From Arthrobacter sp. 35W (lineage in GTDB: Bacteria > Actinomycetota > Actinomycetes > Actinomycetales > Micrococcaceae): DNA of 64,000 bases. Location: positions 1,364,001-1,428,000 of the forward strand of contig NZ_KI519454.1 in NCBI RefSeq assembly GCF_000482545.1, read 5' to 3'. Each line of letters starts with the position of its first letter. The stretch's first letter is position 1. The notes under the pieces were generated by a model, which made no database searches, was not told the DNA's origin, and saw only the letters and a list, made by a program, of their open reading frames with translations. This document shows positions 1 through 64,000 of this stretch, piece by piece. A program made the translations under genes and the position numbers.

Positions 1-2
1 CA

Positions 3-470
3 CGCTCCAGCGTGCTCTGGGCGCACGTCCTTACCTCCCTGGCCGCAAACCTCGTCTCGGTCGCCGTCGTCATCGGCGTCGCCCTGCTCATGGGGTTCCG
101 GACGGGAGCCTCGGTGGCGTCATGGCTGGCGATTGCCGGAGTGTTGGTGCTGTTCACCCTCGCGCTGACCTGGATCGCAGTCATTGCCGGGCTCTCGGCG
201 AAGACCGTCGACGGCGCCAGCGCCTTCAGCTACCCCCTGATCTTCCTGCCGTTCATCAGTTCGGCGTTCGTCCCCACTGATTCGATGCCCGGCCCCGTGG
301 CGTGGTTTGCCGAGAACCAGCCCGTGACAGCCATCGTGGACGCCATCCGGGACCTGTTCGCGCAGCAACCCACCGGCGGTGGCATCTGGACGGCGCTGGC
401 ATGGCTCGTGGCCATCCTCGCCGTCGCCTACGCCTGGGCCGCCACCGTCTACCGCCGCAAGATCAGCTGA
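3..470 (+). CDS. ABC-2 type transporter permease, C-terminal part (5' partial)
   Basis: The reading frame is open to the left edge, so the gene begins outside the window and only its last ~156 codons are present. The fragment is very hydrophobic, with three to four membrane helices including a final one followed by the basic tail YRRKIS. The stretch FLPFISSAFVPTDSMPGP, then a helix pair before the C-terminus, is typical of DrrB-like ABC-2 permeases that work with a separate ATPase to export drugs or lipids. The ATPase partner would be expected upstream, outside the window. The substrate cannot be read from this fragment. Confidence 0.85.
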   Translation, partial: RSSVLWAHVLTSLAANLVSVAVVIGVALLMGFRTGASVASWLAIAGVLVLFTLALTWIAVIAGLSAKTVDGASAFSYPLIFLPFISSAFVPTDSMPGPVAWFAENQPVTAIVDAIRDLFAQQPTGGGIWTALAWLVAILAVAYAWAATVYRRKIS

Positions 471-610
471 GGCAGGGCCGGCACGACCCGTGGGATGCAC
501 CGCGGGTGGTGCCGCCGGCATATGGACCGCAGGTGGTGGCCGGCGTAGCGTTTGTCGCATCCACGGCCGGGTTTTCCGCAACGAGAGTCGGTCCCACAAA
601 GGAGAGTGTC

Positions 611-1228
611 ATGGGTGAATCAAGTGCAGAGCTGATGGTCGATCTGATCATTTCCCTTGATGGCTACGCCTCGGCGGATGGATGGCCCGGCTGGTGGGGA
701 CTGGAGGGACCCGAATACCTCGCGTGGCTCGCGCAGGAGGGGGAGAAGGACTACACCTTCCTTATGGGTGCCAACACCTATCGGCTCATGTCCGCCATGT
801 CGACCGAGGCCGAGGCGGATGCCTCGGGATTTTCTGCGGACGAGGGTGCCAGCCTGAGCGGCCTGGCCGCTGTCCCCAAGATCATCTTCTCCTCCACCCT
901 GAAGGAACCCTTGGCTTGGCCGAACGCGGAGCTGGTGGCCGGGGACGCGGTTGCCGCCGTGGCTGAGCTGAAGCGTACCCGGACGGGGACCCTGAGCACC
1001 CTCGGCAGCCTCAGCCTCGCCCGGTCGCTGCTGACTGCCGGTCTCGTGGACAGGTTCCGTTTGGTGGTGTTCCCGGTGATCACGGGCCGCACCGGGCAGG
1101 AGCGGATCTATGACGGCTATCCCGACGTCGCGCTGGAGATGGTGGGCAGCAGGCTCTTCGACGGACGGCTGCAACTCCTTGAGTACGTCCCCACAGTGAT
1201 CACTGGTCCACCGCCGGCCAGGAGCTGA
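611..1228 (+). CDS. dihydrofolate reductase family protein (RibD C-terminal fold)
   Basis: A 205-residue protein. The start MVDLIISLDGYASADGW and the late segment LVDRFRLVVFPVITGRTGQERI are hallmarks of the RibD C-terminal/DHFR-like superfamily, cytosolic NADPH-dependent reductases. Many actinobacterial members have no assigned substrate. I chose the ATG at 611 because it follows AAAGGAGAG at good spacing; the frame is open further upstream but that stretch looks non-coding. It stands alone, after the transporter and before a separately promoted esterase gene. It is unlikely to be the housekeeping folA, which is shorter and has a different N-terminus. Confidence 0.85.
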   Translation: MGESSAELMVDLIISLDGYASADGWPGWWGLEGPEYLAWLAQEGEKDYTFLMGANTYRLMSAMSTEAEADASGFSADEGASLSGLAAVPKIIFSSTLKEPLAWPNAELVAGDAVAAVAELKRTRTGTLSTLGSLSLARSLLTAGLVDRFRLVVFPVITGRTGQERIYDGYPDVALEMVGSRLFDGRLQLLEYVPTVITGPPPARS

Positions 1229-1233
1229 TTTAG

Positions 1234-1259
1234 TTGAAGCTCTAAGTAATTGCTATAGT
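1234..1259 (+). promoter_or_regulatory. candidate promoter upstream of the esterase gene
   Basis: An AT-rich interruption between two GC-rich genes contains TTGAAG (1234-1239) and TATAGT (1254-1259). The 14-nt spacing is short for a sigma-70-type promoter. If TATAGT is the -10, transcription starts near 1266, which excludes the in-frame GTG at 1258 as the esterase start and supports the ATG at 1318. Confidence 0.35.
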
Positions 1260-1317
1260 GGAGGAATCGGTCGACTCTCGGCCCGGATTCCCACAAGCCA
1301 AGGAGCTGGTCCTTCGA

Positions 1318-1968
1318 ATGGACACCACACTGCGCGACGTACGCTCACACGACTGGACCACTCCTGGGGTTCCCCCCGCCGTCGCACTCTTCTTCCACGG
1401 GTTCGGCTCCAACGAACTCGACCTGGCCACTCTGGCACCGGCGCTGGGACTGGCCACGCCGTGGGCATCCCTGCGGGCACCGATTGACCTCGGCAACGGC
1501 GCGGCGGCATGGTTCTCGATCACCACACCGGGAAACCCTGAGGCCGGCCCCGTGGAGGCGGCCACCAATGCCATCTGGGACTGGGTTGAGGAGAATGTGG
1601 ACCCGGACACCCGCATCGTCCCCATCGGATTCTCCCAGGGCGGGCTCATGGCCAGCCAGCTGCTGCGCTCCCGGCCTGAACGAGTGCTGGCCCCGGTAGT
1701 GCTGGGTGGATTCGTCCTGGGCGCACCGCAGCCGGGCGACGAGACGCTGCGCGCGAGCCGTCCGGCACTCTTCTGGGGCCGCGGTGCCGTGGACCGCGTT
1801 ATCGCACCCGTGGCAATCACCCGCAGCAGCAGATTCCTGCCGGAGCACACCTCTCTGGTTGAGCGCATCTATCCGGGGTTGGCCCATGGCATCAACGCCG
1901 CCGAGCTCGACGACGTCCGCGGCTTCCTCGAAGCCGAGGTCGGTGCCCGTGCGGTGGCCCGCGCATGA
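1318..1968 (+). CDS. alpha/beta hydrolase, phospholipase/carboxylesterase family
   Basis: A 216-residue serine hydrolase. The nucleophile elbow GFSQGG (Ser106), an oxyanion-type FFHGFGSNE near the N-terminus, WGRGAVDRVI (likely Asp) and YPGLAHGI (likely His) match the phospholipase/carboxylesterase family (YpfH/EstB-like), cytosolic enzymes on short-chain esters. The ATG at 1318 is preceded by AAGGAG about 12 nt upstream; an in-frame GTG at 1258 lacks a ribosome site. The stop overlaps the start of the next gene (ATGA), so it is probably co-transcribed with the flavin-dependent oxidoreductase. Substrate unknown. Confidence 0.85.
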   Translation: MDTTLRDVRSHDWTTPGVPPAVALFFHGFGSNELDLATLAPALGLATPWASLRAPIDLGNGAAAWFSITTPGNPEAGPVEAATNAIWDWVEENVDPDTRIVPIGFSQGGLMASQLLRSRPERVLAPVVLGGFVLGAPQPGDETLRASRPALFWGRGAVDRVIAPVAITRSSRFLPEHTSLVERIYPGLAHGINAAELDDVRGFLEAEVGARAVARA

Positions 1969-2999
1969 GCGGTGCCTCCCCGTTTGAAATCGGCATCTTC
2001 ACCTTTGGCGAACTGACCCGCGGCGCCGATGGGCAGCCGATGGACGCCGCGGTGCGCACCCGCGACATCCTTGAATGGGCGCGGGTGGCCGACGAGGCGG
2101 GGCTGGATGTCTTTGGCGTCGGGGAGCACCACCGGGAGGACTTTGCCGTGGCCTCGCCCGCTGTGCTGCTGGCCGCGGCGGCCGCGCAAACCGAACGGAT
2201 CCGCCTTACCAGCACCGTCACGGTGCTCTCCAGCGCGGATCCCGTCCGCGTCTTCGAGGATTTTGCCATGCTGGACCTCATCAGTGCCGGGCGGGCGGAA
2301 ATCACTGCCGGACGTGGGGCGTACCTGGAGTCCTTTCCGCTCTTTGGCCAGCAGTTGGAGCGCTACGACGAGTACTTTGAGGACCGGCTCGAGCTGCTGC
2401 TGCGGATCCGCGGCGAGAACCCCGTGACCTGGACCGGCACCACCCGTCCGCCGCTGGTGGACGCGGGGATCTGGCCCCGCCCGGTTCAGGATGTGCTGCC
2501 GATCTGGGCGGCGGTTGGCGGGACGCCGGCCTCCGTGGTCCGCGCCGGCCGGCTGGGGCTGCCGTTGTACCTGGCGATCCTCGGGGGCCCGGAGCGGTTT
2601 CCCCCGTTGGCCGAACTGTATCGACACTCTGCGGCCGAGGCCGGGAAGGCTCCGGGGCGGATCGGCGTGACCTCCCACTTCTACGTGGAGCAAACCTCGC
2701 AGGGGGCCAGGGACACCTTCTTCCCGCACTATTCCGCCTACATCTCCCAGAACATGCCGCGCGCCGGACGGCTGGACCGCGCCGGCTTTGACTCCTGGGC
2801 GGGGCCGCGCGGCGCACTGTTCGCCGGCAGCCCGGCCGAGATCGTCGACAAGATTCTGTGGGAGCACGAACTCCTGGGCCACAGCCGCTTCCTCGCCCAG
2901 GTGGGTCTGGGCGGGCTGTCGCAGGCGCAGACCCTGCGCTCCATCGAGCTCCTTGCGACCGAGGTCCTCCCGGTGGTCCGGGCGGCGCTGACGCAGTAG
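1965..2999 (+). CDS. LLM-class flavin-dependent oxidoreductase
   Basis: A 344-residue luciferase-like monooxygenase-fold protein. FEIGIFTFGE at the start, GLDVFGVGEHHREDF around residues 45-60, ALLAAAAAQTERIRLTSTVTVL-type strand and later a GRAEITAGRGAYLESFPLFG segment are typical of the LLM group that uses FMN or F420. The family oxidises or reduces small organics; no substrate can be assigned. The start overlaps the stop of the esterase gene (ATGA), indicating translational coupling. Length is normal for the family. Confidence 0.88.
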   Translation: MSGASPFEIGIFTFGELTRGADGQPMDAAVRTRDILEWARVADEAGLDVFGVGEHHREDFAVASPAVLLAAAAAQTERIRLTSTVTVLSSADPVRVFEDFAMLDLISAGRAEITAGRGAYLESFPLFGQQLERYDEYFEDRLELLLRIRGENPVTWTGTTRPPLVDAGIWPRPVQDVLPIWAAVGGTPASVVRAGRLGLPLYLAILGGPERFPPLAELYRHSAAEAGKAPGRIGVTSHFYVEQTSQGARDTFFPHYSAYISQNMPRAGRLDRAGFDSWAGPRGALFAGSPAEIVDKILWEHELLGHSRFLAQVGLGGLSQAQTLRSIELLATEVLPVVRAALTQ

Positions 3000-3044
3000 G
3001 GTGGCAGCACGACGACGCCCACATGTCCAGACCGCGAGGGAAGG

Positions 3045-4283
3045 ATGCCCGTGAATAGTTCAACAATGGTCCTTGCAGGACTTGAAGCCGAGCTCGGCTG
3101 GGTGGCGGACACCTACATGCAGCTGCACCGGCGCCCCGAACTGAGCTTCCAGGAGCAAGAGACCTCCAAGCTGGTGGATGAAAAGCTCACGTCGTTCGGC
3201 TACTCGACCATCCGCCTTGGCACCACCGGCGTTGTCGGCATTTTCAGCAACGGAAGCGGTCCCACCGTGATGTCGAGGGCTGATATGGATGCTTTGCCCG
3301 TCACGGAGGCTACCGGCCTGAACTATGCCTCCGAGGTGGACGGCGTGATGCATGCCTGCGGCCATGACGTTCATGTCAGCGCCCTGCTCGGTGCCGCGAA
3401 GCTGATGGCGGACGGGCGCGGTGCGTGGTCCGGCACCTACATCGCTCTCTTCCAGCCGGCCGAAGAGATAGGCGGAGGCTCCAAAGCCATGGTCGACGAC
3501 GGACTTGCCGCCAAGGTGCCGCGGCCCGACGTCGTCCTGGCACAGCATGTGATGCTGCTGCCGGCGGGGACCCTCGCGACGACCGCCGGTCCGGTCCTTT
3601 CGGCGGCCGACTCGCTGAGGATCACGGTGCACGGGCGGGGCGCCCACGGGTCGATGCCGCATATGTCCGTCGATCCGGTGGTGCTGGCCGCCTCAATCGT
3701 GCTCAAATTGCAGACCGTCGTCGCGCGAGAGACAAAGCCGGGGGAGTTCGCGGTGGTTACCGTGGGGGCGCTGAATGCGGGAACCACGTCCAACATCATT
3801 CCCGACCGGGCCACCATGCTTGTCAACGTCCGCAGCTACAACGGGCAGGTCCGGGCCGGCGTCCTGGCCGCCATTGAACGGATTGCCAGGGGAGAGTGCG
3901 CCGCCTCGGGATCGCCCCGGGAACCGGACTTCGAGTACTTTGACCAATTCCCACTAACGGACAATGACGCGGCCGTGACGGCACGGGTCAGTGCTGCGTT
4001 TACCGCACACTTTGCCCCGGAAGCAGTGACAACGGCAGAGAGGCAAACGGCCTCGGAGGACTTCGGCAGGATCCCGGAAGCCTTTGGCGCGCCGTACACC
4101 TATTGGCTGCTGGGCGGCTGCGACCCGCAGGCCTATGCCACTGCGGCAGCGAACGGCACTACGTCGAGGGACATTCCAGCAAATCATTCGCCGTTCTTCG
4201 CCCCTCTGGTCGAACCGACCCTGTCCACCGGCGTCCAGGCCCTCGTTGTGGCTGCAATGGCGTACCTGGGCACGCACGCCTGA
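3045..4283 (+). CDS. M20-family amidohydrolase (hippurate hydrolase/aminoacylase-like)
   Basis: A 412-residue metallo-amidohydrolase. Metal-binding and catalytic motifs are visible: RADMDALP (about 78-85), HACGHDVH (103-110) and the paired Glu in QPAEEIGGG (140-141), with a dimerisation-lid insertion after residue 190 (VHGRGAHGSMPH). Such enzymes release amino acids from N-acyl or N-aroyl conjugates in the cytosol. GAGGGAAGG precedes the ATG; a second in-frame ATG at 3066 is possible. It ends convergently with the alcohol dehydrogenase gene, with a hairpin between them. Confidence 0.9.
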   Translation: MPVNSSTMVLAGLEAELGWVADTYMQLHRRPELSFQEQETSKLVDEKLTSFGYSTIRLGTTGVVGIFSNGSGPTVMSRADMDALPVTEATGLNYASEVDGVMHACGHDVHVSALLGAAKLMADGRGAWSGTYIALFQPAEEIGGGSKAMVDDGLAAKVPRPDVVLAQHVMLLPAGTLATTAGPVLSAADSLRITVHGRGAHGSMPHMSVDPVVLAASIVLKLQTVVARETKPGEFAVVTVGALNAGTTSNIIPDRATMLVNVRSYNGQVRAGVLAAIERIARGECAASGSPREPDFEYFDQFPLTDNDAAVTARVSAAFTAHFAPEAVTTAERQTASEDFGRIPEAFGAPYTYWLLGGCDPQAYATAAANGTTSRDIPANHSPFFAPLVEPTLSTGVQALVVAAMAYLGTHA

Positions 4284-4291
4284 CGCGGCTG

Positions 4292-4332
4292 CCGCCGGGC
4301 TGCGCGGAATGGGGCCCGCGCCGCCCCGGCGG
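4292..4332. terminator. candidate bidirectional hairpin between convergent genes
   Basis: CCGCCGGG (4292-4299) pairs with CCCGGCGG (4325-4332), and inside it GCGCGG pairs with CCGCGC around an AATGGGGC loop, with a small internal bulge. It lies between the M20 hydrolase and the alcohol dehydrogenase, which converge. There is no T-run, so it is only a plausible terminator. Confidence 0.4.
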
Positions 4333-4345
4333 TGCCGTTCTGGCC

Positions 4346-5386
4346 TCAGAGGGTGGCTGCGTCGATCACGAAGCGGTAGCGGACGTCGGAGGCCAGGACT
4401 CGCTCATAGGCGTCGTTGATCTTCTCCGCCGGAATGACTTCGATCTCCGCGCCAATGCCGTGCTCGGCGCAGAAATTGAGCATTTCCTGGGTTTCACGGA
4501 TGCCGCCGATGGCCGATCCCGCGAAGGACCGGCGCCCCATGATGAGCGAGAACACCTGGACTGGGAGCGGTTCGGCCGGGGCACCCACGTTGACCAGGGC
4601 GCCGTCGAGGGTGAGAAGCCGCAGGTAGGCGTTGATGTCGATGGCGGCGCTCACCGTGTTGATGATCAGATCGAAGCTGCCGGCGAGCAGTTCAAAGGTG
4701 GCCGGATCGCTGGTGGCGTGGAAGAAGTCGGCACCCAGCTCGAGGCCATCCTCGAGCTTCTTCAGCGACTGGGACAGCACCGTGACCTCGGCACCCATGG
4801 CGTGGGCGATCTTGACGGCCATGTGGCCCAGACCGCCCAGCCCGACGACGGCGACCTTCTTGCCGGGACCGGCGCCCCAGTGGTGCAGGGGCGAATAGGT
4901 GGTGATGCCGGCACAGAGCAGTGGCGCCGCGACGTCGAGCCCGAGACCGTCGGGGATGGTGACCACGAAGTTCTCGGCGACAACGACGTGGGTGGAGTAG
5001 CCGCCCTGGGTGATGGTCCCGTCGCGGTCGACGGCGCCGTAGGTGCCGGTGTTGCCGGCCAGGCAGTACTGTTCCTCGCCGGCTTGGCAGTTGGCGCACT
5101 CACCGCAGGAATTGACCATGCAGCCGACGCCCACGCGGTCGCCGACGGCATGTTTGGTGACGGCGGCGCCGATCCCGGTGACGATGCCGGCAATCTCATG
5201 GCCCGGTGCCAGCGGATAGGTTTGCGGGCCCCAGTCGCCGCGGACGGTGTGGATGTCCGAGTGGCAGATGCCGGCGTACTTGATCTCGATCAGGACATCG
5301 TGGTCTCCGACATCACGGCGTTCGATGGTGGTGGGGACGAGGCCGCCGGTGGCTGACGGCGCGGCGTAGGCGTTCACGGTGAACAT
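4346..5386 (-). CDS. zinc-dependent alcohol dehydrogenase, NAD(P)-linked
   Basis: A 346-residue medium-chain dehydrogenase. [15 protein letters not shown] carries the catalytic-zinc Cys, GHEIAG the His-Glu pair, and [15 protein letters not shown] (about 94-108) the four structural-zinc cysteines. The Rossmann motif is [13 protein letters not shown]. The family (AdhA/YahK-like, cinnamyl-alcohol-dehydrogenase group) interconverts aldehydes and alcohols. CCAGGAGAAACC precedes the ATG. The gene is monocistronic, pointing away from the downstream MFS gene. Physiological substrate not assignable. Confidence 0.92.
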
Positions 5387-5445
5387 GGTTTCTCCTGGTG
5401 GTTCTGTAGAGGCTGTTGGTAGGGGAAAGCGGGGGGTCCGAAGGA

Positions 5446-6693
5446 TTAGCTCCGGGCGGGGAATGCGTTGCGGCGGGCGGTGGCGGCGATCGCCAAGGCT
5501 AGGACGGCGAGGGCGGCCATGAGGGCGGGTAGGGCCGTTCCGTCATAGCTGCCGATGAGTACGGCGCCGACGACTCCGGCGGAGAATATGGCGACGTTGA
5601 AGGCTACACCGAGAAGCGAGTTCGCGGCGTCGGCGTTCTCGCCACTCGCCTCACTGACGGCCGTTTGGAGCTGTGGCGCGGCACCGCCGAAAGCGATGCC
5701 CCACAGCACCAGGGCGGTGAGCACCGCGGGGGCTGATGCATGCCCCAGAAAAAAGACGATCCCGGCCAGGGTGCACAGGGACAGGCTGGCGAGCACCAGC
5801 AGCCTCGGGGCGCGGTCGATGAGCGCCCCGGTGATGCCGAGGCCGACCAGGGCGGAGACCCCGAACACGACGAGCGCCACGTCGACCGTCAGCGGGATGG
5901 TTGCCGACCGAAGGTAGATTCCGATGTAGGTGTACAAGGTGTTGTGGCCGAGCATCCAGACGAAGATGACAACGAGGATTATCGTGACGCCGGGGATGGC
6001 AAAGACCCGTGCCAGGGGGAGCCGGGATTCCGCCCGCTGCCCGGGGGCATCCGGGACGATCGCCAGGGCCAGAACCGCCGTGAGGACGGCCAGCAGGGAG
6101 AGCGTTCCGAAGGACCAACGCCAGCCCAGGGTGGTGCCCAGCCACGATCCCAGCGGTGTCCCGATGGCCAGTCCGAGCGGTGTGCCGAGGGAGGCGATGG
6201 CCAGGGCGCGCCCGGCCAGTTCCGGCGCCGTGATGCGGCGGGCGTACCCGGCAAGCATGCCCCACAGCAGGCCCGAGAACGCGCCGGCGGCGAAGCGGGC
6301 GCCCAGGGTCAGGGCGATGTCAGGGGACACGGCTGCGACGGAGTTTGCGAGCAGGAAACCGAGCACCCCGGCCAGGAACACGGGTTTTCGCCGCATGCCG
6401 CGGGTGAGTGCGACGGCGGGGATGGTGAGCACCACTGTGCCCAGGGCATAGGCGCTGACGAGCTGCCCCGCCGTCCCTTCGGTGGCGTCCAGGCCCTGCG
6501 CGATCTGCGGCAGCAGGCCCGCCGGCATGGTTTCGGTGGCGATCAGGATGAATCCCATCAAGGCCATGACCAGCAGGGCCGGCAATGGCAGGCGTCTGCC
6601 CGGTGCCGTCGGCGGTTTCTCCGCGAGGCCGACGGCGGACCCGGAGGCATCGAGTGTGCGCTCGCTGTCATCCGTGGTCGTTGCTGAAGTCAC
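5446..6693 (-). CDS. MFS transporter, DHA1-type drug/sugar exporter
   Basis: A 415-residue integral membrane protein with about 12 hydrophobic segments. The first helix reads [20 protein letters not shown], characteristic of the arabinose/chloramphenicol efflux (AraJ/Cml-type) branch; [17 protein letters not shown] is the motif-C-like region. I chose GTG at 6693 because AGGAGG lies 9 nt upstream; the frame is open further but crosses the promoter/operator. It is transcribed divergently from an XRE regulator, with a shared 11-bp inverted repeat, so that regulator probably controls it. Exported compound unknown. Confidence 0.9.
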
Positions 6694-6780
6694 GATGGGT
6701 GTCCTCCTGTTGGCCGGGGCGTGCGGTGTCCCCGATGGTTGGCTTTCCTTCAACCACTCAACACCGCCTGCCGCCGATGA

Positions 6781-6818
6781 GGGAGTCCCTGTTGTAGGGG
6801 GTACTGGCAGGGACTCCC
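6781..6818. promoter_or_regulatory. inverted-repeat operator in the MFS/XRE divergent promoter
   Basis: GGGAGTCCCTG (6781-6791) and CAGGGACTCCC (6808-6818) are a perfect 11-bp inverted repeat around a 16-nt centre. On the minus strand a TACAAC-type -10 for the MFS gene falls between the arms. On the plus strand TAGGGT (6838-6843) ends just before the regulator ATG, suggesting a leaderless transcript. Binding here would block the exporter promoter. Confidence 0.75.
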
Positions 6819-6850
6819 ACCCCGGAGCAGCCCTGGCTAGGGTTAAGAAC

Positions 6851-7735
6851 ATGAACAATGGAGCTGAGGTGCGTGAGTTCCTCACGTCGCGCCGGGCCAA
6901 GGTGGCACCGGAGCAGGTGGGCCTGCCCTCCGGCACCAATCGTCGGGTCAAGGGGCTGCGCCGCAGCGAAGTGGCCACCCTGGCCGGGGTGAGCATCGAG
7001 TACTACACCCGCATGGAGCGCGGTGCCATCAGCGGGGCCTCCCCGGAGGTCCTCGACAGCCTTGCCAGGGCACTGCGGCTGGACGAGGCCGAACGCGCCC
7101 ACCTTTTCGATCTGGCCCATGCGGCAAGCCCGGTGGCAAGGCCGCCGCGGCGGAGGAGCCCACAGACATGGGCGGCGCACCAGAGTCTGCAATGGGTCCT
7201 CGACGCCGTCACGGCCGGCCCCGCCTTCGTCCGCAACGGCCGCATGGATCTCATCGCCGTCAATGCCTTGGCGCGTGCGTTCTACAAGGACGTCTACGAC
7301 ATGCCGGGGCAGCCGCCGAACATTGCCCGGTTCACCTTCCTTGATCCCCGGGCACGTGCGTTCTACCCGGACTGGGACCTCTTTGCCGAGATGACCGTCG
7401 GCATCCTGCGCAGCGAGGCCGCCCGCGACCCGCACAACAAGGAACTCCACGACCTCATCGGTGAGCTCAGCACCCGCAGCGAAGACTTTCGGCGCCGCTG
7501 GAGTGCGCACAACGTACGCCACCATGGTGCAGGGTTGAAAACCTTCCACCACCCGGTCGTCGGCGACCTCACCCTGGCCTACGAAGGCCTGGAAATGGCG
7601 GCAGAGCCCGGCCTGACCCTCACCATCTATGCCGCCGAACCCGGGTCTGCCTCGGAACAGGCCCTCCAGTTGCTTGCCTCGTGGGCGGCCACCGAGAACG
7701 ACACCCCGGCCCCTGGGGCTAGGGTGGTGCCATGA
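6851..7735 (+). CDS. XRE-family regulator with MmyB-like ligand-binding domain
   Basis: A 294-residue protein. Residues ~8-75 form an XRE helix-turn-helix (LRRSEVATLAGVSIEYYTRM, then EVLDSLARAL). The remaining ~200 residues (QWVLDAVTAGPAFVRNGRMD onward) match the MmyB-like ligand-binding domain common in actinobacteria. There is no Shine-Dalgarno sequence before the ATG and a TAGGGT -10 ends about 8 nt upstream, so translation is probably leaderless. It is divergent from the MFS exporter across a perfect inverted repeat and overlaps the next gene (ATGA). Likely a ligand-relieved repressor of the exporter and of itself. Confidence 0.88.
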   Translation: MNNGAEVREFLTSRRAKVAPEQVGLPSGTNRRVKGLRRSEVATLAGVSIEYYTRMERGAISGASPEVLDSLARALRLDEAERAHLFDLAHAASPVARPPRRRSPQTWAAHQSLQWVLDAVTAGPAFVRNGRMDLIAVNALARAFYKDVYDMPGQPPNIARFTFLDPRARAFYPDWDLFAEMTVGILRSEAARDPHNKELHDLIGELSTRSEDFRRRWSAHNVRHHGAGLKTFHHPVVGDLTLAYEGLEMAAEPGLTLTIYAAEPGSASEQALQLLASWAATENDTPAPGARVVP

Positions 7736-8124
7736 CCAGCAGAATTGCAACGATTGCCCTTGATGCCATCGCCCCGCGCGTGGTGGCCGATTTCTGGTGC
7801 GCCGTTCTCGACTGGCACATTGTCGAAGAGGATGACGGATTCATCAGCATCGCCCCCAGCAATGGTTCCGGGCCCTCCATCGACATATGCCCCGTGCCCG
7901 AGCGAAAGACCGCAAAGAACCGGCTGCACTTGGATCTGCGGGCCGACGGGGCGTCCACCACGGCTGAACTTGAACGCCTGCTCGCCCTGGGTGCGCGGCG
8001 TACGGACGTGGGCCAGGGGCCCGACGTCAGCTGGGTGGTGCTGAGTGATCCGGAAGGCAACGAGTTCTGCCTGCTGGACCGATCGGTCCAGACTGTCGAA
8101 CAGGAAGCCGCAAACCAGGCATAG
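7732..8124 (+). CDS. VOC-family (glyoxalase-like) protein
   Basis: A 130-residue single-domain protein with the beta-alpha-beta-beta-beta pattern of the vicinal oxygen chelate fold: IATIALDAIAPRVVADFWCAVLDW at the start and WVVLSDPEGNEFCLLD at the end, the last containing the usual Glu metal ligand. Members are dioxygenases, glyoxalases or resistance proteins; this small actinobacterial subgroup is uncharacterised. The ATG overlaps the regulator stop, so the two are translated together, suggesting a role linked to the compound exported by the MFS protein. Confidence 0.82.
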   Translation: MTSRIATIALDAIAPRVVADFWCAVLDWHIVEEDDGFISIAPSNGSGPSIDICPVPERKTAKNRLHLDLRADGASTTAELERLLALGARRTDVGQGPDVSWVVLSDPEGNEFCLLDRSVQTVEQEAANQA

Positions 8125-8220
8125 GTCCGGCAGCGGCTGTCCCATTCACTCGTTGATCGCCTCGATGCCCTGCCTGTTTAGCTCGCCCCAGGTGTTCGCG
8201 CATGGGCGCCTGGGCCGGTC

Positions 8221-9482
<1,262 letters not shown>

Positions 9483-9749
9483 ATGCCTGCAAAGAAGAAT
9501 CCCTCGCTGAAGGACCCCGAGATGTATGAGGCCCTGCGGGATGATGGCGCGTCGAAGCGGAAGGCGGCACGAATTTCCAATGCGGCCGCCAAGGAGGGCC
9601 GCAGCACCATCGGCCGCAGGGGCGGAAAATCCGGTGACTATGAGGATTGGACCGTTGACCAGCTCAAGAAGAAGGCCAAAGACATTGGACTCACTGGCTA
9701 CTCCCGCAAGCGCAAGAGTGAGCTGATCGATTCTCTGCGGAACTCCTAG
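9483..9749 (+). CDS. small basic protein with Rho-N/SAP-like C-terminus
   Basis: An 88-residue, very basic protein. Residues 1-45 read as a Lys/Arg/Ala-rich segment (SLKDPEMYEALRDDGASKRK). Residues ~58-88 (WTVDQLKKKAKDIGLTGYSR and following) match the Rho-termination-factor N-terminal/SAP-like helical motif that binds nucleic acid. Homologues are short stress-associated proteins of unknown role in actinobacteria. I chose the ATG at 9483, preceded by GGAGTGGAACC; upstream in-frame starts add only low-quality sequence. It heads a run of small stress-type genes. Confidence 0.75.
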   Translation: MPAKKNPSLKDPEMYEALRDDGASKRKAARISNAAAKEGRSTIGRRGGKSGDYEDWTVDQLKKKAKDIGLTGYSRKRKSELIDSLRNS

Positions 9750-9767
9750 GGCGGGACGGGCCCGCAG

Positions 9768-10258
9768 ATGCGGATCAGTAGTGGGCCACCGGCTGGTGAT
9801 GGCCGCAACGAGACAGCTGAGGAGAGGATGGATCGGAACTGGGGTGATCTCCTTCAGGAATTGCGTGTCATGCAAACCGGCACCCAGATCATCGCCGGAT
9901 TCCTGCTGACACTCCCGTTCCAGCAGCGCTTTGCCACACTGGACGATTTTCAAAAGTGGGGGCCTTTCTGGCCCTTGTCGTGCTGGCGGCGTTGGCCACG
10001 GCCGTCATGCTGATTCCCGTGGCACTCCACCGCCGCTTGTTCGGCCACAGAATCAAGGCGCGTCTGGTGGACGACGGCGACAGGATCGTCAAGGTGGCGC
10101 TGGCCTTGGTCGCGCTTCTGGTGGCCGGGACCACGGCGTTCATCGTCTACGTTGTCACGGGTGCTCCCGCGGGCATTGCAACAGCCCTAGTGGGCCTCAT
10201 CATCCTCGTGGCCTCTCTGGTCATCTTTCCGCTGGCCGTCGACCGGCGCGCCCATTAG
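9768..10258 (+). pseudogene. DUF6328 membrane protein, frameshifted
   Basis: Two frames together make one DUF6328 protein. The first (from 9768) gives the conserved start RNETAEERMDRNWGDLLQEL and a first helix ending DDFQK at about 9956. The second, one base back, continues GAFLALVVLAALATAVMLIP and carries three more helices to a stop at 10258. The shift falls at CAAAAGTGGGGG, between an A-run and a G-run. The product would be a ~160-residue four-helix inner-membrane protein of unknown function. A real indel, a sequencing error in a homopolymer, or (less likely) recoding could explain it; no strong slippery heptamer is visible. Confidence 0.75.
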
Positions 10259-10286
10259 AACCTACGACGCATTGAAGGAAAGTCCA

Positions 10287-10679
10287 GTGGCACACAACAA
10301 GGACGAGCCCGACATTTTCACGCGATTCACCACCAAGGTGGCCACGGTTCTGGGACACCCATGGGTCTTCGCCATCGCCGTTGGCGCGTTGGTGGTGTGG
10401 GCGTTCACGGGGCCGCTGCTTGGTTTCTCCGATACCTGGCAGCTCATCATCAATACCAGCACGACTATCATCACGTTTCTGATGGTCTTCATCATTCAAA
10501 ACACGCAAAACCGTGACAGCGAGGCGCTGCATGTGAAGCTCGATGCCATCATGTTGGAGCTCAAGGTCAGCAACAGCAAGCTATACGATGCCGAACACGA
10601 GGGCGAGAAGGAACTAGAACGCCAGCGGCAGCGTCTGGAGGCTGAAGGGGAGGACCAGGCGCCAGCTGCGGTTGAGTAG
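10287..10679 (+). CDS. low-affinity iron permease family membrane protein
   Basis: A 130-residue protein with two membrane helices (about 23-42 and 53-76) followed by a charged helical C-terminus. The start FTRFTTKVATVLGHPWVF and the segment TITFLMVFIIQNTQNRDSEA are diagnostic of the low-affinity iron permease family (PF04120). Bacterial members are small and have no proven iron transport role. I chose GTG at 10287, preceded by GAAGGAAAG. A strong hairpin follows the stop. Confidence 0.85.
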   Translation: MAHNKDEPDIFTRFTTKVATVLGHPWVFAIAVGALVVWAFTGPLLGFSDTWQLIINTSTTIITFLMVFIIQNTQNRDSEALHVKLDAIMLELKVSNSKLYDAEHEGEKELERQRQRLEAEGEDQAPAAVE

Positions 10680-10684
10680 GCGCC

Positions 10685-10711
10685 GGGGCCGGCAGCGGTG
10701 CTGCCGGCCCC
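10685..10711. terminator. strong hairpin terminator between convergent genes
   Basis: GGGGCCGGCAGC (10685-10696) and GCTGCCGGCCCC (10700-10711) form a perfect 12-bp stem with a three-base loop, five bases after the iron-permease stop. It faces the broken GlsB gene on the other strand and can serve both directions. Confidence 0.8.
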
Positions 10712-10761
10712 TAGACCACATAGGGTTCTTGGCCTAAGCGGCCATGAGACGGTCGGGCCGC

Positions 10762-11019
10762 CTAGGCACTGGACTTGTTGCGGCCGGTGATGGCTCCGTA
10801 GGCCCCGGCAACGACGATGGCAAGGACCCAGGAGCCCAGGAGCCCGAATTCCATCTTGCCCGACCCGAAGACTAGGTCACCGATCCAGCCACCGTCGATG
10901 GCTCAGACCACGCCCAGTACCAGACTTGTCAGCCAGCCTCCGCCAACCCTGCCCGGCATGATCGCCTTGACGATCACACCCACGATGAGGCCGAGAATGA
11001 TCCATCCGATGAAACCCAT
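10762..11019 (-). pseudogene. GlsB/YeaQ/YmgE-type stress membrane protein with in-frame stop
   Basis: Translating the minus strand from the ATG at 11019 gives MGFIGWIILGLIVGVIVKAI, then MPGRVGGGWLTSLVLGVV, then TGA at codon 39 (10903-10905), then AIDGGWIGDLVFGSGKMEFG and a normal end at codon 86. This is the three-helix, glycine-rich GlsB/YeaQ/YmgE stress family; the conserved residue after GVV is normally Gly (GGA), so one G-to-T change explains the stop. Both halves are otherwise in frame and well conserved, so the lesion is recent or a sequencing error. Confidence 0.8.
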
Positions 11020-11479
11020 GATTGCTACTTAGTCCTGCGTTTTCCCGCATAGTGGATGCGGCTGCCTACTTGGCCTTTTGTGCGGTGCCCCTTTCGGTGT
11101 CTGTACCGTGGTCGGCGAGTTCTCCGGAATCTCTTTCAAGATGGCCCTCATGAACCACTGGAACAATTCCAATTTTTCGGTCGGCCCAATATTCATGTCC
11201 TCGGCGCGGGATCCAAATCTCCGGTTTCCTCGATGGCTTTGCGGCGGCTAGCAACCACTGCGTTGCAGAGGATGAACAATGAAATCCCGCCCGACGGCCG
11301 TTGCCGCACCGTAACCATCTCCGCACCAAATAATCAACCCTTGCTGCTGCCCAGCGGAAAAATCGGATCAAATAGTGAAATGGTTTTGGTTTAGAAAATG
11401 TGCACAATTATTGATATGCGTGGGAAGTAGATTCTGAAAATCCCCAGCTGGGGTCCACCTGTGGGAGGAGAGGAGCGGC
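11020..11479. other. intergenic region, mostly non-coding
   Basis: No family-recognisable gene. A 55-codon minus-strand frame (11029-11196, starting MNIGPTEKLELFQWFMRAIL) ends 9 bp before the broken GlsB gene and has protein-like composition, but no homologue is recognised and its ribosome site is poor. The right part (11340-11460) is distinctly AT-richer than the surroundings and probably carries the topoisomerase promoter. Confidence 0.35.
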
Positions 11480-12436
11480 ATGCAGCGGCTACAGCAAAGC
11501 GATCCCGACGGTCCCGGCATCAGCCGGCGCCGGGCGGGCAGAGGCTTCATCTACCTGACGCCCTCAAACCGTCCCGTGGCGCCGAAGGAGAAGCTGCGCA
11601 TCACGGCTCTCGCCATTCCGCCGGCCTGGCGGAATGTGTGGATCTGCCCCCGGCCAAATGGCCACATTCAGGCGACGGGCACCGACGACGCCGGCCGGCG
11701 GCAGTACATCTACCATCAAGCGTGGACCGAGGCCCAGGCGAAGGAGAAGTTCATCCGGGCCGCGGAACTCGGGGCCAGGCTGCCACAGGTCCGCCGCCGG
11801 GTGGCGAGGCATCTTCGGGAATCCACATCCCCAAGAACGCGCACCTTGGCCGCGGCGCTGCGGCTCATGGACCTCGGAGCTCTGCGCATCGGGTCCGAGG
11901 AGTATGCCGCGGAGAACGGGTCCTTCGGCCTCTCTACGCTGGAATCCCGGCATGCCTCCGTGTCCGGGACGGAAGTCCACCTGTCGTTCCCCGGCAAGAG
12001 CGGCCAGCCATGGGACCTCCGTCTTGATGACAAATTGCTTGCGGACTTCCTCAAACCCCTGGCCGCACAGTCCGGGAGATCCGCGCTGCTGGCCTACAAG
12101 GTGGGGGAAGCGTGGCAGTCCGTGGACGCACAGGCCGTCAATGAGTACATCTCCCGGGTGGCCGGCGCTGGCTGCTCCGCCAAGGATTTCAGGACCTGGA
12201 AGGGCACCATGACGGCCGCCGCGGAATTGGCCCGAACCGGGGGCGCTCCGACCGGTGAAGCGGTTTCGGCGGCGATCGTGGTTGCCGCCGAGGTGCTGGG
12301 AAACACCGTCGCCGTTGCGCGGGGATCATATGTCGACCCACGGCTCCTCGACATCTACCTGAAGGGTGGTTTGGCGGGGGTGCGGCCCACCGATGCCGCC
12401 GTGTCCAGGCTGCTGGGCGGTGCTGTGGGCGCGTAG
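11480..12436 (+). CDS. DNA topoisomerase IB (poxvirus type)
   Basis: A 318-residue type IB topoisomerase that relaxes supercoils through a 3'-phosphotyrosyl intermediate. The N-terminal domain contains ALAIPPAWRNVWICPRPNGH and GRRQYIYHQAW. The catalytic domain carries MDLGALRIGSEEYAAENGSF (active-site Arg), KDFRTWKGT (second Arg) and the nucleophile Tyr284 in ARGSYVDPR. The length matches poxvirus-like bacterial enzymes. The ATG is preceded by GGGAGGAGAGG. These enzymes are accessory, often near stress genes, as here. Confidence 0.92.
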   Translation: MQRLQQSDPDGPGISRRRAGRGFIYLTPSNRPVAPKEKLRITALAIPPAWRNVWICPRPNGHIQATGTDDAGRRQYIYHQAWTEAQAKEKFIRAAELGARLPQVRRRVARHLRESTSPRTRTLAAALRLMDLGALRIGSEEYAAENGSFGLSTLESRHASVSGTEVHLSFPGKSGQPWDLRLDDKLLADFLKPLAAQSGRSALLAYKVGEAWQSVDAQAVNEYISRVAGAGCSAKDFRTWKGTMTAAAELARTGGAPTGEAVSAAIVVAAEVLGNTVAVARGSYVDPRLLDIYLKGGLAGVRPTDAAVSRLLGGAVGA

Positions 12437-12537
12437 CCATCAAACCACGACGGGGCTATCGTCAAGAGTGGGTGCCGCTTTGCAGACGGAGGAACCGGGT
12501 CCGCGGCGCGCGGCATCCAGACCATGGAGTGGTCGCG

Positions 12538-13140
12538 ATGACGGAAGAACCAGCAGTGCGGGACGTACGGGCAACCACCCCGGTTAACGTCCCCCTGCGC
12601 ATGGCCTACAACCAATGGACGCAGTTCGAGGTGTTTCCACGCTTCATGTCCGGCGTCGTGGCTGTGACACAGCTTGACGACACTAGGCTGCATTTCCAAA
12701 CCAGCGTGAAGGGTGTCAAGCGCGACTTCGATGCCGCGATCACCCGCCAACGGCCCGATAAGAGCACCGCCTGGGCCAGCCTTGACGGCCCGAGCAATGA
12801 GGGCAGTGCGGTCTTTGAGCGGGCGTCCGAGACGGAAACCATCGTGACCGTCCAACTCACGTGGCAGCCGGTCACGGGCCTTGAAATTATCGGCGCCGTA
12901 TTTGGCCTGGACGCCTCTCAAATCCGAGGCGACCTGGAGCGCTTCAAACAGCTCGTGGAGGGCCGCGGACAAGAAACCGGCCTGTGGCGTTCCAGCGTCA
13001 CCCGGGGCGGCGTCCATGACGACGTGGTGGCGGTGGCCGGCGCGAAAGGCATCAAGCGTGGGAACCCGGAGGCACCCGCTGACGGTGGCGAAGAAGCGGA
13101 TCCCAGAACGCCCGGAGAACCGGCAGTTGAAGAGGGCTAG
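12538..13140 (+). CDS. SRPBCC-family (polyketide cyclase/dehydrase-like) protein
   Basis: A 200-residue protein. Residues ~5-150 match the START/SRPBCC helix-grip fold: VNVPLRMAYNQWTQFEVFPR at the start and GDLERFKQLVEGRGQETGLW for the long C-terminal helix. The last ~45 residues are acidic and disordered (ADGGEEADPRTPGEPAVEEG). Related proteins in actinobacterial stress clusters are presumed lipid- or small-molecule-binding. I chose the ATG at 12538, with GGAG upstream; 22 further in-frame codons lack family similarity. Confidence 0.82.
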   Translation: MTEEPAVRDVRATTPVNVPLRMAYNQWTQFEVFPRFMSGVVAVTQLDDTRLHFQTSVKGVKRDFDAAITRQRPDKSTAWASLDGPSNEGSAVFERASETETIVTVQLTWQPVTGLEIIGAVFGLDASQIRGDLERFKQLVEGRGQETGLWRSSVTRGGVHDDVVAVAGAKGIKRGNPEAPADGGEEADPRTPGEPAVEEG

Positions 13141-13241
13141 AGCCGACACTCCTGATGCAGTGCCCGGCGCGGGGACGATTGCCGAATAGTGGATCCAGGC
13201 CCGTCCTCGACATCGCACCAGAGCTGGCCTAGCGTGAAGGC

Positions 13242-13523
13242 ATGAGTGAACTCCCCAGCACCAGCGGCAGTGACGGCTCCGATGGACCAGTGCGTGATGG
13301 TGTGCAAGAAGGCCACATCCCAGTGCCTCGCGATCCGCAGGAGCCCCACGCCGGAGGCGGTGCAGGGGCAGCTGGAACGCCGGACGAAGCGAGTACGGCC
13401 GTGCCCCATGAGGAGAATGAGAGTCAGCGTGACGCCGCTGGCGGACCGGCGGGGCCGGCGGAGCACAAGGATGACGCTGAACCCGACGACCAGGGGCTGG
13501 CCACAGAGTTGAATCCCAGCTGA
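13242..13523 (+). CDS. hypothetical disordered acidic protein
   Basis: A 93-residue frame rich in Gly, Ala, Pro, Asp and Glu with no predicted fold (MSELPSTSGSDGSDGPVRDG and onward). Support comes from GAAGGC before the ATG and a CCTAGCGTG box about 15 nt upstream like those before neighbouring genes. No family is recognised. It may be a real small stress protein or a chance frame; its end lies 18 bp before the hydrolase fragment on the other strand. Confidence 0.45.
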   Translation: MSELPSTSGSDGSDGPVRDGVQEGHIPVPRDPQEPHAGGGAGAAGTPDEASTAVPHEENESQRDAAGGPAGPAEHKDDAEPDDQGLATELNPS

Positions 13524-13540
13524 GGCGGCCGGCGGACCCC

Positions 13541-13696
<156 letters not shown>

Positions 13697-13713
13697 TCAT
13701 TGCTATGGCACCA

Positions 13714-13730
13714 ACCATAACTAATATGGT
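13714..13730. promoter_or_regulatory. candidate operator between the hydrolase fragment and yegP-like gene
   Basis: ACCATA-ACTAA-TATGGT is a perfect 6-bp inverted repeat with a 5-nt centre, inside an AT-rich patch between divergent reading frames. Flanking bases extend it imperfectly (GGCACCA upstream, TGGTGTAC downstream). A regulator such as the nearby MerR protein could bind it; which one is unknown. Confidence 0.4.
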
Positions 13731-13770
13731 GTACATCACATAGCGTGGGTTGGTTCGAGGAACGAGGGAC

Positions 13771-14028
13771 ATGTCGGGAACATTCGAATTGGTGGACACA
13801 TCCGACGGCGCCTACCGGGTGCATTTGGTTGATGGCGATGGGCAATTGATGGCGGTGTCCGTGGCGTTTGAGACCAAGGAGGCAGCAGTCCAAGGCATTG
13901 CCAGGGCCCGGGAGATTGCGGGTACGGCATTTATCAAGGACTGGACCCATTCCGCGGGGATCGATGCCCATCTGCCGCACGGCAGCCCCGGATGTGCCGT
14001 TGAGGCCGGAGCATTGGCGCTCAGATGA
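13771..14028 (+). CDS. YegP/DUF1508-family small protein
   Basis: An 85-residue protein. Residues 3-59 (GTFELVDTSDGAYRVHLVDG through AGTAFIKDWT) match one copy of the DUF1508/YegP repeat, which folds as a beta-beta-alpha unit; many bacterial members have two copies and no known function. I chose the ATG at 13771 because GAGGGAC precedes it. The stop overlaps the start of the MerR gene, so the two are probably co-translated. Confidence 0.75.
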   Translation: MSGTFELVDTSDGAYRVHLVDGDGQLMAVSVAFETKEAAVQGIARAREIAGTAFIKDWTHSAGIDAHLPHGSPGCAVEAGALALR

Positions 14029-14378
14029 CCGGCAGCGGACGGGTGCAGGGCAGGGGGCCGGGTGGGCTCGTGGATCCGGCCAACATCCCTGCCGGGCGCG
14101 GCGTCTACGGGATCACCGTTGCTGCGGAGCTGACGGCCACGCCGGTGCAGACGCTACGCCTGTTTGAACGGCGTGGGCTGGTGGATCCTGCACGCACCAC
14201 CGGGGGCAGCCGCCTGTACAGCCGGGACGATCTTGCCCGGGTGGTCCACATCAACGAATTGCTGGAATCAGGGATGAATCTGGCCGGGGCGGCGGCTGTG
14301 CTGGTCCTGGAGGCCGAGGTCTCCTCGCTCAAGGAGCGCGGCCCCCAGCCCCGGGACGCTCGGGAGGAACGGCCCTGA
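14025..14378 (+). CDS. MerR-family transcriptional regulator (HspR-like)
   Basis: A 117-residue regulator. Residues ~28-75 (YGITVAAELTATPVQTLRLF, then ERRGLVDPARTTGGSRLYSR) are the MerR winged helix; the C-terminal part (LLESGMNLAGAAAVLVLEAE) is a short coiled-coil without metal-binding cysteines. This resembles HspR-type repressors of chaperone genes, fitting its position beside stress-type genes. It overlaps the YegP-like gene by ATGA. Targets are not visible, except possibly the inverted repeat at 13714-13730. Confidence 0.82.
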   Translation: MTGSGRVQGRGPGGLVDPANIPAGRGVYGITVAAELTATPVQTLRLFERRGLVDPARTTGGSRLYSRDDLARVVHINELLESGMNLAGAAAVLVLEAEVSSLKERGPQPRDAREERP

Positions 14379-14386
14379 CCGGTGGG

Positions 14387-15250
14387 CTAGGCGGCCTTTC
14401 GTGGACGATCATGGTGGAGGGGGTCCCGCCGTTGCACGGGCGGCTGCGCCAGTGGTTTCCATCGGGTTGGCTGCCGTGCGAGGCCGCGCAGGAGCCAGGG
14501 AATGAAGTAGTCGCGGGTCCAGGCGAGATCCTGGATGCGTGCCTCGCGCCAGGAGGGATCGGGGGCTTCGACCTCGTCCGCGGGTTCGAGGCCATGGGGA
14601 ACGCCCAAGGTGTCCAGCACCAGGGCCGCCACGGCAAGGTGGCCCGGCGGTGAGAGGTGGAGGCGGTCCGGGCCCCACATCTGCCGGTCCTTCAACCGCT
14701 CCAACGACCACAGATCCACCACCACGGCGTTGTGGTGGGCCGCGGCAGAACGTACATTCTCGTTGTACACCGCAATCTTTGCCCGCACCCGGCCGAGCAC
14801 GGTACCGGAACCGGAATCCGGGCCCACGAAGATGGCGACAGTGGCTCCTGTGGCCGTGAGGGAGGCGAGGGCAGCATCCACCAGCGTGGCCAGCTGGTCG
14901 GGGTCGGCCCCGGGGAGGATGAGATCGTTCCCGCCCGCTTGGAAGGTGACCAGGTCGGGGGCCAGAGCGACGGCGGCGGGCACCTGCTCGCTGGCAACCT
15001 GCCGGAGCCTCAGCCCGGGGACGGCCAGATTGGCGTAGGCGAAGTCCGTCGAAGAGCGGCTGAGCTCGCCGGCCACCCACCCTGCCCAGCCCCGGAACTC
15101 CTTGGGGCTGCGTGGATCCGGATCGCCGAAGCCCGCGGTGAAGGAGTCGCCCACCGCCACATACCGCCGCCAGGGTGGCCCGTCCACGTTGCGGGTGCGC
15201 AGCAAACCACCCTCTGCCAGAACTTTGTTCTCATGCTCCGGGAGCAGCAC
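14387..15250 (-). CDS. SGNH/GDSL-type hydrolase
   Basis: A 287-residue esterase. RRYVAVGDSFTAGFGDP carries the block-I Ser, LAVPGLRL the Gly, QAGGNDLILPG the Asn, and DRLHLSPPGH the Asp and His of the SGNH family. There is no signal peptide, so it is cytosolic. I chose GTG at 15250 because GGAAGG lies 9 nt upstream; the frame runs on into the neighbouring exporter gene without similarity. The substrate is probably a short acyl ester, unassigned. It lies downstream of the EamA exporter on the same strand. Confidence 0.87.
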   Translation of the reverse strand: MLLPEHENKVLAEGGLLRTRNVDGPPWRRYVAVGDSFTAGFGDPDPRSPKEFRGWAGWVAGELSRSSTDFAYANLAVPGLRLRQVASEQVPAAVALAPDLVTFQAGGNDLILPGADPDQLATLVDAALASLTATGATVAIFVGPDSGSGTVLGRVRAKIAVYNENVRSAAAHHNAVVVDLWSLERLKDRQMWGPDRLHLSPPGHLAVAALVLDTLGVPHGLEPADEVEAPDPSWREARIQDLAWTRDYFIPWLLRGLARQPTRWKPLAQPPVQRRDPLHHDRPRKAA

Positions 15251-15356
15251 CGGCCCATCCCTTCCGTCTCGGATCCATCGATGAGATGCGGCGATTGGAC
15301 CTTCAGTGCCAGCCCTGGAAGGGGTCTGCGGACCGGTTCCGGGAACTGCCTTCAGT

Positions 15357-16301
15357 CTAGATCCGGCTGCCAGCCGCCGCCATGGGAACGTCCGGAGCTC
15401 TGACGGCCTCCGCCGGCGCGGCCGGCGCAACTGCCAGTACCACCAGGGAGAGGCCAATGATGCCCAGCCCAATCCAGCCGGTGGTGCTGAGGTGCTCGCC
15501 GACAACGGCGACGGCCAGAACCGCCGCGACCGCCGGCTCACTCAGGGTGATGGTGGTGGCCGTGCTGGCGGTGAGGCGGGCCAGGCCATAGCCGAAGAGC
15601 AGGTACCCCAGGAACATCGGCACCAGCGCCATGTAGGCCGCTACGGCACAGGCCTGTCCACTGGCCAGAAGCGGGGCGCCAGTTGCCAGAAGTACGGGCA
15701 GAAGCAGAATGCCGCCGGCGCCAAACACGGCCCCCATCGATGCCGCACGGCCGATGCCCTGGCTCATGAGGCGCCTGGCGGACCATGAGTAGGTGGCGTA
15801 GGTGGCACCGGCAACAAGGCCTAGTGCGATGCCGGCGAGGCTGGAACCGGCGCCGCCGGCGTCGCTGGCCATCTTTGCAAGGCAGAGCACGGCGCTGCCG
15901 ATGACGCCGAGCCCCGCAGCGAGCATCCACCACCGGCCCAGCGCAGTGCGGTGGAGAAGCAGTTCCAGCATCCCCGAGGCCAGCGGCGCGGAGGCCAGTG
16001 ACACGACGGTGCCGAGGGCGACGCCGGCCAGATGCATCGAGCTGTAGAACGCCAGCGGGTAGGCGGCCACGGCAAGTGCGCCGACGGCGGCTGTGGGCCA
16101 GTTCGCACGCAGCTGTGCTGAACCTGCGCGCAGCGCTCGGACAGCGATGAGGGCCTGGAGGATGCCGCCGATGCCCAGGGCGGCCGCGCCGATTGCCAGC
16201 GGGCCGGCCCCGGGGGCGAACGTTGCGGCGGTCCCGGTGGTGCCCCACAGGATCGAGGTGATGGTGATGGCGCCCATGGCCATCATCCGCTGGCGCTTCA
16301 T
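15357..16301 (-). CDS. EamA/DMT-family transporter
   Basis: A 314-residue protein of about 10 membrane helices in two EamA halves (SILWGTTGTAATFAPGAGPL at the start; ITLSEPAVAAVLAVAVVGEH in the second half, a typical EamA signature). The family exports amino acids or metabolites. It starts ATG just after GGAGGGGGC and overlaps the TetR gene stop by four bases, so the two form an operon regulated by that repressor. Exported compound unknown. Confidence 0.88.
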   Translation of the reverse strand: MKRQRMMAMGAITITSILWGTTGTAATFAPGAGPLAIGAAALGIGGILQALIAVRALRAGSAQLRANWPTAAVGALAVAAYPLAFYSSMHLAGVALGTVVSLASAPLASGMLELLLHRTALGRWWMLAAGLGVIGSAVLCLAKMASDAGGAGSSLAGIALGLVAGATYATYSWSARRLMSQGIGRAASMGAVFGAGGILLLPVLLATGAPLLASGQACAVAAYMALVPMFLGYLLFGYGLARLTASTATTITLSEPAVAAVLAVAVVGEHLSTTGWIGLGIIGLSLVVLAVAPAAPAEAVRAPDVPMAAAGSRI

Positions 16302-16891
16302 GCCCCCTCCACGGCCCTGTCCAGCAGTGACGAGGCGATCTTCCGGGCATGGACCAGCCGCTCGGGGGTGCCCTCCAGGCCGGCGCGGGCCACCGCACCC
16401 TCGAGCACGAAAGACAGCTGTTCCGCAAGCTCCGCGGCCCGGCCGGCGTCGAGGATCTCTGCCAGGGCCGTGGTGAGGATGGACTCGACCTCTTCCTTGT
16501 GTTCGCGGACCGCTGTACGCCCGGGCGCACCGGCGGGCAGCTCGGCCGCTGCATTGAGCAGCCCGCACCCGCGGAACCCGTGGACGTAGGCGGCGCCGGC
16601 GTGGTCGATGTAGGCATCGAACACAGCCAACACCGCCTCCCGTGGCCCCGACGCCTGGGCGGCGCGCCTCTCGTAGAGCTCCAGCCATTCCTGGTGGCGG
16701 GCCTGGATGTACGCGAGCACCAAAGCATCCTTGGAGGCGAAGTTGTTGTAGAGGCTTTTGCGTGCCACGCCGGCCCGCTCGGTGATGGCATCAATGCCTG
16801 TGGCGGACATCCCGTTGGCGTAGAACATCTCCGCCGCCGCCTTCAGCAGCCTCTCACGGGCCGGGCGTTCCCTCGTGGACCCACCAACCAT
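16298..16891 (-). CDS. TetR/AcrR-family repressor
   Basis: A 197-residue regulator. The N-terminal helix-turn-helix (residues ~8-55, ARERLLKAAAEMFYANGMSA, then GVARKSLYNNFASKDAL) is clear; the rest is the variable helical ligand domain. AAGGAGTCTGCA precedes the ATG. A 12-bp perfect inverted repeat lies just upstream of the ribosome site, so the protein probably represses itself and the co-transcribed EamA exporter. Confidence 0.9.
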   Translation of the reverse strand: MVGGSTRERPARERLLKAAAEMFYANGMSATGIDAITERAGVARKSLYNNFASKDALVLAYIQARHQEWLELYERRAAQASGPREAVLAVFDAYIDHAGAAYVHGFRGCGLLNAAAELPAGAPGRTAVREHKEEVESILTTALAEILDAGRAAELAEQLSFVLEGAVARAGLEGTPERLVHARKIASSLLDRAVEGA

Positions 16892-16901
16892 TGCAGACTC
16901 C

Positions 16902-16931
16902 TTAAGTAGGTAGCCCAGTCTACCTACTTAA
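16902..16931. promoter_or_regulatory. TetR operator, 12-bp perfect inverted repeat
   Basis: TTAAGTAGGTAG (16902-16913) and CTACCTACTTAA (16920-16931) flank a 6-nt CCCAGT centre. It lies directly upstream of the TetR start codon and overlaps the ribosome-site edge, the standard place for an autorepressor site. Confidence 0.85.
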
Positions 16932-16946
16932 CCCGGTCCGCCGCCA

Positions 16947-17738
16947 TCACAGATTTCGCAAAGGCGTCCAGCCCACGGGGCGGGGGCCGCGGATGTCGGC
17001 CCGGCGCCGATCGGCCGCCGCCGACCAACCCTGTGCGGCCTGGACGCCCAATGCGCCGACGGCGCCGCGGGCAACCCGGAATCCGACATCCTCCAGCACG
17101 GCATCCGGGGCGCTGCCGCGGCGCACCGACGCCCGGCAGCTCCACTGCTCATCGGCCCACCCGCCGCCGCGCAGGCTGCGGTAGTCGCCGTAGCGTGCCG
17201 TGTCGGCGTAGTCCCAGCACCACTCCCAGACATTGCCGATCATGTCGAAGGCCCCAAAATCATTCGCCGGCTTCCCGGCCACCGGCTGGGGCCCGTAGAC
17301 GCCGTCGGCCGCCGACCAGGCGATGTCCTCCAGCGGTCCGTAGCGTGCCCCGGAGGTGCCGGCCCGGGCGGCCCATTCCCATTCGGCCTCCGTCGGGAGG
17401 CGGTAGCCGTCGGCGCCGGCATCCCAGGAGACGTCCCGTCCGTGGACCTCATAGGCAGGCTGAAGGCCGGCGATCGCAGATGCCTCGTTGCACCAGTGGA
17501 TGGCATCGAACCACGTCACGGGATGCACCGGAGAATCCGCTGCTGCGCCGGACGTGTCGCCAGTCCGCACGGCGGACCACTGGGCAAAGGTGGTCTGGGT
17601 GCGTCCAAGGTGGAACGGCTGCAGGACAACGTGTCTGGACGACTCGGAGCGGGCGTCGCGCATGGCCAGGGATCCGGCGGGGATGGGAACGGTGGGCACC
17701 ACGTCCCGGGTGGTGCCCACACCGTCGTCAGAATTCAT
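16947..17738 (-). CDS. formylglycine-generating-enzyme-fold (SUMF1/EgtB-type) protein
   Basis: A 263-residue C-lectin-like FGE-sulfatase-fold protein. VHPVTWFDAIHWCNEAS, YRLPTEAEWEWAARAG, IGNVWEWCWDYAD and SLRGGGWADEQWSCRASVRR are the family blocks, and it ends with VGFRVARG. In true formylglycine-generating enzymes the block after RGGS carries two catalytic copper-binding cysteines a few residues apart; here the first position is not Cys, so sulfatase activation is doubtful. No sulfatase gene is in the window. The start overlaps the stop of a small upstream gene (ATGA), showing translational coupling. Confidence 0.82.
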   Translation of the reverse strand: MNSDDGVGTTRDVVPTVPIPAGSLAMRDARSESSRHVVLQPFHLGRTQTTFAQWSAVRTGDTSGAAADSPVHPVTWFDAIHWCNEASAIAGLQPAYEVHGRDVSWDAGADGYRLPTEAEWEWAARAGTSGARYGPLEDIAWSAADGVYGPQPVAGKPANDFGAFDMIGNVWEWCWDYADTARYGDYRSLRGGGWADEQWSCRASVRRGSAPDAVLEDVGFRVARGAVGALGVQAAQGWSAAADRRRADIRGPRPVGWTPLRNL

Positions 17739-17974
17739 GTTCTGCACTGTAGTTCGCCCGGCTGCGGCACCGCCACCGCCGCGCTTAGTGGGACGGCCTC
17801 GACGTCGAACGGGCGGTGCAGGTCCACGCGCCTGGCACCGCACGGCGAAGGACACATCATGTACAGCACCCGGCCCGCAGACGTCCGGTGGGCGGACTCG
17901 ATCCGCCAGTCGTGTTGGTGCTGCTCGTCCGTGCCGGCCGTGCTGGGATTCTCGGAAGCGATGGAAAGCGTCAT
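17735..17974 (-). CDS. small protein with CPSPCGARR motif, coupled to the FGE-fold gene
   Basis: A 79-residue protein of unknown family. The central part HDWRIESAHRTSAGRVLYMM followed by CPSPCGARRVDL resembles a small treble-clef or zinc-ribbon half site with two cysteines three residues apart. The ATGA overlap with the FGE-fold gene supports it as a real gene and as a functional partner. It is divergent from the CGNR gene, only 26 bp away. A GTG at 17983 is an alternative start. Function unknown. Confidence 0.6.
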   Translation of the reverse strand: MTLSIASENPSTAGTDEQHQHDWRIESAHRTSAGRVLYMMCPSPCGARRVDLHRPFDVEAVPLSAAVAVPQPGELQCRT

Positions 17975-18000
17975 GCCATCCACTCTGGTGTAATGGTCTT

Positions 18001-18543
18001 ATGCATCTCAACCCTTACGGAGAATACGCGGTCCTCCTGGCTGCATCGCTGGCCAACGATTTTCCACCGGACGCCCCCGGCATCATTGCCCGCACGCGTG
18101 AGCTGGGCATGACGATGGAGTTCGCCCAGGCGTCCGACGACCACGCACAGGTGCGCCGCGTCGTGAACGACTGGCTGGTCGTTGTGGACGCGCCCGGCCC
18201 ACAGGAGCGGGCCGCCCTGCTCAATGCGCAGATGGCCGCGGCGGCGGCATACCCACGGCTGACGGACCACAATGGCGAGGGCTGGCATCTGCACTACCGG
18301 GACCAGAGCGACACCCTTCCCCATGTCCTGCGCGCCGTCATCAGCGTGGGCACGGCCCTGCACCTGACCACCCGCGGCATGCATCGCCTGGGGCGGTGCG
18401 CCGCCGGGCAGGCGCCGGGGGATCCCTGTCGGAACGTCGTCGTCGACACCACCCGCAACGGCCGCCAACAGTATTGTTCCGTGCGCTGCGCCAACCGCGC
18501 CGCCGTCCGGCGCCACCGCGCCCGGACGGCACGCAGCTCCTAG
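18001..18543 (+). CDS. CGNR zinc-finger (ABATE-domain) regulator
   Basis: A 180-residue protein. The N-terminal ABATE domain spans ~1-125 (YGEYAVLLAASLANDFPPDA at the start). The C-terminal zinc finger (about 128-172) has one Cys in LGRCAAGQ, another in GDPCRNV, the motif VVDTTRNGRQQYCSVRCANR with the last two Cys, then a basic tail. CGNR proteins are presumed stress-responsive transcription factors. It is divergent from the small Cys protein and FGE-fold pair with a 26-bp gap, so it may regulate them. Confidence 0.85.
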   Translation: MHLNPYGEYAVLLAASLANDFPPDAPGIIARTRELGMTMEFAQASDDHAQVRRVVNDWLVVVDAPGPQERAALLNAQMAAAAAYPRLTDHNGEGWHLHYRDQSDTLPHVLRAVISVGTALHLTTRGMHRLGRCAAGQAPGDPCRNVVVDTTRNGRQQYCSVRCANRAAVRRHRARTARSS

Positions 18544-18566
18544 CGGCAGGCGCGGGCCGTGAGCCG

Positions 18567-18989
18567 CTACTCGGCCGAGGGCCGCTGCCGCTGCCGTTTG
18601 GTCGCCGAGCGCTGCACCTTTGCGGCCTGGTGCCGCCGGCCCGAGGCCCGGGTGGGTTTGGTCGGGCGGCGCTGGGCGGCATCGGGGGCCAGCCCGGTGG
18701 TGATGAGGCCGGCCAGTTTGGCCAGGGCAATCTCGCGGTTCCGCAGCTGCGAACGCTGCTCGGAGGCAGCCACGGTGAGGACTCCGGCAACGAGCCGGCG
18801 GCCAAGGCGTGTGGTCAGCAGCGCCCGCTGCTCATCGGAGAGAGCCGATGAGTCCGCGACGCTCCAGGACAGTTCGACGCGGCTGTCGGAGGTGTTGACA
18901 TGCTGCCCGCCGGGACCCGAGGAGCGGGAGAAGCGCCAGCGGAGTTCCGATGCGGGAATGGTGAGCGCGGGGAACACCTCCAGATCCAT
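18567..18989 (-). CDS. arfB: alternative ribosome-rescue factor/peptidyl-tRNA hydrolase ArfB
   Basis: A 140-residue class-I release-factor-like protein. FSRSSGPGGQHVNTSDSRVE carries the GGQ motif that hydrolyses peptidyl-tRNA on stalled ribosomes, and the strongly basic C-terminal tail (TKPTRASGRRHQAAKVQRSA) is the segment that occupies the empty mRNA channel. It lacks the stop-codon-recognition domains of RF1/RF2, and the length matches ArfB (YaeJ). It is monocistronic and needs no partner. Confidence 0.93.
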   Translation of the reverse strand: MDLEVFPALTIPASELRWRFSRSSGPGGQHVNTSDSRVELSWSVADSSALSDEQRALLTTRLGRRLVAGVLTVAASEQRSQLRNREIALAKLAGLITTGLAPDAAQRRPTKPTRASGRRHQAAKVQRSATKRQRQRPSAE

Positions 18990-19039
18990 GCACCAAGCAT
19001 TGCACGAAGCGGTGGCGGGGGAGCGCGCCCCCGCCGTGG

Positions 19040-20137
19040 TCAGGCGGCGGCGACGGCTTCCTTGAGGGCACCCAGCACGAGCGTCACCGACGCGGGGTTG
19101 GCATTGGGGCCCATCATGCCGATCCGCCAGACGCTGGAGGCAAAGCTGCCGGACCCGGAGCCGATCTCGATGCTGAAGTTCTCCAGCAGGTAGCGGCGCA
19201 CGGCCGCGGAGTCGACGCCGTCGGGCACCTTGACGGAGGTGAGGCTGGGAAGGCGGTGGCCCTCGGCCGCGAACAGCTCAAGGCCCATCTCCACCAGCCC
19301 GGCCTGCAACGCGGCGCCCGCGGCGCGGTGCCGGGCCTGGACCGCAGCAAGTCCCTCGGCCAGGATCCTGTTCAAGCCCGCTTGGAGACCAGTGATCATG
19401 CTCACGGGTGCCGTGTGGTGGTAGGTGCGGGTGCTGCCGCCGGCGGCTCCGGCATAGCCGCCCAGCAGGCCGATGTCCAGGTACCAGGAGCGGGGGTTCT
19501 CGATCCGCCGCTCGAAGGCCTTGTCGGAGACGGTGAAGGGTGACAGCCCGGGAGGCACGCCAAGGCATTTCTGGGTGCAGGAATATCCGATGTCGATGCC
19601 CCACTCGTCCGCCAGCACTTCCAGTCCGCCGAGGGATGTGACGGCATCCACGATCAGCAGCGCATCGCCCTTGTTCTGCCCCAGCGGTGCGATGTCGGAG
19701 AGCACCCCGGTGGAGGTTTCGGCGTGGACGGCGCCAATCACCTTTGGATGCGGATGGGCGGCCAGCACGCGCTCGACGTCGATGGGGGAGCCCCAGTCGT
19801 GGTCCACCCGGACCACCGTTGCGCCGCAGCGCCGGGCCACCTCGCACATGCGCTCACCGAAGAGGCCGTTTACAGCGATCACCGCCACGTCGCCGTCGGC
19901 CACCGTATTCACAAAGGCCGCCTCCATGCCGCCGGACCCCGTGGCGCTCAAGGGCAGCGTCCGGGCATTCTTCGTTCCCCATACGGTGCGGAGCCCCTCG
20001 CAGGTGTTGTCCAGGCGCTCGATGAAGACCGGATCCAAATGCCCAATCACCGGATGCGCCAGCGCGGCTGTCACCTCGGGATAGCAGTTGCTCGGCCCGG
20101 GACCGAACAGGAACCGCGACGGCAGAATCTCTGGCAT
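19040..20137 (-). CDS. alanine-glyoxylate/serine-glyoxylate aminotransferase-family enzyme
   Basis: A 365-residue fold-type I PLP enzyme. FLFGPGPSNCYPEV at the start, LPLSATGSGGMEAAFVNTVA (phosphate-binding turn), HAETSTGVL, VDAVTSLGG with the PLP Asp, and SCTQKCLGVPPGLS with the Schiff-base Lys identify the AGXT/PucG group. These use glyoxylate or pyruvate as amino acceptor. GAAGGAGTT precedes the ATG. It sits at the left border of the glycan island; glyoxylate handling would fit a pathway making C2 acids, but that link is inferred. Confidence 0.88.
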   Translation of the reverse strand: MPEILPSRFLFGPGPSNCYPEVTAALAHPVIGHLDPVFIERLDNTCEGLRTVWGTKNARTLPLSATGSGGMEAAFVNTVADGDVAVIAVNGLFGERMCEVARRCGATVVRVDHDWGSPIDVERVLAAHPHPKVIGAVHAETSTGVLSDIAPLGQNKGDALLIVDAVTSLGGLEVLADEWGIDIGYSCTQKCLGVPPGLSPFTVSDKAFERRIENPRSWYLDIGLLGGYAGAAGGSTRTYHHTAPVSMITGLQAGLNRILAEGLAAVQARHRAAGAALQAGLVEMGLELFAAEGHRLPSLTSVKVPDGVDSAAVRRYLLENFSIEIGSGSGSFASSVWRIGMMGPNANPASVTLVLGALKEAVAAA

Positions 20138-20284
20138 TGGAACTCCTTCGTTGCAGCCGACCTTCCGGCTTCCCAATCCGCCGTTCTAACAACGGTCGAT
20201 GAACGTCACCACTGGTTCCTGATGATGCCATTCCCGGCGGGCCCGCGCTAGGAATTTGGGCGGACCGAGCCACTTCACACAATT

Positions 20285-20298
20285 TTGATACGTTTCAA
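20285..20298. promoter_or_regulatory. LacI-type operator upstream of the DUF5060/DUF4038 gene
   Basis: TTGATACGTTTCAA is a near-perfect palindrome (one mismatched pair in 14 bases, with a central CG), in an AT-rich segment 50 nt before the gene. Related sites at 28258 and 31385 share CGTTTCAA, suggesting common control by a LacI-family repressor. No such repressor gene lies in this island. Confidence 0.65.
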
Positions 20299-20348
20299 GT
20301 ACGATATGGAGCAGAGACCGCAGGCTTGTCCGGCCCCCTGAAAGGACC

Positions 20349-21866
20349 ATGCACATGATGCACCCCCGCTACGCGGTGCTTGAGCTCTTATTCACCGGCC
20401 CAGTCGAGCCCATACCCACGGACCGGGTGCCACTTACCGTCGCCTTTGAGCATGAGTCGGGCCGCACGAGGCTGGTGCCTGGATTCTGGGACGGCGGCGA
20501 CCGCTACCTCGCCCGGTTCACCCCGGAGCATGAAGGGCGGTGGACGTGGGCAACAATTTCCGATGTTGACGAGCTGTCAGGTGTGGCGGGCATCATCGAC
20601 GTGGGTGGACCAGTCATGGGGGAGCACGGCCCTGTCAGGGTGGCCGGCACCTTCCACTTCGCCCATGACGACGGCACACCGTTTCGGCCCGTTGGTGCAA
20701 CCGTGTACAACTGGCTGCACCAACCGCACGGACGCTTCGTGGAGACCGTCGCCTCGCTGGTCGATGCCGGATTCAACAAGCTGCGGTTCTTGGTCTTCCC
20801 GCAGGCTGGCGGCTATGTGGAACACTTCCCCGAGCTGTTGCCTTTTGCGCGCGGCAGTGATGGGCGCTACGACATCTCACGGCCTGTCATAGAGTTCTTC
20901 CGGCGGCTCGATGACGCCGTCGTTCTCCTGCAATCCCGGGGAATCCAGGCCGATGTACTGATCTTCAACGCGTACGACAATGGACGATTCGGCCTTGAAG
21001 GCTTGACCGAAGCTGAGGACGCCGCCTATCTGCGCTACCTCGCCGCACGGCTGTCCGCGTTCCCGAATGTGTGGTGGTCGCTGTGCAACGAGTTCGACAT
21101 CCTGGACCGCCCAACGGAGCGGTGGGACGCCGCCGGTGAGCTGCTCGCGGCCATTGATCCCCATCAGCACTTGAGGTCCATCCACAACTGGGTTCGCTTC
21201 TACAACCACAACCAGCCGTGGGTAACCCATGCCTCCATCCAGCTCGGCCAGGCCACCGAGGATTTCGGGCGGGCGTCGCTGTTTCGCGACGCCTATCTCA
21301 AGCCGATCGTGTTTGATGAGATCAAATATGAAGGTGACATACCCGAGCGGTGGGGCCGCCTCACGGGCCAGGAGCTGGTGCACCAGTTCTGGATTGCAAC
21401 AGTCTCGGGATGCTACGCCTCCCATGGCGAGTCCTTTGCGCTCGGCGGCGGCAGCCTCCACATCGTTGAGGGCGGCCGGCTGACGGGCCAGAGTCCAGCC
21501 AGGCTTGGCTTCCTACGGGGCCTGCTGGACAACGTCAATGGAGTTGGCCTGGACCCCATCGACAATTGGTGGGACGCAGGATTTGTCGCGGGCATCCCAC
21601 GCGGGATCTACTTCCAGTATCTTGGCCGCTCAGCTCCCGAAACGTGGACTTTCCGGCTTCCGCAGGACGGAATGGGCATCGAGCTGAGGGCTGGCGACCG
21701 CTTCCAGGTCGACGTCATTGACACCTGGAATATGACCGTTGAGACGGTCGAGACGATCTTCGAACTGACGGATGTGGACAAGAACGAGGCCTTCGCCGCT
21801 GGGACCAATCCGGTCATGTTGCCGGCGGGCGAGGCACTCGCACTTCGCATCCGCCGCGTCAGCTGA
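20349..21866 (+). CDS. DUF5060/DUF4038/DUF5605 glycoside hydrolase-like protein
   Basis: A 505-residue cytosolic protein. Residues ~10-95 form a DUF5060 beta-sandwich (VPLTVAFEHESGRTRLVPGF). About 105-400 is a DUF4038 TIM-barrel with likely acid/base Glu in WWSLCNEFDIL and nucleophile Glu in PIVFDEIKYEG. The C-terminus is a DUF5605-like sandwich (DVIDTWNMTVETVETIFELT). Such proteins are retaining-type glycosidases with few known substrates. Starts at 20349, 20355 and 20358 are all in frame; AAAGGACC is best spaced for 20355. A CGTTTCAA operator precedes it. Confidence 0.85.
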   Translation: MHMMHPRYAVLELLFTGPVEPIPTDRVPLTVAFEHESGRTRLVPGFWDGGDRYLARFTPEHEGRWTWATISDVDELSGVAGIIDVGGPVMGEHGPVRVAGTFHFAHDDGTPFRPVGATVYNWLHQPHGRFVETVASLVDAGFNKLRFLVFPQAGGYVEHFPELLPFARGSDGRYDISRPVIEFFRRLDDAVVLLQSRGIQADVLIFNAYDNGRFGLEGLTEAEDAAYLRYLAARLSAFPNVWWSLCNEFDILDRPTERWDAAGELLAAIDPHQHLRSIHNWVRFYNHNQPWVTHASIQLGQATEDFGRASLFRDAYLKPIVFDEIKYEGDIPERWGRLTGQELVHQFWIATVSGCYASHGESFALGGGSLHIVEGGRLTGQSPARLGFLRGLLDNVNGVGLDPIDNWWDAGFVAGIPRGIYFQYLGRSAPETWTFRLPQDGMGIELRAGDRFQVDVIDTWNMTVETVETIFELTDVDKNEAFAAGTNPVMLPAGEALALRIRRVS

Positions 21867-21880
21867 CGGGGCGCGGGCCC

Positions 21881-21919
21881 TGGTTTGTGTCCGACCGACT
21901 GGTGGTCCGACACAAACCA
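21881..21919. terminator. bidirectional hairpin between convergent glycosidase genes
   Basis: TGGTTTGTGTCCGACC (21881-21896) and GGTCCGACACAAACCA (21904-21919) pair over 16 positions with a single mismatch and a 7-nt loop. It lies 14 bp after one stop and 8 bp after the other. Confidence 0.7.
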
Positions 21920-21927
21920 TTACCGCG

Positions 21928-22938
21928 TCAGCGCCGATCGCGCCAGGCAACGGCGATGCCACGAAGTTCCGGCTGCACCGTCTCGCCGATCACCACTGGC
22001 CGGACCAGCCGGTGCACGGCACAATAGTAGTGGTCGAGGCGTTCGCCGTCCGCGATCACCGACGGCTTGTGGGCATGCACATCATCAATCGAACCGGCCG
22101 GGCCGACATCGAGAATCGTGCCCGGCACCTTGGTCCAGGCCAACAGATCGGGGGACAGCGCCAGAAGCTCCCGGGCGTGGCCGTCGGCGCCCAGCCCAAA
22201 GTAGAACATCAGCCACGTACCGTCGTCAGCCTGGAGGACGCACGGATCCGAGGCAAACCGCTCATCGAACGATCCGGGTGCACCGGCGGGTAGAAGTGGT
22301 TGATCGGAGATCCGGCGCCAGGTCAACAAATCCTCCGAAACTGCTGCCCCCGTCTGTTCAATCCAACGCCCGGTGGACCGGTCCTTCGCGTTGTAGAACA
22401 GCCAGTACCTGCCGTCGTGCTGCATAAGCCAAGACTTGTACAGTCCCCCGCGTTCCCAGGTCCCGCCGTCCTCTGGGCGGAGAAGGGACCCCCACTCCTC
22501 CCAGGCCAGCAGATCACGGCTGCGGACAATGCCGATGACGGCAGAGCCCTCTTCGTAGCCCGCCTCGGGGTAGGCATGGAAGGTCCCGTAGTACCAGCCG
22601 TCCACTGTCAGGAGTTCACCTGACCCGTAGAGCGAACTGTCGCGAAGGATGGACGTCAACGCGGCATTGTGCCTCCGGTGCGGAACGCTGGCATCGCGAC
22701 CGAACACGAGTTGCGGTTGTGACCATGCAGTTCCGTCCCACCAGCTAAGCCCCGTCTGGTAGCCGATGCCGTCCCACCCGACCACCGTCATCCCGCGCCT
22801 GCCGCCCACCCGGAAGACGAACGGGCAGTCAACCCCGTGGCTGTTCCAATCACCTGGCCGGTGGCTCGGTGCGAGGAGGAGTTGCGTGCCGCGCTGGTCC
22901 GGCCGGACGTGATCGGCCAGGGAAATGGATGCATTCAT
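21928..22938 (-). CDS. five-bladed beta-propeller glycosidase-like protein (GH43/GH32/GH130-like)
   Basis: A 336-residue protein with repeated propeller-blade motifs: HGVDCPFVFRVGGRRGMTVV, LYKSWLMQHDGRYWLFYNAK, RFASDPCVLQADDGTWLMFY and ELLALSPDLLAWTKV. Asp in the first blade and a later Glu/Asp pair would be catalytic in this clan; whether it acts by hydrolysis or phosphorolysis is not decidable. There is no signal peptide. AAAGGAACCCCG precedes the ATG. It is the last gene of the operon with the ABC importer and the alpha/alpha-barrel glycosidase, so it probably acts on the imported oligosaccharide. Confidence 0.8.
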   Translation of the reverse strand: MNASISLADHVRPDQRGTQLLLAPSHRPGDWNSHGVDCPFVFRVGGRRGMTVVGWDGIGYQTGLSWWDGTAWSQPQLVFGRDASVPHRRHNAALTSILRDSSLYGSGELLTVDGWYYGTFHAYPEAGYEEGSAVIGIVRSRDLLAWEEWGSLLRPEDGGTWERGGLYKSWLMQHDGRYWLFYNAKDRSTGRWIEQTGAAVSEDLLTWRRISDQPLLPAGAPGSFDERFASDPCVLQADDGTWLMFYFGLGADGHARELLALSPDLLAWTKVPGTILDVGPAGSIDDVHAHKPSVIADGERLDHYYCAVHRLVRPVVIGETVQPELRGIAVAWRDRR

Positions 22939-22975
22939 CGGGGTTCCTTTCGAGATTTGGGGATGTGTCAACGGG

Positions 22976-25060
22976 TCAAGGCCGCGGTGCGAAGCCTTCG
23001 AAGCGCACATCCCAGCCCTGGGGGAGCGGACGGGCAGTGGTGCCGTCGCCTTCGGTGAGCAGCTTGGCGACGGCGGCGAGGAGCCCCCCGTTCCCCGGCA
23101 GATAGAGCGGCAGCCGGTTCGCAACCTGGAAGTTGTGGCCATTGGAGAGCACCCGGTTTCTCGGCAGGGGGGACAGCAGCATTTCCAAAGCAGCGTCCGG
23201 GCGGTCGAGTTCCGTGGCGCACATGGCGACAAGCGGGAAGTCCCACCCCCAGGTGGACCTCCACTCCCACGATTCCAGCACCCAGTCGAGGGTCCGACCC
23301 ATCGTTTCGAGGTCGATTCTGCCCGTCTGCGGCACGAAGCCGACGGCGCCCAGGAGCGACGGGTGGTCTATCAACTGGCTCGCGCCGCGCACAGCCTCGT
23401 ACCGGCCCTCGGACACCGGGGGATCAACCAGCCGCTGCGCCGCAAGCTGCCACGAATCCGGTACGTGGTGCCCACGGCGCCGGCGCCACTGGCAGGCGAC
23501 GTCCAGCGCCCAGCCGATGTAGGCAAGCTCAAATGTTGGATCCCACGTGGTCGATGAGTCGTACCGCTCTTGGGCAGGCATGAGGGGCGGCGCCAGGTGG
23601 GCGGTTCCGTCCTGCCACCACAAAACGCTGACCAGGAATTCGGCGGATTCTTCCACGAGATCCGCGTAGCGCTCAAGAACGGCAGGGTCTTCCAGCCGGG
23701 CCTTATAGATGAGTTCGGCAAAGTGGATGGGGTGGGGCTGCTGCCACAGCAGGAGCGGTCCAATGTCGTTAGGGCTGTCGATGCCCTCGGGACCGGTGTG
23801 TTTGGGCCAACGCGCTCCGGCGTAGCCGTTCCGCGCCGCGTTCTGGCGTGCTGTCGGCAGGATGCGGCGGTACCATTCGAGGCTGCGCTCCAGCAGTCCA
23901 GGGCGCCCCCACATGGCGAAGTGCGCCGCGTGCCACCAATGCATTTCGAGGTGGAACGTTCCGCCCCAGGAATTGCAGACCAGCCCGCTCTCCTGCGGAG
24001 GAAGCGATCCCGCGCACTGGATGGCTGTCAGGTATTGGGACAGGACGATCCTGCGTTCCAGCTCGGCAGCCCGTACATCGGAAGACCGGGCAAAGTCCAC
24101 CGCGGCGCCGCTCTGCCAGAAGGCCCCCCAGTGCTCGGCAGCACTGGCAAAGGCCTCGGCAGCAGAGGGGAGCGGCCGGGCACAAGGATCAGGAGTGAAT
24201 TCCACGATGAGGTCCACGGCGTCGCCGTTCGGAACGATGTCTATTCCGTGCTGCCCCGCAGCCTCTATGGCGGCGCCTTCCGCCCGCACACGGACTGAGT
24301 AGGTGGATGCGTCGACAGTCCTGGTGATGTGGGCGGCCCCGTCGTCAGCAATGACAACCTTGGTGGCATGCGAGTCCGGCCGGCCCCAGTCTTCGTCGGC
24401 CTCCCACGAATCATGCACTGTTGCAAAGGAGAGACGGATCCGCGCGTTCCCGGTCGCAAACAGCTCGGACGAAGCCGACACGGCCAGGATGTCGCGGCGG
24501 GGATGCACGACGGTTCTTGTCCAGGTGCGGCGCCCGCCCAGGGAAAACGCGCTGGAAATCTGTCCACCCCAGAGGTCGAGGCACTGGTCGATGTCCTCTA
24601 GCTCTGTGGGGTCAACGACGTCGGCGCCACTGTCTGGATGGCGCAAAACGTAGGCGATCCGACCCAAATGCAGTCGCTGTGGGTTGACCCAAAAGTAGTG
24701 TCCGGCCGGCTGGTCACGCCGTGCGTCATCATCGCTGAGCCGCCAATCGTACGCGGTGGGGTACCTGCGGGACATGCCGTCGGGTGTCGGGAATTCCTCC
24801 ATGGTGTCCTCAAGGTCGAGGCCATGGGGGTTGGGTGCCCAATGGTACGCCCACTGTGCCTGGGTTCCCAGCGGCATGCCGCTGCGGTTTCCAGCCCGTG
24901 AGGCCGAGCGGCTGTGCCAGTCCGCGAAAGTCTGCAGGCCCGTCGCATCGGCGGTGAAACAAAACTCTCCGTTGCCAACACTCAATGGCGATTCGACGTC
25001 GACGGTGGATCGGCTGATCCGGTGGCGGTTGACGACTGATTTGCGGTCGATTCCGTCCAT
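22976..25060 (-). CDS. alpha/alpha-barrel (six-hairpin) glycoside hydrolase-like protein
   Basis: A 694-residue cytosolic protein. An N-terminal beta-rich domain (~1-280, SPLSVGNGEFCFTADATGLQ) is followed by a helical (alpha/alpha)6-type catalytic region (~320-650) with LVCNSWGGTFHLEMHWWHAA, a likely Glu/Asp-bearing block as in GH65/GH95-type enzymes. WESWEWRSTWGWDFPLVAM-like Trp-rich segments would line the sugar site. I recognise the fold but not a characterised family. It starts 2 bp after the permease stop, so it is in the ABC operon. Confidence 0.75.
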   Translation of the reverse strand: MDGIDRKSVVNRHRISRSTVDVESPLSVGNGEFCFTADATGLQTFADWHSRSASRAGNRSGMPLGTQAQWAYHWAPNPHGLDLEDTMEEFPTPDGMSRRYPTAYDWRLSDDDARRDQPAGHYFWVNPQRLHLGRIAYVLRHPDSGADVVDPTELEDIDQCLDLWGGQISSAFSLGGRRTWTRTVVHPRRDILAVSASSELFATGNARIRLSFATVHDSWEADEDWGRPDSHATKVVIADDGAAHITRTVDASTYSVRVRAEGAAIEAAGQHGIDIVPNGDAVDLIVEFTPDPCARPLPSAAEAFASAAEHWGAFWQSGAAVDFARSSDVRAAELERRIVLSQYLTAIQCAGSLPPQESGLVCNSWGGTFHLEMHWWHAAHFAMWGRPGLLERSLEWYRRILPTARQNAARNGYAGARWPKHTGPEGIDSPNDIGPLLLWQQPHPIHFAELIYKARLEDPAVLERYADLVEESAEFLVSVLWWQDGTAHLAPPLMPAQERYDSSTTWDPTFELAYIGWALDVACQWRRRRGHHVPDSWQLAAQRLVDPPVSEGRYEAVRGASQLIDHPSLLGAVGFVPQTGRIDLETMGRTLDWVLESWEWRSTWGWDFPLVAMCATELDRPDAALEMLLSPLPRNRVLSNGHNFQVANRLPLYLPGNGGLLAAVAKLLTEGDGTTARPLPQGWDVRFEGFAPRP

Positions 25061-25062
25061 GG

Positions 25063-25890
25063 TCAGCCCTTCACCGCCCCTGAGTTCACACTGCTCATGA
25101 CCTGGCGGCGGAAGAGGAGGAACAAAACGATCAGGGGGATGGTGGCCAGCAGTGTCGCGACCATGACCACGGGGTAGTCGCTGGTTCCATACGAGCCGTT
25201 GAGCTGCTGGAGGGCGACGGGCAGCGTATACAGGTTGGAATCATTGAGGACAAGCAAGGGCCAAAGGTATTCGTTCCAATTCCACATGAACTGGAATACT
25301 GTGAAGCCCGCGATGGCCGGCCGAAGGGCGGGCAGGCCGACGTGCCAGAAGACCCGAAGGAAGCTGGCACCATCGACGCGAGCGGCTTCGATCACCTCAT
25401 ACTGCACGGATTCCCGCGCCGCCTGCCGCATCCAAAAGATGCCGAAAGCGCTGGCGGCTCCCGGAACCAGGAGCGGCAGATAGGTGTTGATCCAGCCCAG
25501 ATCCACGTAGATCTGCAGGGTGGGCACCAGCATCACACCGGTCGGCAGAGTCATGGTGGCGAGCAGTATCCCGAACAACCAATTGCGGCCCGGGAAACGG
25601 AACGTGGCAAAGACGAAACCGGACAGGGCGGCGACTGCAACCGTCAGCAGCGTCGCCGAGATGGAGACGACGGCGGAGTTTGCAAAGGCCTGAAGGAAAT
25701 TGACGCTCTCAAGCAGGCGGCCGAGGTTTGCGAAGAATTCAGTACCGGGGATGAGCCGTGGTGGGCTACCGAAGATGTCCGATGTGCGCCCAGTCGACAT
25801 GACCAGAAGCCAATAGAAGGGAAAGGCAAATAGGCCCGCAAGAGGCAAGAGGACAAGATGTTTCAGCCATGCCAGACGACCCTGTTTCAT
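25063..25890 (-). CDS. carbohydrate ABC transporter permease, MalG type
   Basis: A 275-residue permease with six membrane helices. The EAA loop is YEVIEAARVDGASFLRVFWH, where the ATPase docks, and the protein ends SSVNSGAVKG, typical of MalG-type subunits. AAAGGAAGC precedes the ATG, which overlaps the stop of the partner permease (ATGA). The operon has no ATPase gene, so an MsiK-like shared ATPase elsewhere must energise it. Confidence 0.9.
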   Translation of the reverse strand: MKQGRLAWLKHLVLLPLAGLFAFPFYWLLVMSTGRTSDIFGSPPRLIPGTEFFANLGRLLESVNFLQAFANSAVVSISATLLTVAVAALSGFVFATFRFPGRNWLFGILLATMTLPTGVMLVPTLQIYVDLGWINTYLPLLVPGAASAFGIFWMRQAARESVQYEVIEAARVDGASFLRVFWHVGLPALRPAIAGFTVFQFMWNWNEYLWPLLVLNDSNLYTLPVALQQLNGSYGTSDYPVVMVATLLATIPLIVLFLLFRRQVMSSVNSGAVKG

Positions 25891-26840
25891 GATGCTTCCT
25901 TTCGTCGTTTGCCCATGACGCGTGCATTGATGGCGGCCAGAAGTATCAGTACCGCGAAAATTCCCCACCCGATGGCCGTCGCAAAGCCGAGATCGGTGGG
26001 GACCGTTTGAGTAGTCCCGCCCATGTAGCGGACCTGGAGGAACATCATGGTCACTACCGAATCGTTCGGACCACCGAGACCGTTGGTGAGGACCTGCGGC
26101 TCGGTGAAGATCTGGAATCCGCTAATGGTCCCCGTTACTGCCACGAACAGAATCGTGGGCCAGATCATGGGAATGGTGATTGATCGGAAGATTCTCAATG
26201 ATCCTGCGCCGTCCAACCGTGCCGCCTCGTAGAGGGATGGCGGAATTGAGGACATGCCGGACAGGAAGATGACCACGAAATAGCCGAAGCTGCGCCAGAA
26301 GATCATGATCGAAACCACCAGCCGTGTTCCCCACTCCGTGCTCAACCAGGGCACCTTGTCCAGGCCAACAGCCTGGAGGCCGCTGTTGATGATGCCGTAC
26401 TCGTTGGAGAAGAGTGACTGGAACACGATGGCCACGGCAACGATGGATGTCACCTGGGGCAGGAAGAACAGCGTCTGGTACAGACCCTTGGCCGCAAGCC
26501 GACGGGAGCTGAGCAGCGCCGCCGCGCCGAGGGCAGCGACCACCACAGGCACCTGTGCCGTGAGAAAAATGACCACCGTGTTGCTGAGTGCACTCTGGAA
26601 CTCGCCGGAGGTAAACAGCCGGATGAATTGGTCGAATCCAACAGGCGTCATCTTCCCCAGTCCGTCCCACGAGACCGTGGACAGATACAAGGCGTAGACC
26701 AGGGGAAACAGGCCGAAAACGGCAAATAGAATGAAAAAGGGCGAAATGGCAAGGTACTCACGCCAGTACGTCCACACGGATCGTTGCTTCAATGTCTGCC
26801 GGGCGCTCGGGCGGGTACGTGGTCGAGTCATAAGGGTCAT
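25887..26840 (-). CDS. carbohydrate ABC transporter permease, MalF type
   Basis: A 317-residue permease: AISPFFILFAVFGLFPLVYA is the first helix and YEAARLDGAGSLRIFRSITI the EAA loop. I chose the ATG at 26840, with AGGACCCACC upstream; an in-frame ATG at 26831 is possible. It overlaps the MalG-type gene. A strong stem-loop separates it from the substrate-binding-protein gene just upstream. It imports an oligosaccharide, probably of plant origin given the glycosidases encoded beside it. Confidence 0.9.
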   Translation of the reverse strand: MTLMTRPRTRPSARQTLKQRSVWTYWREYLAISPFFILFAVFGLFPLVYALYLSTVSWDGLGKMTPVGFDQFIRLFTSGEFQSALSNTVVIFLTAQVPVVVAALGAAALLSSRRLAAKGLYQTLFFLPQVTSIVAVAIVFQSLFSNEYGIINSGLQAVGLDKVPWLSTEWGTRLVVSIMIFWRSFGYFVVIFLSGMSSIPPSLYEAARLDGAGSLRIFRSITIPMIWPTILFVAVTGTISGFQIFTEPQVLTNGLGGPNDSVVTMMFLQVRYMGGTTQTVPTDLGFATAIGWGIFAVLILLAAINARVMGKRRKEAS

Positions 26841-26859
26841 GGTGGGTCCTGCGGCGCGT

Positions 26860-26892
26860 GGCGGCACGGTCCGTAGGACGGACCGTGCCGCC
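26860..26892 (-). terminator. intra-operon stem-loop between binding-protein and permease genes
   Basis: GGCGGCACGGTCCGT (26860-26874) and ACGGACCGTGCCGCC (26878-26892) make a perfect 15-bp stem with a three-base loop. It lies between the binding-protein stop and the first permease start. With no T-run it is more likely a partial attenuator or mRNA-stabilising hairpin, raising binding-protein over permease expression. Confidence 0.75.
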
Positions 26893-26902
26893 ACCGCCAT
26901 CC

Positions 26903-28141
26903 TTACTTTGAGGCGGTGGTCTTGAGGAGGTCCTGGTACACGGTCGCCGGGTCTGCGCCGGTATTTGCGATGTCGGTCATGGCGACAAAGAACTGGGTGC
27001 TGACTACGGTGCTGTTGCTGCCCTGGTAGACGGAAGGTGCGTCCGTGGCCGACTTCGCCAGCATGCCAAGAGTGTCCTGACCGTTGTAGAACGGCACCGG
27101 CTTTGCTGCTTCAGGATCGGCGAAGACCCCTTTGGAAGAAGGGAACAGGCCCTTGTCCAGGTAGCCGGCCTTCTGGAACTCACTGCCGCCCATGTAGGCC
27201 GCAAGCTGGCGCGCAGCGTCAGGAAACTTGGAGGCAGCCAATCCGGTCACGAACGAGCCGGCCGTGGCCACGGGGCCGCCCGGAACAGTGGCAACGCGCC
27301 AGGCTCCCGATTGCTTCTCCGCCGCCTTCTTCAGGATTCCGTCTTCCCAGGCAGGTCCGACGAACGCAATGAGGTTTTCCTGGGTCGTTGCGGCGTTCCA
27401 CTCGGGTGTGTACGGCTTAACGTTGGCGCAGGTCTTGTCCTTGGCGAGCTTGCCTGCATAGAGGAAGGCATCTCGGGAAATGGGGGAGTCCGCAATGTTG
27501 ACTTCCTTCCCGTCCTTCAGCTGTACATATGCGTAGCCTTTCTGGGCGAGCCGTGCCTGGTACACCTGGGCTGCAGTATCGCAGGCATGCTTCCCGCTCG
27601 CGGCCGCGGCTTCGGCGAGCTTGCTGTAGGCCTCCCATGAGTCAAGTTTGGCCGCAACTTGTTCGGGATCCGAGGGATAACCCAATGCCTCGAATGCATC
27701 GGCCCGGTAGAACAGGCCCCACGGTCCGATGTCCGTTGGCAGTGCCATCTGCTTGCCGTCGAGGGTCACGCCCGCTTTGAGTGATGCGGCGGTTGCGTCG
27801 CTTGCTTTCGCCTCCGCGCTTAGATCAAGGAACTGGTCTGAAACCTGGAAAAAGGAGGGGAGGCTGCCGCCCATGATGACAACGTCGGGAAGTCCGCTCT
27901 TGGATCGCAGGGCGGCGCGGAGTTTGTCCTCCACATCAGGGATGTTCTGGAACTTGATGGTCCACTCAGGGAACTTCTTCGCCAATATGGTTTCGACGTC
28001 GTTGGGTACGGAATTGCCGCGTGCCCAGACTGTCAGGGTTGTGTCTTGGCTCGTGGCCGCTGTGTTGTTGCTGCCGCATCCGGCAAGAGCACTGGTGGCC
28101 AGCAGTGCCGCGCCCAGGACGAGGGATTGGAATCGTTTCAT
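26903..28141 (-). CDS. sugar ABC transporter substrate-binding lipoprotein
   Basis: A 412-residue lipoprotein. The signal peptide (MKRFQSLVLGAALLATSALA) ends in the lipobox LAGC with Cys22. The mature part is a family-1 solute-binding protein: TTLTVWARGNSVPNDVETIL at the start and LPTDIGPWGLFYRADAFEAL at the hinge. It captures sugar outside the membrane for the two permeases that follow. It is the first gene of the operon; a 12-bp GTTAGCGCTAAC palindrome lies 64 nt before the start. Confidence 0.93.
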   Translation of the reverse strand: MKRFQSLVLGAALLATSALAGCGSNNTAATSQDTTLTVWARGNSVPNDVETILAKKFPEWTIKFQNIPDVEDKLRAALRSKSGLPDVVIMGGSLPSFFQVSDQFLDLSAEAKASDATAASLKAGVTLDGKQMALPTDIGPWGLFYRADAFEALGYPSDPEQVAAKLDSWEAYSKLAEAAAASGKHACDTAAQVYQARLAQKGYAYVQLKDGKEVNIADSPISRDAFLYAGKLAKDKTCANVKPYTPEWNAATTQENLIAFVGPAWEDGILKKAAEKQSGAWRVATVPGGPVATAGSFVTGLAASKFPDAARQLAAYMGGSEFQKAGYLDKGLFPSSKGVFADPEAAKPVPFYNGQDTLGMLAKSATDAPSVYQGSNSTVVSTQFFVAMTDIANTGADPATVYQDLLKTTASK

Positions 28142-28204
28142 AGTGCGTTCTCCACTGTTATTAACGTCGTTGTCGTGTGGTGCCTTGCTTGCTGCCTACG
28201 AAGC

Positions 28205-28216
28205 GTTAGCGCTAAC
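28205..28216 (-). promoter_or_regulatory. LacI-type operator of the sugar ABC operon
   Basis: GTTAGCGCTAAC is a perfect 12-bp palindrome with a central CG, the classical LacI-family form. On the minus strand it follows an AT-rich TTTATATGCATT stretch that may contain the -10, so a bound repressor would block transcription of the binding-protein gene. Confidence 0.7.
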
Positions 28217-28257
28217 AATGCATATAAATTCGTCATGAGAAGACTATGCACATAGTA

Positions 28258-28271
28258 TTAGAACGTTTCAA
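28258..28271. promoter_or_regulatory. CGTTTCAA-type operator upstream of the GH42 gene
   Basis: TTAGAACGTTTCAA matches the ideal TTGAAACGTTTCAA palindrome at 12 of 14 positions and lies 45 nt before the GH42 start, opposite the GTTAGCGCTAAC site of the divergent ABC operon. A TAGTAT -10-like box overlaps it on the left. Confidence 0.55.
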
Positions 28272-28315
28272 TCGGCGCAAGAGACGGCCCTCGATCGACA
28301 AGGAAGTGAGCTCCA

Positions 28316-30484
28316 ATGCGTGCCACAGGACAGAATTCATCCGGCAGACCGCGGCTCCTGGCCCGGGATCCGCAGCTGGGTGCGGCCTACTACAACGAGT
28401 ATCTTCCGGACCCGGGCCGGTTGGCCCGCGACATGGAACTCATGCGGGAGGCGGGGATCACCCTCATCCGCGTTGGTGAATCCGTGTGGTCAACTTGGGA
28501 GCCGACGGATGGCCGCTTTGATCTCGAGTGGCTGCAACCTGTGTTGGACGCCGCGGCGGGAAATTCCATCGACGTCATCCTGGGCACGCCCACCTACGCG
28601 GTTCCGCCGTGGTTGGCGAACAAGCACCCGGAGCTGGCCATTGAGCGCGTCGATGGAGCATCGGTGCGCTGGGGTGCGCGGCAGGAGGTTGACTTTACCT
28701 CGCCGGTGTTTCGCACGTACGCCGAGCGTCTGATCAGAAACGTGCTGGCGCGCTATGGCCGCCATGAGGCAGTGGTCGGGATCCAGGTGGACAATGAACC
28801 AGGGCTGCACCTCATCGCCAACAGTGCGGTGGTCGCCCGGTTCGTGGAGCGGTTGCGCGGGGATTACGATTCCGTGGAGCACCTGAACGAAGCCTGGGGG
28901 CTTGCGTACTGGTCGCACCGGATATCCACCTGGGATGAACTCTGGCATCCCGGGGGCAACACGACTCCAGCGTACGATCTGGCGTGGCGCAGATTCCAGG
29001 CGGACCTGACCACTGAATTCATTGCGTGGCAGGCGGACATTGCCCGCCAGCTGGTGCCGGAGGACCGCTTCATCACCACGTGCATCGCCTACAACCGGGC
29101 CGCCGTGGATGACGTCGGGCTGGGGCGGGTCCTGGATGTCGTTTCAGGCAATGCCTATCTCGAGATGCAGGACGCGCTCGGCGCTGACGCATCGGCGTCG
29201 TACGGTGCGGACTACTGGTTTACGACGTCGCCGGCGGGTCTGATCCAACAGGCCGACAGGATGAGGTCCTCCCAGGGCGCCTCCTTCCTGGTGACGGAGA
29301 CCGGGGCTACCTCGATTGCGGGAAGCCATCTGAACTTCCCTCCCTATGACGGCCAGCTGGCGCAGGTCGCATGGGCTCTCATCGCCCGTGGTGCCACGTT
29401 GGTGGAGTACTGGCACTGGCATACGCTGCACCACGGAGCCGAGCAGGCCTGGGGCGGCATTCTTGGCCACGACCTCGAGCCTGGCCGCACATATCGGGAG
29501 ATTGCCGCCATCGGCGCGGGCCTGGCCGCCGCAGGCGAATCCCTGCGTGGGCTCCAACCGCAGGAGGATGTCGGATTCCTGTTCAGCCGCGAGAGCCGAT
29601 GGGCGATGCAGTTCCAGCCGCCGCTCGCAGTGGACGGCTCACGTGCACCGGACCGGTGGAGCTATGACCGCATCGTTGGAAGGTTTGTAGAAGCGGCGTT
29701 TGACGCCGGTTTGCAGACTGGGGTTCTCGCCGTGGAGCAGCTGCCTTCCGCGTGTGAATTGCTCGACCGTTTCCCCATCCTTGTCGTGGCAGGCGCTTCT
29801 GTGTTGTCGGACGACGCCGCGGACGTGCTCTGCGCCTATGCGGAGATGGGTGGCACGCTTGTTCTGGGGATCCGCAGTGGCGCCGGGGACCAGTTGGGGC
29901 GGGCGCGCGTCTCGGCGCTCCCGGGCCCCTTCCGTTCCGCCGCGGGGGTAAGTGCCCGCGAGTCGTCCAACCTTCGCGGACTCGTGCCCTTGCTCCGGCC
30001 GGGGTCCGAGGCTCCCAGCGATGATGCAGACGGCGCCGCAAGGCAGGGCACGGCCGAGGCATGGGCGGACGCCCTTGAACTTGAAGGTGCGCAGGCGCTG
30101 CTCGGATATGACGATCCCCACCTTGGCCGGTGGGCAGCAGTAGCCGAGAATTCCTTCGGTGCCGGGCGGGTGGTGTCGGTGGGCACATTGCCGGACCGGG
30201 CCACTCTCGCCAATCTCTTGCGCTCCATCGCCGAAGGCACTGGAGCCGACGGCATTCTGGCCTCCACGGTGGTTCCGCAGAAGCCCGGGCATGTGACGGT
30301 TCATGGGGCGGTGAACGCAGCCATGGAGACCATCTGGTTCCTCCACAACTGGAGTGCTGCTCCGGTTGACGTCCCCCTTGCCGCGCCCTTGATGGACCTT
30401 CTGGACCCTGCCCGGCTGGTCCACACGGGATCCGTTCAGCTCGCCCCATGGGGAGTGCGCGTCTTCATTGGAAGGCCCGGCTAG
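28316..30484 (+). CDS. beta-galactosidase, GH42 family
   Basis: A 722-residue three-domain enzyme. The barrel starts LGAAYYNEYLPDPGRLARDM; the acid/base is Glu161 in VGIQVDNEPG and the nucleophile Glu328 in FLVTETGATS. A trimerisation domain (~400-640) and a small C-terminal beta domain follow. GH42 enzymes release terminal beta-galactose, or alpha-L-arabinopyranose in some members, from plant oligosaccharides. It is cytosolic, without a signal peptide. AAGGAAG precedes the ATG. It is divergent from the ABC operon and converges with the SMP-30 gene with overlapping stop codons. Confidence 0.93.
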   Translation: MRATGQNSSGRPRLLARDPQLGAAYYNEYLPDPGRLARDMELMREAGITLIRVGESVWSTWEPTDGRFDLEWLQPVLDAAAGNSIDVILGTPTYAVPPWLANKHPELAIERVDGASVRWGARQEVDFTSPVFRTYAERLIRNVLARYGRHEAVVGIQVDNEPGLHLIANSAVVARFVERLRGDYDSVEHLNEAWGLAYWSHRISTWDELWHPGGNTTPAYDLAWRRFQADLTTEFIAWQADIARQLVPEDRFITTCIAYNRAAVDDVGLGRVLDVVSGNAYLEMQDALGADASASYGADYWFTTSPAGLIQQADRMRSSQGASFLVTETGATSIAGSHLNFPPYDGQLAQVAWALIARGATLVEYWHWHTLHHGAEQAWGGILGHDLEPGRTYREIAAIGAGLAAAGESLRGLQPQEDVGFLFSRESRWAMQFQPPLAVDGSRAPDRWSYDRIVGRFVEAAFDAGLQTGVLAVEQLPSACELLDRFPILVVAGASVLSDDAADVLCAYAEMGGTLVLGIRSGAGDQLGRARVSALPGPFRSAAGVSARESSNLRGLVPLLRPGSEAPSDDADGAARQGTAEAWADALELEGAQALLGYDDPHLGRWAAVAENSFGAGRVVSVGTLPDRATLANLLRSIAEGTGADGILASTVVPQKPGHVTVHGAVNAAMETIWFLHNWSAAPVDVPLAAPLMDLLDPARLVHTGSVQLAPWGVRVFIGRPG

Positions 30485-31368
30485 AGGCCCGTCGGCGGAT
30501 GCGGGGCGGTCGTCAGCGTCCTTAGGCGGTAGAGCGACGACGAGGCGGTGATGAACAGATCGCTGCCATCGTCGCCGCCAAAACAGACGTTCGACACTGT
30601 CTCCGGGATGGGCACATGGCCGAGGAGTCCGCCGTCGGGCGCGTAGACATAGACTCCGTCACCCGCGGAACTCCAGAGCCGGCCTTCGCGGTCAATGGCG
30701 AATCCATCGGAGGCGCCGTGGGGGACCGTTGCGAAGACGCGGCCGGCAGCGGCGTGGCCGCCGTCGACGTCGAACGCGAGGATGTGCTTGGCCTCCGGAT
30801 GGGGGCCGTAGAATCCGGTGTCGGAGACGTAAAGGGTGCCTCCGTCGGGCGAAAAGGCGATCCCGTTTGGATGGGTCATCGAGGTGACAACGGGGGAGGC
30901 AACGCCCGTGCCGGGGTCGAAGCGAAAGACATAGCAGCCCTCGTAGTCCTGGGGCCCCGGCCGCCCCTCGCGCCCACTGGGGTGGAGGCCGTAGGGGGGA
31001 TCGGTGAACCAGATGGACCCGTCGGCGGCCACCGCGACGTCATTGGGGGAGTTGAAGCGGCCACCCTCCCACCGATCCACGAGGATCTCGGTCCCGCCGT
31101 CGGCCCCTTCGCGTTCGATGGCGCGGCGGCCGTGGCTGCACTGCACGATCCTGCCCTGCTGGTCGAGGGTTCGGCCGTTGGCGAACTCGGCCTCCGCGTG
31201 GGCCACTGTTGTTTCTCCGCTCGCCTGGTCCCAGTCAAGAATCCGGTTGTTGGGGATGTCGCTGAAGCGCAGCCGTCCGGTGCGCGGCAGCCAGGCCGGC
31301 CCCTCTGTCCATGCGGCGCCCGTGTAGAGGAGTTCAGCCGAGGTGCCGGGGGGAATGAGTGCATCCAT
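30481..31368 (-). CDS. SMP-30/gluconolactonase-family lactonase
   Basis: A 295-residue six-bladed propeller. The metal-ligand regions are WTEGPAWLPRTGRLRFSDIP (Glu), FNSPNDVAVAADGSIWFTDP (Asn), HPNGIAFSPDGGTLYVSDTG (Asn) and GASDGFAIDREGRLWSSAGD (Asp). These enzymes hydrolyse aldonolactones made by sugar 1-dehydrogenases. AAAGGTCTGACC precedes the ATG at 31368; another ATG 18 nt upstream is possible. With the SDR dehydrogenase at 41172 it could form the oxidative sugar-to-aldonate step. A CGTTTCAA operator lies 17 nt upstream. Confidence 0.88.
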   Translation of the reverse strand: MDALIPPGTSAELLYTGAAWTEGPAWLPRTGRLRFSDIPNNRILDWDQASGETTVAHAEAEFANGRTLDQQGRIVQCSHGRRAIEREGADGGTEILVDRWEGGRFNSPNDVAVAADGSIWFTDPPYGLHPSGREGRPGPQDYEGCYVFRFDPGTGVASPVVTSMTHPNGIAFSPDGGTLYVSDTGFYGPHPEAKHILAFDVDGGHAAAGRVFATVPHGASDGFAIDREGRLWSSAGDGVYVYAPDGGLLGHVPIPETVSNVCFGGDDGSDLFITASSSLYRLRTLTTAPHPPTGL

Positions 31369-31384
31369 GGTCAGACCTTTCGTC

Positions 31385-31398
31385 ATGAATCGTTTCAA
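31385..31398. promoter_or_regulatory. CGTTTCAA-type operator in the lactonase/lacZ divergent region
   Basis: ATGAATCGTTTCAA (minus-strand TTGAAACGATTCAT) matches the ideal palindrome at 12 of 14 positions. It lies 17 nt upstream of the lactonase start and about 150 nt before the GH2 gene, so one site could control both. Confidence 0.55.
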
Positions 31399-31548
31399 TG
31401 ATACTATCGTCCCGCGCCCGCCTTTGCGAGGCCTGGACTCCACCGAGAGTCCTCCCATCCGTGCGGGGTAGATGCACTGCGTGTCCGATGATGCAGCCCC
31501 GAACGTCCCGCCCCCCTGCCGCACCCCCCCCATTGAACAGGACCACCG

Positions 31549-34473
31549 ATGCCCCACTATTGGGAAGACCACACCCCCGGATCGGGCCGCCGCGAGCCCC
31601 GCGCGGACGCGCTCAGCAATGCCCGCAGACTCAGCCTCAACGGCGACTGGCGGTTCCGGCTCTCGCCCACGGCGGCGGGCACGGGGGCCGGCTTTGTCCA
31701 CGCTGGCTTTGACGATAGTGGATGGGATGCCATCCGGGTGCCTTCCCACTGGGTTTTGGAACCCGTCACGCCACTGGCAGGCGGCCCCGCACGCTCTTTG
31801 CGCGGCACCGCCGAGGGCCCGCTGTACACCAACACGGCACTCCCGATTCCCCTGGACCCCCCTCGCGTACCCACGGAAAACCCCACCGGGGACTACCGTC
31901 TGGTCTTCGACGCCGGCGAGGGCTGGGAAGCGGCGGTGCTGCGGTTCCAGGGCGTGGACTCCTGCGCGAAGGTGTGGCTCAACGGCAAGGAGCTGGGCTA
32001 CTCCACGGGCAGCCGGTCGCCGTTCGAGTTTGACGCCACGGTGGCCCCAGGCGAGAACGTGCTGGCCGTGCGGGTCCACCGCTGGTCTTCGGGCACCTAC
32101 CTCGAAGACCAGGACATGTGGTGGCTGCCGGGGATCTTCCGCGATGTCGAGCTGATCGAACGGCCTGTCGGGGCCATCGACGACTTCTTCGTCCATGCCG
32201 GCTACGACCATCGAACAGGCCAGGGCACGCTGAGCATCGACGCCTCAACGCCGGCCCTCGTGGAGATCCCGGACCTGGGCATCAGCATGGCGGCAGGGGC
32301 GACCTCCACCGTGCCCGTGGAACCCTGGAGCGCCGAATCCCCCAGGTTGTACCGGGGCACACTCACCTCCGCCGGCGAAACGATTGAGCTCCGCATTGGA
32401 TTCCGCACCATTGGGATCCACGACGGCGTGCTCCTTGCCAATGGCCGGCCGGTGTTCTTCCGCGGGGTGAACCGCCACGAACACCATCCGGACACGGGGC
32501 GAACCCTGGACCGCGAGACGATGGTCCAGGACATCGTGGCGATGAAGCAAAACAACATCAACGCCGTGCGCACCAGCCACTATCCACCGCACCCGGAGTT
32601 CATCCGGCTGTGCGACGAGTACGGGCTCTGGGTGGTGGAGGAAGCGGACCTTGAGACCCATGGCTTCATCTACGCCGGATGGGAGGGCAATCCGCCGGCC
32701 GATCCGCAGTGGCTGCCGGCCATGATGGACCGCACCCGGCGCATGGTGGAGCGCGACAAGAACAGTCCCAGCGTGGTGGTGTGGTCCATGGCGAACGAGA
32801 GCTGGGTGGGCGGAAACTTCGATGCCCTCGAGTCCTGGATCCGCGACCGCGACCCTTCGCGACCGATCCACTACGAGCGTGATCCGAGCTACCACAACTC
32901 GGACTTCGCCTCGCTGATGTACCCATCGTTGGAGCTTTTAGAGCAGATCGGCCGCCGCGAGGATCCCCGCCCCGAGGGAATCAGCGACGGCGAGGACGAC
33001 CGCCGTCGTTCACTGCCGTTCCTGCTCTGCGAGTACGCCCACGCCATGGGCAACGGTCCCGGATCGTTGGCCGACTACCACCGCATCATGAGATCGCACG
33101 AGCGGTTCTGCGGTGGTTTTGTGTGGGAATGGATCGACCATGGCTTCCGGAACCGGAATGCTTCGGGCCAGGAGTTCATCATGCATGGCTCCGATGTCGC
33201 CTACCGTCCAAATGGTGGCCGGTACTGCCTTGACGGCCTGGTCTTCTCGGACCGCACGCCCTCGCCGGGACTTGCCGAACTCAAAAAGGTCATCCAGCCC
33301 GTGGAGATTTCCGTGGGTGAAAGGATCCTCATCCGCAACGGCTACGACGCACTGGCGCTGGACCACCTGGTCTTCCGGTGGCGTTTGGAGGTCGATGGCG
33401 TGCTTGAATCCAGTGGCGTCCTGGACGTCCCGCCGACGGCCGCAGGGGAGGGTGCCACGCTGGCCATCCCGGCGGAACCCGGACTTGATCCGGGGGAGTG
33501 GTGGCTGACGGTGGAGGCCGTCCTCGCCGACGATGCCGCGTGGGCGCCGGCGGGTCACCTTGTTGCCTGGTCCCAGGGGCTGCTCGCCGCCCGCCCCGCG
33601 CGTCAAACTCCCGGGCCGCTGCGGCGGGTGTCGTCGTCCAACGACGTGCTCCAGCTCGGTGATGCGCTCTTTGACGCCACCTCCGGAAGGCTCACCCGGC
33701 TCGGACGCCTGGAACTCGACGGTCCGCGCCTGGACGTGCACCGTGCACCCACTGAGAACGACCGCGGGCAGGGCGGCAGCAACAATCTCGCCGCCGTGTG
33801 GCTCGCCGTCGGAATCGACAGGATGCAGCACCGCGTCGACAGCGTCGAAACAGACGGCGACAGCATCAGGGTGGCAGGGCGCTGTGCCGCGGCCACGCAC
33901 CCCCATGCCATCGAGTACACCTTCGACTGGAGCGCCGACGATGCAGGGCTGCGGTTGGAGTCCTCCGTGGAATTCACGGGACCGTGGGCAGACACGCCGT
34001 ACCAGCACCGCGACATCGTCCTGCCCCGGCTGGGCCTTCGGCTCGGCCTTCCCGGCGCCTACACCGACGCCAGATGGTTTGGCCGGGGGCCGGGGGAGTC
34101 CTACGTGGATTCCAGGGAGGCCGCGGGCATCGGAATCCACGCCTCAAGCATTGATGCCCTGCAGACTGCGTATCCGGTCCCCCAGGAGAATGGCAACCAT
34201 GTCGACACCCGGTGGCTGGAATTGGCGGGCCGTGGACTGCCCACCCTGCGCGTTGACGGTGGACCGGCATTCGACTTCACCGCGCGGCGCTGGTCTAGCG
34301 AGGCCCTCGAGACGGCCAGGCATCCCCACGACCTGGTCGATTCGGGCACGGTGTTCTTGAACGTGGACCACGCCCAGATGGGGCTGGGGTCGGCGGCCTG
34401 CGGACCAGCGTTGCCCGATCAGTACCGGATTCCCCGCGAACGCACCACCTGGAGCGTCCGCTTCCGGGCCTGA
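31549..34473 (+). CDS. lacZ: beta-galactosidase, GH2 family (LacZ type)
   Basis: A 974-residue five-domain enzyme, near the usual ~1020. The jelly-roll begins LSLNGDWRFRLSPTAAGTGA; the signature VFFRGVNRHEHHPDTGR is present; the acid/base is Glu417 in WSMANESWVGG and the nucleophile Glu495 in FLLCEYAHAMGNG. The beta-galactosidase small chain ends the protein with ARWFGRGPGESYVDS. It hydrolyses beta-galactosides in the cytosol. AGGACCACCG precedes the ATG. It is divergent from the lactonase, and a very strong hairpin follows the stop. Confidence 0.95.
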   Translation: MPHYWEDHTPGSGRREPRADALSNARRLSLNGDWRFRLSPTAAGTGAGFVHAGFDDSGWDAIRVPSHWVLEPVTPLAGGPARSLRGTAEGPLYTNTALPIPLDPPRVPTENPTGDYRLVFDAGEGWEAAVLRFQGVDSCAKVWLNGKELGYSTGSRSPFEFDATVAPGENVLAVRVHRWSSGTYLEDQDMWWLPGIFRDVELIERPVGAIDDFFVHAGYDHRTGQGTLSIDASTPALVEIPDLGISMAAGATSTVPVEPWSAESPRLYRGTLTSAGETIELRIGFRTIGIHDGVLLANGRPVFFRGVNRHEHHPDTGRTLDRETMVQDIVAMKQNNINAVRTSHYPPHPEFIRLCDEYGLWVVEEADLETHGFIYAGWEGNPPADPQWLPAMMDRTRRMVERDKNSPSVVVWSMANESWVGGNFDALESWIRDRDPSRPIHYERDPSYHNSDFASLMYPSLELLEQIGRREDPRPEGISDGEDDRRRSLPFLLCEYAHAMGNGPGSLADYHRIMRSHERFCGGFVWEWIDHGFRNRNASGQEFIMHGSDVAYRPNGGRYCLDGLVFSDRTPSPGLAELKKVIQPVEISVGERILIRNGYDALALDHLVFRWRLEVDGVLESSGVLDVPPTAAGEGATLAIPAEPGLDPGEWWLTVEAVLADDAAWAPAGHLVAWSQGLLAARPARQTPGPLRRVSSSNDVLQLGDALFDATSGRLTRLGRLELDGPRLDVHRAPTENDRGQGGSNNLAAVWLAVGIDRMQHRVDSVETDGDSIRVAGRCAAATHPHAIEYTFDWSADDAGLRLESSVEFTGPWADTPYQHRDIVLPRLGLRLGLPGAYTDARWFGRGPGESYVDSREAAGIGIHASSIDALQTAYPVPQENGNHVDTRWLELAGRGLPTLRVDGGPAFDFTARRWSSEALETARHPHDLVDSGTVFLNVDHAQMGLGSAACGPALPDQYRIPRERTTWSVRFRA

Positions 34474-34483
34474 GGACTTAAAA

Positions 34484-34527
34484 GCTGCTGGCGGGGAGTG
34501 CGGAGTTCCGCACTCCCCGCCAGCAGC
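34484..34527. terminator. 21-bp perfect hairpin between lacZ and the acid-sugar kinase
   Basis: Arms 34484-34504 and 34507-34527 are perfectly complementary over 21 bp (starting GCTGCTGGCGGGG) with two central bases. On the minus strand the stem is followed by TTTTAAG, giving a good intrinsic terminator for the kinase operon; on the plus strand it follows the lacZ stop by 10 bp. Confidence 0.88.
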
Positions 34528-34544
34528 GGGGCCAGCGTAAAGGC

Positions 34545-35849
34545 TCAGTTGATGGATGCAGCGCTCTGCCGGGAGCCCAGTGTGCGGATGGTCTCGAAGA
34601 GGTCCACCGGCCCCACCTGGCCGCCCTTGAGCAGCATCTCGACGCCGTCCACCCAGCCCTTGGCCGAACCAACCGTGCACAGGACGACGTTGCCCACCGG
34701 GTTTGACGCGATCGACAGCGAGCGGGCGCCCAGCCGGACGAGGACGTGGCTGGAGGTGTCCCCGCCGCACACAATCACCCGCCGGGTTGCGCCGCGGTGG
34801 AGTGCTGCCTCAACAACCGCCGAGAGCCTGGCGGCGAGCGTCTCGACAAGGCTCAGGCCCGCACAGGCTTCCGCCGCGTCGGCGCCGGTGGTGACCACCA
34901 CGCTTCGCCCCGCTGAAAGCTCGGCAAGGACGCGCTCCAGAAGTGGCGCGTCATCCCGCCCCGAGAGCTCGAGGACGGTCCAGCCCTGGCGCCGGGCGTC
35001 CTGGACCTGGCGCGCCGTCTGGTGCGATTGGGAGCCCGAGACGGCAAGCACAGGTCCATCCGGGTTCAGCTGGCCACTGCCGGCCCCCAGGGTTTCAGCG
35101 CCCTGGGAGAGGGCCGCCGCCAGGCCCCGCGTAAATCCGCCAGAACCAAGGACAAACTGCGGGGTGTGCGGCTGTGCTGCCGCAACCACGGCTTCCCCGA
35201 CCATGTCGACGTGCCCGTCCGTGATGGCATCGAGCACTGTGGCCGCCTCGCTGCGCTGTGCCAGATTGGCGGCAATGGACTGGGCATCGGTGTACTCGGT
35301 GAGGTGGAGGCTGCCGATGGCCAAGTGGGTCTGCCGCGACAGATGCCTGGCAAGGTCCGACTCGTCCATCGGCGTCGTGGGGTGCGCGGACATGGTCGGT
35401 TGGCGGTCGAGGCGGTGGACAGTTCCCTGCTCGGCCGCGAAATGATGGCCAAACGCTGTATATCGGCCGAAGTCGGGCTGCGCGAAGAGCATGGGCACCG
35501 TGGCCGGTCCGAACACCCCCTGCGCGATCTCCAGCACGCGGCCAAGGCTGCCAATGCTGGGGGAGGAGTCGGCGGTTGAGCAGGCCTTGTACTGCAGGAT
35601 CCGCGGCCCCAGGGCAGCCAGCGCCTCGAGCGCGGGTTGGACCTCCGCCGCCAACGTGCCGGTGGGCAGCGAGCGGGCGACGCCGGCAATTCCGACGGCA
35701 TCCACCTCCCCGGCCGCGGCCTTCAACTCCTCGGGATCCGGAAGGCCGAGGAAGAGCCTGCTCGTCCACCCTGCGCGCCGCAATTGGAGAAGGACATCGA
35801 CGCTGCCGGTGAAATCATCTCCGTAAAAGGCGAACCGCAGGCTATCCAC
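34545..35849 (-). CDS. four-carbon acid sugar kinase family protein (DUF1537; OiaK/OtnK-like)
   Basis: A 434-residue kinase. The N-terminal DUF1537 domain begins LRFAFYGDDFTGSVDVLLQL (acid-sugar-binding) and includes PRILQYKACSTADSSPSIGS. The C-terminal nucleotide-binding domain has AVSGSQSHQTARQ and IVCGGDTSSHVLVRLGARSL. Characterised members phosphorylate four- or five-carbon acid sugars, including 3-oxo-isoapionate (OiaK) and threonate-type acids. I chose GTG at 35849 with GGAG upstream; it overlaps the RuBisCO-like gene by 8 bp. Pairing with a RuBisCO-like protein favours an OiaK-type role; the exact substrate is inferred. Confidence 0.85.
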   Translation of the reverse strand: MDSLRFAFYGDDFTGSVDVLLQLRRAGWTSRLFLGLPDPEELKAAAGEVDAVGIAGVARSLPTGTLAAEVQPALEALAALGPRILQYKACSTADSSPSIGSLGRVLEIAQGVFGPATVPMLFAQPDFGRYTAFGHHFAAEQGTVHRLDRQPTMSAHPTTPMDESDLARHLSRQTHLAIGSLHLTEYTDAQSIAANLAQRSEAATVLDAITDGHVDMVGEAVVAAAQPHTPQFVLGSGGFTRGLAAALSQGAETLGAGSGQLNPDGPVLAVSGSQSHQTARQVQDARRQGWTVLELSGRDDAPLLERVLAELSAGRSVVVTTGADAAEACAGLSLVETLAARLSAVVEAALHRGATRRVIVCGGDTSSHVLVRLGARSLSIASNPVGNVVLCTVGSAKGWVDGVEMLLKGGQVGPVDLFETIRTLGSRQSAASIN

Positions 35850-37170
35850 GTGGTGCTCCAAACATTTCGGTGGCCCGCCGCAGGTCGACCGATGCGGCGA
35901 GGGCCGTTGCGGTGGTTTCGCCGCGCGCGGCAGAATCCCAGGCCGCGCGCATGCTCCGCACCCCGGCGGCCGGCCCATCGGGATGGCCATGGATCCCACC
36001 GCCGGCGAGGACCAACAGATCATCGGTGCCCGTGGCCGCGTAGGTTGCGTGGGCAAGGCCTGCCCACTGTCCGGACGATAGTACAGGCAAGGTCGCCGTC
36101 TGCCCCAGCAGGGGTTCGCGCACCGCGGCAATCGAGTCCAGCACCTCGGCGTCGCTCTCGTAGAACTTGTTGCTGATGCCGTTCGTGTGGAGGTGGTCGA
36201 CGCCGGAGAGCCTGGCCATCTTCTGCCAGGCCCGGAAGGAGAAGCCCAACTGGTCCGATCGGCTGATGGAGCCGAACATGGCCCGGTGTCCATGGATGGG
36301 GACCGTTGCATGGCGGCGCAGGAATTCAACCCCCGCCAGCCCGACCATGTTGATGCAGGCCATGACGCAGGTGCCGCCGGCCTCGACGACGAGATCATGG
36401 TTGGCTTCGAGCCGGCCGATGTCGTCGGTGATGTTGAAGGCATACATCGGCATCACGCCTGTGCGGTCGGCATGCCGGCGAAGCACGGGCATCACGGCGC
36501 GGACCCGCTCAGCCAGGGGGGCCGATGGGCCATTGCCCTGCAGCTCGTCGTCCTTGATGAAGTCCACTCCGGCGCCTGCCAGTTCCGCGACCACCTCGGC
36601 GAGGTCCGCCGGCGACAGCCCGATGCTCGGCTTGACGATGGTCCCCAGCAGCGCACCGGAGGGTCGGGACATGAGCCTTCTGGTTCCTTCAATGCCGAAG
36701 GCCGGCCCCGGATAGCGCTCCGCGAAGGCCGGGGGAAGGTCCAGATCCATGAGCTTGATGGCGGCGAGCTCTTTGATCTCGAACAGATTGCCGGCCACGG
36801 CGGCCTGAAGGTTTGGCAGCGAGGGCCCGAAGTTGGCCAGCGGGAAACGGATCCGCAGCTTCGCCCGGCGGCGTTTGGCCGGATCGCCGACGGCGCCGGG
36901 AAGCGGCGAGGAGCCCGTCAGGGGAATCTCCTCGAGGTCCACCACCTGGGCTGCGAAGCGGGAACGCAGCTCATCGGACTCCCGGGCGACCCGGACAAAC
37001 GTCCCGGTCGACTGTTCGCCGGCAAGCACAGCGGCGGCCCGCTGGAGGTCCAGGGAGGTTTCGATATGGTACGTCGCCACCACGTATTGTGGGTCTGCTT
37101 CGGCCACAGCGCCGGCGGACGTGGCCGGCGCCTGATGAGGAAGTGTCGTTTCAGTCATTGGTGTCACCAT
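35842..37170 (-). CDS. RuBisCO-like protein (form IV; OiaX/OiaT-like candidate)
   Basis: A 442-residue RuBisCO large-subunit homologue. Counterparts of nearly all catalytic residues are visible: Lys180 (GTIVKPSIGLSP), the carbamylation block Lys206-Asp208-Glu209 (FIKDDELQG), His295-Arg296 (PIHGHRAMFG), His326 or His328 (GVDHLHTN), loop-6 Lys335 (ISNKFYE), Ser366/Gly367 and the phosphate-binding GGG at 390-392. No small subunit or phosphoribulokinase is nearby, so it is not carbon fixation. Known RLPs near DUF1537 kinases are 3-oxo-isoapionate-4-phosphate decarboxylases or transcarboxylases. The start overlaps the GH127 stop by 7 bp; 37158 is an alternative start. Confidence 0.87.
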   Translation of the reverse strand: MVTPMTETTLPHQAPATSAGAVAEADPQYVVATYHIETSLDLQRAAAVLAGEQSTGTFVRVARESDELRSRFAAQVVDLEEIPLTGSSPLPGAVGDPAKRRRAKLRIRFPLANFGPSLPNLQAAVAGNLFEIKELAAIKLMDLDLPPAFAERYPGPAFGIEGTRRLMSRPSGALLGTIVKPSIGLSPADLAEVVAELAGAGVDFIKDDELQGNGPSAPLAERVRAVMPVLRRHADRTGVMPMYAFNITDDIGRLEANHDLVVEAGGTCVMACINMVGLAGVEFLRRHATVPIHGHRAMFGSISRSDQLGFSFRAWQKMARLSGVDHLHTNGISNKFYESDAEVLDSIAAVREPLLGQTATLPVLSSGQWAGLAHATYAATGTDDLLVLAGGGIHGHPDGPAAGVRSMRAAWDSAARGETTATALAASVDLRRATEMFGAPRG

Positions 37171-39152
37171 GCCAACGGGAGCCAGACGGACATTTCGGAG
37201 GGCCCGCGGTTGCCCCAGGCAAAGTAGGGGATCAGCCTCACGGGAGCGGTGCGCAGCTCGGCGTCGTCAACCTCGGCATAGAGCCCCTGTTCCTGGACCT
37301 GCGGGAGAATGACTGCCTCGCATTCGAGCACCACCATCGGCCGTCCTTCGACGTCGCGCTCCACGGGTGTGAAGGTGGTGCCGCGGCGCAGCGCAACCTG
37401 CTCCATCCTCACGCCATCGGGCAGATCCTGGCTTTCGACGCAGTAGACGACAGGACCACGGGTCACGGCAACCTGGTTGGAGATTTCCTCGGCCAGACGG
37501 TGCCCGCGGACCATTCTCACCGGCATGGGCAGCACCAGGGAGATGGTGTCGCCCACCTGCCACGGCCGGTCAAGGGTGGCGTACGTCCCTGGCGCGCCGA
37601 CGGCAACCTGTTCGCCGTTGACGGCGATGGTGCTGCCTTCACTCCAGCCGGGAATGCGCAGTTTCAGCGGCAGCCCGCCGTCCGCCACCGAGGTTACGGT
37701 GAAGTCGACATTCTCACCCCAGGGCTGGGCGGAGGTTTCCTGCAGCCCGATGCCACGGCCGTCGACTTCGACCTGGACCTGTGCGCTTCCATAGAGGTGG
37801 ACCCAAAGGCCGTCGTCCGAGGTGGACATGGCCCGCTCGTGGAACTGGGCCAGCGTGCGTGCGATGTTGGGTGGGCAGCAGAAGCAGCTCATGTATTCCG
37901 CACGCAGGCGGGCGTCCGACGGCGGCGGGGTGGGAATCGGGCGCTGGGCCGTATCGCCGGGCATGCGGAGGTCGAACGGGAGCCCACGCACCTGGCGCAG
38001 GGGGTTCGTATAGAAGTAGCGCGTTCCATCGAGGCTGATGCTGGCCAGCAGGCTGTTGTAGGCAATCCGTTCAATGACGTCGGCATACGCCGCGTCACCG
38101 GTGAGTGCCAGCATCCGCTCGCTCCAAAAGATCATGCCGATGTTGGCGCAGGATTCGTTGTGTGCCGTGGTGTTGGGCAGCTGGAACGCCCGCCCGTACG
38201 CCTGGTGCACGCGGCTGATGTCGCTTTGCATGGGGTTGCCGTCCGGAGAGGCGCCGTCGTACAAGGCACCGCACCCTCCGGTGATGTAGAGCTTGGTGTC
38301 AACCACGTCCTTCCAGAGGCGGTCGAGCACGGTGGCGAGCTCATCGTCGCCGGTCTCGGCGACGATGTCCGCAAGCCCCGCGTACAGATAGTTGGCCCGG
38401 ACCGCGTGGCCCGCGGCGACCTTCTGGTCCCGGACCCGCACACGGTCCTGGTTGTCATCGCCCCCCTCGAAGTCGTCACGCACGGTGACAAAGGATTCGG
38501 CCAAACGGAGGTAGCGTTCGTTGCCGGTCTCCCTGTACAGCTCAATGACGGCCATGTAGTGGGACGGGCAGATTGCACTGCGTGCCAGCTGGTCCGTGTG
38601 GTTTGTGGCCAGATCCTCCAGGAACCCGGCAGCCCTTTCCGCGGCGTCCAACAGAACCGTGCTGCCGGTGACGCGGTGGTGGCGCACGCCGGCAGTGATC
38701 AGGTGGCCCAGGTTGTACGTTTCGAAGTTGAACCTGTCGGCAAGGGCCTGGGCCGTTTCGCTGTTGCGCTCGGCAATGCGGGTGGGCGTGTGGAGGTAGC
38801 CGTCCTCACGCTGGACCGAGGCGATCTTGGCGGCGATCTGGTTGATCTCCTCTGCCAGCTCTGGATCGGGTGTGGTCTCCAGCAGGCTGATGGCCGCCTC
38901 GAGCCACTTGTAGAAATCACCGTCCAGGAACGGAGGGCCCTGGTGCCTGCCCTGGGCATCGCCGGCCGCGATGAGGAAATTCCGCCACCCGGGACTCACC
39001 GCCGGATCACTGAGCGAGTTCCACATGCTTGGCACAGTGACTGTGCGGGTGCGTTCAAGTTGATCTCCCCAGAAGCCGCCGTCCCACGTGATATTGGCTG
39101 CGGCAAGTGCGGAGAGCGGAGCATGCTGGCGCTTCGCTGTACTGCTGTTCAT
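37164..39152 (-). CDS. beta-L-arabinofuranosidase, GH127 family
   Basis: A 662-residue (alpha/alpha)6-barrel glycosidase. The zinc/cysteine active site of the family is visible: Glu333 and Cys335 in HNESCANIGM, and Cys425-Cys426 in MSCFCCPPNIART, where the first of the pair is the thiol nucleophile. A beta-sandwich follows after ~450. GH127 removes beta-L-arabinofuranose from plant arabinans, extensin sugars or rhamnogalacturonan-II side chains. There is no signal peptide. GAGGA precedes the ATG. It is the first gene of a three-gene operon with the RuBisCO-like protein and kinase. Confidence 0.92.
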   Translation of the reverse strand: MNSSTAKRQHAPLSALAAANITWDGGFWGDQLERTRTVTVPSMWNSLSDPAVSPGWRNFLIAAGDAQGRHQGPPFLDGDFYKWLEAAISLLETTPDPELAEEINQIAAKIASVQREDGYLHTPTRIAERNSETAQALADRFNFETYNLGHLITAGVRHHRVTGSTVLLDAAERAAGFLEDLATNHTDQLARSAICPSHYMAVIELYRETGNERYLRLAESFVTVRDDFEGGDDNQDRVRVRDQKVAAGHAVRANYLYAGLADIVAETGDDELATVLDRLWKDVVDTKLYITGGCGALYDGASPDGNPMQSDISRVHQAYGRAFQLPNTTAHNESCANIGMIFWSERMLALTGDAAYADVIERIAYNSLLASISLDGTRYFYTNPLRQVRGLPFDLRMPGDTAQRPIPTPPPSDARLRAEYMSCFCCPPNIARTLAQFHERAMSTSDDGLWVHLYGSAQVQVEVDGRGIGLQETSAQPWGENVDFTVTSVADGGLPLKLRIPGWSEGSTIAVNGEQVAVGAPGTYATLDRPWQVGDTISLVLPMPVRMVRGHRLAEEISNQVAVTRGPVVYCVESQDLPDGVRMEQVALRRGTTFTPVERDVEGRPMVVLECEAVILPQVQEQGLYAEVDDAELRTAPVRLIPYFAWGNRGPSEMSVWLPLAW

Positions 39153-39204
39153 GGTGTCGTCCTCGTTGTCGATTCCCTCATCAGGCGGGCGCCTGCATGC
39201 GTTG

Positions 39205-39290
39205 GTGACTATTCTCGCAAACTCGAATGAATATTCACAATAGCCGAGCGCAGTGATATGCTCAACGCGAACGAGGGGGTGAATATTCTC
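39205..39290. promoter_or_regulatory. three GTGAATATTCAC-like operators and a promoter
   Basis: GTGACTATTCTC (39205-39216), ATGAATATTCAC (39227-39238) and GTGAATATTCTC (39279-39290) match the palindrome GTGAATATTCAC at 10, 11 and 11 of 12 positions. The first two centres are 22 bp apart, two helical turns. On the plus strand TTCACA (39234-39239) and TATGCT (39257-39262) with 17-bp spacing form a promoter for the racemase-like gene, overlapped by the second site. The SorC-family gene at 39988 is the obvious candidate binder. Confidence 0.7.
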
Positions 39291-39326
39291 TCGAAGATGA
39301 CTGAACACGCACGAACGGACAACGAA

Positions 39327-39998
39327 ATGAATGAAACCCCCAGGATCGCGTTGCTGCACACGGGCGCGGTCGTGATCGGTCCCGTCATGGACATCGTGAA
39401 ACGGGAGCTGCCGGGCGTTACGGCCATCAACTACCTGGACGATCGCATTGTCGCCGACCTCAGCGACCCCGAGCTGTTCGATTCGGTGCCCCGCCGTGTT
39501 GGCGCACTGGCAAGGGCAGCAGCGGACGCCGGTGCAGTTGCCGTCATGTTGACGTGCTCGTCCATTTCAGAATTGGCGGCGCCCATTTCGGCCGAGGTGG
39601 GGATTCCGATCCTCAGGATCGATGAGGCCATGGCCGATGAGGCTGTTGCGGCTGGGGACCGGATCACGGTGCTGGCAACCCTGGCGACAACCTGCGCGCC
39701 GACGACCCGGCTCATTGCCGAGCGGGCCAAGGCGGCCGGGCGCACGCCATCCATCAACAGTGTGGTTGTTGAAGGCGCCTTCGCCGCAGTATCGTCCGGC
39801 GATCGTGCCAGGCACGATGTCCTGGTGGCCGCCGCGATCCAAAAGGCCTCGGAGTCCTCCGATGTGGTGGTGCTGGCGCAGGCCTCGATGGCAAGCGCCG
39901 CCCAGATCTGCGACGTGGCGGTGCCGGTGTTGACGAGCATGGAATCAGGCGTGAAGCGTCTCCACCAGCTGCTCGCGGCGCTCCCCGCTAAGGGGTGA
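39327..39998 (+). CDS. Asp/Glu racemase-superfamily protein
   Basis: A 223-residue protein of the aspartate/glutamate/hydantoin racemase fold (also arylmalonate decarboxylase and maleate isomerase). RIALLHTGAVVIGPVMDIVK opens the first half and VMLTCSSISELA carries Cys77. The second half has VVLAQASMASA where racemases normally have the second catalytic Cys, so a two-base racemase mechanism is unlikely. It may be a decarboxylase or isomerase using one Cys. I chose the ATG at 39327 because earlier starts lack ribosome sites and overlap the operators. Converges with the SorC gene, overlapping by 11 bp. Confidence 0.75.
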   Translation: MNETPRIALLHTGAVVIGPVMDIVKRELPGVTAINYLDDRIVADLSDPELFDSVPRRVGALARAAADAGAVAVMLTCSSISELAAPISAEVGIPILRIDEAMADEAVAAGDRITVLATLATTCAPTTRLIAERAKAAGRTPSINSVVVEGAFAAVSSGDRARHDVLVAAAIQKASESSDVVVLAQASMASAAQICDVAVPVLTSMESGVKRLHQLLAALPAKG

Positions 39999-41004
39999 GC
40001 CCAACGGGCAGCGGATCCGCGGCGGAACTGTCCGGAGCCACCAGTGCTTCAGCGGTGTGGATGTCGGTAACGAGCACGTTGACCCAGCCCCCGGCCAAGG
40101 CCCCGCGGATGGGTTCACGTTTGCGCCGGCCGCCGGCGACGCCCATGCGGCGGGGGATCGACAGGAAGTTCTCAACGGGTATGGAAATGGTGCGTGAGGC
40201 GAGGTCGCCCGTGACGGAGGTTCCATCCGCGGTGAAGACATGGTGACAAATGTCGCCGACGGCTCCCGCCGCCAGCAGCCGCTCAAGATCCTGCGGGGAG
40301 AAGGCATTCCCGCTTTCGGCAAGCAAGTCAGAGGGTTCAATGCTGCCGATGCCCACCACGGCCATGGTGAGTTCGCTCCATCGCCGCGTCACCTCGGTCA
40401 GGGCGACATCCTGCAGCAGGCTGTCGCGGGTGGCCCGGTCCGCGACCACGCCGGGGGCCGGCACGTAGACCGGTTTGGCGCCGAGCATCCGGGCGAACTC
40501 GCCCGCGAGCCGCTGCGCCTGGTTCTGGACCTCGGGTGTTCCGATGCCACCCAGAAGCTGCACCACTTCGGCGGCGCCGCCAACGGTGAAGGGGCGCATC
40601 CTGTCGACCAGGGCCAGCAGCGTCTGGCTCCACGAGGAGATGCCGATGCGGTCGCCGCCGCCCAGTGTGGCCTCAAGGTAGCTCCCGGCCGCCGCGCCGA
40701 GCGCAGAGTGGACGGCGAGTTCGTCGTCGTCGTTCTCGATATCGACGACGACGGCTTCCAGCAGGCCGAATTTCGCTTCGAGCTGCTCTTCCAGGTCCGA
40801 ATACAGGCCCGGAGAGACCATGACAGTGGTGCGGACGATTCCCTGGGCGGCGGCCCGCTTGAGGAGGCGGGAGACCTTCGCCTGGGAGATGTTCAGGGCC
40901 GTGGCGATGTCTGCCTGGCGGATGCCACGCTCATGGTACATGCGGGCAACTTTTGTCAGGAGCCGTACTTGCCCGTCAACTACAGTGTGGCGGCCGCTGG
41001 GCAT
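39988..41004 (-). CDS. SorC/DeoR-type sugar-responsive transcriptional regulator
   Basis: A 338-residue regulator. The helix-turn-helix spans ~15-57 (VARMYHERGIRQADIATALN, then ISQAKVSRLLKRAA). The sugar-phosphate-binding domain follows (LGGGDRIGISSWSQTLLALV; LADRVGVAGGRRK-like strands near the C-terminus, including RRMGVAGGRRKREPIRGALA). I chose the ATG at 41004 with GGAG six bases upstream. SorC proteins usually sense a phosphorylated sugar, which fits the kinase-containing operon nearby. It is divergent from the SDR gene and may bind the sites at 39205-39290. Confidence 0.88.
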   Translation of the reverse strand: MPSGRHTVVDGQVRLLTKVARMYHERGIRQADIATALNISQAKVSRLLKRAAAQGIVRTTVMVSPGLYSDLEEQLEAKFGLLEAVVVDIENDDDELAVHSALGAAAGSYLEATLGGGDRIGISSWSQTLLALVDRMRPFTVGGAAEVVQLLGGIGTPEVQNQAQRLAGEFARMLGAKPVYVPAPGVVADRATRDSLLQDVALTEVTRRWSELTMAVVGIGSIEPSDLLAESGNAFSPQDLERLLAAGAVGDICHHVFTADGTSVTGDLASRTISIPVENFLSIPRRMGVAGGRRKREPIRGALAGGWVNVLVTDIHTAEALVAPDSSAADPLPVGLTP

Positions 41005-41171
41005 GGGGGTCTCCGATCGGGGTGGCGAAACTGCAGGATGCATCCCGTGGATGTCCAGCCGTGGAACCGTCCATGCATGCTTGCCACAATTGTATCAGTA
41101 TTCGTTATTGACAGATTATTCAATTGGTGGAAGGTCCAGACAACCACCATGCACACAGAGAAGAGCAACGC

Positions 41172-42053
41172 ATGCGCATTGCAGTAACCGGCAGCTCAGG
41201 GAAGCTGGGTCGGGCCACGGTTGACCGGCTGCGCCAGGACGGGCATGACGTCGTTGGGCTGGACCTCGCGGGAGCCCCCGGCGTTGGATTCACCCGGGTG
41301 GACCTTGCCGACTACGGCCAGACGATCGACAGCCTGCTCGGCGTCACGGCACGGCATGAAGGGCTGGATGCGGTGGTCCACCTCGCAGCCATACCCGTCA
41401 ACGGGCTGGTGCCCGATGCCGCGACGTTCCAGAACAACATCACCGTCAGCTTCAATGTTGTCCACGCTGCCATGCGGGCCGGCGTCCGCAGGATTGTCAC
41501 GGCATCCAGCATCACGGCCATGGGATTCCCCTTCGACGAACCGCCGGCGGCCCTGCCCATCGACGAATCCACCACCGCCGCCAACAACACCTACGCTTTG
41601 GGCAAAGTGGCGGAAGAGGCCATGTGGCGCGAGCTTGTCCGGTGGGAGGAGGGCTTGAGCATCAGCTCGCTGCGGTTCACCAACGTCGTTGCTCCCGGCG
41701 AGTATGGAAGCTTTGCCCGGGCCTCCAATCCCGACTACAGGCGCGACCTGATGTTCAGCTACGTTGACTCACGCGATGGTGCCCTAGCGGTGTCACTCGC
41801 GCTGGAGCACGCGTCGCCCGGCTTTGACGTGTACGACGTCGCAGCGTCGGACACCGGAAGTGCCATTCCCACGGCGGAGCTCGCCACACTCCACTTTCCC
41901 GGCGTCCCGCTGCGGAAGGGTCTGGGCGAGTTTGAAACGCTCATGTCCATCGACAAGGCGCGGAGCCGCTGGGGATTTGAACCGGAGCACCTGTGGCGCG
42001 GCGAATACGCGGCGCACCTGGCATCGCTCCCAGCCGGCCCCTCTCCCACCTGA
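41172..42053 (+). CDS. NAD(P)-dependent sugar dehydrogenase/epimerase, extended SDR
   Basis: A 293-residue Rossmann enzyme: MRIAVTGSSGKLGRATVDRL with the nucleotide-binding glycines, VVHLAAIPVNG, ITASSITAMG-type Ser motif (RRIVTASSITAMGFPFDEPP) and the catalytic NTYALGKVAEEAM (Tyr-x-x-x-Lys). The overall form resembles uronate and sugar 1-dehydrogenases that yield lactones, which would feed the SMP-30 lactonase. GAAGAG precedes the ATG at 41172. The upstream region is AT-rich with TTGACA at 41108-41113. It is divergent from the SorC regulator and likely under its control. Confidence 0.83.
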   Translation: MRIAVTGSSGKLGRATVDRLRQDGHDVVGLDLAGAPGVGFTRVDLADYGQTIDSLLGVTARHEGLDAVVHLAAIPVNGLVPDAATFQNNITVSFNVVHAAMRAGVRRIVTASSITAMGFPFDEPPAALPIDESTTAANNTYALGKVAEEAMWRELVRWEEGLSISSLRFTNVVAPGEYGSFARASNPDYRRDLMFSYVDSRDGALAVSLALEHASPGFDVYDVAASDTGSAIPTAELATLHFPGVPLRKGLGEFETLMSIDKARSRWGFEPEHLWRGEYAAHLASLPAGPSPT

Positions 42054-42063
42054 GGCGTCCACG

Positions 42064-42104
42064 CACCGGCCGGTGCCTCCGCAGTGCGGAGGCACCGGCC
42101 GGTG
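42064..42104. terminator. 20-bp perfect hairpin between convergent genes
   Basis: CACCGGCCGGTGCCTCCGCA (42064-42083) and its exact complement (42085-42104) flank one central base. It lies between the SDR stop and the VOC gene stop and probably terminates transcription in both directions. Confidence 0.85.
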
Positions 42105-42109
42105 GCTGG

Positions 42110-42481
42110 TCAGCGGTGCTGGTCCACAATGATCGGATTGCCGTCCGGATCTTGCAGCATGAAGCTGGCCGGTCCCGTCGATTCCTCATCCGCCTCCGAG
42201 AGGAACTGCACGCCCTGGGCCTTCAAGTCCCGCTGGAGGTCGCGGACATCGGTGAAGGAGCCGAGCTCCTGCGCATTCTGGTTCCAACCGGGGTTGAACG
42301 TCAGGGCGTTCTGCTCGAACATTCCCTGGAAGAGCCCAATGACGGTCTCGCCATTCTTCAGAATCAGCCAGTTTTGGGCGATGTCGCCACCGTGCTTGGT
42401 AAAGCCGAGCTTCCCGTAGAAGGCCGCCGAGGCCTCGATGTCCTTCACGGTGAGGCTGATCGAAAAGGCGCCCAGTTCCAT
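42110..42481 (-). CDS. VOC-family (glyoxalase/bleomycin-resistance-like) protein
   Basis: A 123-residue single-domain protein: [20 protein letters not shown] opens the fold, and [16 protein letters not shown] ends it with typical metal-ligand residues. [20 protein letters not shown] is the usual second strand-helix. Its reaction is unassigned; related proteins are annotated as glyoxalases or lyases. AGGGAAC lies immediately before the ATG. It is isolated between a strong hairpin and an inverted-repeat element, so it is probably transcribed alone. Confidence 0.82.
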
Positions 42482-42586
42482 GTTCCCTGCTCCGCTCTGA
42501 GTGGTGGATTCCCTACGATGATGGTCGGAGACCATCTGGGCGGAGCCTAGCACCGTGGCAGTGCACGCGGCCCCTGTCACGCACAA

Positions 42587-42647
42587 AACTGAGTGACAGC
42601 TATCGCACACTCCACGCTCTGGAACGTGCGATAACTGTCACTCAGTT
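42587..42647. repeat. 22-bp inverted-repeat element
   Basis: Arms 42587-42608 (beginning AACTGAGTGACAGCTATCGC) and 42626-42647 are complementary at 21 of 22 positions around a 17-nt loop. Unlike the GC-only terminators here, the arms are of mixed composition. It follows the ridA stop by 8 bp. It may be the terminator of that operon or a dispersed palindromic element; no second copy is in the window. Confidence 0.75.
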
Positions 42648-42654
42648 GGGTGGA

Positions 42655-43035
42655 TCAGGGGATGGCGGCGACGACGTCGATCTCGACCAGGAAGTCGCCC
42701 AGGAACGAGCCCACGGTGGTGCGCGCCGGGAAGGGTGCCTCGATGTACTTGGCGTAGATGCTGTTGAAGCCGTTGAAGTCGCGGCCCGGGTGGTGCAGGT
42801 GCACGGTGGCCTTGACGACGTGGGAGAAGTCCAGCCCGTGCGCGGCCAGGACGGCGGAGAGGTTCTTCATGGCCTGCACGCTCTGCTCTTCGATGGTGGT
42901 GCCCACCGTGTCCCCGGTCACCGGGTCATGCGGCGTCTGCCCCGCCGTGTAGAGGAAGCCGTTGGCGGCGATGGCCTGGGAGTACGGGCCCGCGGGGACG
43001 GGGGCAAGCGTGGTGGTGATCTGCTCTCGGAGCAT
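42655..43035 (-). CDS. ridA: RidA-family enamine/imine deaminase
   Basis: A 126-residue YjgF/YER057c/UK114 protein: [20 protein letters not shown] at the start, [20 protein letters not shown] in the middle and [19 protein letters not shown], where the Arg binds the substrate carboxylate. RidA hydrolyses reactive 2-imino acids to 2-oxo acids and ammonia. It is the last gene of the operon with a flavin oxidase and amino-acid importer, implying an imine product in that pathway. Confidence 0.92.
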
Positions 43036-43094
43036 GGGGTGGTTCCTTTCTGGATGCCGGCCGGCGGGCCGGCCAACGGGTGGGACGGTGGTGG

Positions 43095-43859
43095 TCAGAG
43101 GACCTTGGAGAGGAAGGCCTGGGTGCGTTCGTGCTTCGGGTTGCCCAGGACCTCGGCGGGCGGGCCGCTTTCGACGACGACGCCCTGGTCCATGAAGACC
43201 ACCTGGTCGGCGACCTGGCGGGCGAAGGCGAGCTCGTGGGTGACCACGACCATCGTCATCCCGGCCTCGGCGAGGGACTTCATGACGTCGAGCACCTCGC
43301 CGACGAGCTCGGGGTCCAGGGCCGACGTCGGCTCATCGAAGAGCATGAGCTTGGGCTTCATGGCCAGCGCCCGGGCGATGGCCACCCGCTGCTGCTGCCC
43401 GCCGGAGAGCTCCTGGGGGTAGGCGCCGCCGCGGTTGCCGAGCCCGACCCGGTCCAGCAGCGTCTGCGCCTCGACGGTGACCTCGCTGCGCGGGCGGCCC
43501 AGGACCCGGATGGGCGCTTCGACAATGTTCTCCAGCACCGTCATGTGCGGGAAGAGGTTGAAGCGTTGGAAGACCATCCCGGCGGCCCGCCGTGAGCGCG
43601 CCGTTTGGCGTTCCTTCATTTCGTAGAGCTTGCCGTTGCGTTCGGCGTAGCCCACCAGCTGCTGGTCCACGTACAGGCGTCCGGCGTCGACCTTTTCCAG
43701 GTGGTTGATGCAGCGCAGGAAGGTCGTCTTTCCGGAACCGGACGGGCCGATCAGGCAGGTAACCGAGCCGCGGTCGATCTTCAGAGTGATGCCCTTGAGG
43801 ATCTCCGTGGAGCCGAAGCTCTTGCGGACGCCCTGGGCTTCCACCATGGCGGTGTTCAT
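43095..43859 (-). CDS. polar amino acid ABC transporter ATPase (GlnQ/HisP type)
   Basis: A 254-residue ATPase: Walker [11 protein letters not shown], the signature [15 protein letters not shown], Walker [16 protein letters not shown] and the switch His in [31 protein letters not shown] is typical of the polar-amino-acid subfamily. It powers the adjacent permease; the ATG overlaps the permease stop (ATGA). A 59-bp gap separates it from ridA. Confidence 0.95.
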
Positions 43860-44791
43860 GATGCTGTCCTTGTCTTTGCGCGGCGGGCGGCCTTCGGAGC
43901 GGTCTCGAAGCCGCGGCCGTAGCGCCGTTCAAGTTTGGTTTGGAAGAAGCTCAGGATGGTGGTCATCAGCAGGTACCAGAGGCTGGCCACGATGAGCAGC
44001 GGGATGGTTTGGTAGTTGTTGGAGTAGATGATCTGCGCCGAGTACAGCAGGTCCGAGATGGCGAGCACACTGACCAGGGACGTGCCCTTGAGCATCGAGA
44101 TCACCTGGTTGCCGGTCGGCGGGAGGACGACCCGCATGGCCTGGGGCAGGATGACCCGGCGCATGAGCAGGCCGCCGTTCATGCCCAGAGCCCTGGCGGC
44201 GTCGTACTGGCCCTTGTCCACGGAGCGGATGCCGCCGCGGATGATCTCCGCCATGTAGGCGGCCTCGTTCAGGGACAGGCCCAGCAGTGCGGCGCCCAGC
44301 GGGGTGATGAGCACATTGGCCGAACCCAGGGCCAGCGCGGGGCCGCCGAAGGGAAGGCCGAAGGCGATCACCGGGTAGAGGGCGGCGATGTTGTACCAAA
44401 AGATCAGCTGCACCAGCAGGGGGGTGCCGCGGAAGAACCAGATGTAGCCGCGCGCGATGGTGCTGACAATCGGGTTGGCCGAGAGCCGCATGATCGCCAG
44501 GACCGTGCCGAGTGCGATGCCCACGCTCATGGACACCACCGTCAGCACAATGGTCAGCACGGCGCCGGTGAGGATCTGTGGGGCGAAGAGGTAGGAGATG
44601 ACGACGTCCCAGTGGTAGCGCTGGTTCACCGCGATGTCCCACGCTCCGCCGAGTGCCAGAACGATGAGGACGATGGCAAGGGCCATGCGGACCGGGTGCC
44701 TCAGCGGCACCACCGGGATGGAACCACTGGCGGGGGCAGGTGCCTCCGGCGCGTCCTGGCTGGTGCCAGGGAGGGAATGTTGCTGCTGCAT
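43856..44791 (-). CDS. polar amino acid ABC transporter permease (HisMQ type)
   Basis: A 311-residue permease with five to six helices. [20 protein letters not shown] and [20 protein letters not shown], then [20 protein letters not shown], are diagnostic HisMQ motifs including the EAA loop. An N-terminal cytosolic extension of ~30 residues precedes the first helix. I chose the ATG at 44791 because AGGAG is nine bases upstream; the ATG at 44800 directly abuts that site. A single permease gene implies a homodimer. Confidence 0.93.
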
Positions 44792-44803
44792 GGTAGCCAT
44801 CTC

Positions 44804-45751
44804 CTATTGGGCGAAGTTGACGCGGGCGTCGGTGATGGCGCTTGAATCAAGGCCGTACTTGCCGAGCACCTTGCGGTAGGAATCGCTGGTGACGACGGTG
44901 GCAAGTGCTGCACCGACGGACTTCACCAGCCCGGAGTCCTTGGGCATGCCGACCCCAACTGCTGCGAAGTCATAGGCCGCTGCGACCACAACCTGGGGAT
45001 TCTGCGAGGACGCAAAGTTCAGGATGGGCTGGTCTGCCAGCACCGCGTCCAGGCGTCCGCTGGTTAGGGCCGAGATGGCCTGGCGGGTGTCCTGGAACTC
45101 GTTGGTGTGGATGACGTCCTTGCCGGCTGCCGTGCAGGCGGCGTTGGTGGCGGGAACGTTGACGGTGAGCTGGTAGGAGCCGGTCAACAGACCGACGTTC
45201 TTTCCACACAGGGCCGCTTCACTGTCAATGCCGTGGGGGTTGCCGCTTTGCACGGCGATGGCGGTGCCCATCTGCATGTAGTCAACGAAGTCCAGCACCT
45301 GCATGCGCTTCTCGGTGGGCGTCATGGAGGAGACGGTCATGTCGTACCGGCCGGCCGCGATCCCGGGAATGATCGAATCGAAGTTGGCGACCTGGATTTC
45401 AACGCTCACACCCAGCGCCTGGCCGATCAGCCGGGCAATGTCCGGGTTGGCCCCTGTCATCTCCTGGGTGCCCTCACGGTAGAACTGCGTGGGCGGCTCA
45501 TTGGTGGGGATGGCAACGCGCAGGACCTTGGAGGACTTGATCGACTCCGGGAGCAGCTGCACTGCCGCATCGTTCGCGGCCAGGGCGGGGACGCCGGTGT
45601 CCCCTCCAGCCGATCCGCCGGTGGTGGCCGGGCCGGCGGACGATGCGCTCGGTCCACAGGCGGTGACTGCGAACAGCAGTGCCGCTGCAGCAAGTGCGGC
45701 CGGGACGGTGCGCTTGAAGATTTTCACGGGCGGTGCGGTGAGGGTGTTCAT
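44804..45751 (-). CDS. amino acid ABC transporter substrate-binding lipoprotein
   Basis: A 315-residue lipoprotein: a signal peptide with basic start and hydrophobic core (VPAALAAAALLFAVTACG) ends in a lipobox-type Cys32. The mature domain is family-3 solute-binding: VLRVAIPTNEPPTQFYREGT, VSSMTPTEKRMQVLDFVDYM and GRLDAVLADQPILNFASSQN. It binds an amino acid or related cation-carboxylate. The ATG overlaps the flavin oxidase stop (ATGA), so oxidation and uptake of the same compound are co-expressed. Confidence 0.93.
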   Translation of the reverse strand: MNTLTAPPVKIFKRTVPAALAAAALLFAVTACGPSASSAGPATTGGSAGGDTGVPALAANDAAVQLLPESIKSSKVLRVAIPTNEPPTQFYREGTQEMTGANPDIARLIGQALGVSVEIQVANFDSIIPGIAAGRYDMTVSSMTPTEKRMQVLDFVDYMQMGTAIAVQSGNPHGIDSEAALCGKNVGLLTGSYQLTVNVPATNAACTAAGKDVIHTNEFQDTRQAISALTSGRLDAVLADQPILNFASSQNPQVVVAAAYDFAAVGVGMPKDSGLVKSVGAALATVVTSDSYRKVLGKYGLDSSAITDARVNFAQ

Positions 45752-47049
45752 CAGGGGGTCCTCATCTCTGCAAAGGCCAACTCGGCCAGGGGGGTTTCGG
45801 TGGGGTGGGTCGGGGTGAAGGCCTCGCTGCGGTGCCGGACCAGGTCGCGGCCCTCTTCGCGCAGCTCGGCGATGGTGGAGACGCCGAGCAGCATCATGGT
45901 TCGGGTCATCTCGGCGGACAGGAGATCCAGGACGTGGGTGACGCCGGCCTGGCTGGCGGCAGCAAGTCCGTACAGGTACGGCCGGCCGATGGAACAGGCG
46001 TCGGCGCCGAGGGCCAGGGCCTTGATGACGTCCGAACCGCGGCGGACGCCGCCGTCGACGATGATTTCCATGCGCCCGGCCGTCTTGTCGACGATCTCGG
46101 GCAGCACATCCAGAGGCGAGGCCATGTGGTCCAGCTGCCGTCCACCGTGGTTGCTGACCTGGATGGCATCGATGCCCATCTCGGCCGCAAGAACGGCGTC
46201 CCGCGGGTTGACGAGGCCCTTGAGGATGATCGGACCATTCCAGCGTGCCCGCAGATCGCGGATGTCGTCCCAGTCCGTCGGCTCGTACGAGCCGGCCAGC
46301 AGAGTCCGCCACATGTCCGGGGTGCTGGACAGCGGTCCCTCGGGGATCTCGGCGTCCAGGTTCGGGAAGGCGATCGCATCGTTCGCCAGGAAACCCAGGG
46401 CCCAGCGCGGGTGCAGGGCGCCCTCGATGACCGTCTTGGGCTTGATCGACGGCGGAGCGGTGAAGCCGTTGCGGTAGTCGCGCTCGCGGTGGCCGATGGC
46501 CCGGCAGTCGACATTGACCATCAGGGCCTCGTAGCCGGCGTTGGACACCCTGTCGAGCACGGCCTGCAGCAGGCCCTTGTCGGCGGTGGGCTCCAGGTTG
46601 AACCAGCGGCGCAGTCCGGGGGCGGCGGCGCTGACCGCTTCCATCGTCGTCGTGCTCAGGTGGGCCAGCCCGTAGGGGATGCCGGCCGCAAGGGCCGCAC
46701 GGGCGACGGCGGACTCGCCGTCGGGGTGGAACAACCTGGTGCCACCGGTGGGGGAGAGCGTCAGCGGCATCGCGACCGGACCGCCCAGCAGGGTCGAGCC
46801 GAGGGTCTGGTGCTCGACGGACCCCCACTTCGGCAGGAACGACCAGTCATCGAAGGAGGAGAGGTTGCGGCGCAGGGACGCCTCGTCCTCGCCGCCGCCC
46901 TCAATGTAGTCGAACACACTGCCGGGAAGGCGCTTCGCGGCCAATTTCCGCATGTCTTCGATGCTGTAGCAACGCCGCGACAGCCGCTCCGACACGGACC
47001 GGGCCGGCCCCTGCACTGATGCCAGTGCCTTGATGTCTGTGAATTTCAT
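45751..47049 (-). CDS. FMN-dependent alpha-hydroxy-acid oxidase/dehydrogenase family
   Basis: A 432-residue TIM-barrel flavoenzyme. LPGSVFDYIEGGGEDEASLR (FMN/substrate region), PLTLSPTGGTRLFHPDGE, LMVNVDCRAIGHRERDYRNG, ILKGLVNPRDAVLAAEMGID with the FMN Lys, VSNHGGRQLDH with the catalytic His and Arg, and VDGGVRRGSDVIKAL identify the lactate-oxidase/glycolate-oxidase family. The operon links it to an amino-acid importer and RidA, so an amino- or hydroxy-acid imported by them is the likely substrate. GAGGATGCGAA precedes the ATG. First gene of the operon. Confidence 0.9.
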   Translation of the reverse strand: MKFTDIKALASVQGPARSVSERLSRRCYSIEDMRKLAAKRLPGSVFDYIEGGGEDEASLRRNLSSFDDWSFLPKWGSVEHQTLGSTLLGGPVAMPLTLSPTGGTRLFHPDGESAVARAALAAGIPYGLAHLSTTTMEAVSAAAPGLRRWFNLEPTADKGLLQAVLDRVSNAGYEALMVNVDCRAIGHRERDYRNGFTAPPSIKPKTVIEGALHPRWALGFLANDAIAFPNLDAEIPEGPLSSTPDMWRTLLAGSYEPTDWDDIRDLRARWNGPIILKGLVNPRDAVLAAEMGIDAIQVSNHGGRQLDHMASPLDVLPEIVDKTAGRMEIIVDGGVRRGSDVIKALALGADACSIGRPYLYGLAAASQAGVTHVLDLLSAEMTRTMMLLGVSTIAELREEGRDLVRHRSEAFTPTHPTETPLAELAFAEMRTP

Positions 47050-47177
47050 TTCGCATCCTCTTGTTTCCTGCGTGGAACCCTGATCGGCGCCTTTCGTCAA
47101 TAGTGACCCACGCCACAGGGCATCTATATGGAAATTCCTACAGAAGATATGCAGAACATTTGTGATATCGTCCACGC

Positions 47178-48857
47178 ATGGATGCCATGGAGCAGGATCA
47201 TTCGGAGCGCGAGAAGAATGCCGCAGTGGTGCGGTTGGCGGATTGCATCCAGCTGATGCAGGCTGATCTGGTCCACGCCAATCCCACGCCGGAAAACCTG
47301 GGGCGCCCCGTCTCGGACGTCCTGATGTACGACCCCAGGGATGAATGGACAAGCATTGACGGCCGGATCATTCTGGCCGTGGGGATGGTTTGTGGTTCAC
47401 CGGATTTCGACCAGCTGCTGCACCGGGCCGCGAACAGCAACGCCGCGGCCGTCATCGTCAAGGCCCATGGTGCAACGCTGGAACAGCTGCGGGCCGCTGC
47501 GGTCCGGCATGATCTTGCGGTGCTTGTCGCCCCGGGCGGCGCGGACTGGACCCGCCTGGTGGCGCTGGCCAGGACCTCCGTCATGGGTGCCGCGGTGGAC
47601 GCCGTCTCGGGGATCCGGCTCGGGGACCTTTACGCCTTCGCCAACGCTGCCGCCTCGATCACCAATGGTGCGGCCAGCATCGTTGACCCTTTGGGCAGGG
47701 TGCTGGGGTACTCCACCCTGCCCGGCCAGCCCATCGACGAGCTGCGCCGTGCCACCACCTTGTCCCTGCAGGAGGTCGATCCGCCGGCGTTCGACGCGGA
47801 CTTCAAGACCGTCTACGCCTCGCCGCGGGCCGTGCTGATCCCCGGCGAGGACGATGAACTGGCCCGCCTTGGCCTGGCTGTGCGGGCCGGCGGAGAGCTG
47901 CTGGGCTCGATCTGGATCATCGATCCGGGGGAGGACCGGCGTGAAGCTGCCCTGGATGCGCTCACGAGGATGGCGCCGCTGGCCGGGCTGCACATGCTCC
48001 ATGCCCGCTCGGCGTCGGACTTTGGGGAGCGCCGCAACGGGGACTTGATCCGCACCCTTGTGGACGACCCGGCGCATGCCTCCTTCGCGGCCGCCCAGCT
48101 GGGCCTTGACCCAACCCGCGGGCTCGCCGTCGCAGCCTTCTCCATCATCCGCCCGGAAGCCGGGAGCCTGGAATCCGTACGCGACATCCACAGGCTCCTG
48201 CACCTTGTCACCACCGTGTGCAACCTCCAATTCGCCACGAGCCACAGCGCCCTGATCGGCTCCGTGGTTTATGCCCTCCTGCCCTGCGAGGGGGCGGCCC
48301 CGCGGTCCGTGCACCGGCGGGTGCTGGCGGACATCGGCGCCTACTCGCACACCATCAGTGCCTTCCCGGTCGCCGCAGCGGTTGGCGGAATCGCCTCCCG
48401 GGTGGAGGATCTGCCGGGATCCAGAACGGAGGCGCTGGAAACCCTGGCGTACCTGCTGCAACGGCAGGCGGGCCCACCGGCCGCCGGGGGAGGCCGGGCC
48501 TCCGCCGTCGGACTCGTTGAAGACCACCGGGTGCCGCTGAATCTGCTGAAGATCGGGGCCTTCATCGCGGAGAAGGGCTTGGGCGACCATGATGACTTTG
48601 CCAGGATCCGGGCCAATGATGCCCAGCAGCAGACCGAGTATCTTGACACCCTGCGAGAGTACCTGGCCTCGAACGGCAGCATCTCCACGATGGCGGCACG
48701 GCTCCACGTGCACAACAACACCGTCCGCTACCGGGTGGCCCGTCTGGCCAAGGACTTTGACCTCGATCTGGACGATCCGCAGAAACGGCTCTGGCTCTGG
48801 CTGCGTCTGGCCACCATGGACCTTGCAGCCGGGGCGGAGCCGGCGGCGGCGCGGTAG
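47178..48857 (+). CDS. PucR-family transcriptional regulator
   Basis: A 559-residue regulator. The N-terminal PucR domain (~15-140) includes VSDVLMYDPRDEWTSIDGRI and AAAVIVKAHG; a GGDEF-like central domain spans ~290-410; the C-terminal HTH_30 reads YLDTLREYLASNGSISTMAA, then RLHVHNNTVRYRVARLAKDF. PucR proteins activate purine, amino-acid or amine catabolic genes in response to substrate. It is divergent from the flavin-oxidase operon with a 128-bp gap and probably controls it. A second in-frame ATG is at 47187. Confidence 0.92.
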   Translation: MDAMEQDHSEREKNAAVVRLADCIQLMQADLVHANPTPENLGRPVSDVLMYDPRDEWTSIDGRIILAVGMVCGSPDFDQLLHRAANSNAAAVIVKAHGATLEQLRAAAVRHDLAVLVAPGGADWTRLVALARTSVMGAAVDAVSGIRLGDLYAFANAAASITNGAASIVDPLGRVLGYSTLPGQPIDELRRATTLSLQEVDPPAFDADFKTVYASPRAVLIPGEDDELARLGLAVRAGGELLGSIWIIDPGEDRREAALDALTRMAPLAGLHMLHARSASDFGERRNGDLIRTLVDDPAHASFAAAQLGLDPTRGLAVAAFSIIRPEAGSLESVRDIHRLLHLVTTVCNLQFATSHSALIGSVVYALLPCEGAAPRSVHRRVLADIGAYSHTISAFPVAAAVGGIASRVEDLPGSRTEALETLAYLLQRQAGPPAAGGGRASAVGLVEDHRVPLNLLKIGAFIAEKGLGDHDDFARIRANDAQQQTEYLDTLREYLASNGSISTMAARLHVHNNTVRYRVARLAKDFDLDLDDPQKRLWLWLRLATMDLAAGAEPAAAR

Positions 48858-48881
48858 GCGCGCTGCGCCGGGCGGCCCCGG

Positions 48882-50039
48882 CTACAGACGGTCCGGGTTG
48901 TTGGCCGTCAATGTCCGTACGACGCGCGGGTGTGCGTGGGCATCGGAACAGAGCAGCAGATCCGCCCGCAGACCCGGTGCCAGCCGGCCGCGGTCGTGGA
49001 GCCCGACGGCGGCGGCCGGGTTCGCGCTGATCATCGCGATGGCTTCCGGGAGAGTGGCGTGGCCCAGACGGGCCAGGTCAAAGGCCGCTGCCAGCAGGCT
49101 CGAGGGCAGGTAGTCCGAGGCGAGCACGTTCAGGGCCCCGTGCCGGGCCATTTCCATGGCCGAAACGTTTCCGGAGTGGGAGCCGCCGAGCAGGATGTTG
49201 GGAGCTCCCGCAACGGTGGCGACGCCACGCTCCGTCGCGTGGCGTGCGGCCTCCAGTGTCGTGGGGAATTCGGCGATGGTGGCGTGGCGGGCCAGAAGCT
49301 CGTCAATCTCCGCCGGGGAGGTGGGGTCGTGGCCCATGAGCGTGATGGATTTCGCCGCGGCCAGTCCGCCCAGCCAGGCGAGCGTCTGCTCCTTGAGGTC
49401 CAGCTGTTCGTCCCGTTCGGCAATCAACAGGTCAACATGGTCAACGGCCTGGTCCGCCGTCATGCGTTCAGCTTCCCGCAGCCACCGTTCCATGACCTGC
49501 CGGTCCTGGTACTGGCCCTGGCCAGGCGTGTGGTCCTCGTAGGAGACCAGCGGCATCCCGCTCTGCCCCTGCAGGTGCACGCGGAACGAGTCGATGCCGC
49601 CGGGGCAGCGCACGTCCAACCGGTGCAGGACCCGGTGGTCGAGACGGGGTGAGGGGTGGGAGCGCAGGGCGTGGTGGATCTCCGGGGCCCGGGGCGATCC
49701 GATCGGAACGCCCACCGCCGACTTCAGCTGGAACGAGACCGCATGGAACGCCGTCGTGACGCCTGCGGCCAGCAGATTGTTCTCGGCCGATTGGACGGCA
49801 AGCTGCACCGGCATGGCAGCGCCCGGCCGTGGCCGGTGCTCCTTCGCCAGGGCATCGCTGTGGAGGTCCACCAGCCCGGGGAGGCAGAGGTGCCCCCGGC
49901 CATCGATGCTGGCCGCAACGCCCTTGGGGTGCGGATGGATGTCCTCGATGACGCCGCCGGCCACGCTGATGAGCTGGTCCTCCAGAATGCCACCCGGCAC
50001 CACGGCGCGGACGTGGCCGATCGTGTAGCGGCCCATCAT
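48882..50039 (-). CDS. phnM: PhnM-like alpha-D-ribose 1-methylphosphonate 5-triphosphate diphosphatase
   Basis: A 385-residue amidohydrolase-superfamily enzyme. LVDLHSDALAKEHRPRPGAA carries the first metal His, ITLMGHDPTSPAEIDELLAR another His, and IAEFPTTLEAARHATERGVA, AGAPNILLGGSHSGNVSAME and VLASDYLPSSLLAAA are PhnM-specific. In C-P lyase pathways PhnM removes pyrophosphate from the ribose-methylphosphonate triphosphate. No phnGHIJKL genes are nearby, so it acts with a distant C-P lyase or on another substrate. It overlaps the phnF-type regulator by ATGA. Confidence 0.9.
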   Translation of the reverse strand: MMGRYTIGHVRAVVPGGILEDQLISVAGGVIEDIHPHPKGVAASIDGRGHLCLPGLVDLHSDALAKEHRPRPGAAMPVQLAVQSAENNLLAAGVTTAFHAVSFQLKSAVGVPIGSPRAPEIHHALRSHPSPRLDHRVLHRLDVRCPGGIDSFRVHLQGQSGMPLVSYEDHTPGQGQYQDRQVMERWLREAERMTADQAVDHVDLLIAERDEQLDLKEQTLAWLGGLAAAKSITLMGHDPTSPAEIDELLARHATIAEFPTTLEAARHATERGVATVAGAPNILLGGSHSGNVSAMEMARHGALNVLASDYLPSSLLAAAFDLARLGHATLPEAIAMISANPAAAVGLHDRGRLAPGLRADLLLCSDAHAHPRVVRTLTANNPDRL

Positions 50040-50749
50040 GCGCGCAGTTCGGTGACGACGTCGAAAACGTCCGGGCGAAGGTAGCTCTCGACGTATTCAA
50101 GCTTGTGCCCCGTCAGGGTGCAGGAGATCAGCCCACGGAGCAGAATCTGCGGCGGCTGCCCCCGCAATCCCAGTGTGGCGGCAATGTCACTGGGCGGGGA
50201 CGAGAGCCGGCTTTGGCTCCACTGCCGGTGCGGGGCATAGCCGTAGTGCCTGCGCAGAATGCCATCCAGCGATCCATCCTCGGTGAGCACGCTGGCCAGG
50301 CGGGGGACCAGGGCCGATGGGAGGATCGACACTGCCGTACTGACAGGCAGCTCATCCAGAAAGCGGACGCGCTCCAGCACCGTGACCTTCGCACCAAGTT
50401 CAAGCCCGAGGATGTCCCGTTCACCCTCGGTGGCGGGGCGGACCACCGGTTTTCCATTGCGGGTCCGGGGATCGGCGCCGGCCTCGCGCACGGTCTGGGT
50501 GAACGAGGGGGCAAGGTCCCGGCTGATGCGGTATTCGTAGCGCTGGGTGCGGAAGGTGCCGCTGCCCTTTACCCTGCGCACCAGCCAGCGCCGCTCCAGT
50601 TCCTCCAAGGCTGCCCGGATCGTCTGGCGGTTGACACCGAAGATCTCGCCCAGATCATGCTCGGACGGCAGCGGGCGGTTGACCGGTACATCGGAGAATT
50701 GTTCCAAAATCTGATGGGACAACTTCAGGTATATCGGCTCAGTCTGCAT
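50036..50749 (-). CDS. phnF: GntR-family regulator, HutC/PhnF subfamily
   Basis: A 237-residue regulator. The winged helix spans ~1-70 (PLPSEHDLGEIFGVNRQTIR, then AALEELERRWLVRRVKGSGT). The UTRA ligand domain (~85-235) includes VLERVRFLDELPVSTAVSIL and GHKLEYVESYLRPDVFDVV. Coupling to phnM supports a PhnF role in phosphonate or phosphate regulation. A HutC-type operator lies about 85-100 bp upstream, shared with the divergent phosphatase gene. Confidence 0.87.
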   Translation of the reverse strand: MQTEPIYLKLSHQILEQFSDVPVNRPLPSEHDLGEIFGVNRQTIRAALEELERRWLVRRVKGSGTFRTQRYEYRISRDLAPSFTQTVREAGADPRTRNGKPVVRPATEGERDILGLELGAKVTVLERVRFLDELPVSTAVSILPSALVPRLASVLTEDGSLDGILRRHYGYAPHRQWSQSRLSSPPSDIAATLGLRGQPPQILLRGLISCTLTGHKLEYVESYLRPDVFDVVTELRA

Positions 50750-50832
50750 GCACCAACTATAGCGGGTTTGTGGCAGAAGAGTCCCGGAAAAGCTGGGGAA
50801 AAGGGTTGGTGAACAGTGGGCAAACTGCCCTA

Positions 50833-50850
50833 AATCTGTCTATACAGATT
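50833..50850. promoter_or_regulatory. HutC-type operator between phnF and phoD
   Basis: AATCTGTCTATACAGATT is a perfect 7-bp inverted repeat (AATCTGT/ACAGATT) around CTAT. Its core GTCTATAC fits the GTMTAKAC consensus of HutC-subfamily GntR regulators. Located in the divergent promoter region, it is the likely PhnF site controlling both phnF-phnM and the phosphatase. Confidence 0.75.
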
Positions 50851-50933
50851 CCTTTTTACGGGCATGCTGGATGCCGTTCACACTCTCACCTTCGACTTCG
50901 CCCCCCCCCACGATCAACACCAAGGAGCATGAC

Positions 50934-53003
50934 ATGAGCACCCCCAAATCCCTCGGCCGACGAGGATTCCTCGGCGGCGGCATCGCCACGGCGGGCCTGT
51001 CCATCGCTGCGGCGATGCCTGCCCAGGCGGCCCAAGGCGCCCCGATCCGTGCGGCCGTCCTTGAGTTCAAAGACCCGTGGACCAAGGCCACCGGCCTGGC
51101 GGAGCTGCTGCGCCGCGCCGGAGCCACGGTGGTGGCCTTCGACCCCACCCTTCCCGCCACCGCCCAGGGCGTTGACCTGATCGCCTTTGGCACCTTCACG
51201 AACAATGCCCCCGCCTACATCGACTACGTCAAGAACCAGGCAGCATCGCTGCGTGACTTCGCCGCCGCCGGCGGTGTGGTCCTGGACATGGCCCAGTCGG
51301 ACCAGTACTCGCCCAAGGCCAGCTACCTGCCCGCCCCGCTCAGTGCCACCCGGGCCGATCCCGACCACGACACGATCTACCCGATGGCGCCCGAGCACCC
51401 GCTGGTTGCCGCGCTTCGCACGGGAGTGGACGGCCGTGTCTTCACCGACCGCGCCGCCGCCATTCGGGTCAGCTGGGAGACGCTGGTTGATTGGGAGTCC
51501 ATGCGGGTGCTGCTCTCCTGCGCCCCGGCCGGCAAGCCCACGCCGCCGGCGCTGCTCGAGGGCGCCCACGGCAAGGGCCGGTTCCTGGTGACAAGCCTGA
51601 CGGTGGACAAGTGCTTTGACGGCACCGGTGCCCCCATCCAGCCGGCCGTGGCCGTCTCCGACAGCGAGGCATTCTTCGCGGCCATTGCAGGCTACGTCGC
51701 CGCCGTCAAGGCGGGCACCGCGCCCGCCGTCGTGCCGACGCCCAAACCCAAGGATCCGGCCGCCGGTCCGATGGTGGGCCACACCACCTCGGAGAGCACA
51801 CGCATCTGGCTGCGCCCGGGCCGCGACCACCACGCGATTCCCCGTTGGGAATGCACCCTCACCAGCGAAAGGGGCAAGGTGGAAAAGGTCGAGGCGACAC
51901 TGACCGACGCCAACGACCACTCCCTCATCTTCGAGGTGGACAAGCTGAAGGCCGAATCGCGCTACACCTTCTCGATCGTCCCCACGGCGGGCGACCCGGC
52001 GTTCACGCCCCTCATTGGCGCGTTCACCACGGCGCCGAAGGACAATTCGAAGTCCAGGGTGGTGATGGGCGTGGGCTCGTGCGCCCCGTCCGCCTCCGAT
52101 TCCGTCTGGGACCGCATCCTTGCCGAGGGCTGCGACAGCTTCGTCTTCATGGGCGACACCCCCTACATCGACTCGGTCGACCTGCAGTTTGCCCGCCAGC
52201 GCCACCGTGAGTTCCTGCAGGTCCCCGAGGTCGCCAGGCTCGTCCGTTCGGTTCCGACCTGGGGCACCTGGGACGACCACGACTTCGCCTTCAACGCCAG
52301 CCTGGGCGATGTCAAGGGCAAGGAAAACACCCGCAGCGCCTTTGTCGACTACCGCGCCAATGCCTCCTACGGCCACACCAGCGCCGGCGAGCTGCAGACG
52401 GACCGCGACGCCGGCGAGGGCGTGTACACCTCCTTCCGCCGGGGGCCGGTGGAGGTCTTCCTGCTGGATCCGCGCTGGTTCAGCCGCACCGAGGCCAGCT
52501 GGGCCGACATCGGCCAGCCGACCTGCCTCGGTGCCCGGCAGTGGGCATGGTTCCAGGACGGCCTGCGCAACAGCGATGCGACGTTCAAACTGGTCGTCAG
52601 CGGCATGATCTGGGACGACAAGCAGAATGCCGAGTCCGACGACTGGGGGACCTTCCCCCACGAGCGCGAGGCCATGTTCGACTTCATCAAGGACGAGGAG
52701 ATCCCGGGTGTGGTGCTGCTCAGCGGAGACATCCACGTCTCCCGGGCCCTGAACTACGGCCCGCGCGTGGGCTACGACCTGTGGCAGTGGATCGTCAGCC
52801 CGCTGCACGACCGCACCATCGCCAGCCTGAATGTACCCCACCCGGCCCTGGTGCACAGCGCCGTGGAGCCGAATGTGTTCGCCCGGATCGAGGCGGACAC
52901 CACCGTGAAGCCGGCGACGCTGAAGGCGACCTGGATCAACCGTTCCGGCCGGCGCATCTTCGAGGTCAACACCACGTCCACGGAACTGGGCCACCGCCAC
53001 TAG
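50934..53003 (+). CDS. PhoD-family alkaline phosphatase with N-terminal ThuA/GATase-like domain
   Basis: A 689-residue exported enzyme. A Tat signal (LGRRGFLGGGIATAG, Arg9-Arg10) ends near AQAAQGA. Residues ~37-265 resemble a ThuA/class-I amidotransferase-like flavodoxin fold (VDLIAFGTFTNNAPAYIDYV; APEHPLVAAL). Residues ~285-660 are PhoD: GPMVGHTTSESTRIWLRPGR, SFVFMGDTPY, WGTWDDHDFAFN and VVLLSGDIHVSRAL bind Fe/Ca and phosphate. PhoD enzymes cleave phosphomono- and diesters outside the membrane. AAGGAGCATGAC precedes the ATG. Divergent from phnF-phnM over a HutC-type site, suggesting joint phosphorus scavenging. Confidence 0.9.
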   Translation: MSTPKSLGRRGFLGGGIATAGLSIAAAMPAQAAQGAPIRAAVLEFKDPWTKATGLAELLRRAGATVVAFDPTLPATAQGVDLIAFGTFTNNAPAYIDYVKNQAASLRDFAAAGGVVLDMAQSDQYSPKASYLPAPLSATRADPDHDTIYPMAPEHPLVAALRTGVDGRVFTDRAAAIRVSWETLVDWESMRVLLSCAPAGKPTPPALLEGAHGKGRFLVTSLTVDKCFDGTGAPIQPAVAVSDSEAFFAAIAGYVAAVKAGTAPAVVPTPKPKDPAAGPMVGHTTSESTRIWLRPGRDHHAIPRWECTLTSERGKVEKVEATLTDANDHSLIFEVDKLKAESRYTFSIVPTAGDPAFTPLIGAFTTAPKDNSKSRVVMGVGSCAPSASDSVWDRILAEGCDSFVFMGDTPYIDSVDLQFARQRHREFLQVPEVARLVRSVPTWGTWDDHDFAFNASLGDVKGKENTRSAFVDYRANASYGHTSAGELQTDRDAGEGVYTSFRRGPVEVFLLDPRWFSRTEASWADIGQPTCLGARQWAWFQDGLRNSDATFKLVVSGMIWDDKQNAESDDWGTFPHEREAMFDFIKDEEIPGVVLLSGDIHVSRALNYGPRVGYDLWQWIVSPLHDRTIASLNVPHPALVHSAVEPNVFARIEADTTVKPATLKATWINRSGRRIFEVNTTSTELGHRH

Positions 53004-53018
53004 GCCGCCGATTGCGGC

Positions 53019-53050
53019 CCGCGGTGTGGGCAGAACAGCCCACACCGCGG
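53019..53050 (+). terminator. hairpin terminator of the phosphatase gene
   Basis: CCGCGGTGTGGGC (53019-53031) and GCCCACACCGCGG (53038-53050) form a perfect 13-bp stem with a 6-nt loop, 15 bp after the stop codon. No clear T-run follows. Confidence 0.75.
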
Positions 53051-53084
53051 CCGGCCCTTGACTCCGTCCGGCATCTCCGGTCTA

Positions 53085-53113
53085 GTTCATAGTGAACAAG
53101 TGAACAACTGAAC
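53085..53113 (+). promoter_or_regulatory. GTTCA/TGAAC half-site array upstream of the DeoR-LacI regulator
   Basis: One GTTCA (53085-53089) is followed by three TGAAC repeats at 53093, 53101 and 53109, with an 8-bp period. The first pair forms GTTCA-TAG-TGAAC. The same half-site recurs four times before the transporter gene, suggesting binding by the regulator encoded here (autoregulation). Confidence 0.65.
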
Positions 53114-53154
53114 AGATCTAAACAATGCTGATCCAAACAATGGGGGCTGGATAC

Positions 53155-54303
53155 ATGTTGACCGAGGACCGTCGTGGACTGATCCTGCGCGAGCTGCGGC
53201 TGCGTGGGTCGTTGAATGTTGCCGAGTTCGCACAGCGGATGGGGATTTCGGGGATGACAGTCCGGCGGGACCTTGCACTGCTGGAAGAGCAGGGCCGGTT
53301 GCAGCGGGTCCACGGCGGCGCCGTGGCGAATCCGGAGCCAGGTCCGGCCGGGATCGACCACAGATCCCCGGCCGGCGCGGCCGGCGGACACAGGGCGCCC
53401 CTGCCCGCCGGCAGGGTGAGGCCGGCATCCACCACCCAGGTTCCCTTGGCCACCATTGGCATGGTGATGCCGTCCGCGGCCTACTACTTTCCCACCGTCA
53501 TCCGCGGAGCCGAGGCCGCCGCCCGGGATCTCGGTGTCCGGCTGGTGCTGGGCGTGTCCAACTATTCCGCCACCGAGGAACACCGGCAGATCGAACGGCT
53601 GCTCGCCAGCGGCGTGGACGGATTGTTGGTGACGACCAGTGCCGAATCCCTGGCGGACAACCCCGCCCTTGAGCTGCTGGCGGCGGCCGAAGTGCCCATC
53701 GTCATTGCCGAACGTTCCATTGACGATGTCGTGGACCGCGCCCGGCTGGAGTCCGTCCGCAGCGACCATGTGCGCGGGGCTGAAATCGCCATGAACCACC
53801 TGTTGGACCTCGGCCACCAGCGGATCGCCTTGTGCCTGCGAGAAAGCAGCCCGACGGCCTCGCGGGTGCGGGAAGGCTACCGCATCGCATTGGGCAGGGT
53901 CGGCCTGATGCCAGATCCCACCATGGACTACGCCATCACGGATGCCCGGAGCGCGCCGGAGGTGCTGCGTGGGCAGATTGAGAAGATCCTGGATGGGATC
54001 ATGGACGCCGGATTGACGGCGGCGATTGTCCACAACGATGAGGACGCGCTGATGTTCGCCGACTGCTGTCTGGCCCGCGGCATCCGGATCCCTGAGGATT
54101 TCGCCCTGGTGGCCTACGACGACGAAATCGCCTCGCTGGGTGCCGTGCCCCTCACGGCTGTCGCTCCGCCCAAGTACGACGTCGGCTACCAGGCCCTGCA
54201 GATGTGCCTGAACCGCGTGGGCTCCTGGCGCGGTACATCGGCGGCGCTGCAGCAGGTCAGCCTGTCGCCGACGCTGGTCGTCCGGAGTTCAACAGTGCGC
54301 TAG
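53155..54303 (+). CDS. DeoR-type HTH fused to LacI-type sugar-binding domain
   Basis: A 382-residue chimeric regulator. Residues 1-58 (MLTEDRRGLILRELRLRGSL, MGISGMTVRRDLALLEEQGR) are a DeoR winged helix ending RVHGGAV. After a Pro/Ala/Gly-rich linker, residues ~98-380 are the periplasmic-binding-protein fold of LacI regulators (LATIGMVMPSAAYYFPTVIR; GHQRIALCLRES; PEDFALVAYDDEIASL). DeoR proteins normally have a sugar-phosphate isomerase-like sensor instead. I chose the ATG at 53155; 53125 is also in frame. It probably senses the sugar imported by the following operon. Confidence 0.87.
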   Translation: MLTEDRRGLILRELRLRGSLNVAEFAQRMGISGMTVRRDLALLEEQGRLQRVHGGAVANPEPGPAGIDHRSPAGAAGGHRAPLPAGRVRPASTTQVPLATIGMVMPSAAYYFPTVIRGAEAAARDLGVRLVLGVSNYSATEEHRQIERLLASGVDGLLVTTSAESLADNPALELLAAAEVPIVIAERSIDDVVDRARLESVRSDHVRGAEIAMNHLLDLGHQRIALCLRESSPTASRVREGYRIALGRVGLMPDPTMDYAITDARSAPEVLRGQIEKILDGIMDAGLTAAIVHNDEDALMFADCCLARGIRIPEDFALVAYDDEIASLGAVPLTAVAPPKYDVGYQALQMCLNRVGSWRGTSAALQQVSLSPTLVVRSSTVR

Positions 54304-54312
54304 AACGGCCGC

Positions 54313-54358
54313 GTTCACCCCGATTGTTCATTTGTGTTCATTTGATTGTTGTTGTTCA
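54313..54358 (+). promoter_or_regulatory. GTTCA half-site array upstream of the second sugar ABC operon
   Basis: GTTCA occurs at 54313, 54326, 54336 and 54354; the middle two are within a direct repeat of GTTCATTTG at a 10-bp period. It is the complement of the TGAAC repeats before the DeoR-LacI gene. The segment is AT-rich and lies about 80 nt before the binding-protein start. Confidence 0.65.
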
Positions 54359-54436
54359 TTCCGAAGTGTTTGATGGATGTAACCGATGTGGCCCCGGCCA
54401 CACACCCAAACATCGTGGAATTCGAAGGAGAACACA

Positions 54437-55750
54437 ATGAAGCGTCGCACTCTACTGATCGGGGCGGCCGGCCTGTTTGGCAGCGGCATGCTGATGGCCG
54501 CCTGCGGAGCCGAGCCCACGCCGGCCAGCAGCCCCAAACCCACCACGGTGCCCACCGGCACGCTCACCTTCTGGTCCGCGCTGGCCGGCATGGACAAGGT
54601 GGCTGCGGCATTCAACGCAAGCCAGAGCAACATCAAGGTCACCTTCGAGACCATTCCGGACGGATCCAACGGCGGCTACGCCAAGTTGTCCACGGCCATC
54701 ACCGCCGGCAACGGTCCGGACGTAGCCACCATCGAATATCCGCAGCTGCCGCAGTTTGTCAGCAACGGCCAGGTCCAGGCGCTGGACGGTTTGATTGACA
54801 ACGCAGCCACCGTGGACCAGCTCTCCCAGGAGATCCGCGCGTTGGTCCAGTTTGGCGGGAAGACCTACGCACTGCCCTACGATGCCGCTCCGCTGATCAT
54901 GTGGTACCGCAAGGACATGCTGGACAAGGCCGGCGTGTCCGTGCCGACCACGTGGGAGGAGTTCGAGGCGGCCGGGCGCAAGCTCAAGGCCGTCGCACCG
55001 GATTCCTACCTGGCCAGCTTCAACCCCAACGAGGTTGCCGTGACGGCCGCACTGGCGTGGCAGGCCGGCGGCAAGTGGTTTGGCACCGCGGGGGACAGCT
55101 GGAAGGTGGGCGTGAACGACGCCGCCACCCAGAAGGTCGCCGACTACTGGCAGAAACTGATCGACGACAAAATCGTCAAGGTGGAGCAGGCGTTCAGTGA
55201 CGAGTGGAGCCTGGACATGGCCAACGGCACCGTCGTGGGCGTGCTGGGCGCCAACTGGAGCGCCACGGGCATCCAAAAGCGCACCCAGGCCAGCGGCCAG
55301 CAGGGCCAGTGGATCGCTGCCGTGGTGCCCAACTGGGGCAGGCCCGCCGGTTCCTTCTACGGCGGATCCAGCTTCAACATCACCAAGAGCAGCAAGAACC
55401 CCGCGGCGGCCGCCAAGTTCATCGAATTCCTCACCACCGATCCGGCCGCCATCACGGCACGGGGCAACACCGGCTCGGCGTTCCTGGCCTTCCCGAGCCT
55501 GACGCCCGTGGCACAGAAGGCCTACGATGCCAGCTACTTCGGCAATGACATCTACTCCGTGTTCAACAAGGCCTATGCGTCCGTGACGCCCGGCTGGCAG
55601 TGGGGCCCCAACTGGGACATCACCAACACGGCCTTCAAGGACGCCTACGGAAAGCTGAGCACCGGCGGCACCGTGCGTGCGGCCGTTGATTCGGCCCAGC
55701 AGGCAACAGTGTCCGGCCTCAAGCAAACCGGCCTGTCCGTCAGCCAGTAG
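54437..55750 (+). CDS. carbohydrate ABC transporter substrate-binding lipoprotein
   Basis: A 437-residue lipoprotein. The signal peptide (MKRRTLLIGAAGLFGSGMLM) ends at a lipobox AAC, Cys23. The mature domain is family-1 solute-binding: TLTFWSALAGMDKVAAAFNA, YALPYDAAPLIMWYRKDMLD and GGSSFNITKSSKNPAAAAKF. GAAGGAGAACACA precedes the ATG. First gene of a four-gene operon; the GTTCA array upstream implies control by the DeoR-LacI regulator. The sugar is unknown. Confidence 0.93.
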   Translation: MKRRTLLIGAAGLFGSGMLMAACGAEPTPASSPKPTTVPTGTLTFWSALAGMDKVAAAFNASQSNIKVTFETIPDGSNGGYAKLSTAITAGNGPDVATIEYPQLPQFVSNGQVQALDGLIDNAATVDQLSQEIRALVQFGGKTYALPYDAAPLIMWYRKDMLDKAGVSVPTTWEEFEAAGRKLKAVAPDSYLASFNPNEVAVTAALAWQAGGKWFGTAGDSWKVGVNDAATQKVADYWQKLIDDKIVKVEQAFSDEWSLDMANGTVVGVLGANWSATGIQKRTQASGQQGQWIAAVVPNWGRPAGSFYGGSSFNITKSSKNPAAAAKFIEFLTTDPAAITARGNTGSAFLAFPSLTPVAQKAYDASYFGNDIYSVFNKAYASVTPGWQWGPNWDITNTAFKDAYGKLSTGGTVRAAVDSAQQATVSGLKQTGLSVSQ

Positions 55751-55756
55751 CCACCC

Positions 55757-55784
55757 GGGGTCCGCATCGAAGGGTGCGGACCCC
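55757..55784 (+). terminator. intra-operon stem-loop between binding-protein and permease genes
   Basis: GGGGTCCGCA (55757-55766) and TGCGGACCCC (55775-55784) form a perfect 10-bp stem with an 8-nt loop, just after the binding-protein stop and before the permease ribosome site. Same position as the stem-loop in the first sugar operon; probably partial attenuation or 3'-end protection. Confidence 0.7.
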
Positions 55785-55799
55785 AGCTAGGAGAACCCC

Positions 55800-56732
55800 A
55801 TGGCCACTTCGGCAATCACCACTACTGTTCGTACGCGGCGGCGTACGTCCTCGGGCACCGGCGGCAAGTCCGCGGCGCTTTTCCTGACCCCCTTCTTCGC
55901 TGTCTTCGCCGTCGCCATGGTCGCTCCGGTGGTGTATTCGATAGTGCTCAGCTTCTACTCCCAGCAGAAGTCGGGACTGGGCTTTGGCGAAGCCAAGACG
56001 ACGTTTGTCGGCATCGAGAACTACCTGCAGGTCCTTGCCTCGGAGTCGTTTGTTGGCGGCATCGTCAGGCTGCTGGTCTACTGCATCATCTACATCCCGG
56101 CCATGGTGGGCGCCGCCGTCGTCTTCGCCCTGCTCCTGGACGCGGGCGTGGCCCGGGCCCGCAAGCTGTTCCAGCTGCTGGTGTTCCTGCCCCACGCCGT
56201 TCCCGGCGTCATCGCTGCCCTCATCTGGTCCTATCTCTACACGCCCGGCATCAGCCCGCTGGTGCAGGCCCTGGCCAGCGGAGGCATCCAGATCAACTTC
56301 CTGGACGCCCACTGGGTGCTGCCTTCCATCGTGAACATCGGGGTCTGGGAATGGACCGGCTACAACGTCATCATCTTGTTCACGGCCCTGCAGGCCGTGC
56401 CGCGGGAGGTGCTGGAAGCGGCCCGTGTGGATGGTGCCAGTGAGATCCGCCTGTCGCTGAGCATCAAGTTCCCGCTGATCCTGCCGGCGCTGAGTGTCAT
56501 CATGCTCTTCACCATCATCGGAACCCTGCAGCTGTTCACCGAGCCGACCATCATCGGCAAGGCCACGTCAGCTGTCACCAGCACCTGGGTCCCGAACATG
56601 TGGGCCTATGACGCAGCCTTCATTCGGCACAACCTCAACCAGGCCGCGGCGGCATCGATCATCATCGCCGCCTTGGCAGCGATCCTGTCCCTGGCCGTCA
56701 CCCGATTCAATTCCAGGATGAACAAAGCATGA
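55800..56732 (+). CDS. carbohydrate ABC transporter permease, MalF type
   Basis: A 310-residue permease with six helices: ALFLTPFFAVFAVAMVAPVV opens it and REVLEAARVDGASEIRLSLS is the EAA loop. AGGAGAACCCC precedes the ATG. The stop overlaps the next permease (ATGA). No ATPase gene is present, as in the other sugar operon, so a shared MsiK-like ATPase is expected. Confidence 0.92.
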   Translation: MATSAITTTVRTRRRTSSGTGGKSAALFLTPFFAVFAVAMVAPVVYSIVLSFYSQQKSGLGFGEAKTTFVGIENYLQVLASESFVGGIVRLLVYCIIYIPAMVGAAVVFALLLDAGVARARKLFQLLVFLPHAVPGVIAALIWSYLYTPGISPLVQALASGGIQINFLDAHWVLPSIVNIGVWEWTGYNVIILFTALQAVPREVLEAARVDGASEIRLSLSIKFPLILPALSVIMLFTIIGTLQLFTEPTIIGKATSAVTSTWVPNMWAYDAAFIRHNLNQAAAASIIIAALAAILSLAVTRFNSRMNKA

Positions 56733-57649
56733 GCACCAAGATCCTTTCCCGCCCGCCGGCAGCGACCCGCGCCGTCGAGCCTCTTCCCACAAGGCCGAGG
56801 AAGTCGGCCGTCGGCGGCGGCCTGGGCAGCAAACTGACTGTCAACGGCCTCCTGATCCTTGGCTCGGCGTACATGATTGTGCCAGTGCTCTGGCTGCTGT
56901 TTGCGTCCACAAAGAATGCGGCGGACCTCTACGGCACCGGCGCCTACTCCCTGGGCACCTTCGCCCTCTTCGACAACATCAAGCACGTGGCCTCCCAAGA
57001 CGGCGGAATCTTCTTCCGCTGGATGGCCAACTCGGTGATGTACGCCGGATTCGGTGCGGTGTTCGGCGGGCTGATCTCCGTGATGGCCGGCTACGCCTTC
57101 GACAAGTTCCAGTTCAAGGGCAAGGACTCCTTCTACGGCATCGTGCTGGTGGGCGTGCTGATCCCCAACACGGCCACGGTGCTGCCGATGTACCTGCTGG
57201 CCTCCCAGCTCGGCATCACGAACACCATGTGGGCTGTCCTGATTCCGGTGCTGTGCAATCCCTTCGGCGTCTACCTGGCCAGGGTCTACAGCGCATCCTA
57301 TGTTCCGGCGGAAACGCTGGAGGCGGCCCGCATGGACGGTGCCGGGCCCATCCGGTCCTTCTTCTCCCTGGGCCTGCCGATGATGATGCCGGGCTATGTC
57401 ACCATCGGGCTCTTCCAATTCGTGGGCGTGTGGAACAACTTCATGCTCCCGCTGGTCATGCTGCAGAACCAGCAGCTGCTGCCCGTCAGCGTCGGCATCT
57501 CGATCTGGCAGGGCTACTCGGTGCCGCTGCCGGAGTTCACGCCGATGGTGATCACCGGGTCCCTGCTCTCCATCATTCCGCTGCTCGTGGCGTTCATTCT
57601 GCTGCAGCGCTTCTGGAAGTCCGGGCTGACCTCGGGGAGCGTCAAGTGA
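56729..57649 (+). CDS. carbohydrate ABC transporter permease, MalG type
   Basis: A 306-residue permease: LTVNGLLILGSAYMIVPVLW is the first helix and AETLEAARMDGAGPIRSFFS the EAA loop; it ends SGLTSGSVK as MalG-type subunits do. It begins with an N-terminal Arg/Pro-rich cytosolic stretch of ~30 residues. Overlaps both neighbours (ATGA before, GTGA after), so the operon is translationally coupled. Confidence 0.92.
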   Translation: MSTKILSRPPAATRAVEPLPTRPRKSAVGGGLGSKLTVNGLLILGSAYMIVPVLWLLFASTKNAADLYGTGAYSLGTFALFDNIKHVASQDGGIFFRWMANSVMYAGFGAVFGGLISVMAGYAFDKFQFKGKDSFYGIVLVGVLIPNTATVLPMYLLASQLGITNTMWAVLIPVLCNPFGVYLARVYSASYVPAETLEAARMDGAGPIRSFFSLGLPMMMPGYVTIGLFQFVGVWNNFMLPLVMLQNQQLLPVSVGISIWQGYSVPLPEFTPMVITGSLLSIIPLLVAFILLQRFWKSGLTSGSVK

Positions 57650-58677
57650 GCGCCCCTGCACCGGCGGTGGACAAGGGGCTGAACGTGGCATTGGCCATGC
57701 CAGCGGCGACGGCGGAGCGGTTGTTCCCGCCCAGCCTGCTGGACACGCTGGAGACGGAGGCCAACCTGCTCAGCCGCCGGCCGCTGGAGGAGTTCTCCTC
57801 GGCGGATGCGCTGGCCGTGCTCGCCCAGGCGGACGTCCTCATCACCGGCTGGGGGTGTGCGATGATCGACGGCGTGGTGCTCGACGCAGCACCACGGCTG
57901 CGCTACATCCTGCATTCGGCCGGCACTGTACGCAACCATGTGGGCGAGGCCTGCTGGGAGCGCGGCATCCAGATCAGCACTGCCGCGGATGCCAACGCCA
58001 TCCCCGTTGCCGAGTACACGGTGGCGATGATCCTGCTGGCCAACAAGCGGGTGCTGCAGATAGCCAGGACCATGCATGCACTGCGCACTCCCGTGGAACC
58101 GGAGGATGAATTCCCGGATCTGGGCAACTACCGCAAGCGCGTCGGGATCATCGGAGCCTCAAAGATCGGCCGGCATGTTCTCCGCCTGCTGCAGCCGTAC
58201 GACGTCGAGGTGGTGGTCTCGGATCCATTCCTCAGTGAGGCAGAGGCCGAGTCCCTGGGCGTGAAGTCTGTTGGCCTGGACGAGCTCGTGGCCAGCAGCG
58301 ACGTCGTCTCGCTGCACGCGCCGTCCCTGCCCTCCACGCTCAACCTCGTCGACGCCCGCCAGATTGCCAATCTCCGTCCCGGAGCCACGTTCATCAACAC
58401 CGCCCGGGGCGAGCTGGTGGACCAGGATGCTCTGCTGCGCCGGTTGGAGACGGGCGACATCTATGCGGTGCTGGACGTGACCACACCGTGGGTGCTTCCC
58501 CAGGACTCGGGCTTCTATACGAACGCCAATGTCCTGCTGACGCCGCACATGGCGGGGTCCTTCGGCACCGAACTGGCACGGATGGCGGACAGCACGGTGG
58601 CAGAGGCGCACAGGATTGCGCGCGGAGAGCCGCTGCGCTTCCCCCTGCGGGCGCGGGATCTGGAGTTCACCGCCTAG
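57646..58677 (+). CDS. D-isomer-specific 2-hydroxyacid dehydrogenase, NAD-dependent
   Basis: A 343-residue dehydrogenase. The NAD fold reads RVGIIGASKIGRHVLRLL (GxGxxG with Ala/Ser variation), the catalytic Arg is in FINTARGELVD and the His in NVLLTPHMAGS. Residues 1-110 form the substrate domain. It reduces 2-oxo acids or oxidises D-2-hydroxy acids, possibly a sugar-acid derivative of the imported compound. It starts GTG overlapping the permease stop (GTGA), and its stop abuts the convergent DUF3817 gene. Confidence 0.9.
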   Translation: MSAPAPAVDKGLNVALAMPAATAERLFPPSLLDTLETEANLLSRRPLEEFSSADALAVLAQADVLITGWGCAMIDGVVLDAAPRLRYILHSAGTVRNHVGEACWERGIQISTAADANAIPVAEYTVAMILLANKRVLQIARTMHALRTPVEPEDEFPDLGNYRKRVGIIGASKIGRHVLRLLQPYDVEVVVSDPFLSEAEAESLGVKSVGLDELVASSDVVSLHAPSLPSTLNLVDARQIANLRPGATFINTARGELVDQDALLRRLETGDIYAVLDVTTPWVLPQDSGFYTNANVLLTPHMAGSFGTELARMADSTVAEAHRIARGEPLRFPLRARDLEFTA

Positions 58678-59079
58678 CTAGCGGCCGGCGGCCTTCGCCA
58701 GTTCGCCGTCGTCGGACACGTCCTGGTCCTGGGGCCGGGCGCCGCCGGCCGGATCCTTCACCGGGGGAGCGGAGAGGCTGCCGCGGCGCCGAAGCCACAT
58801 CTCCACGGGAATGGTCGCCAGCGGCGGGACGGCGGCGGCCAGCGCAGCGAGGGCAACCCACCACGTCCAGCGCAGCCGGATGGCCGCGAGGATCGTCACT
58901 GCGACGTAGATGAGGAACGCGGCACCGTGCAGGGCGCCGAAGATCCTGACGCCAACTTCAGTCGTTTCCGTGCCGTACTTCAGGAACATGCCCACCAGCA
59001 GCCCCGCCCAGGTGAAGGCCTCGATAATGGCAATGGCTTTGAAGATGCGGCCGACGGCGCTGATGCCGGGATTGGTCAC
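58678..59079 (-). CDS. DUF3817 membrane protein
   Basis: A 133-residue membrane protein with three helices: GRIFKAIAIIEAFTWAGLLV, RIFGALHGAAFLIYVAVTIL and WVALAALAAAVPPLATIPVE, then a charged tail. This is the DUF3817 pattern, widespread in actinobacteria with no known function. I chose GTG at 59079, preceded by AAGGACAACCC; the frame continues upstream without similarity. Confidence 0.82.
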   Translation of the reverse strand: MTNPGISAVGRIFKAIAIIEAFTWAGLLVGMFLKYGTETTEVGVRIFGALHGAAFLIYVAVTILAAIRLRWTWWVALAALAAAVPPLATIPVEMWLRRRGSLSAPPVKDPAGGARPQDQDVSDDGELAKAAGR

Positions 59080-59257
59080 GGTGGGTTGTCCTTCTACACG
59101 GGGCGGGCCAGGCGTTCTGCTGTCCCCGGCAATCCGTCCCATGCTAGTGGAGCCGTCTGGGAGGAACCTTGGGACGTGGTGGCTGGCGATAGTGTAGTCA
59201 GCAACCGTTGCCGGCGCCGCGCCGTGCGGGTGGCCCAGCCCAACAGATGGAGAGACG

Positions 59258-61648
<2,391 letters not shown>

Positions 61649-61672
61649 GAACAGCACTGCCGAAGCTGCGGC

Positions 61673-61705
61673 GGACCGGCACTGGCCCCGGGGCCGTGCC
61701 GGTCC
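61673..61705 (+). terminator. hairpin terminator after the UvrA-like gene
   Basis: GGACCGGCAC (61673-61682) and GTGCCGGTCC (61696-61705) form a perfect 10-bp stem; the 13-nt loop contains GGCCCCGGGGCC, itself self-complementary. It follows the stop by 24 bp. Confidence 0.75.
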
Positions 61706-61754
61706 TAGACTGGGCCCGTGAACATCGGACCGGCCCCACGCCACGCACGGATTG

Positions 61755-61844
61755 GCTATCCGATAGCTGCTTGACGCACTCTGCCCGCGGCCCGCCGCCT
61801 CTTTTGCTGGACATCGATCCAGTCTGCGAGAGGAGGTGAAATAC
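61755..61844 (+). promoter_or_regulatory. structured leader of the small S1-domain gene
   Basis: GCTATC-C-GATAGC (61755-61767) is a perfect 6-bp inverted repeat, TTGACG (61771-61776) could be a -35, and CTGGA-CATCGA-TCCAG (61807-61822) forms a small hairpin after a CTTTTG stretch. The leader ends with GAGAGGAGGTGA, a near-perfect Shine-Dalgarno, the strongest in the window. The arrangement suggests high or post-transcriptionally controlled expression. Confidence 0.45.
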
Positions 61845-62057
61845 ATGACTGGACAACACAACACCGCACTTGCTGCGGGTGACGTCGTCACCGCAACCGT
61901 TGCCAAGGTGCTGCCCTTCGGCGTCCTCATCGAGGGTCCCGACGGCATGCCGGGGCTCGCCACCGGCCTCCGCGGCGCCGCCGAGGGCCAGCGGCTCACC
62001 GTCCGCGTTGACGACGTCGACGCTGCCAAGGGCCGCTTCAGCGCCAGCGCCGGGTAG
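61845..62057 (+). CDS. small S1-like RNA-binding-domain protein
   Basis: A 70-residue protein that is essentially one OB/S1 domain: GDVVTATVAKVLPFGVLIEG, then GPDGMPGLATGLRGAAEGQR, then LTVRVDDVDAAKGRFSASA. S1 domains bind RNA; free-standing ones are often translation- or cold-stress-related. The ATG at 61845 has AGGAGGTGA eight bases upstream; the GTG at 61836 is inside that ribosome site. No characterised homologue is recognised, so its role is inferred from fold. Confidence 0.75.
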   Translation: MTGQHNTALAAGDVVTATVAKVLPFGVLIEGPDGMPGLATGLRGAAEGQRLTVRVDDVDAAKGRFSASAG

Positions 62058-62076
62058 GCGCAGCCCCGCCCCACGC

Positions 62077-62107
62077 GGACGGCGGTGGTTCCCAGCCGCC
62101 GCCGTCC
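62077..62107 (+). terminator. hairpin after the S1-domain gene
   Basis: GGACGGCGG (62077-62085) and CCGCCGTCC (62099-62107) form a 9-bp stem with a 13-nt loop, followed by TTCCTTCC. The remaining sequence to 62302 has no gene; it contains GGTGGCGG/CCGCCACC (62220-62256), a possible operator for the exporter gene. Confidence 0.6.
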
Positions 62108-62302
62108 CGGGGTTCCTTCCCCGTGCGGCCGCCCTCTGGTTGAATGGGGATTTGGTGGATGTCCGACCGGAATGTCGGTGCCCCTGGCGATACTGGTAGT
62201 CACTTGCTGCGCGCACCACGGTGGCGGAATTCTGCGCAGATCCGTTGGCCGCCACCACCTCGTGAAAAGTCTTTGTGCTCGTTCCACAACCCTGGAGAAA
62301 CA

Positions 62303-64000
62303 ATGCTCGGAAAGCTCCTCATTCGCTATCTCAGGCCCTATCGCTGGCTGCTCGCGGGGGTGCTGGTCTTCCAGTTCGCGTCGGTCATGGCGTCGCTGTA
62401 CCTGCCCAGCCTCAACGCCGACATCATCAACAAGGGCGTGGCCCTGGGCGACACCGGCTACATCTGGTCCTCCGGAACCGTGATGCTGGCCATCTCCATC
62501 GGACAGATCGCCTGCTCCATCGTGGCCACCTACTTTGCGGCGAAGGCGGCCATGCAAATGGGCCGCGACATCCGCGATGGCGTCTTTGAACGCGTCAGCG
62601 CCTTCTCCGAGCGGGAGGTGTCGCACTTCGGTGCAGGATCGCTGATCACCCGCAACACCAACGACGTGCAGCAGGTCCAGATGCTCGCCATGATGGCCGC
62701 CACCATGCTGGTGTCCGCGCCCCTGCTGGCGATCGGCGGCATCATCATGGCACTGCGCCAGGATGTCGGTCTGAGCTGGCTGATCGCCGTCGCGGTTCCG
62801 GTGCTGCTGGTGATGGTGGGCTTCATCATCGGCGGCATGGTGCCGCTGTTCCGCCGGTACCAGCACAAGCTCGACGCCGTGAACCGCGTCATGCGTGAGC
62901 AGCTGACGGGCATCCGCGTGGTGCGGGCGTTCGTCCGCGAGGACATCGAGGCCGCCCGCTTCCGCGAGGCGAACTACGACATCATGGCGGTCGGCCGCAA
63001 GGTCGGCGAGCTGTTTGTCCTGCTCTTCCCGCTGGCCATGCTGGTTCTGAACGTCACAGTTGTCGGCGTGATCTGGTTCGGCGGCATCCGCGTCAACGAC
63101 GGCGACATGGAGATCGGCACGCTGTTCGCCTTCATGGCCTACATCATGCAAATCCTCATGGGCGTGCTCATGGCCAGCTTCATGACCATCATGATTCCGC
63201 GCGCAGCGGTCAGTGCCGAACGCATCAGCGAGGTCCTGGCCAGCGAATCGACCCTGGCCAGGCCGAAGGATGCCGTCCTCCGCCTGCCGAACCCGGGCGC
63301 CGTCGAACTGCGCAATGCCACCTTCAGCTACCCGGGCGCCGAACGGCCGGTGCTTGACGGCGTCACCTTCGCCGCAGCCCCGGGCGAAACTGTGGCCATT
63401 GTCGGCTCCACCGGTGCCGGCAAGACGACGCTGGTGTCCCTGATCCCGCGCCTGTTTGATGCGAGCGGGGGCAGCGTCCGGGTGGGCGGCGTCGACGTCC
63501 GCGAGGTTGAACTCGATCTGCTGTGGCGCAGCATTGGCCTGGTGCCGCAGCGCCCCTTCCTCTTCTCCGGCACCGTGGCTTCCAACCTGCGCTTTGGCCG
63601 GGAGGAGGCAACCGACGAGGAGCTCTGGCACGCCCTGGAGATCGCCCAGGGCCGGGACTTTGTGGCAGAGATGGAAGGCGGCCTGGACGCACGCATCGCC
63701 CAAGGCGGCACCAATCTCTCCGGCGGCCAGCGGCAGCGGCTCGCCATTGCCCGCGCCATCGTGCACAACCCGGACATTCTCATCTTCGACGACTCGTTCT
63801 CCGCGCTTGATCTCACGACTGACGCACGGCTGCGGCAGGCACTCTGGCGGGAGCTTCCCACGGTGACCAAGATCGTCGTCGCCCAGCGCGTGTCCACCAT
63901 CGCCGATGCAGACCGCATCGTCGTCCTGGACGACGGCGCGATGGTCGGCATCGGAACCCACGGGGAACTCCTCGAAAGCTGCACCACCTACCAGGAAATC
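62303..64000 (+). CDS. ABC exporter half-transporter, fused permease-ATPase (3' partial)
   Basis: 566 codons are present; the gene runs past the right edge. Residues ~1-310 are a six-helix exporter domain (MLGKLLIRYLRPYRWLLAGV; GAGSLITRNTNDVQQVQMLA). The ATPase (~330 onward) has Walker A GSTGAGKTTL, Q-loop GLVPQRPFLFSGT, signature NLSGGQRQRLAIARAI, Walker B ILIFDDSFSALDLTTD and VAQRVSTIADADRIVVLDDG. The Walker-B Glu is replaced by Asp-Ser (DDSFSAL), typical of the degenerate half of heterodimeric exporters; the partner is expected downstream. GGAG lies upstream of the ATG. Likely a multidrug exporter. Confidence 0.92.
   Translation, partial: MLGKLLIRYLRPYRWLLAGVLVFQFASVMASLYLPSLNADIINKGVALGDTGYIWSSGTVMLAISIGQIACSIVATYFAAKAAMQMGRDIRDGVFERVSAFSEREVSHFGAGSLITRNTNDVQQVQMLAMMAATMLVSAPLLAIGGIIMALRQDVGLSWLIAVAVPVLLVMVGFIIGGMVPLFRRYQHKLDAVNRVMREQLTGIRVVRAFVREDIEAARFREANYDIMAVGRKVGELFVLLFPLAMLVLNVTVVGVIWFGGIRVNDGDMEIGTLFAFMAYIMQILMGVLMASFMTIMIPRAAVSAERISEVLASESTLARPKDAVLRLPNPGAVELRNATFSYPGAERPVLDGVTFAAAPGETVAIVGSTGAGKTTLVSLIPRLFDASGGSVRVGGVDVREVELDLLWRSIGLVPQRPFLFSGTVASNLRFGREEATDEELWHALEIAQGRDFVAEMEGGLDARIAQGGTNLSGGQRQRLAIARAIVHNPDILIFDDSFSALDLTTDARLRQALWRELPTVTKIVVAQRVSTIADADRIVVLDDGAMVGIGTHGELLESCTTYQEI

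Follow-up and report, generated by a model that had tools for sequence, protein, structure and literature searches.

Gene content and organization of the locus

The window analyzed here is a 64,000-nucleotide stretch of the genome of Arthrobacter sp. 35W, a soil-type actinobacterium (NZ_KI519454.1, positions 1,364,001–1,428,000; assembly GCF_000482545.1). It contains a genuine operon encoding a GH127 glycosidase, a RuBisCO-like protein (RLP, present as a single copy in this genome) and a DUF1537 kinase (Table 1). As an earlier note on this DNA had claimed, GH127 and RLP overlap by 7 bp (37164–37170), and RLP and kinase by 8 bp (35842–35849), as read from the sequence. That note had also placed all genes of interest within 34545–42053, which holds for all of them but the SMP-30 lactonase-like gene, located outside this interval.

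Table 1. Features of the locus, numbered by position in the window.
Feature	Position	Strand	Evidence and remarks
Apiosidase-like GH, accessory	20349–21866	+	PF13204, 62 bits
SMP-30 lactonase-like, not core	30481–31386	-	PF08450, 156 bits; start is one of several candidates
GH2 beta-galactosidase	31549–34473	+	PF02836, 314 bits
DUF1537 (four-carbon acid sugar) kinase	34545–35849	-	GTG start; PF07005, 165 bits, and PF17042
RLP, 442 aa	35842–37170	-	PF02788 and PF00016 (222 bits)
GH127 glycosidase, 662 aa, aceric-acid-hydrolase type	37164–39152	-	ATG at 39152; PF07944, 349 bits
Two candidate operators (palindromes)	39228–39237, 39280–39289		Upstream of GH127 and of the likely RACE start
RACE (Asp/Glu-racemase-fold protein)	39258–39998	+	PF01177, 54 bits (cut-off 31)
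SorC-family regulator	39988–41043	-	PF04198, 185 bits
SDR, Epimerase-family, accessory, not core	41124–42053	+	PF01370, 80 bits

The SMP-30 open reading frame spans 30481–32211, with the domain at residues 301–557, and its true start perhaps lies near 31386. For RACE, the Met codon at 39327 is a likelier start than that of the open reading frame. The two palindromes, which read TGAATATTC(A/T), are the only matches in the window at up to one mismatch, where 0.28 are expected and two were reached in one of 100 shuffles. In two related loci (L010 and L011) the exact palindrome also lies near the GH127 start, and a third locus (L082) has it once at another place; the pair in the window is regarded as candidate operators.

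The GH127 glycosidase and its x12 counterpart

The best match of GH127 among solved structures is 5mqo (BT_1003), with 640 bits compared to 362 for the next, i.e., a gap of at least 278 bits to other solved types, while profile comparison gave 790 for BT1003 versus 489 for the next. The NCBIfam model for aceric acid hydrolase, NF049879, scores 788 bits against a cut-off of 950, and was the sole match for the thirteen operon GH127s scanned (the window and 12 of 55 loci). The Cys3-Glu zinc site (E335, C337, C427 and C428) is invariant in all thirteen aligned sequences. No signal peptide was seen in GH127 on inspection by eye.

In related loci of other lineages, the place of GH127 is taken by a divergent GH127-like protein, here called x12. 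Its top 21 Foldseek matches are all GH127 or GH146 enzymes, hhalign gave a probability of 95.8, and residues E298, C300, C396 and C397 are invariant in twelve aligned sequences. Judged by these comparisons, x12 has the fold and E-x-C...CC motif of the GH127/GH146 kind of cysteine glycosidases, representing a GH127-like family that is mostly missed by Pfam.

The RuBisCO-like protein and its kinase

All RLP residues named in the earlier note are present, i.e., K180, K206, D208, E209, H295, R296 and K335. RLP furthermore keeps E60, N123 and H327 of RuBisCO, while RuBisCO K177 and G381 are replaced by Ser182 and Gln368, respectively. Its best NCBIfam model is that of OiaX (NF042437), at 416 bits and thus below the cut-off of 700. 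This score, together with the D60, G123 and Q327 carried by the two NCBIfam-named OiaX proteins examined in place of E, N and H, led us to reject an NCBIfam-type OiaX. A carboxylating form III RuBisCO was likewise rejected (TIGR03326, 233 of 497 bits, and an incomplete active site), as was an MtnW enolase (TIGR03332, 154 of 514 bits). The clustering with MtnW that the earlier note had named as fatal to its proposal is not seen, the two being apart in the tree with an SH-aLRT of 100. NCBIfam scores and tree thus agree with its suggestion of a pathway for acid sugars resembling that of OiaX, OiaT and OiaK. A search for the sequence of a characterised OiaT, such as that of Xanthobacter autotrophicus, yielded none, the sole OiaT name being a JGI one on a protein (P0015) with 83% identity.

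The kinase scores 253 bits against the OiaK model NF042436, for which the cut-off is 700. It lies directly downstream of RLP on the same strand, at a gap of less than 400 bases, in 78 of the 79 kinase-bearing related loci, a pairing that goes beyond chance.

The racemase-fold protein

RACE belongs to the Asp/Glu-racemase fold, as indicated by PF01177 and by its predicted model (pLDDT 92.6), which Foldseek matched to the folds of glutamate racemase and arylmalonate decarboxylase. It keeps the first of two cysteine motifs of the racemases (CSS), while the second reads LAQ(A/G)SM; a two-cysteine Asp/Glu racemase was rejected because of this replacement. Mentioned only in passing in the earlier note, RACE recurs in 64 of 80 related loci, Bacillota among them. 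A zinc alcohol dehydrogenase replaces it in nine of the 80, a swap for which a single simple isomerase step offers no explanation.

Co-occurrence and conserved neighbours

Among 297 genomes of the order, RLP, this type of GH127 and this type of RACE are shared by one set of 14, at scores of at least 545 bits for RLP, at least 1013 for GH127 (next 491, i.e., 522 bits below) and at least 304 for RACE (next 220); these genomes are not independent, because one linked module was inherited. Across the 80 related loci, the recurring set consists of GH127, RLP and kinase together with RACE. The SorC regulator is present in 37, GH2 in 36, a GlcD/YdiJ-like FAD/Fe-S dehydrogenase in 25 and the apiosidase-like GH in 14. 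The order proposed earlier, in which a dehydrogenase and a lactonase yield an aldonate for the kinase, finds no support, as the Epimerase-family SDR is present in just 17 loci and the SMP-30 gene in four (single-sequence profile).

A putative aceric acid route and its alternatives

Aceric acid, 3-C-carboxy-5-deoxy-L-xylose, is a rare branched sugar acid of side chain B of rhamnogalacturonan-II (RG-II) pectin. This compact gene set probably liberates it from RG-II and channels it to central metabolism via a Rubisco relative. Genes, families, overlaps and co-occurrence are read from the sequence, while the substrate is deduced from enzyme family and context, and steps 2 to 4 below are inferred. 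The earlier note had suggested that the route may start from a different sugar freed by GH127, such as one from RG-II; the aceric-type GH127 and its co-occurrence in the same 14 genomes support this, with RG-II as the likely source.

On balance, we lean towards a reading in which the operon and RACE release and degrade aceric acid intracellularly, with an OiaT-like RLP step. GH2 may remove Gal from aceric acid, and GH127 would hydrolyse the aceric acid glycoside (step 1). RACE, as an aldose-ketose isomerase, would convert aceric acid to the 2-ketose CH2OH-CO-C(OH)(COO-)-CHOH-CH3 (step 2), a beta-keto acid that would be the homologue of 3-oxo-isoapionate with CHOH-CH3 in place of CH2OH. The kinase may then phosphorylate C1 (step 3), and RLP could, like OiaT, decarboxylate the phosphorylated ketose, carboxylate it again at the other carbon of the enediol and hydrolyse the product (step 4), giving 3-phosphoglycerate and L-lactate. 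The complete scheme, i.e., conversion of aceric acid to these two products without net redox change via a racemase-fold isomerase, a DUF1537 kinase and an RLP transcarboxylase/hydrolase, with x12 replacing GH127 in Paenibacillus, Bacillus, Kribbella and Streptomyces, is put forward tentatively, as possible rather than probable.

Five plasmid clusters encode RLPs with the kept E60, N123 and H327; one (L092) has pyk and another (L097) pyk and eno, which fits 3-phosphoglycerate as the RLP product, while neither gene is present within 9 kb of the other three (L090, L091 and L093). These three clusters are counted against the route, as are the RACE swap and the below-cut-off NCBIfam scores of GH127, RLP and kinase. 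So are the GlcD/YdiJ-like dehydrogenase, whose families are known for glycolate and D-acids and not for L-lactate, and a Leucobacter locus (L077) with RLP, kinase and RACE, but with no x12 in the locus and no aceric-type GH127 in the genome.

An alternative that retains the substrate and first steps, and that we consider unlikely, is that RLP only decarboxylates, as OiaX does, or works as an oxygenase in the manner of the hamamelose RLP. In the former case a 5-deoxypentulose 1-phosphate would be split by an aldolase to DHAP and acetaldehyde; OiaX is indeed the best NCBIfam model of RLP, and aldolase is known to accept 5-deoxyribulose 1-phosphate (PMC6079011, in excerpt). However, RLP lacks the three residues of the OiaX proteins noted above, and class II aldolase-like genes occur in just seven of the 80 loci, six of them of the rhamnose type (single-sequence searches), while the genome's own two (C1:1245928 and C1:1527006) lie more than 120 kb off. 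The oxygenase variant draws on the hamamelose-pathway RLP, reported as an oxygenase and linked to 3-phosphoglycerate and glycolate (PMC8914248, in excerpt).

That RLP and kinase are an ordinary OiaT and OiaK of a D-apionate pathway, with apiose supplied by the apiosidase-like enzyme, appears distinctly improbable: the OiaX and OiaK models are nearest to the two proteins, and the genome holds an apiosidase-like and an ApnO-like gene, yet the latter sits in a separate operon, the model scores are far below cut-off, and RACE and the aceric-type GH127 would be left unexplained. We give still less credence to GH127 being an ordinary beta-L-arabinofuranosidase, with the RLP branch acting on an unrelated branched acid sugar such as hamamelonate. 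Most of the listed GH127 chains, among them BT1003, are named arabinofuranosidases in the PDB, and five RLP-kinase loci have no GH127 or x12 nearby (L060, L075, L076 on a 5.9-kb contig, L077 and L080); against this stand the bit-score gaps to other GH127 types, the Gln that GH127 and BT1003 share in the acid/base column, and the joint occurrence of GH127 and RLP in 14 genomes.

Among the open-access papers listed in literature searches, neither the titles and abstract openings nor the passages seen on aceric acid describe how bacteria catabolize it. If true, the aceric acid route would fill a gap in the fate of this sugar after RG-II breakdown with three enzymes, the key step being Rubisco chemistry; the RLP family would gain a substrate and the racemase fold a suggested sugar-isomerase role.

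Comparison with known systems

The operon 63 kb from RLP that holds the ApnO-like gene also encodes a DhaK-like kinase, RpiB, and triose-phosphate-isomerase-like and AP-endonuclease-fold proteins, a composition that we take to match the RLP-free apionate route; it is an apparent RLP-independent apionate operon. The earlier statement that no ApnO-type gene is present consequently holds for the window and not for the genome.

BT1003 (PDB 5mqo), named the aceric acid hydrolase of RG-II in the excerpt of PMC5698469, is the nearest solved relative of GH127, with the same Cys3-Glu zinc residues, the HQxYGR motif and a Gln in the HypBA1 E322 column. In contrast to BT1003, GH127 is coupled to an RLP-kinase operon and falls short of the family cut-off (788 versus 950 bits). 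As in the breakdown of D-apionate by way of OiaK and OiaX/OiaT (Carter 2018, as cited in the excerpted text of PMC6302742), a DUF1537 kinase followed by an RLP would act on a branched beta-keto acid phosphate. Here, however, the operon has RACE and GH127 instead of ApnO, RLP and kinase miss the cut-offs for OiaX and OiaK by a wide margin, and the active site differs from that of the two OiaX examined.

The proposed succession of isomerization, phosphorylation by a DUF1537 kinase and decarboxylation is also that of the Otn pathway, in which 3-oxo-tetronate kinase and decarboxylase act with the isomerase OtnI. A RACE-like gene in one locus (L116) adjoins homologues of OtnK and OtnC, i.e., 3-oxo-tetronate kinase and 3-oxo-tetronate-4-P decarboxylase, both scoring above cut-off, whereas in the present operon an RLP stands in place of the class II aldolase-fold decarboxylase. 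The RLP of the D-hamamelose pathway is said, going by the title of Kim 2018, to be an oxygenase. While that pathway differs in its sugar and in this oxygenase, it shares with the proposed route a branched plant sugar, an RLP at the last step and a link to 3-phosphoglycerate, as far as the excerpt of PMC8914248 describes it.

Operon organization and type of the glycosidase

The genes for the GH127 glycosidase and the RuBisCO-like protein (RLP) overlap by 7 bp, and those for the RLP and the DUF1537 kinase by 8 bp, while a racemase-fold protein, here termed RACE, is encoded nearby. Further neighbours with Pfam support are a SorC regulator, an Epimerase-type SDR, an SMP-30 protein, a GH2 and an apiosidase-like glycosidase. 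By eye, neither GH127 nor GH2 nor the apiosidase-like protein has an evident signal peptide, so cleavage of the sugars is probably intracellular.

Core genes of the operon and its immediate surroundings (window positions)
Feature	Position	Strand	Support
DUF1537 kinase, GTG start	34545-35849	-	Pfam
RLP	35842-37170	-	Pfam
GH127	37164-39152	-	Pfam
RACE, racemase-fold protein	39258-39998	+	Pfam

A palindrome pair, TGAATATTC(A/T), lies between GH127 and RACE (39228-39289), these being its only copies in the window. Elsewhere, a 694-aa protein (22976-25060, minus strand), whose similarity to GH65 is sub-threshold only, adjoins ABC permeases and has a homologue (53%) in locus L023.

The sole NCBIfam match of the thirteen operon GH127s scanned (window plus 12 loci) is NF049879, aceric acid hydrolase, although the window protein, at 788 bits, stays under the cut-off of 950 and so is not filed as that equivalog. 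Its closest solved structure is 5mqo, titled BT_1003 (640 bits; next 362), which also leads with the GH127 family profile (790 versus 489). PMC10850190 calls BT1003 an aceric acid hydrolase, the exception among characterised relatives, and describes a Cys3-Glu zinc site; the equivalent residues in the window GH127 are E335, C337, C427 and C428. The column of HypBA1 E322 holds Gln, within HQxYGR, in both the window GH127 and BT1003, an assignment counted back ungapped from a common LPN motif and made somewhat doubtful by a nearby insertion; E322 is the acid/base residue of HypBA1. The gene order suits side chain B of RG-II: in some of the loci GH2, GH78 and apiosidase-like genes accompany the operon, and according to PMC11739564 the GH2 BT_0993 acts on Gal-beta-1,2-aceric acid.

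Conservation in related loci

A scan with 12 RLP orthologues gave 360 relatives from named genomes, and the top 80 were taken with flanks. Counted with profiles built here, whose thresholds were fixed only after earlier results were known, these 80 loci contain the kinase in 79, RACE in 64, GH127 in 55, GH78 in 45, SorC in 37, GH2 in 36, an FAD/Fe-S dehydrogenase in 25, x12 (a GH127-like protein) in 18, SDR in 17, an apiosidase-like gene in 14, AKR in 13, ADH in 9, a rhamnose-isomerase-like gene in 6 and SMP-30 in 4 (single-sequence profile). These counts mark the SDR and the SMP-30 lactonase, which the earlier note had made pathway steps, as accessory. Of the 79 loci with the kinase, 78 place it immediately downstream of the RLP in the same orientation. 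In the window's closest clade (L010-L054 and L087, 46 loci) GH127 is universal and RACE is present in 45, the exception, L021, lying at a contig end. L046, titled Planococcus sp. APC 4015, is placed by the RLP tree among Microbacterium and further Micrococcales, and is therefore probably mislabelled or contaminated. A protein of ~690 aa (x17; L061:16371-18422) recurs in L058, L062-L067, L070, L073 and L096 (Kribbella, Streptomyces, Occultella); a scan of one copy gave no match in Pfam or NCBIfam.

GH127 and the 574-aa x12 are mutually exclusive (55 versus 18 loci, both in none, neither in seven). Beside the RLP-kinase pair, x12 (L079:7539-9260 and 17 other loci) is swapped with GH127, and the seven x12 genomes searched lack an aceric-type GH127 (best 475 bits). 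The x12 representative scanned has no Pfam match; it has E-x-C...CC at GH127-like spacing and resembles GH127 in profile comparison (probability 95.8), and the 21 best Foldseek matches of its structural model (pLDDT 76) all belong to GH127/GH146. Among 120 homologues listed, most are unnamed or hypothetical and one has a precomputed PF07944; about 16 are named glycoside hydrolase, GH127, DUF1680 or beta-L-arabinofuranosidase domain protein, so the kinship has not gone wholly unnoticed. For six of the seven loci with neither gene (all but L076), the whole genome was searched: L063 carries the GH127 on a different contig, no match to this GH127 type came from the genomes of L060, L072, L077 and L080, and that of L075 gave no match at all.

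Of 297 genomes from the order, 14 have the RLP type (at least 545 bits), and one additional genome holds a relative at 430 bits. The same 14 possess the GH127 type (at least 1013 bits; next 491) and the RACE type (at least 304 bits; next 220), showing that the three form one module, although linked inheritance makes these genomes non-independent. GH127s of any type are common (118 of 297 genomes, E 1e-60), so the association is limited to this type.

Class of the RuBisCO-like protein

The RLP, the only one in the genome and with its nearest relatives in Arthrobacter, scores below the NCBIfam cut-offs for OiaX (416; 700), form III RuBisCO (233; 497) and MtnW (154; 514). In a 102-row tree, made by a quick method and with several long branches, the four MtnW-type rows separate with support 100, and the window RLP lies among loci with GH127 and RACE, apart from the two NCBIfam-named OiaX rows. 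The clustering with MtnW-type enolases that the earlier note had named as refuting its own reading is therefore not observed. RuBisCO residues E60, T65, N123, K175, K201, D203, E204, H294, R295, H327 and K334 are retained, while K177 is replaced by Ser and G381 by Gln; the two NCBIfam-named OiaX proteins examined (L094, L095) have D60, G123 and Q327 instead of E60, N123 and H327.

PMC6302742 reports two RLPs that act on 3-oxo-isoapionate 4-phosphate, either by decarboxylating it or by transcarboxylating and hydrolysing it. Were the window RLP a decarboxylase, an aldolase would be needed; class II aldolase-like genes were found by single-sequence searches in seven of the 80 loci, six of rhamnose type and one OtnC-like (L080). 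The retained RuBisCO residues recur in five plasmid clusters, of which L092 has pyk and L097 pyk and eno, as expected if the product is 3-phosphoglycerate; L090, L091 and L093 have neither within 9 kb. The L097 cluster, on a plasmid of the haloarchaeon Haloterrigena, combines RLP and DUF1537 kinase with enolase, pyruvate kinase and an ApnO-like gene.

That the operon serves apionate breakdown is improbable: an ApnO-like gene does occur in the genome, its product 39% identical to the L093 protein, but it lies in a separate operon 63 kb from the RLP. That operon (G000:C1:1328500-1346500) encodes MFS, DhaK-like kinase, RpiB, triose-phosphate-isomerase-like, AP-endonuclease-fold and ApnO-like proteins, and is probably an RLP-independent apionate route. 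A second DUF1537 kinase is also encoded far from the RLP.

RACE and a proposed route for aceric acid

The RACE model has the Asp/Glu racemase fold (pLDDT 92.6). Only the first catalytic Cys is present, the second motif being LAQ(A/G)SM, and all 10 aligned sequences share an HD pair, which makes ordinary two-base racemisation unlikely. At L116:2564-5201, a RACE-like gene adjoins genes that score above cut-off as 3-oxo-tetronate kinase (512 against 350 bits) and 3-oxo-tetronate-4-phosphate decarboxylase (264 against 250), a neighbourhood that fits a RACE-like isomerase supplying a beta-keto acid to a DUF1537 kinase; four other loci around RACE-like genes yielded no call of such a kinase.

RACE and a zinc alcohol dehydrogenase are mutually exclusive (64 versus 9 of the 80 loci, both in none, neither in seven), a swap that the route proposed here does not explain. 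The FAD/Fe-S dehydrogenase of related loci is GlcD/YdiJ-like and not obviously suited to L-lactate. The RACE-RLP-kinase core is present in Bacillota too, alongside x12, and agrees with a route for which three enzymes would be enough. Aldose-ketose isomerisation of aceric acid would give CH2OH-CO-C(OH)(COO-)-CHOH-CH3, phosphorylation at C1 would yield the RLP substrate, and OiaT-like chemistry would release 3-phosphoglycerate and lactate, the latter as the L form because C4 has the L configuration. Compared with the apionate pathway, the predicted ketose would be a homologue of 3-oxo-isoapionate.
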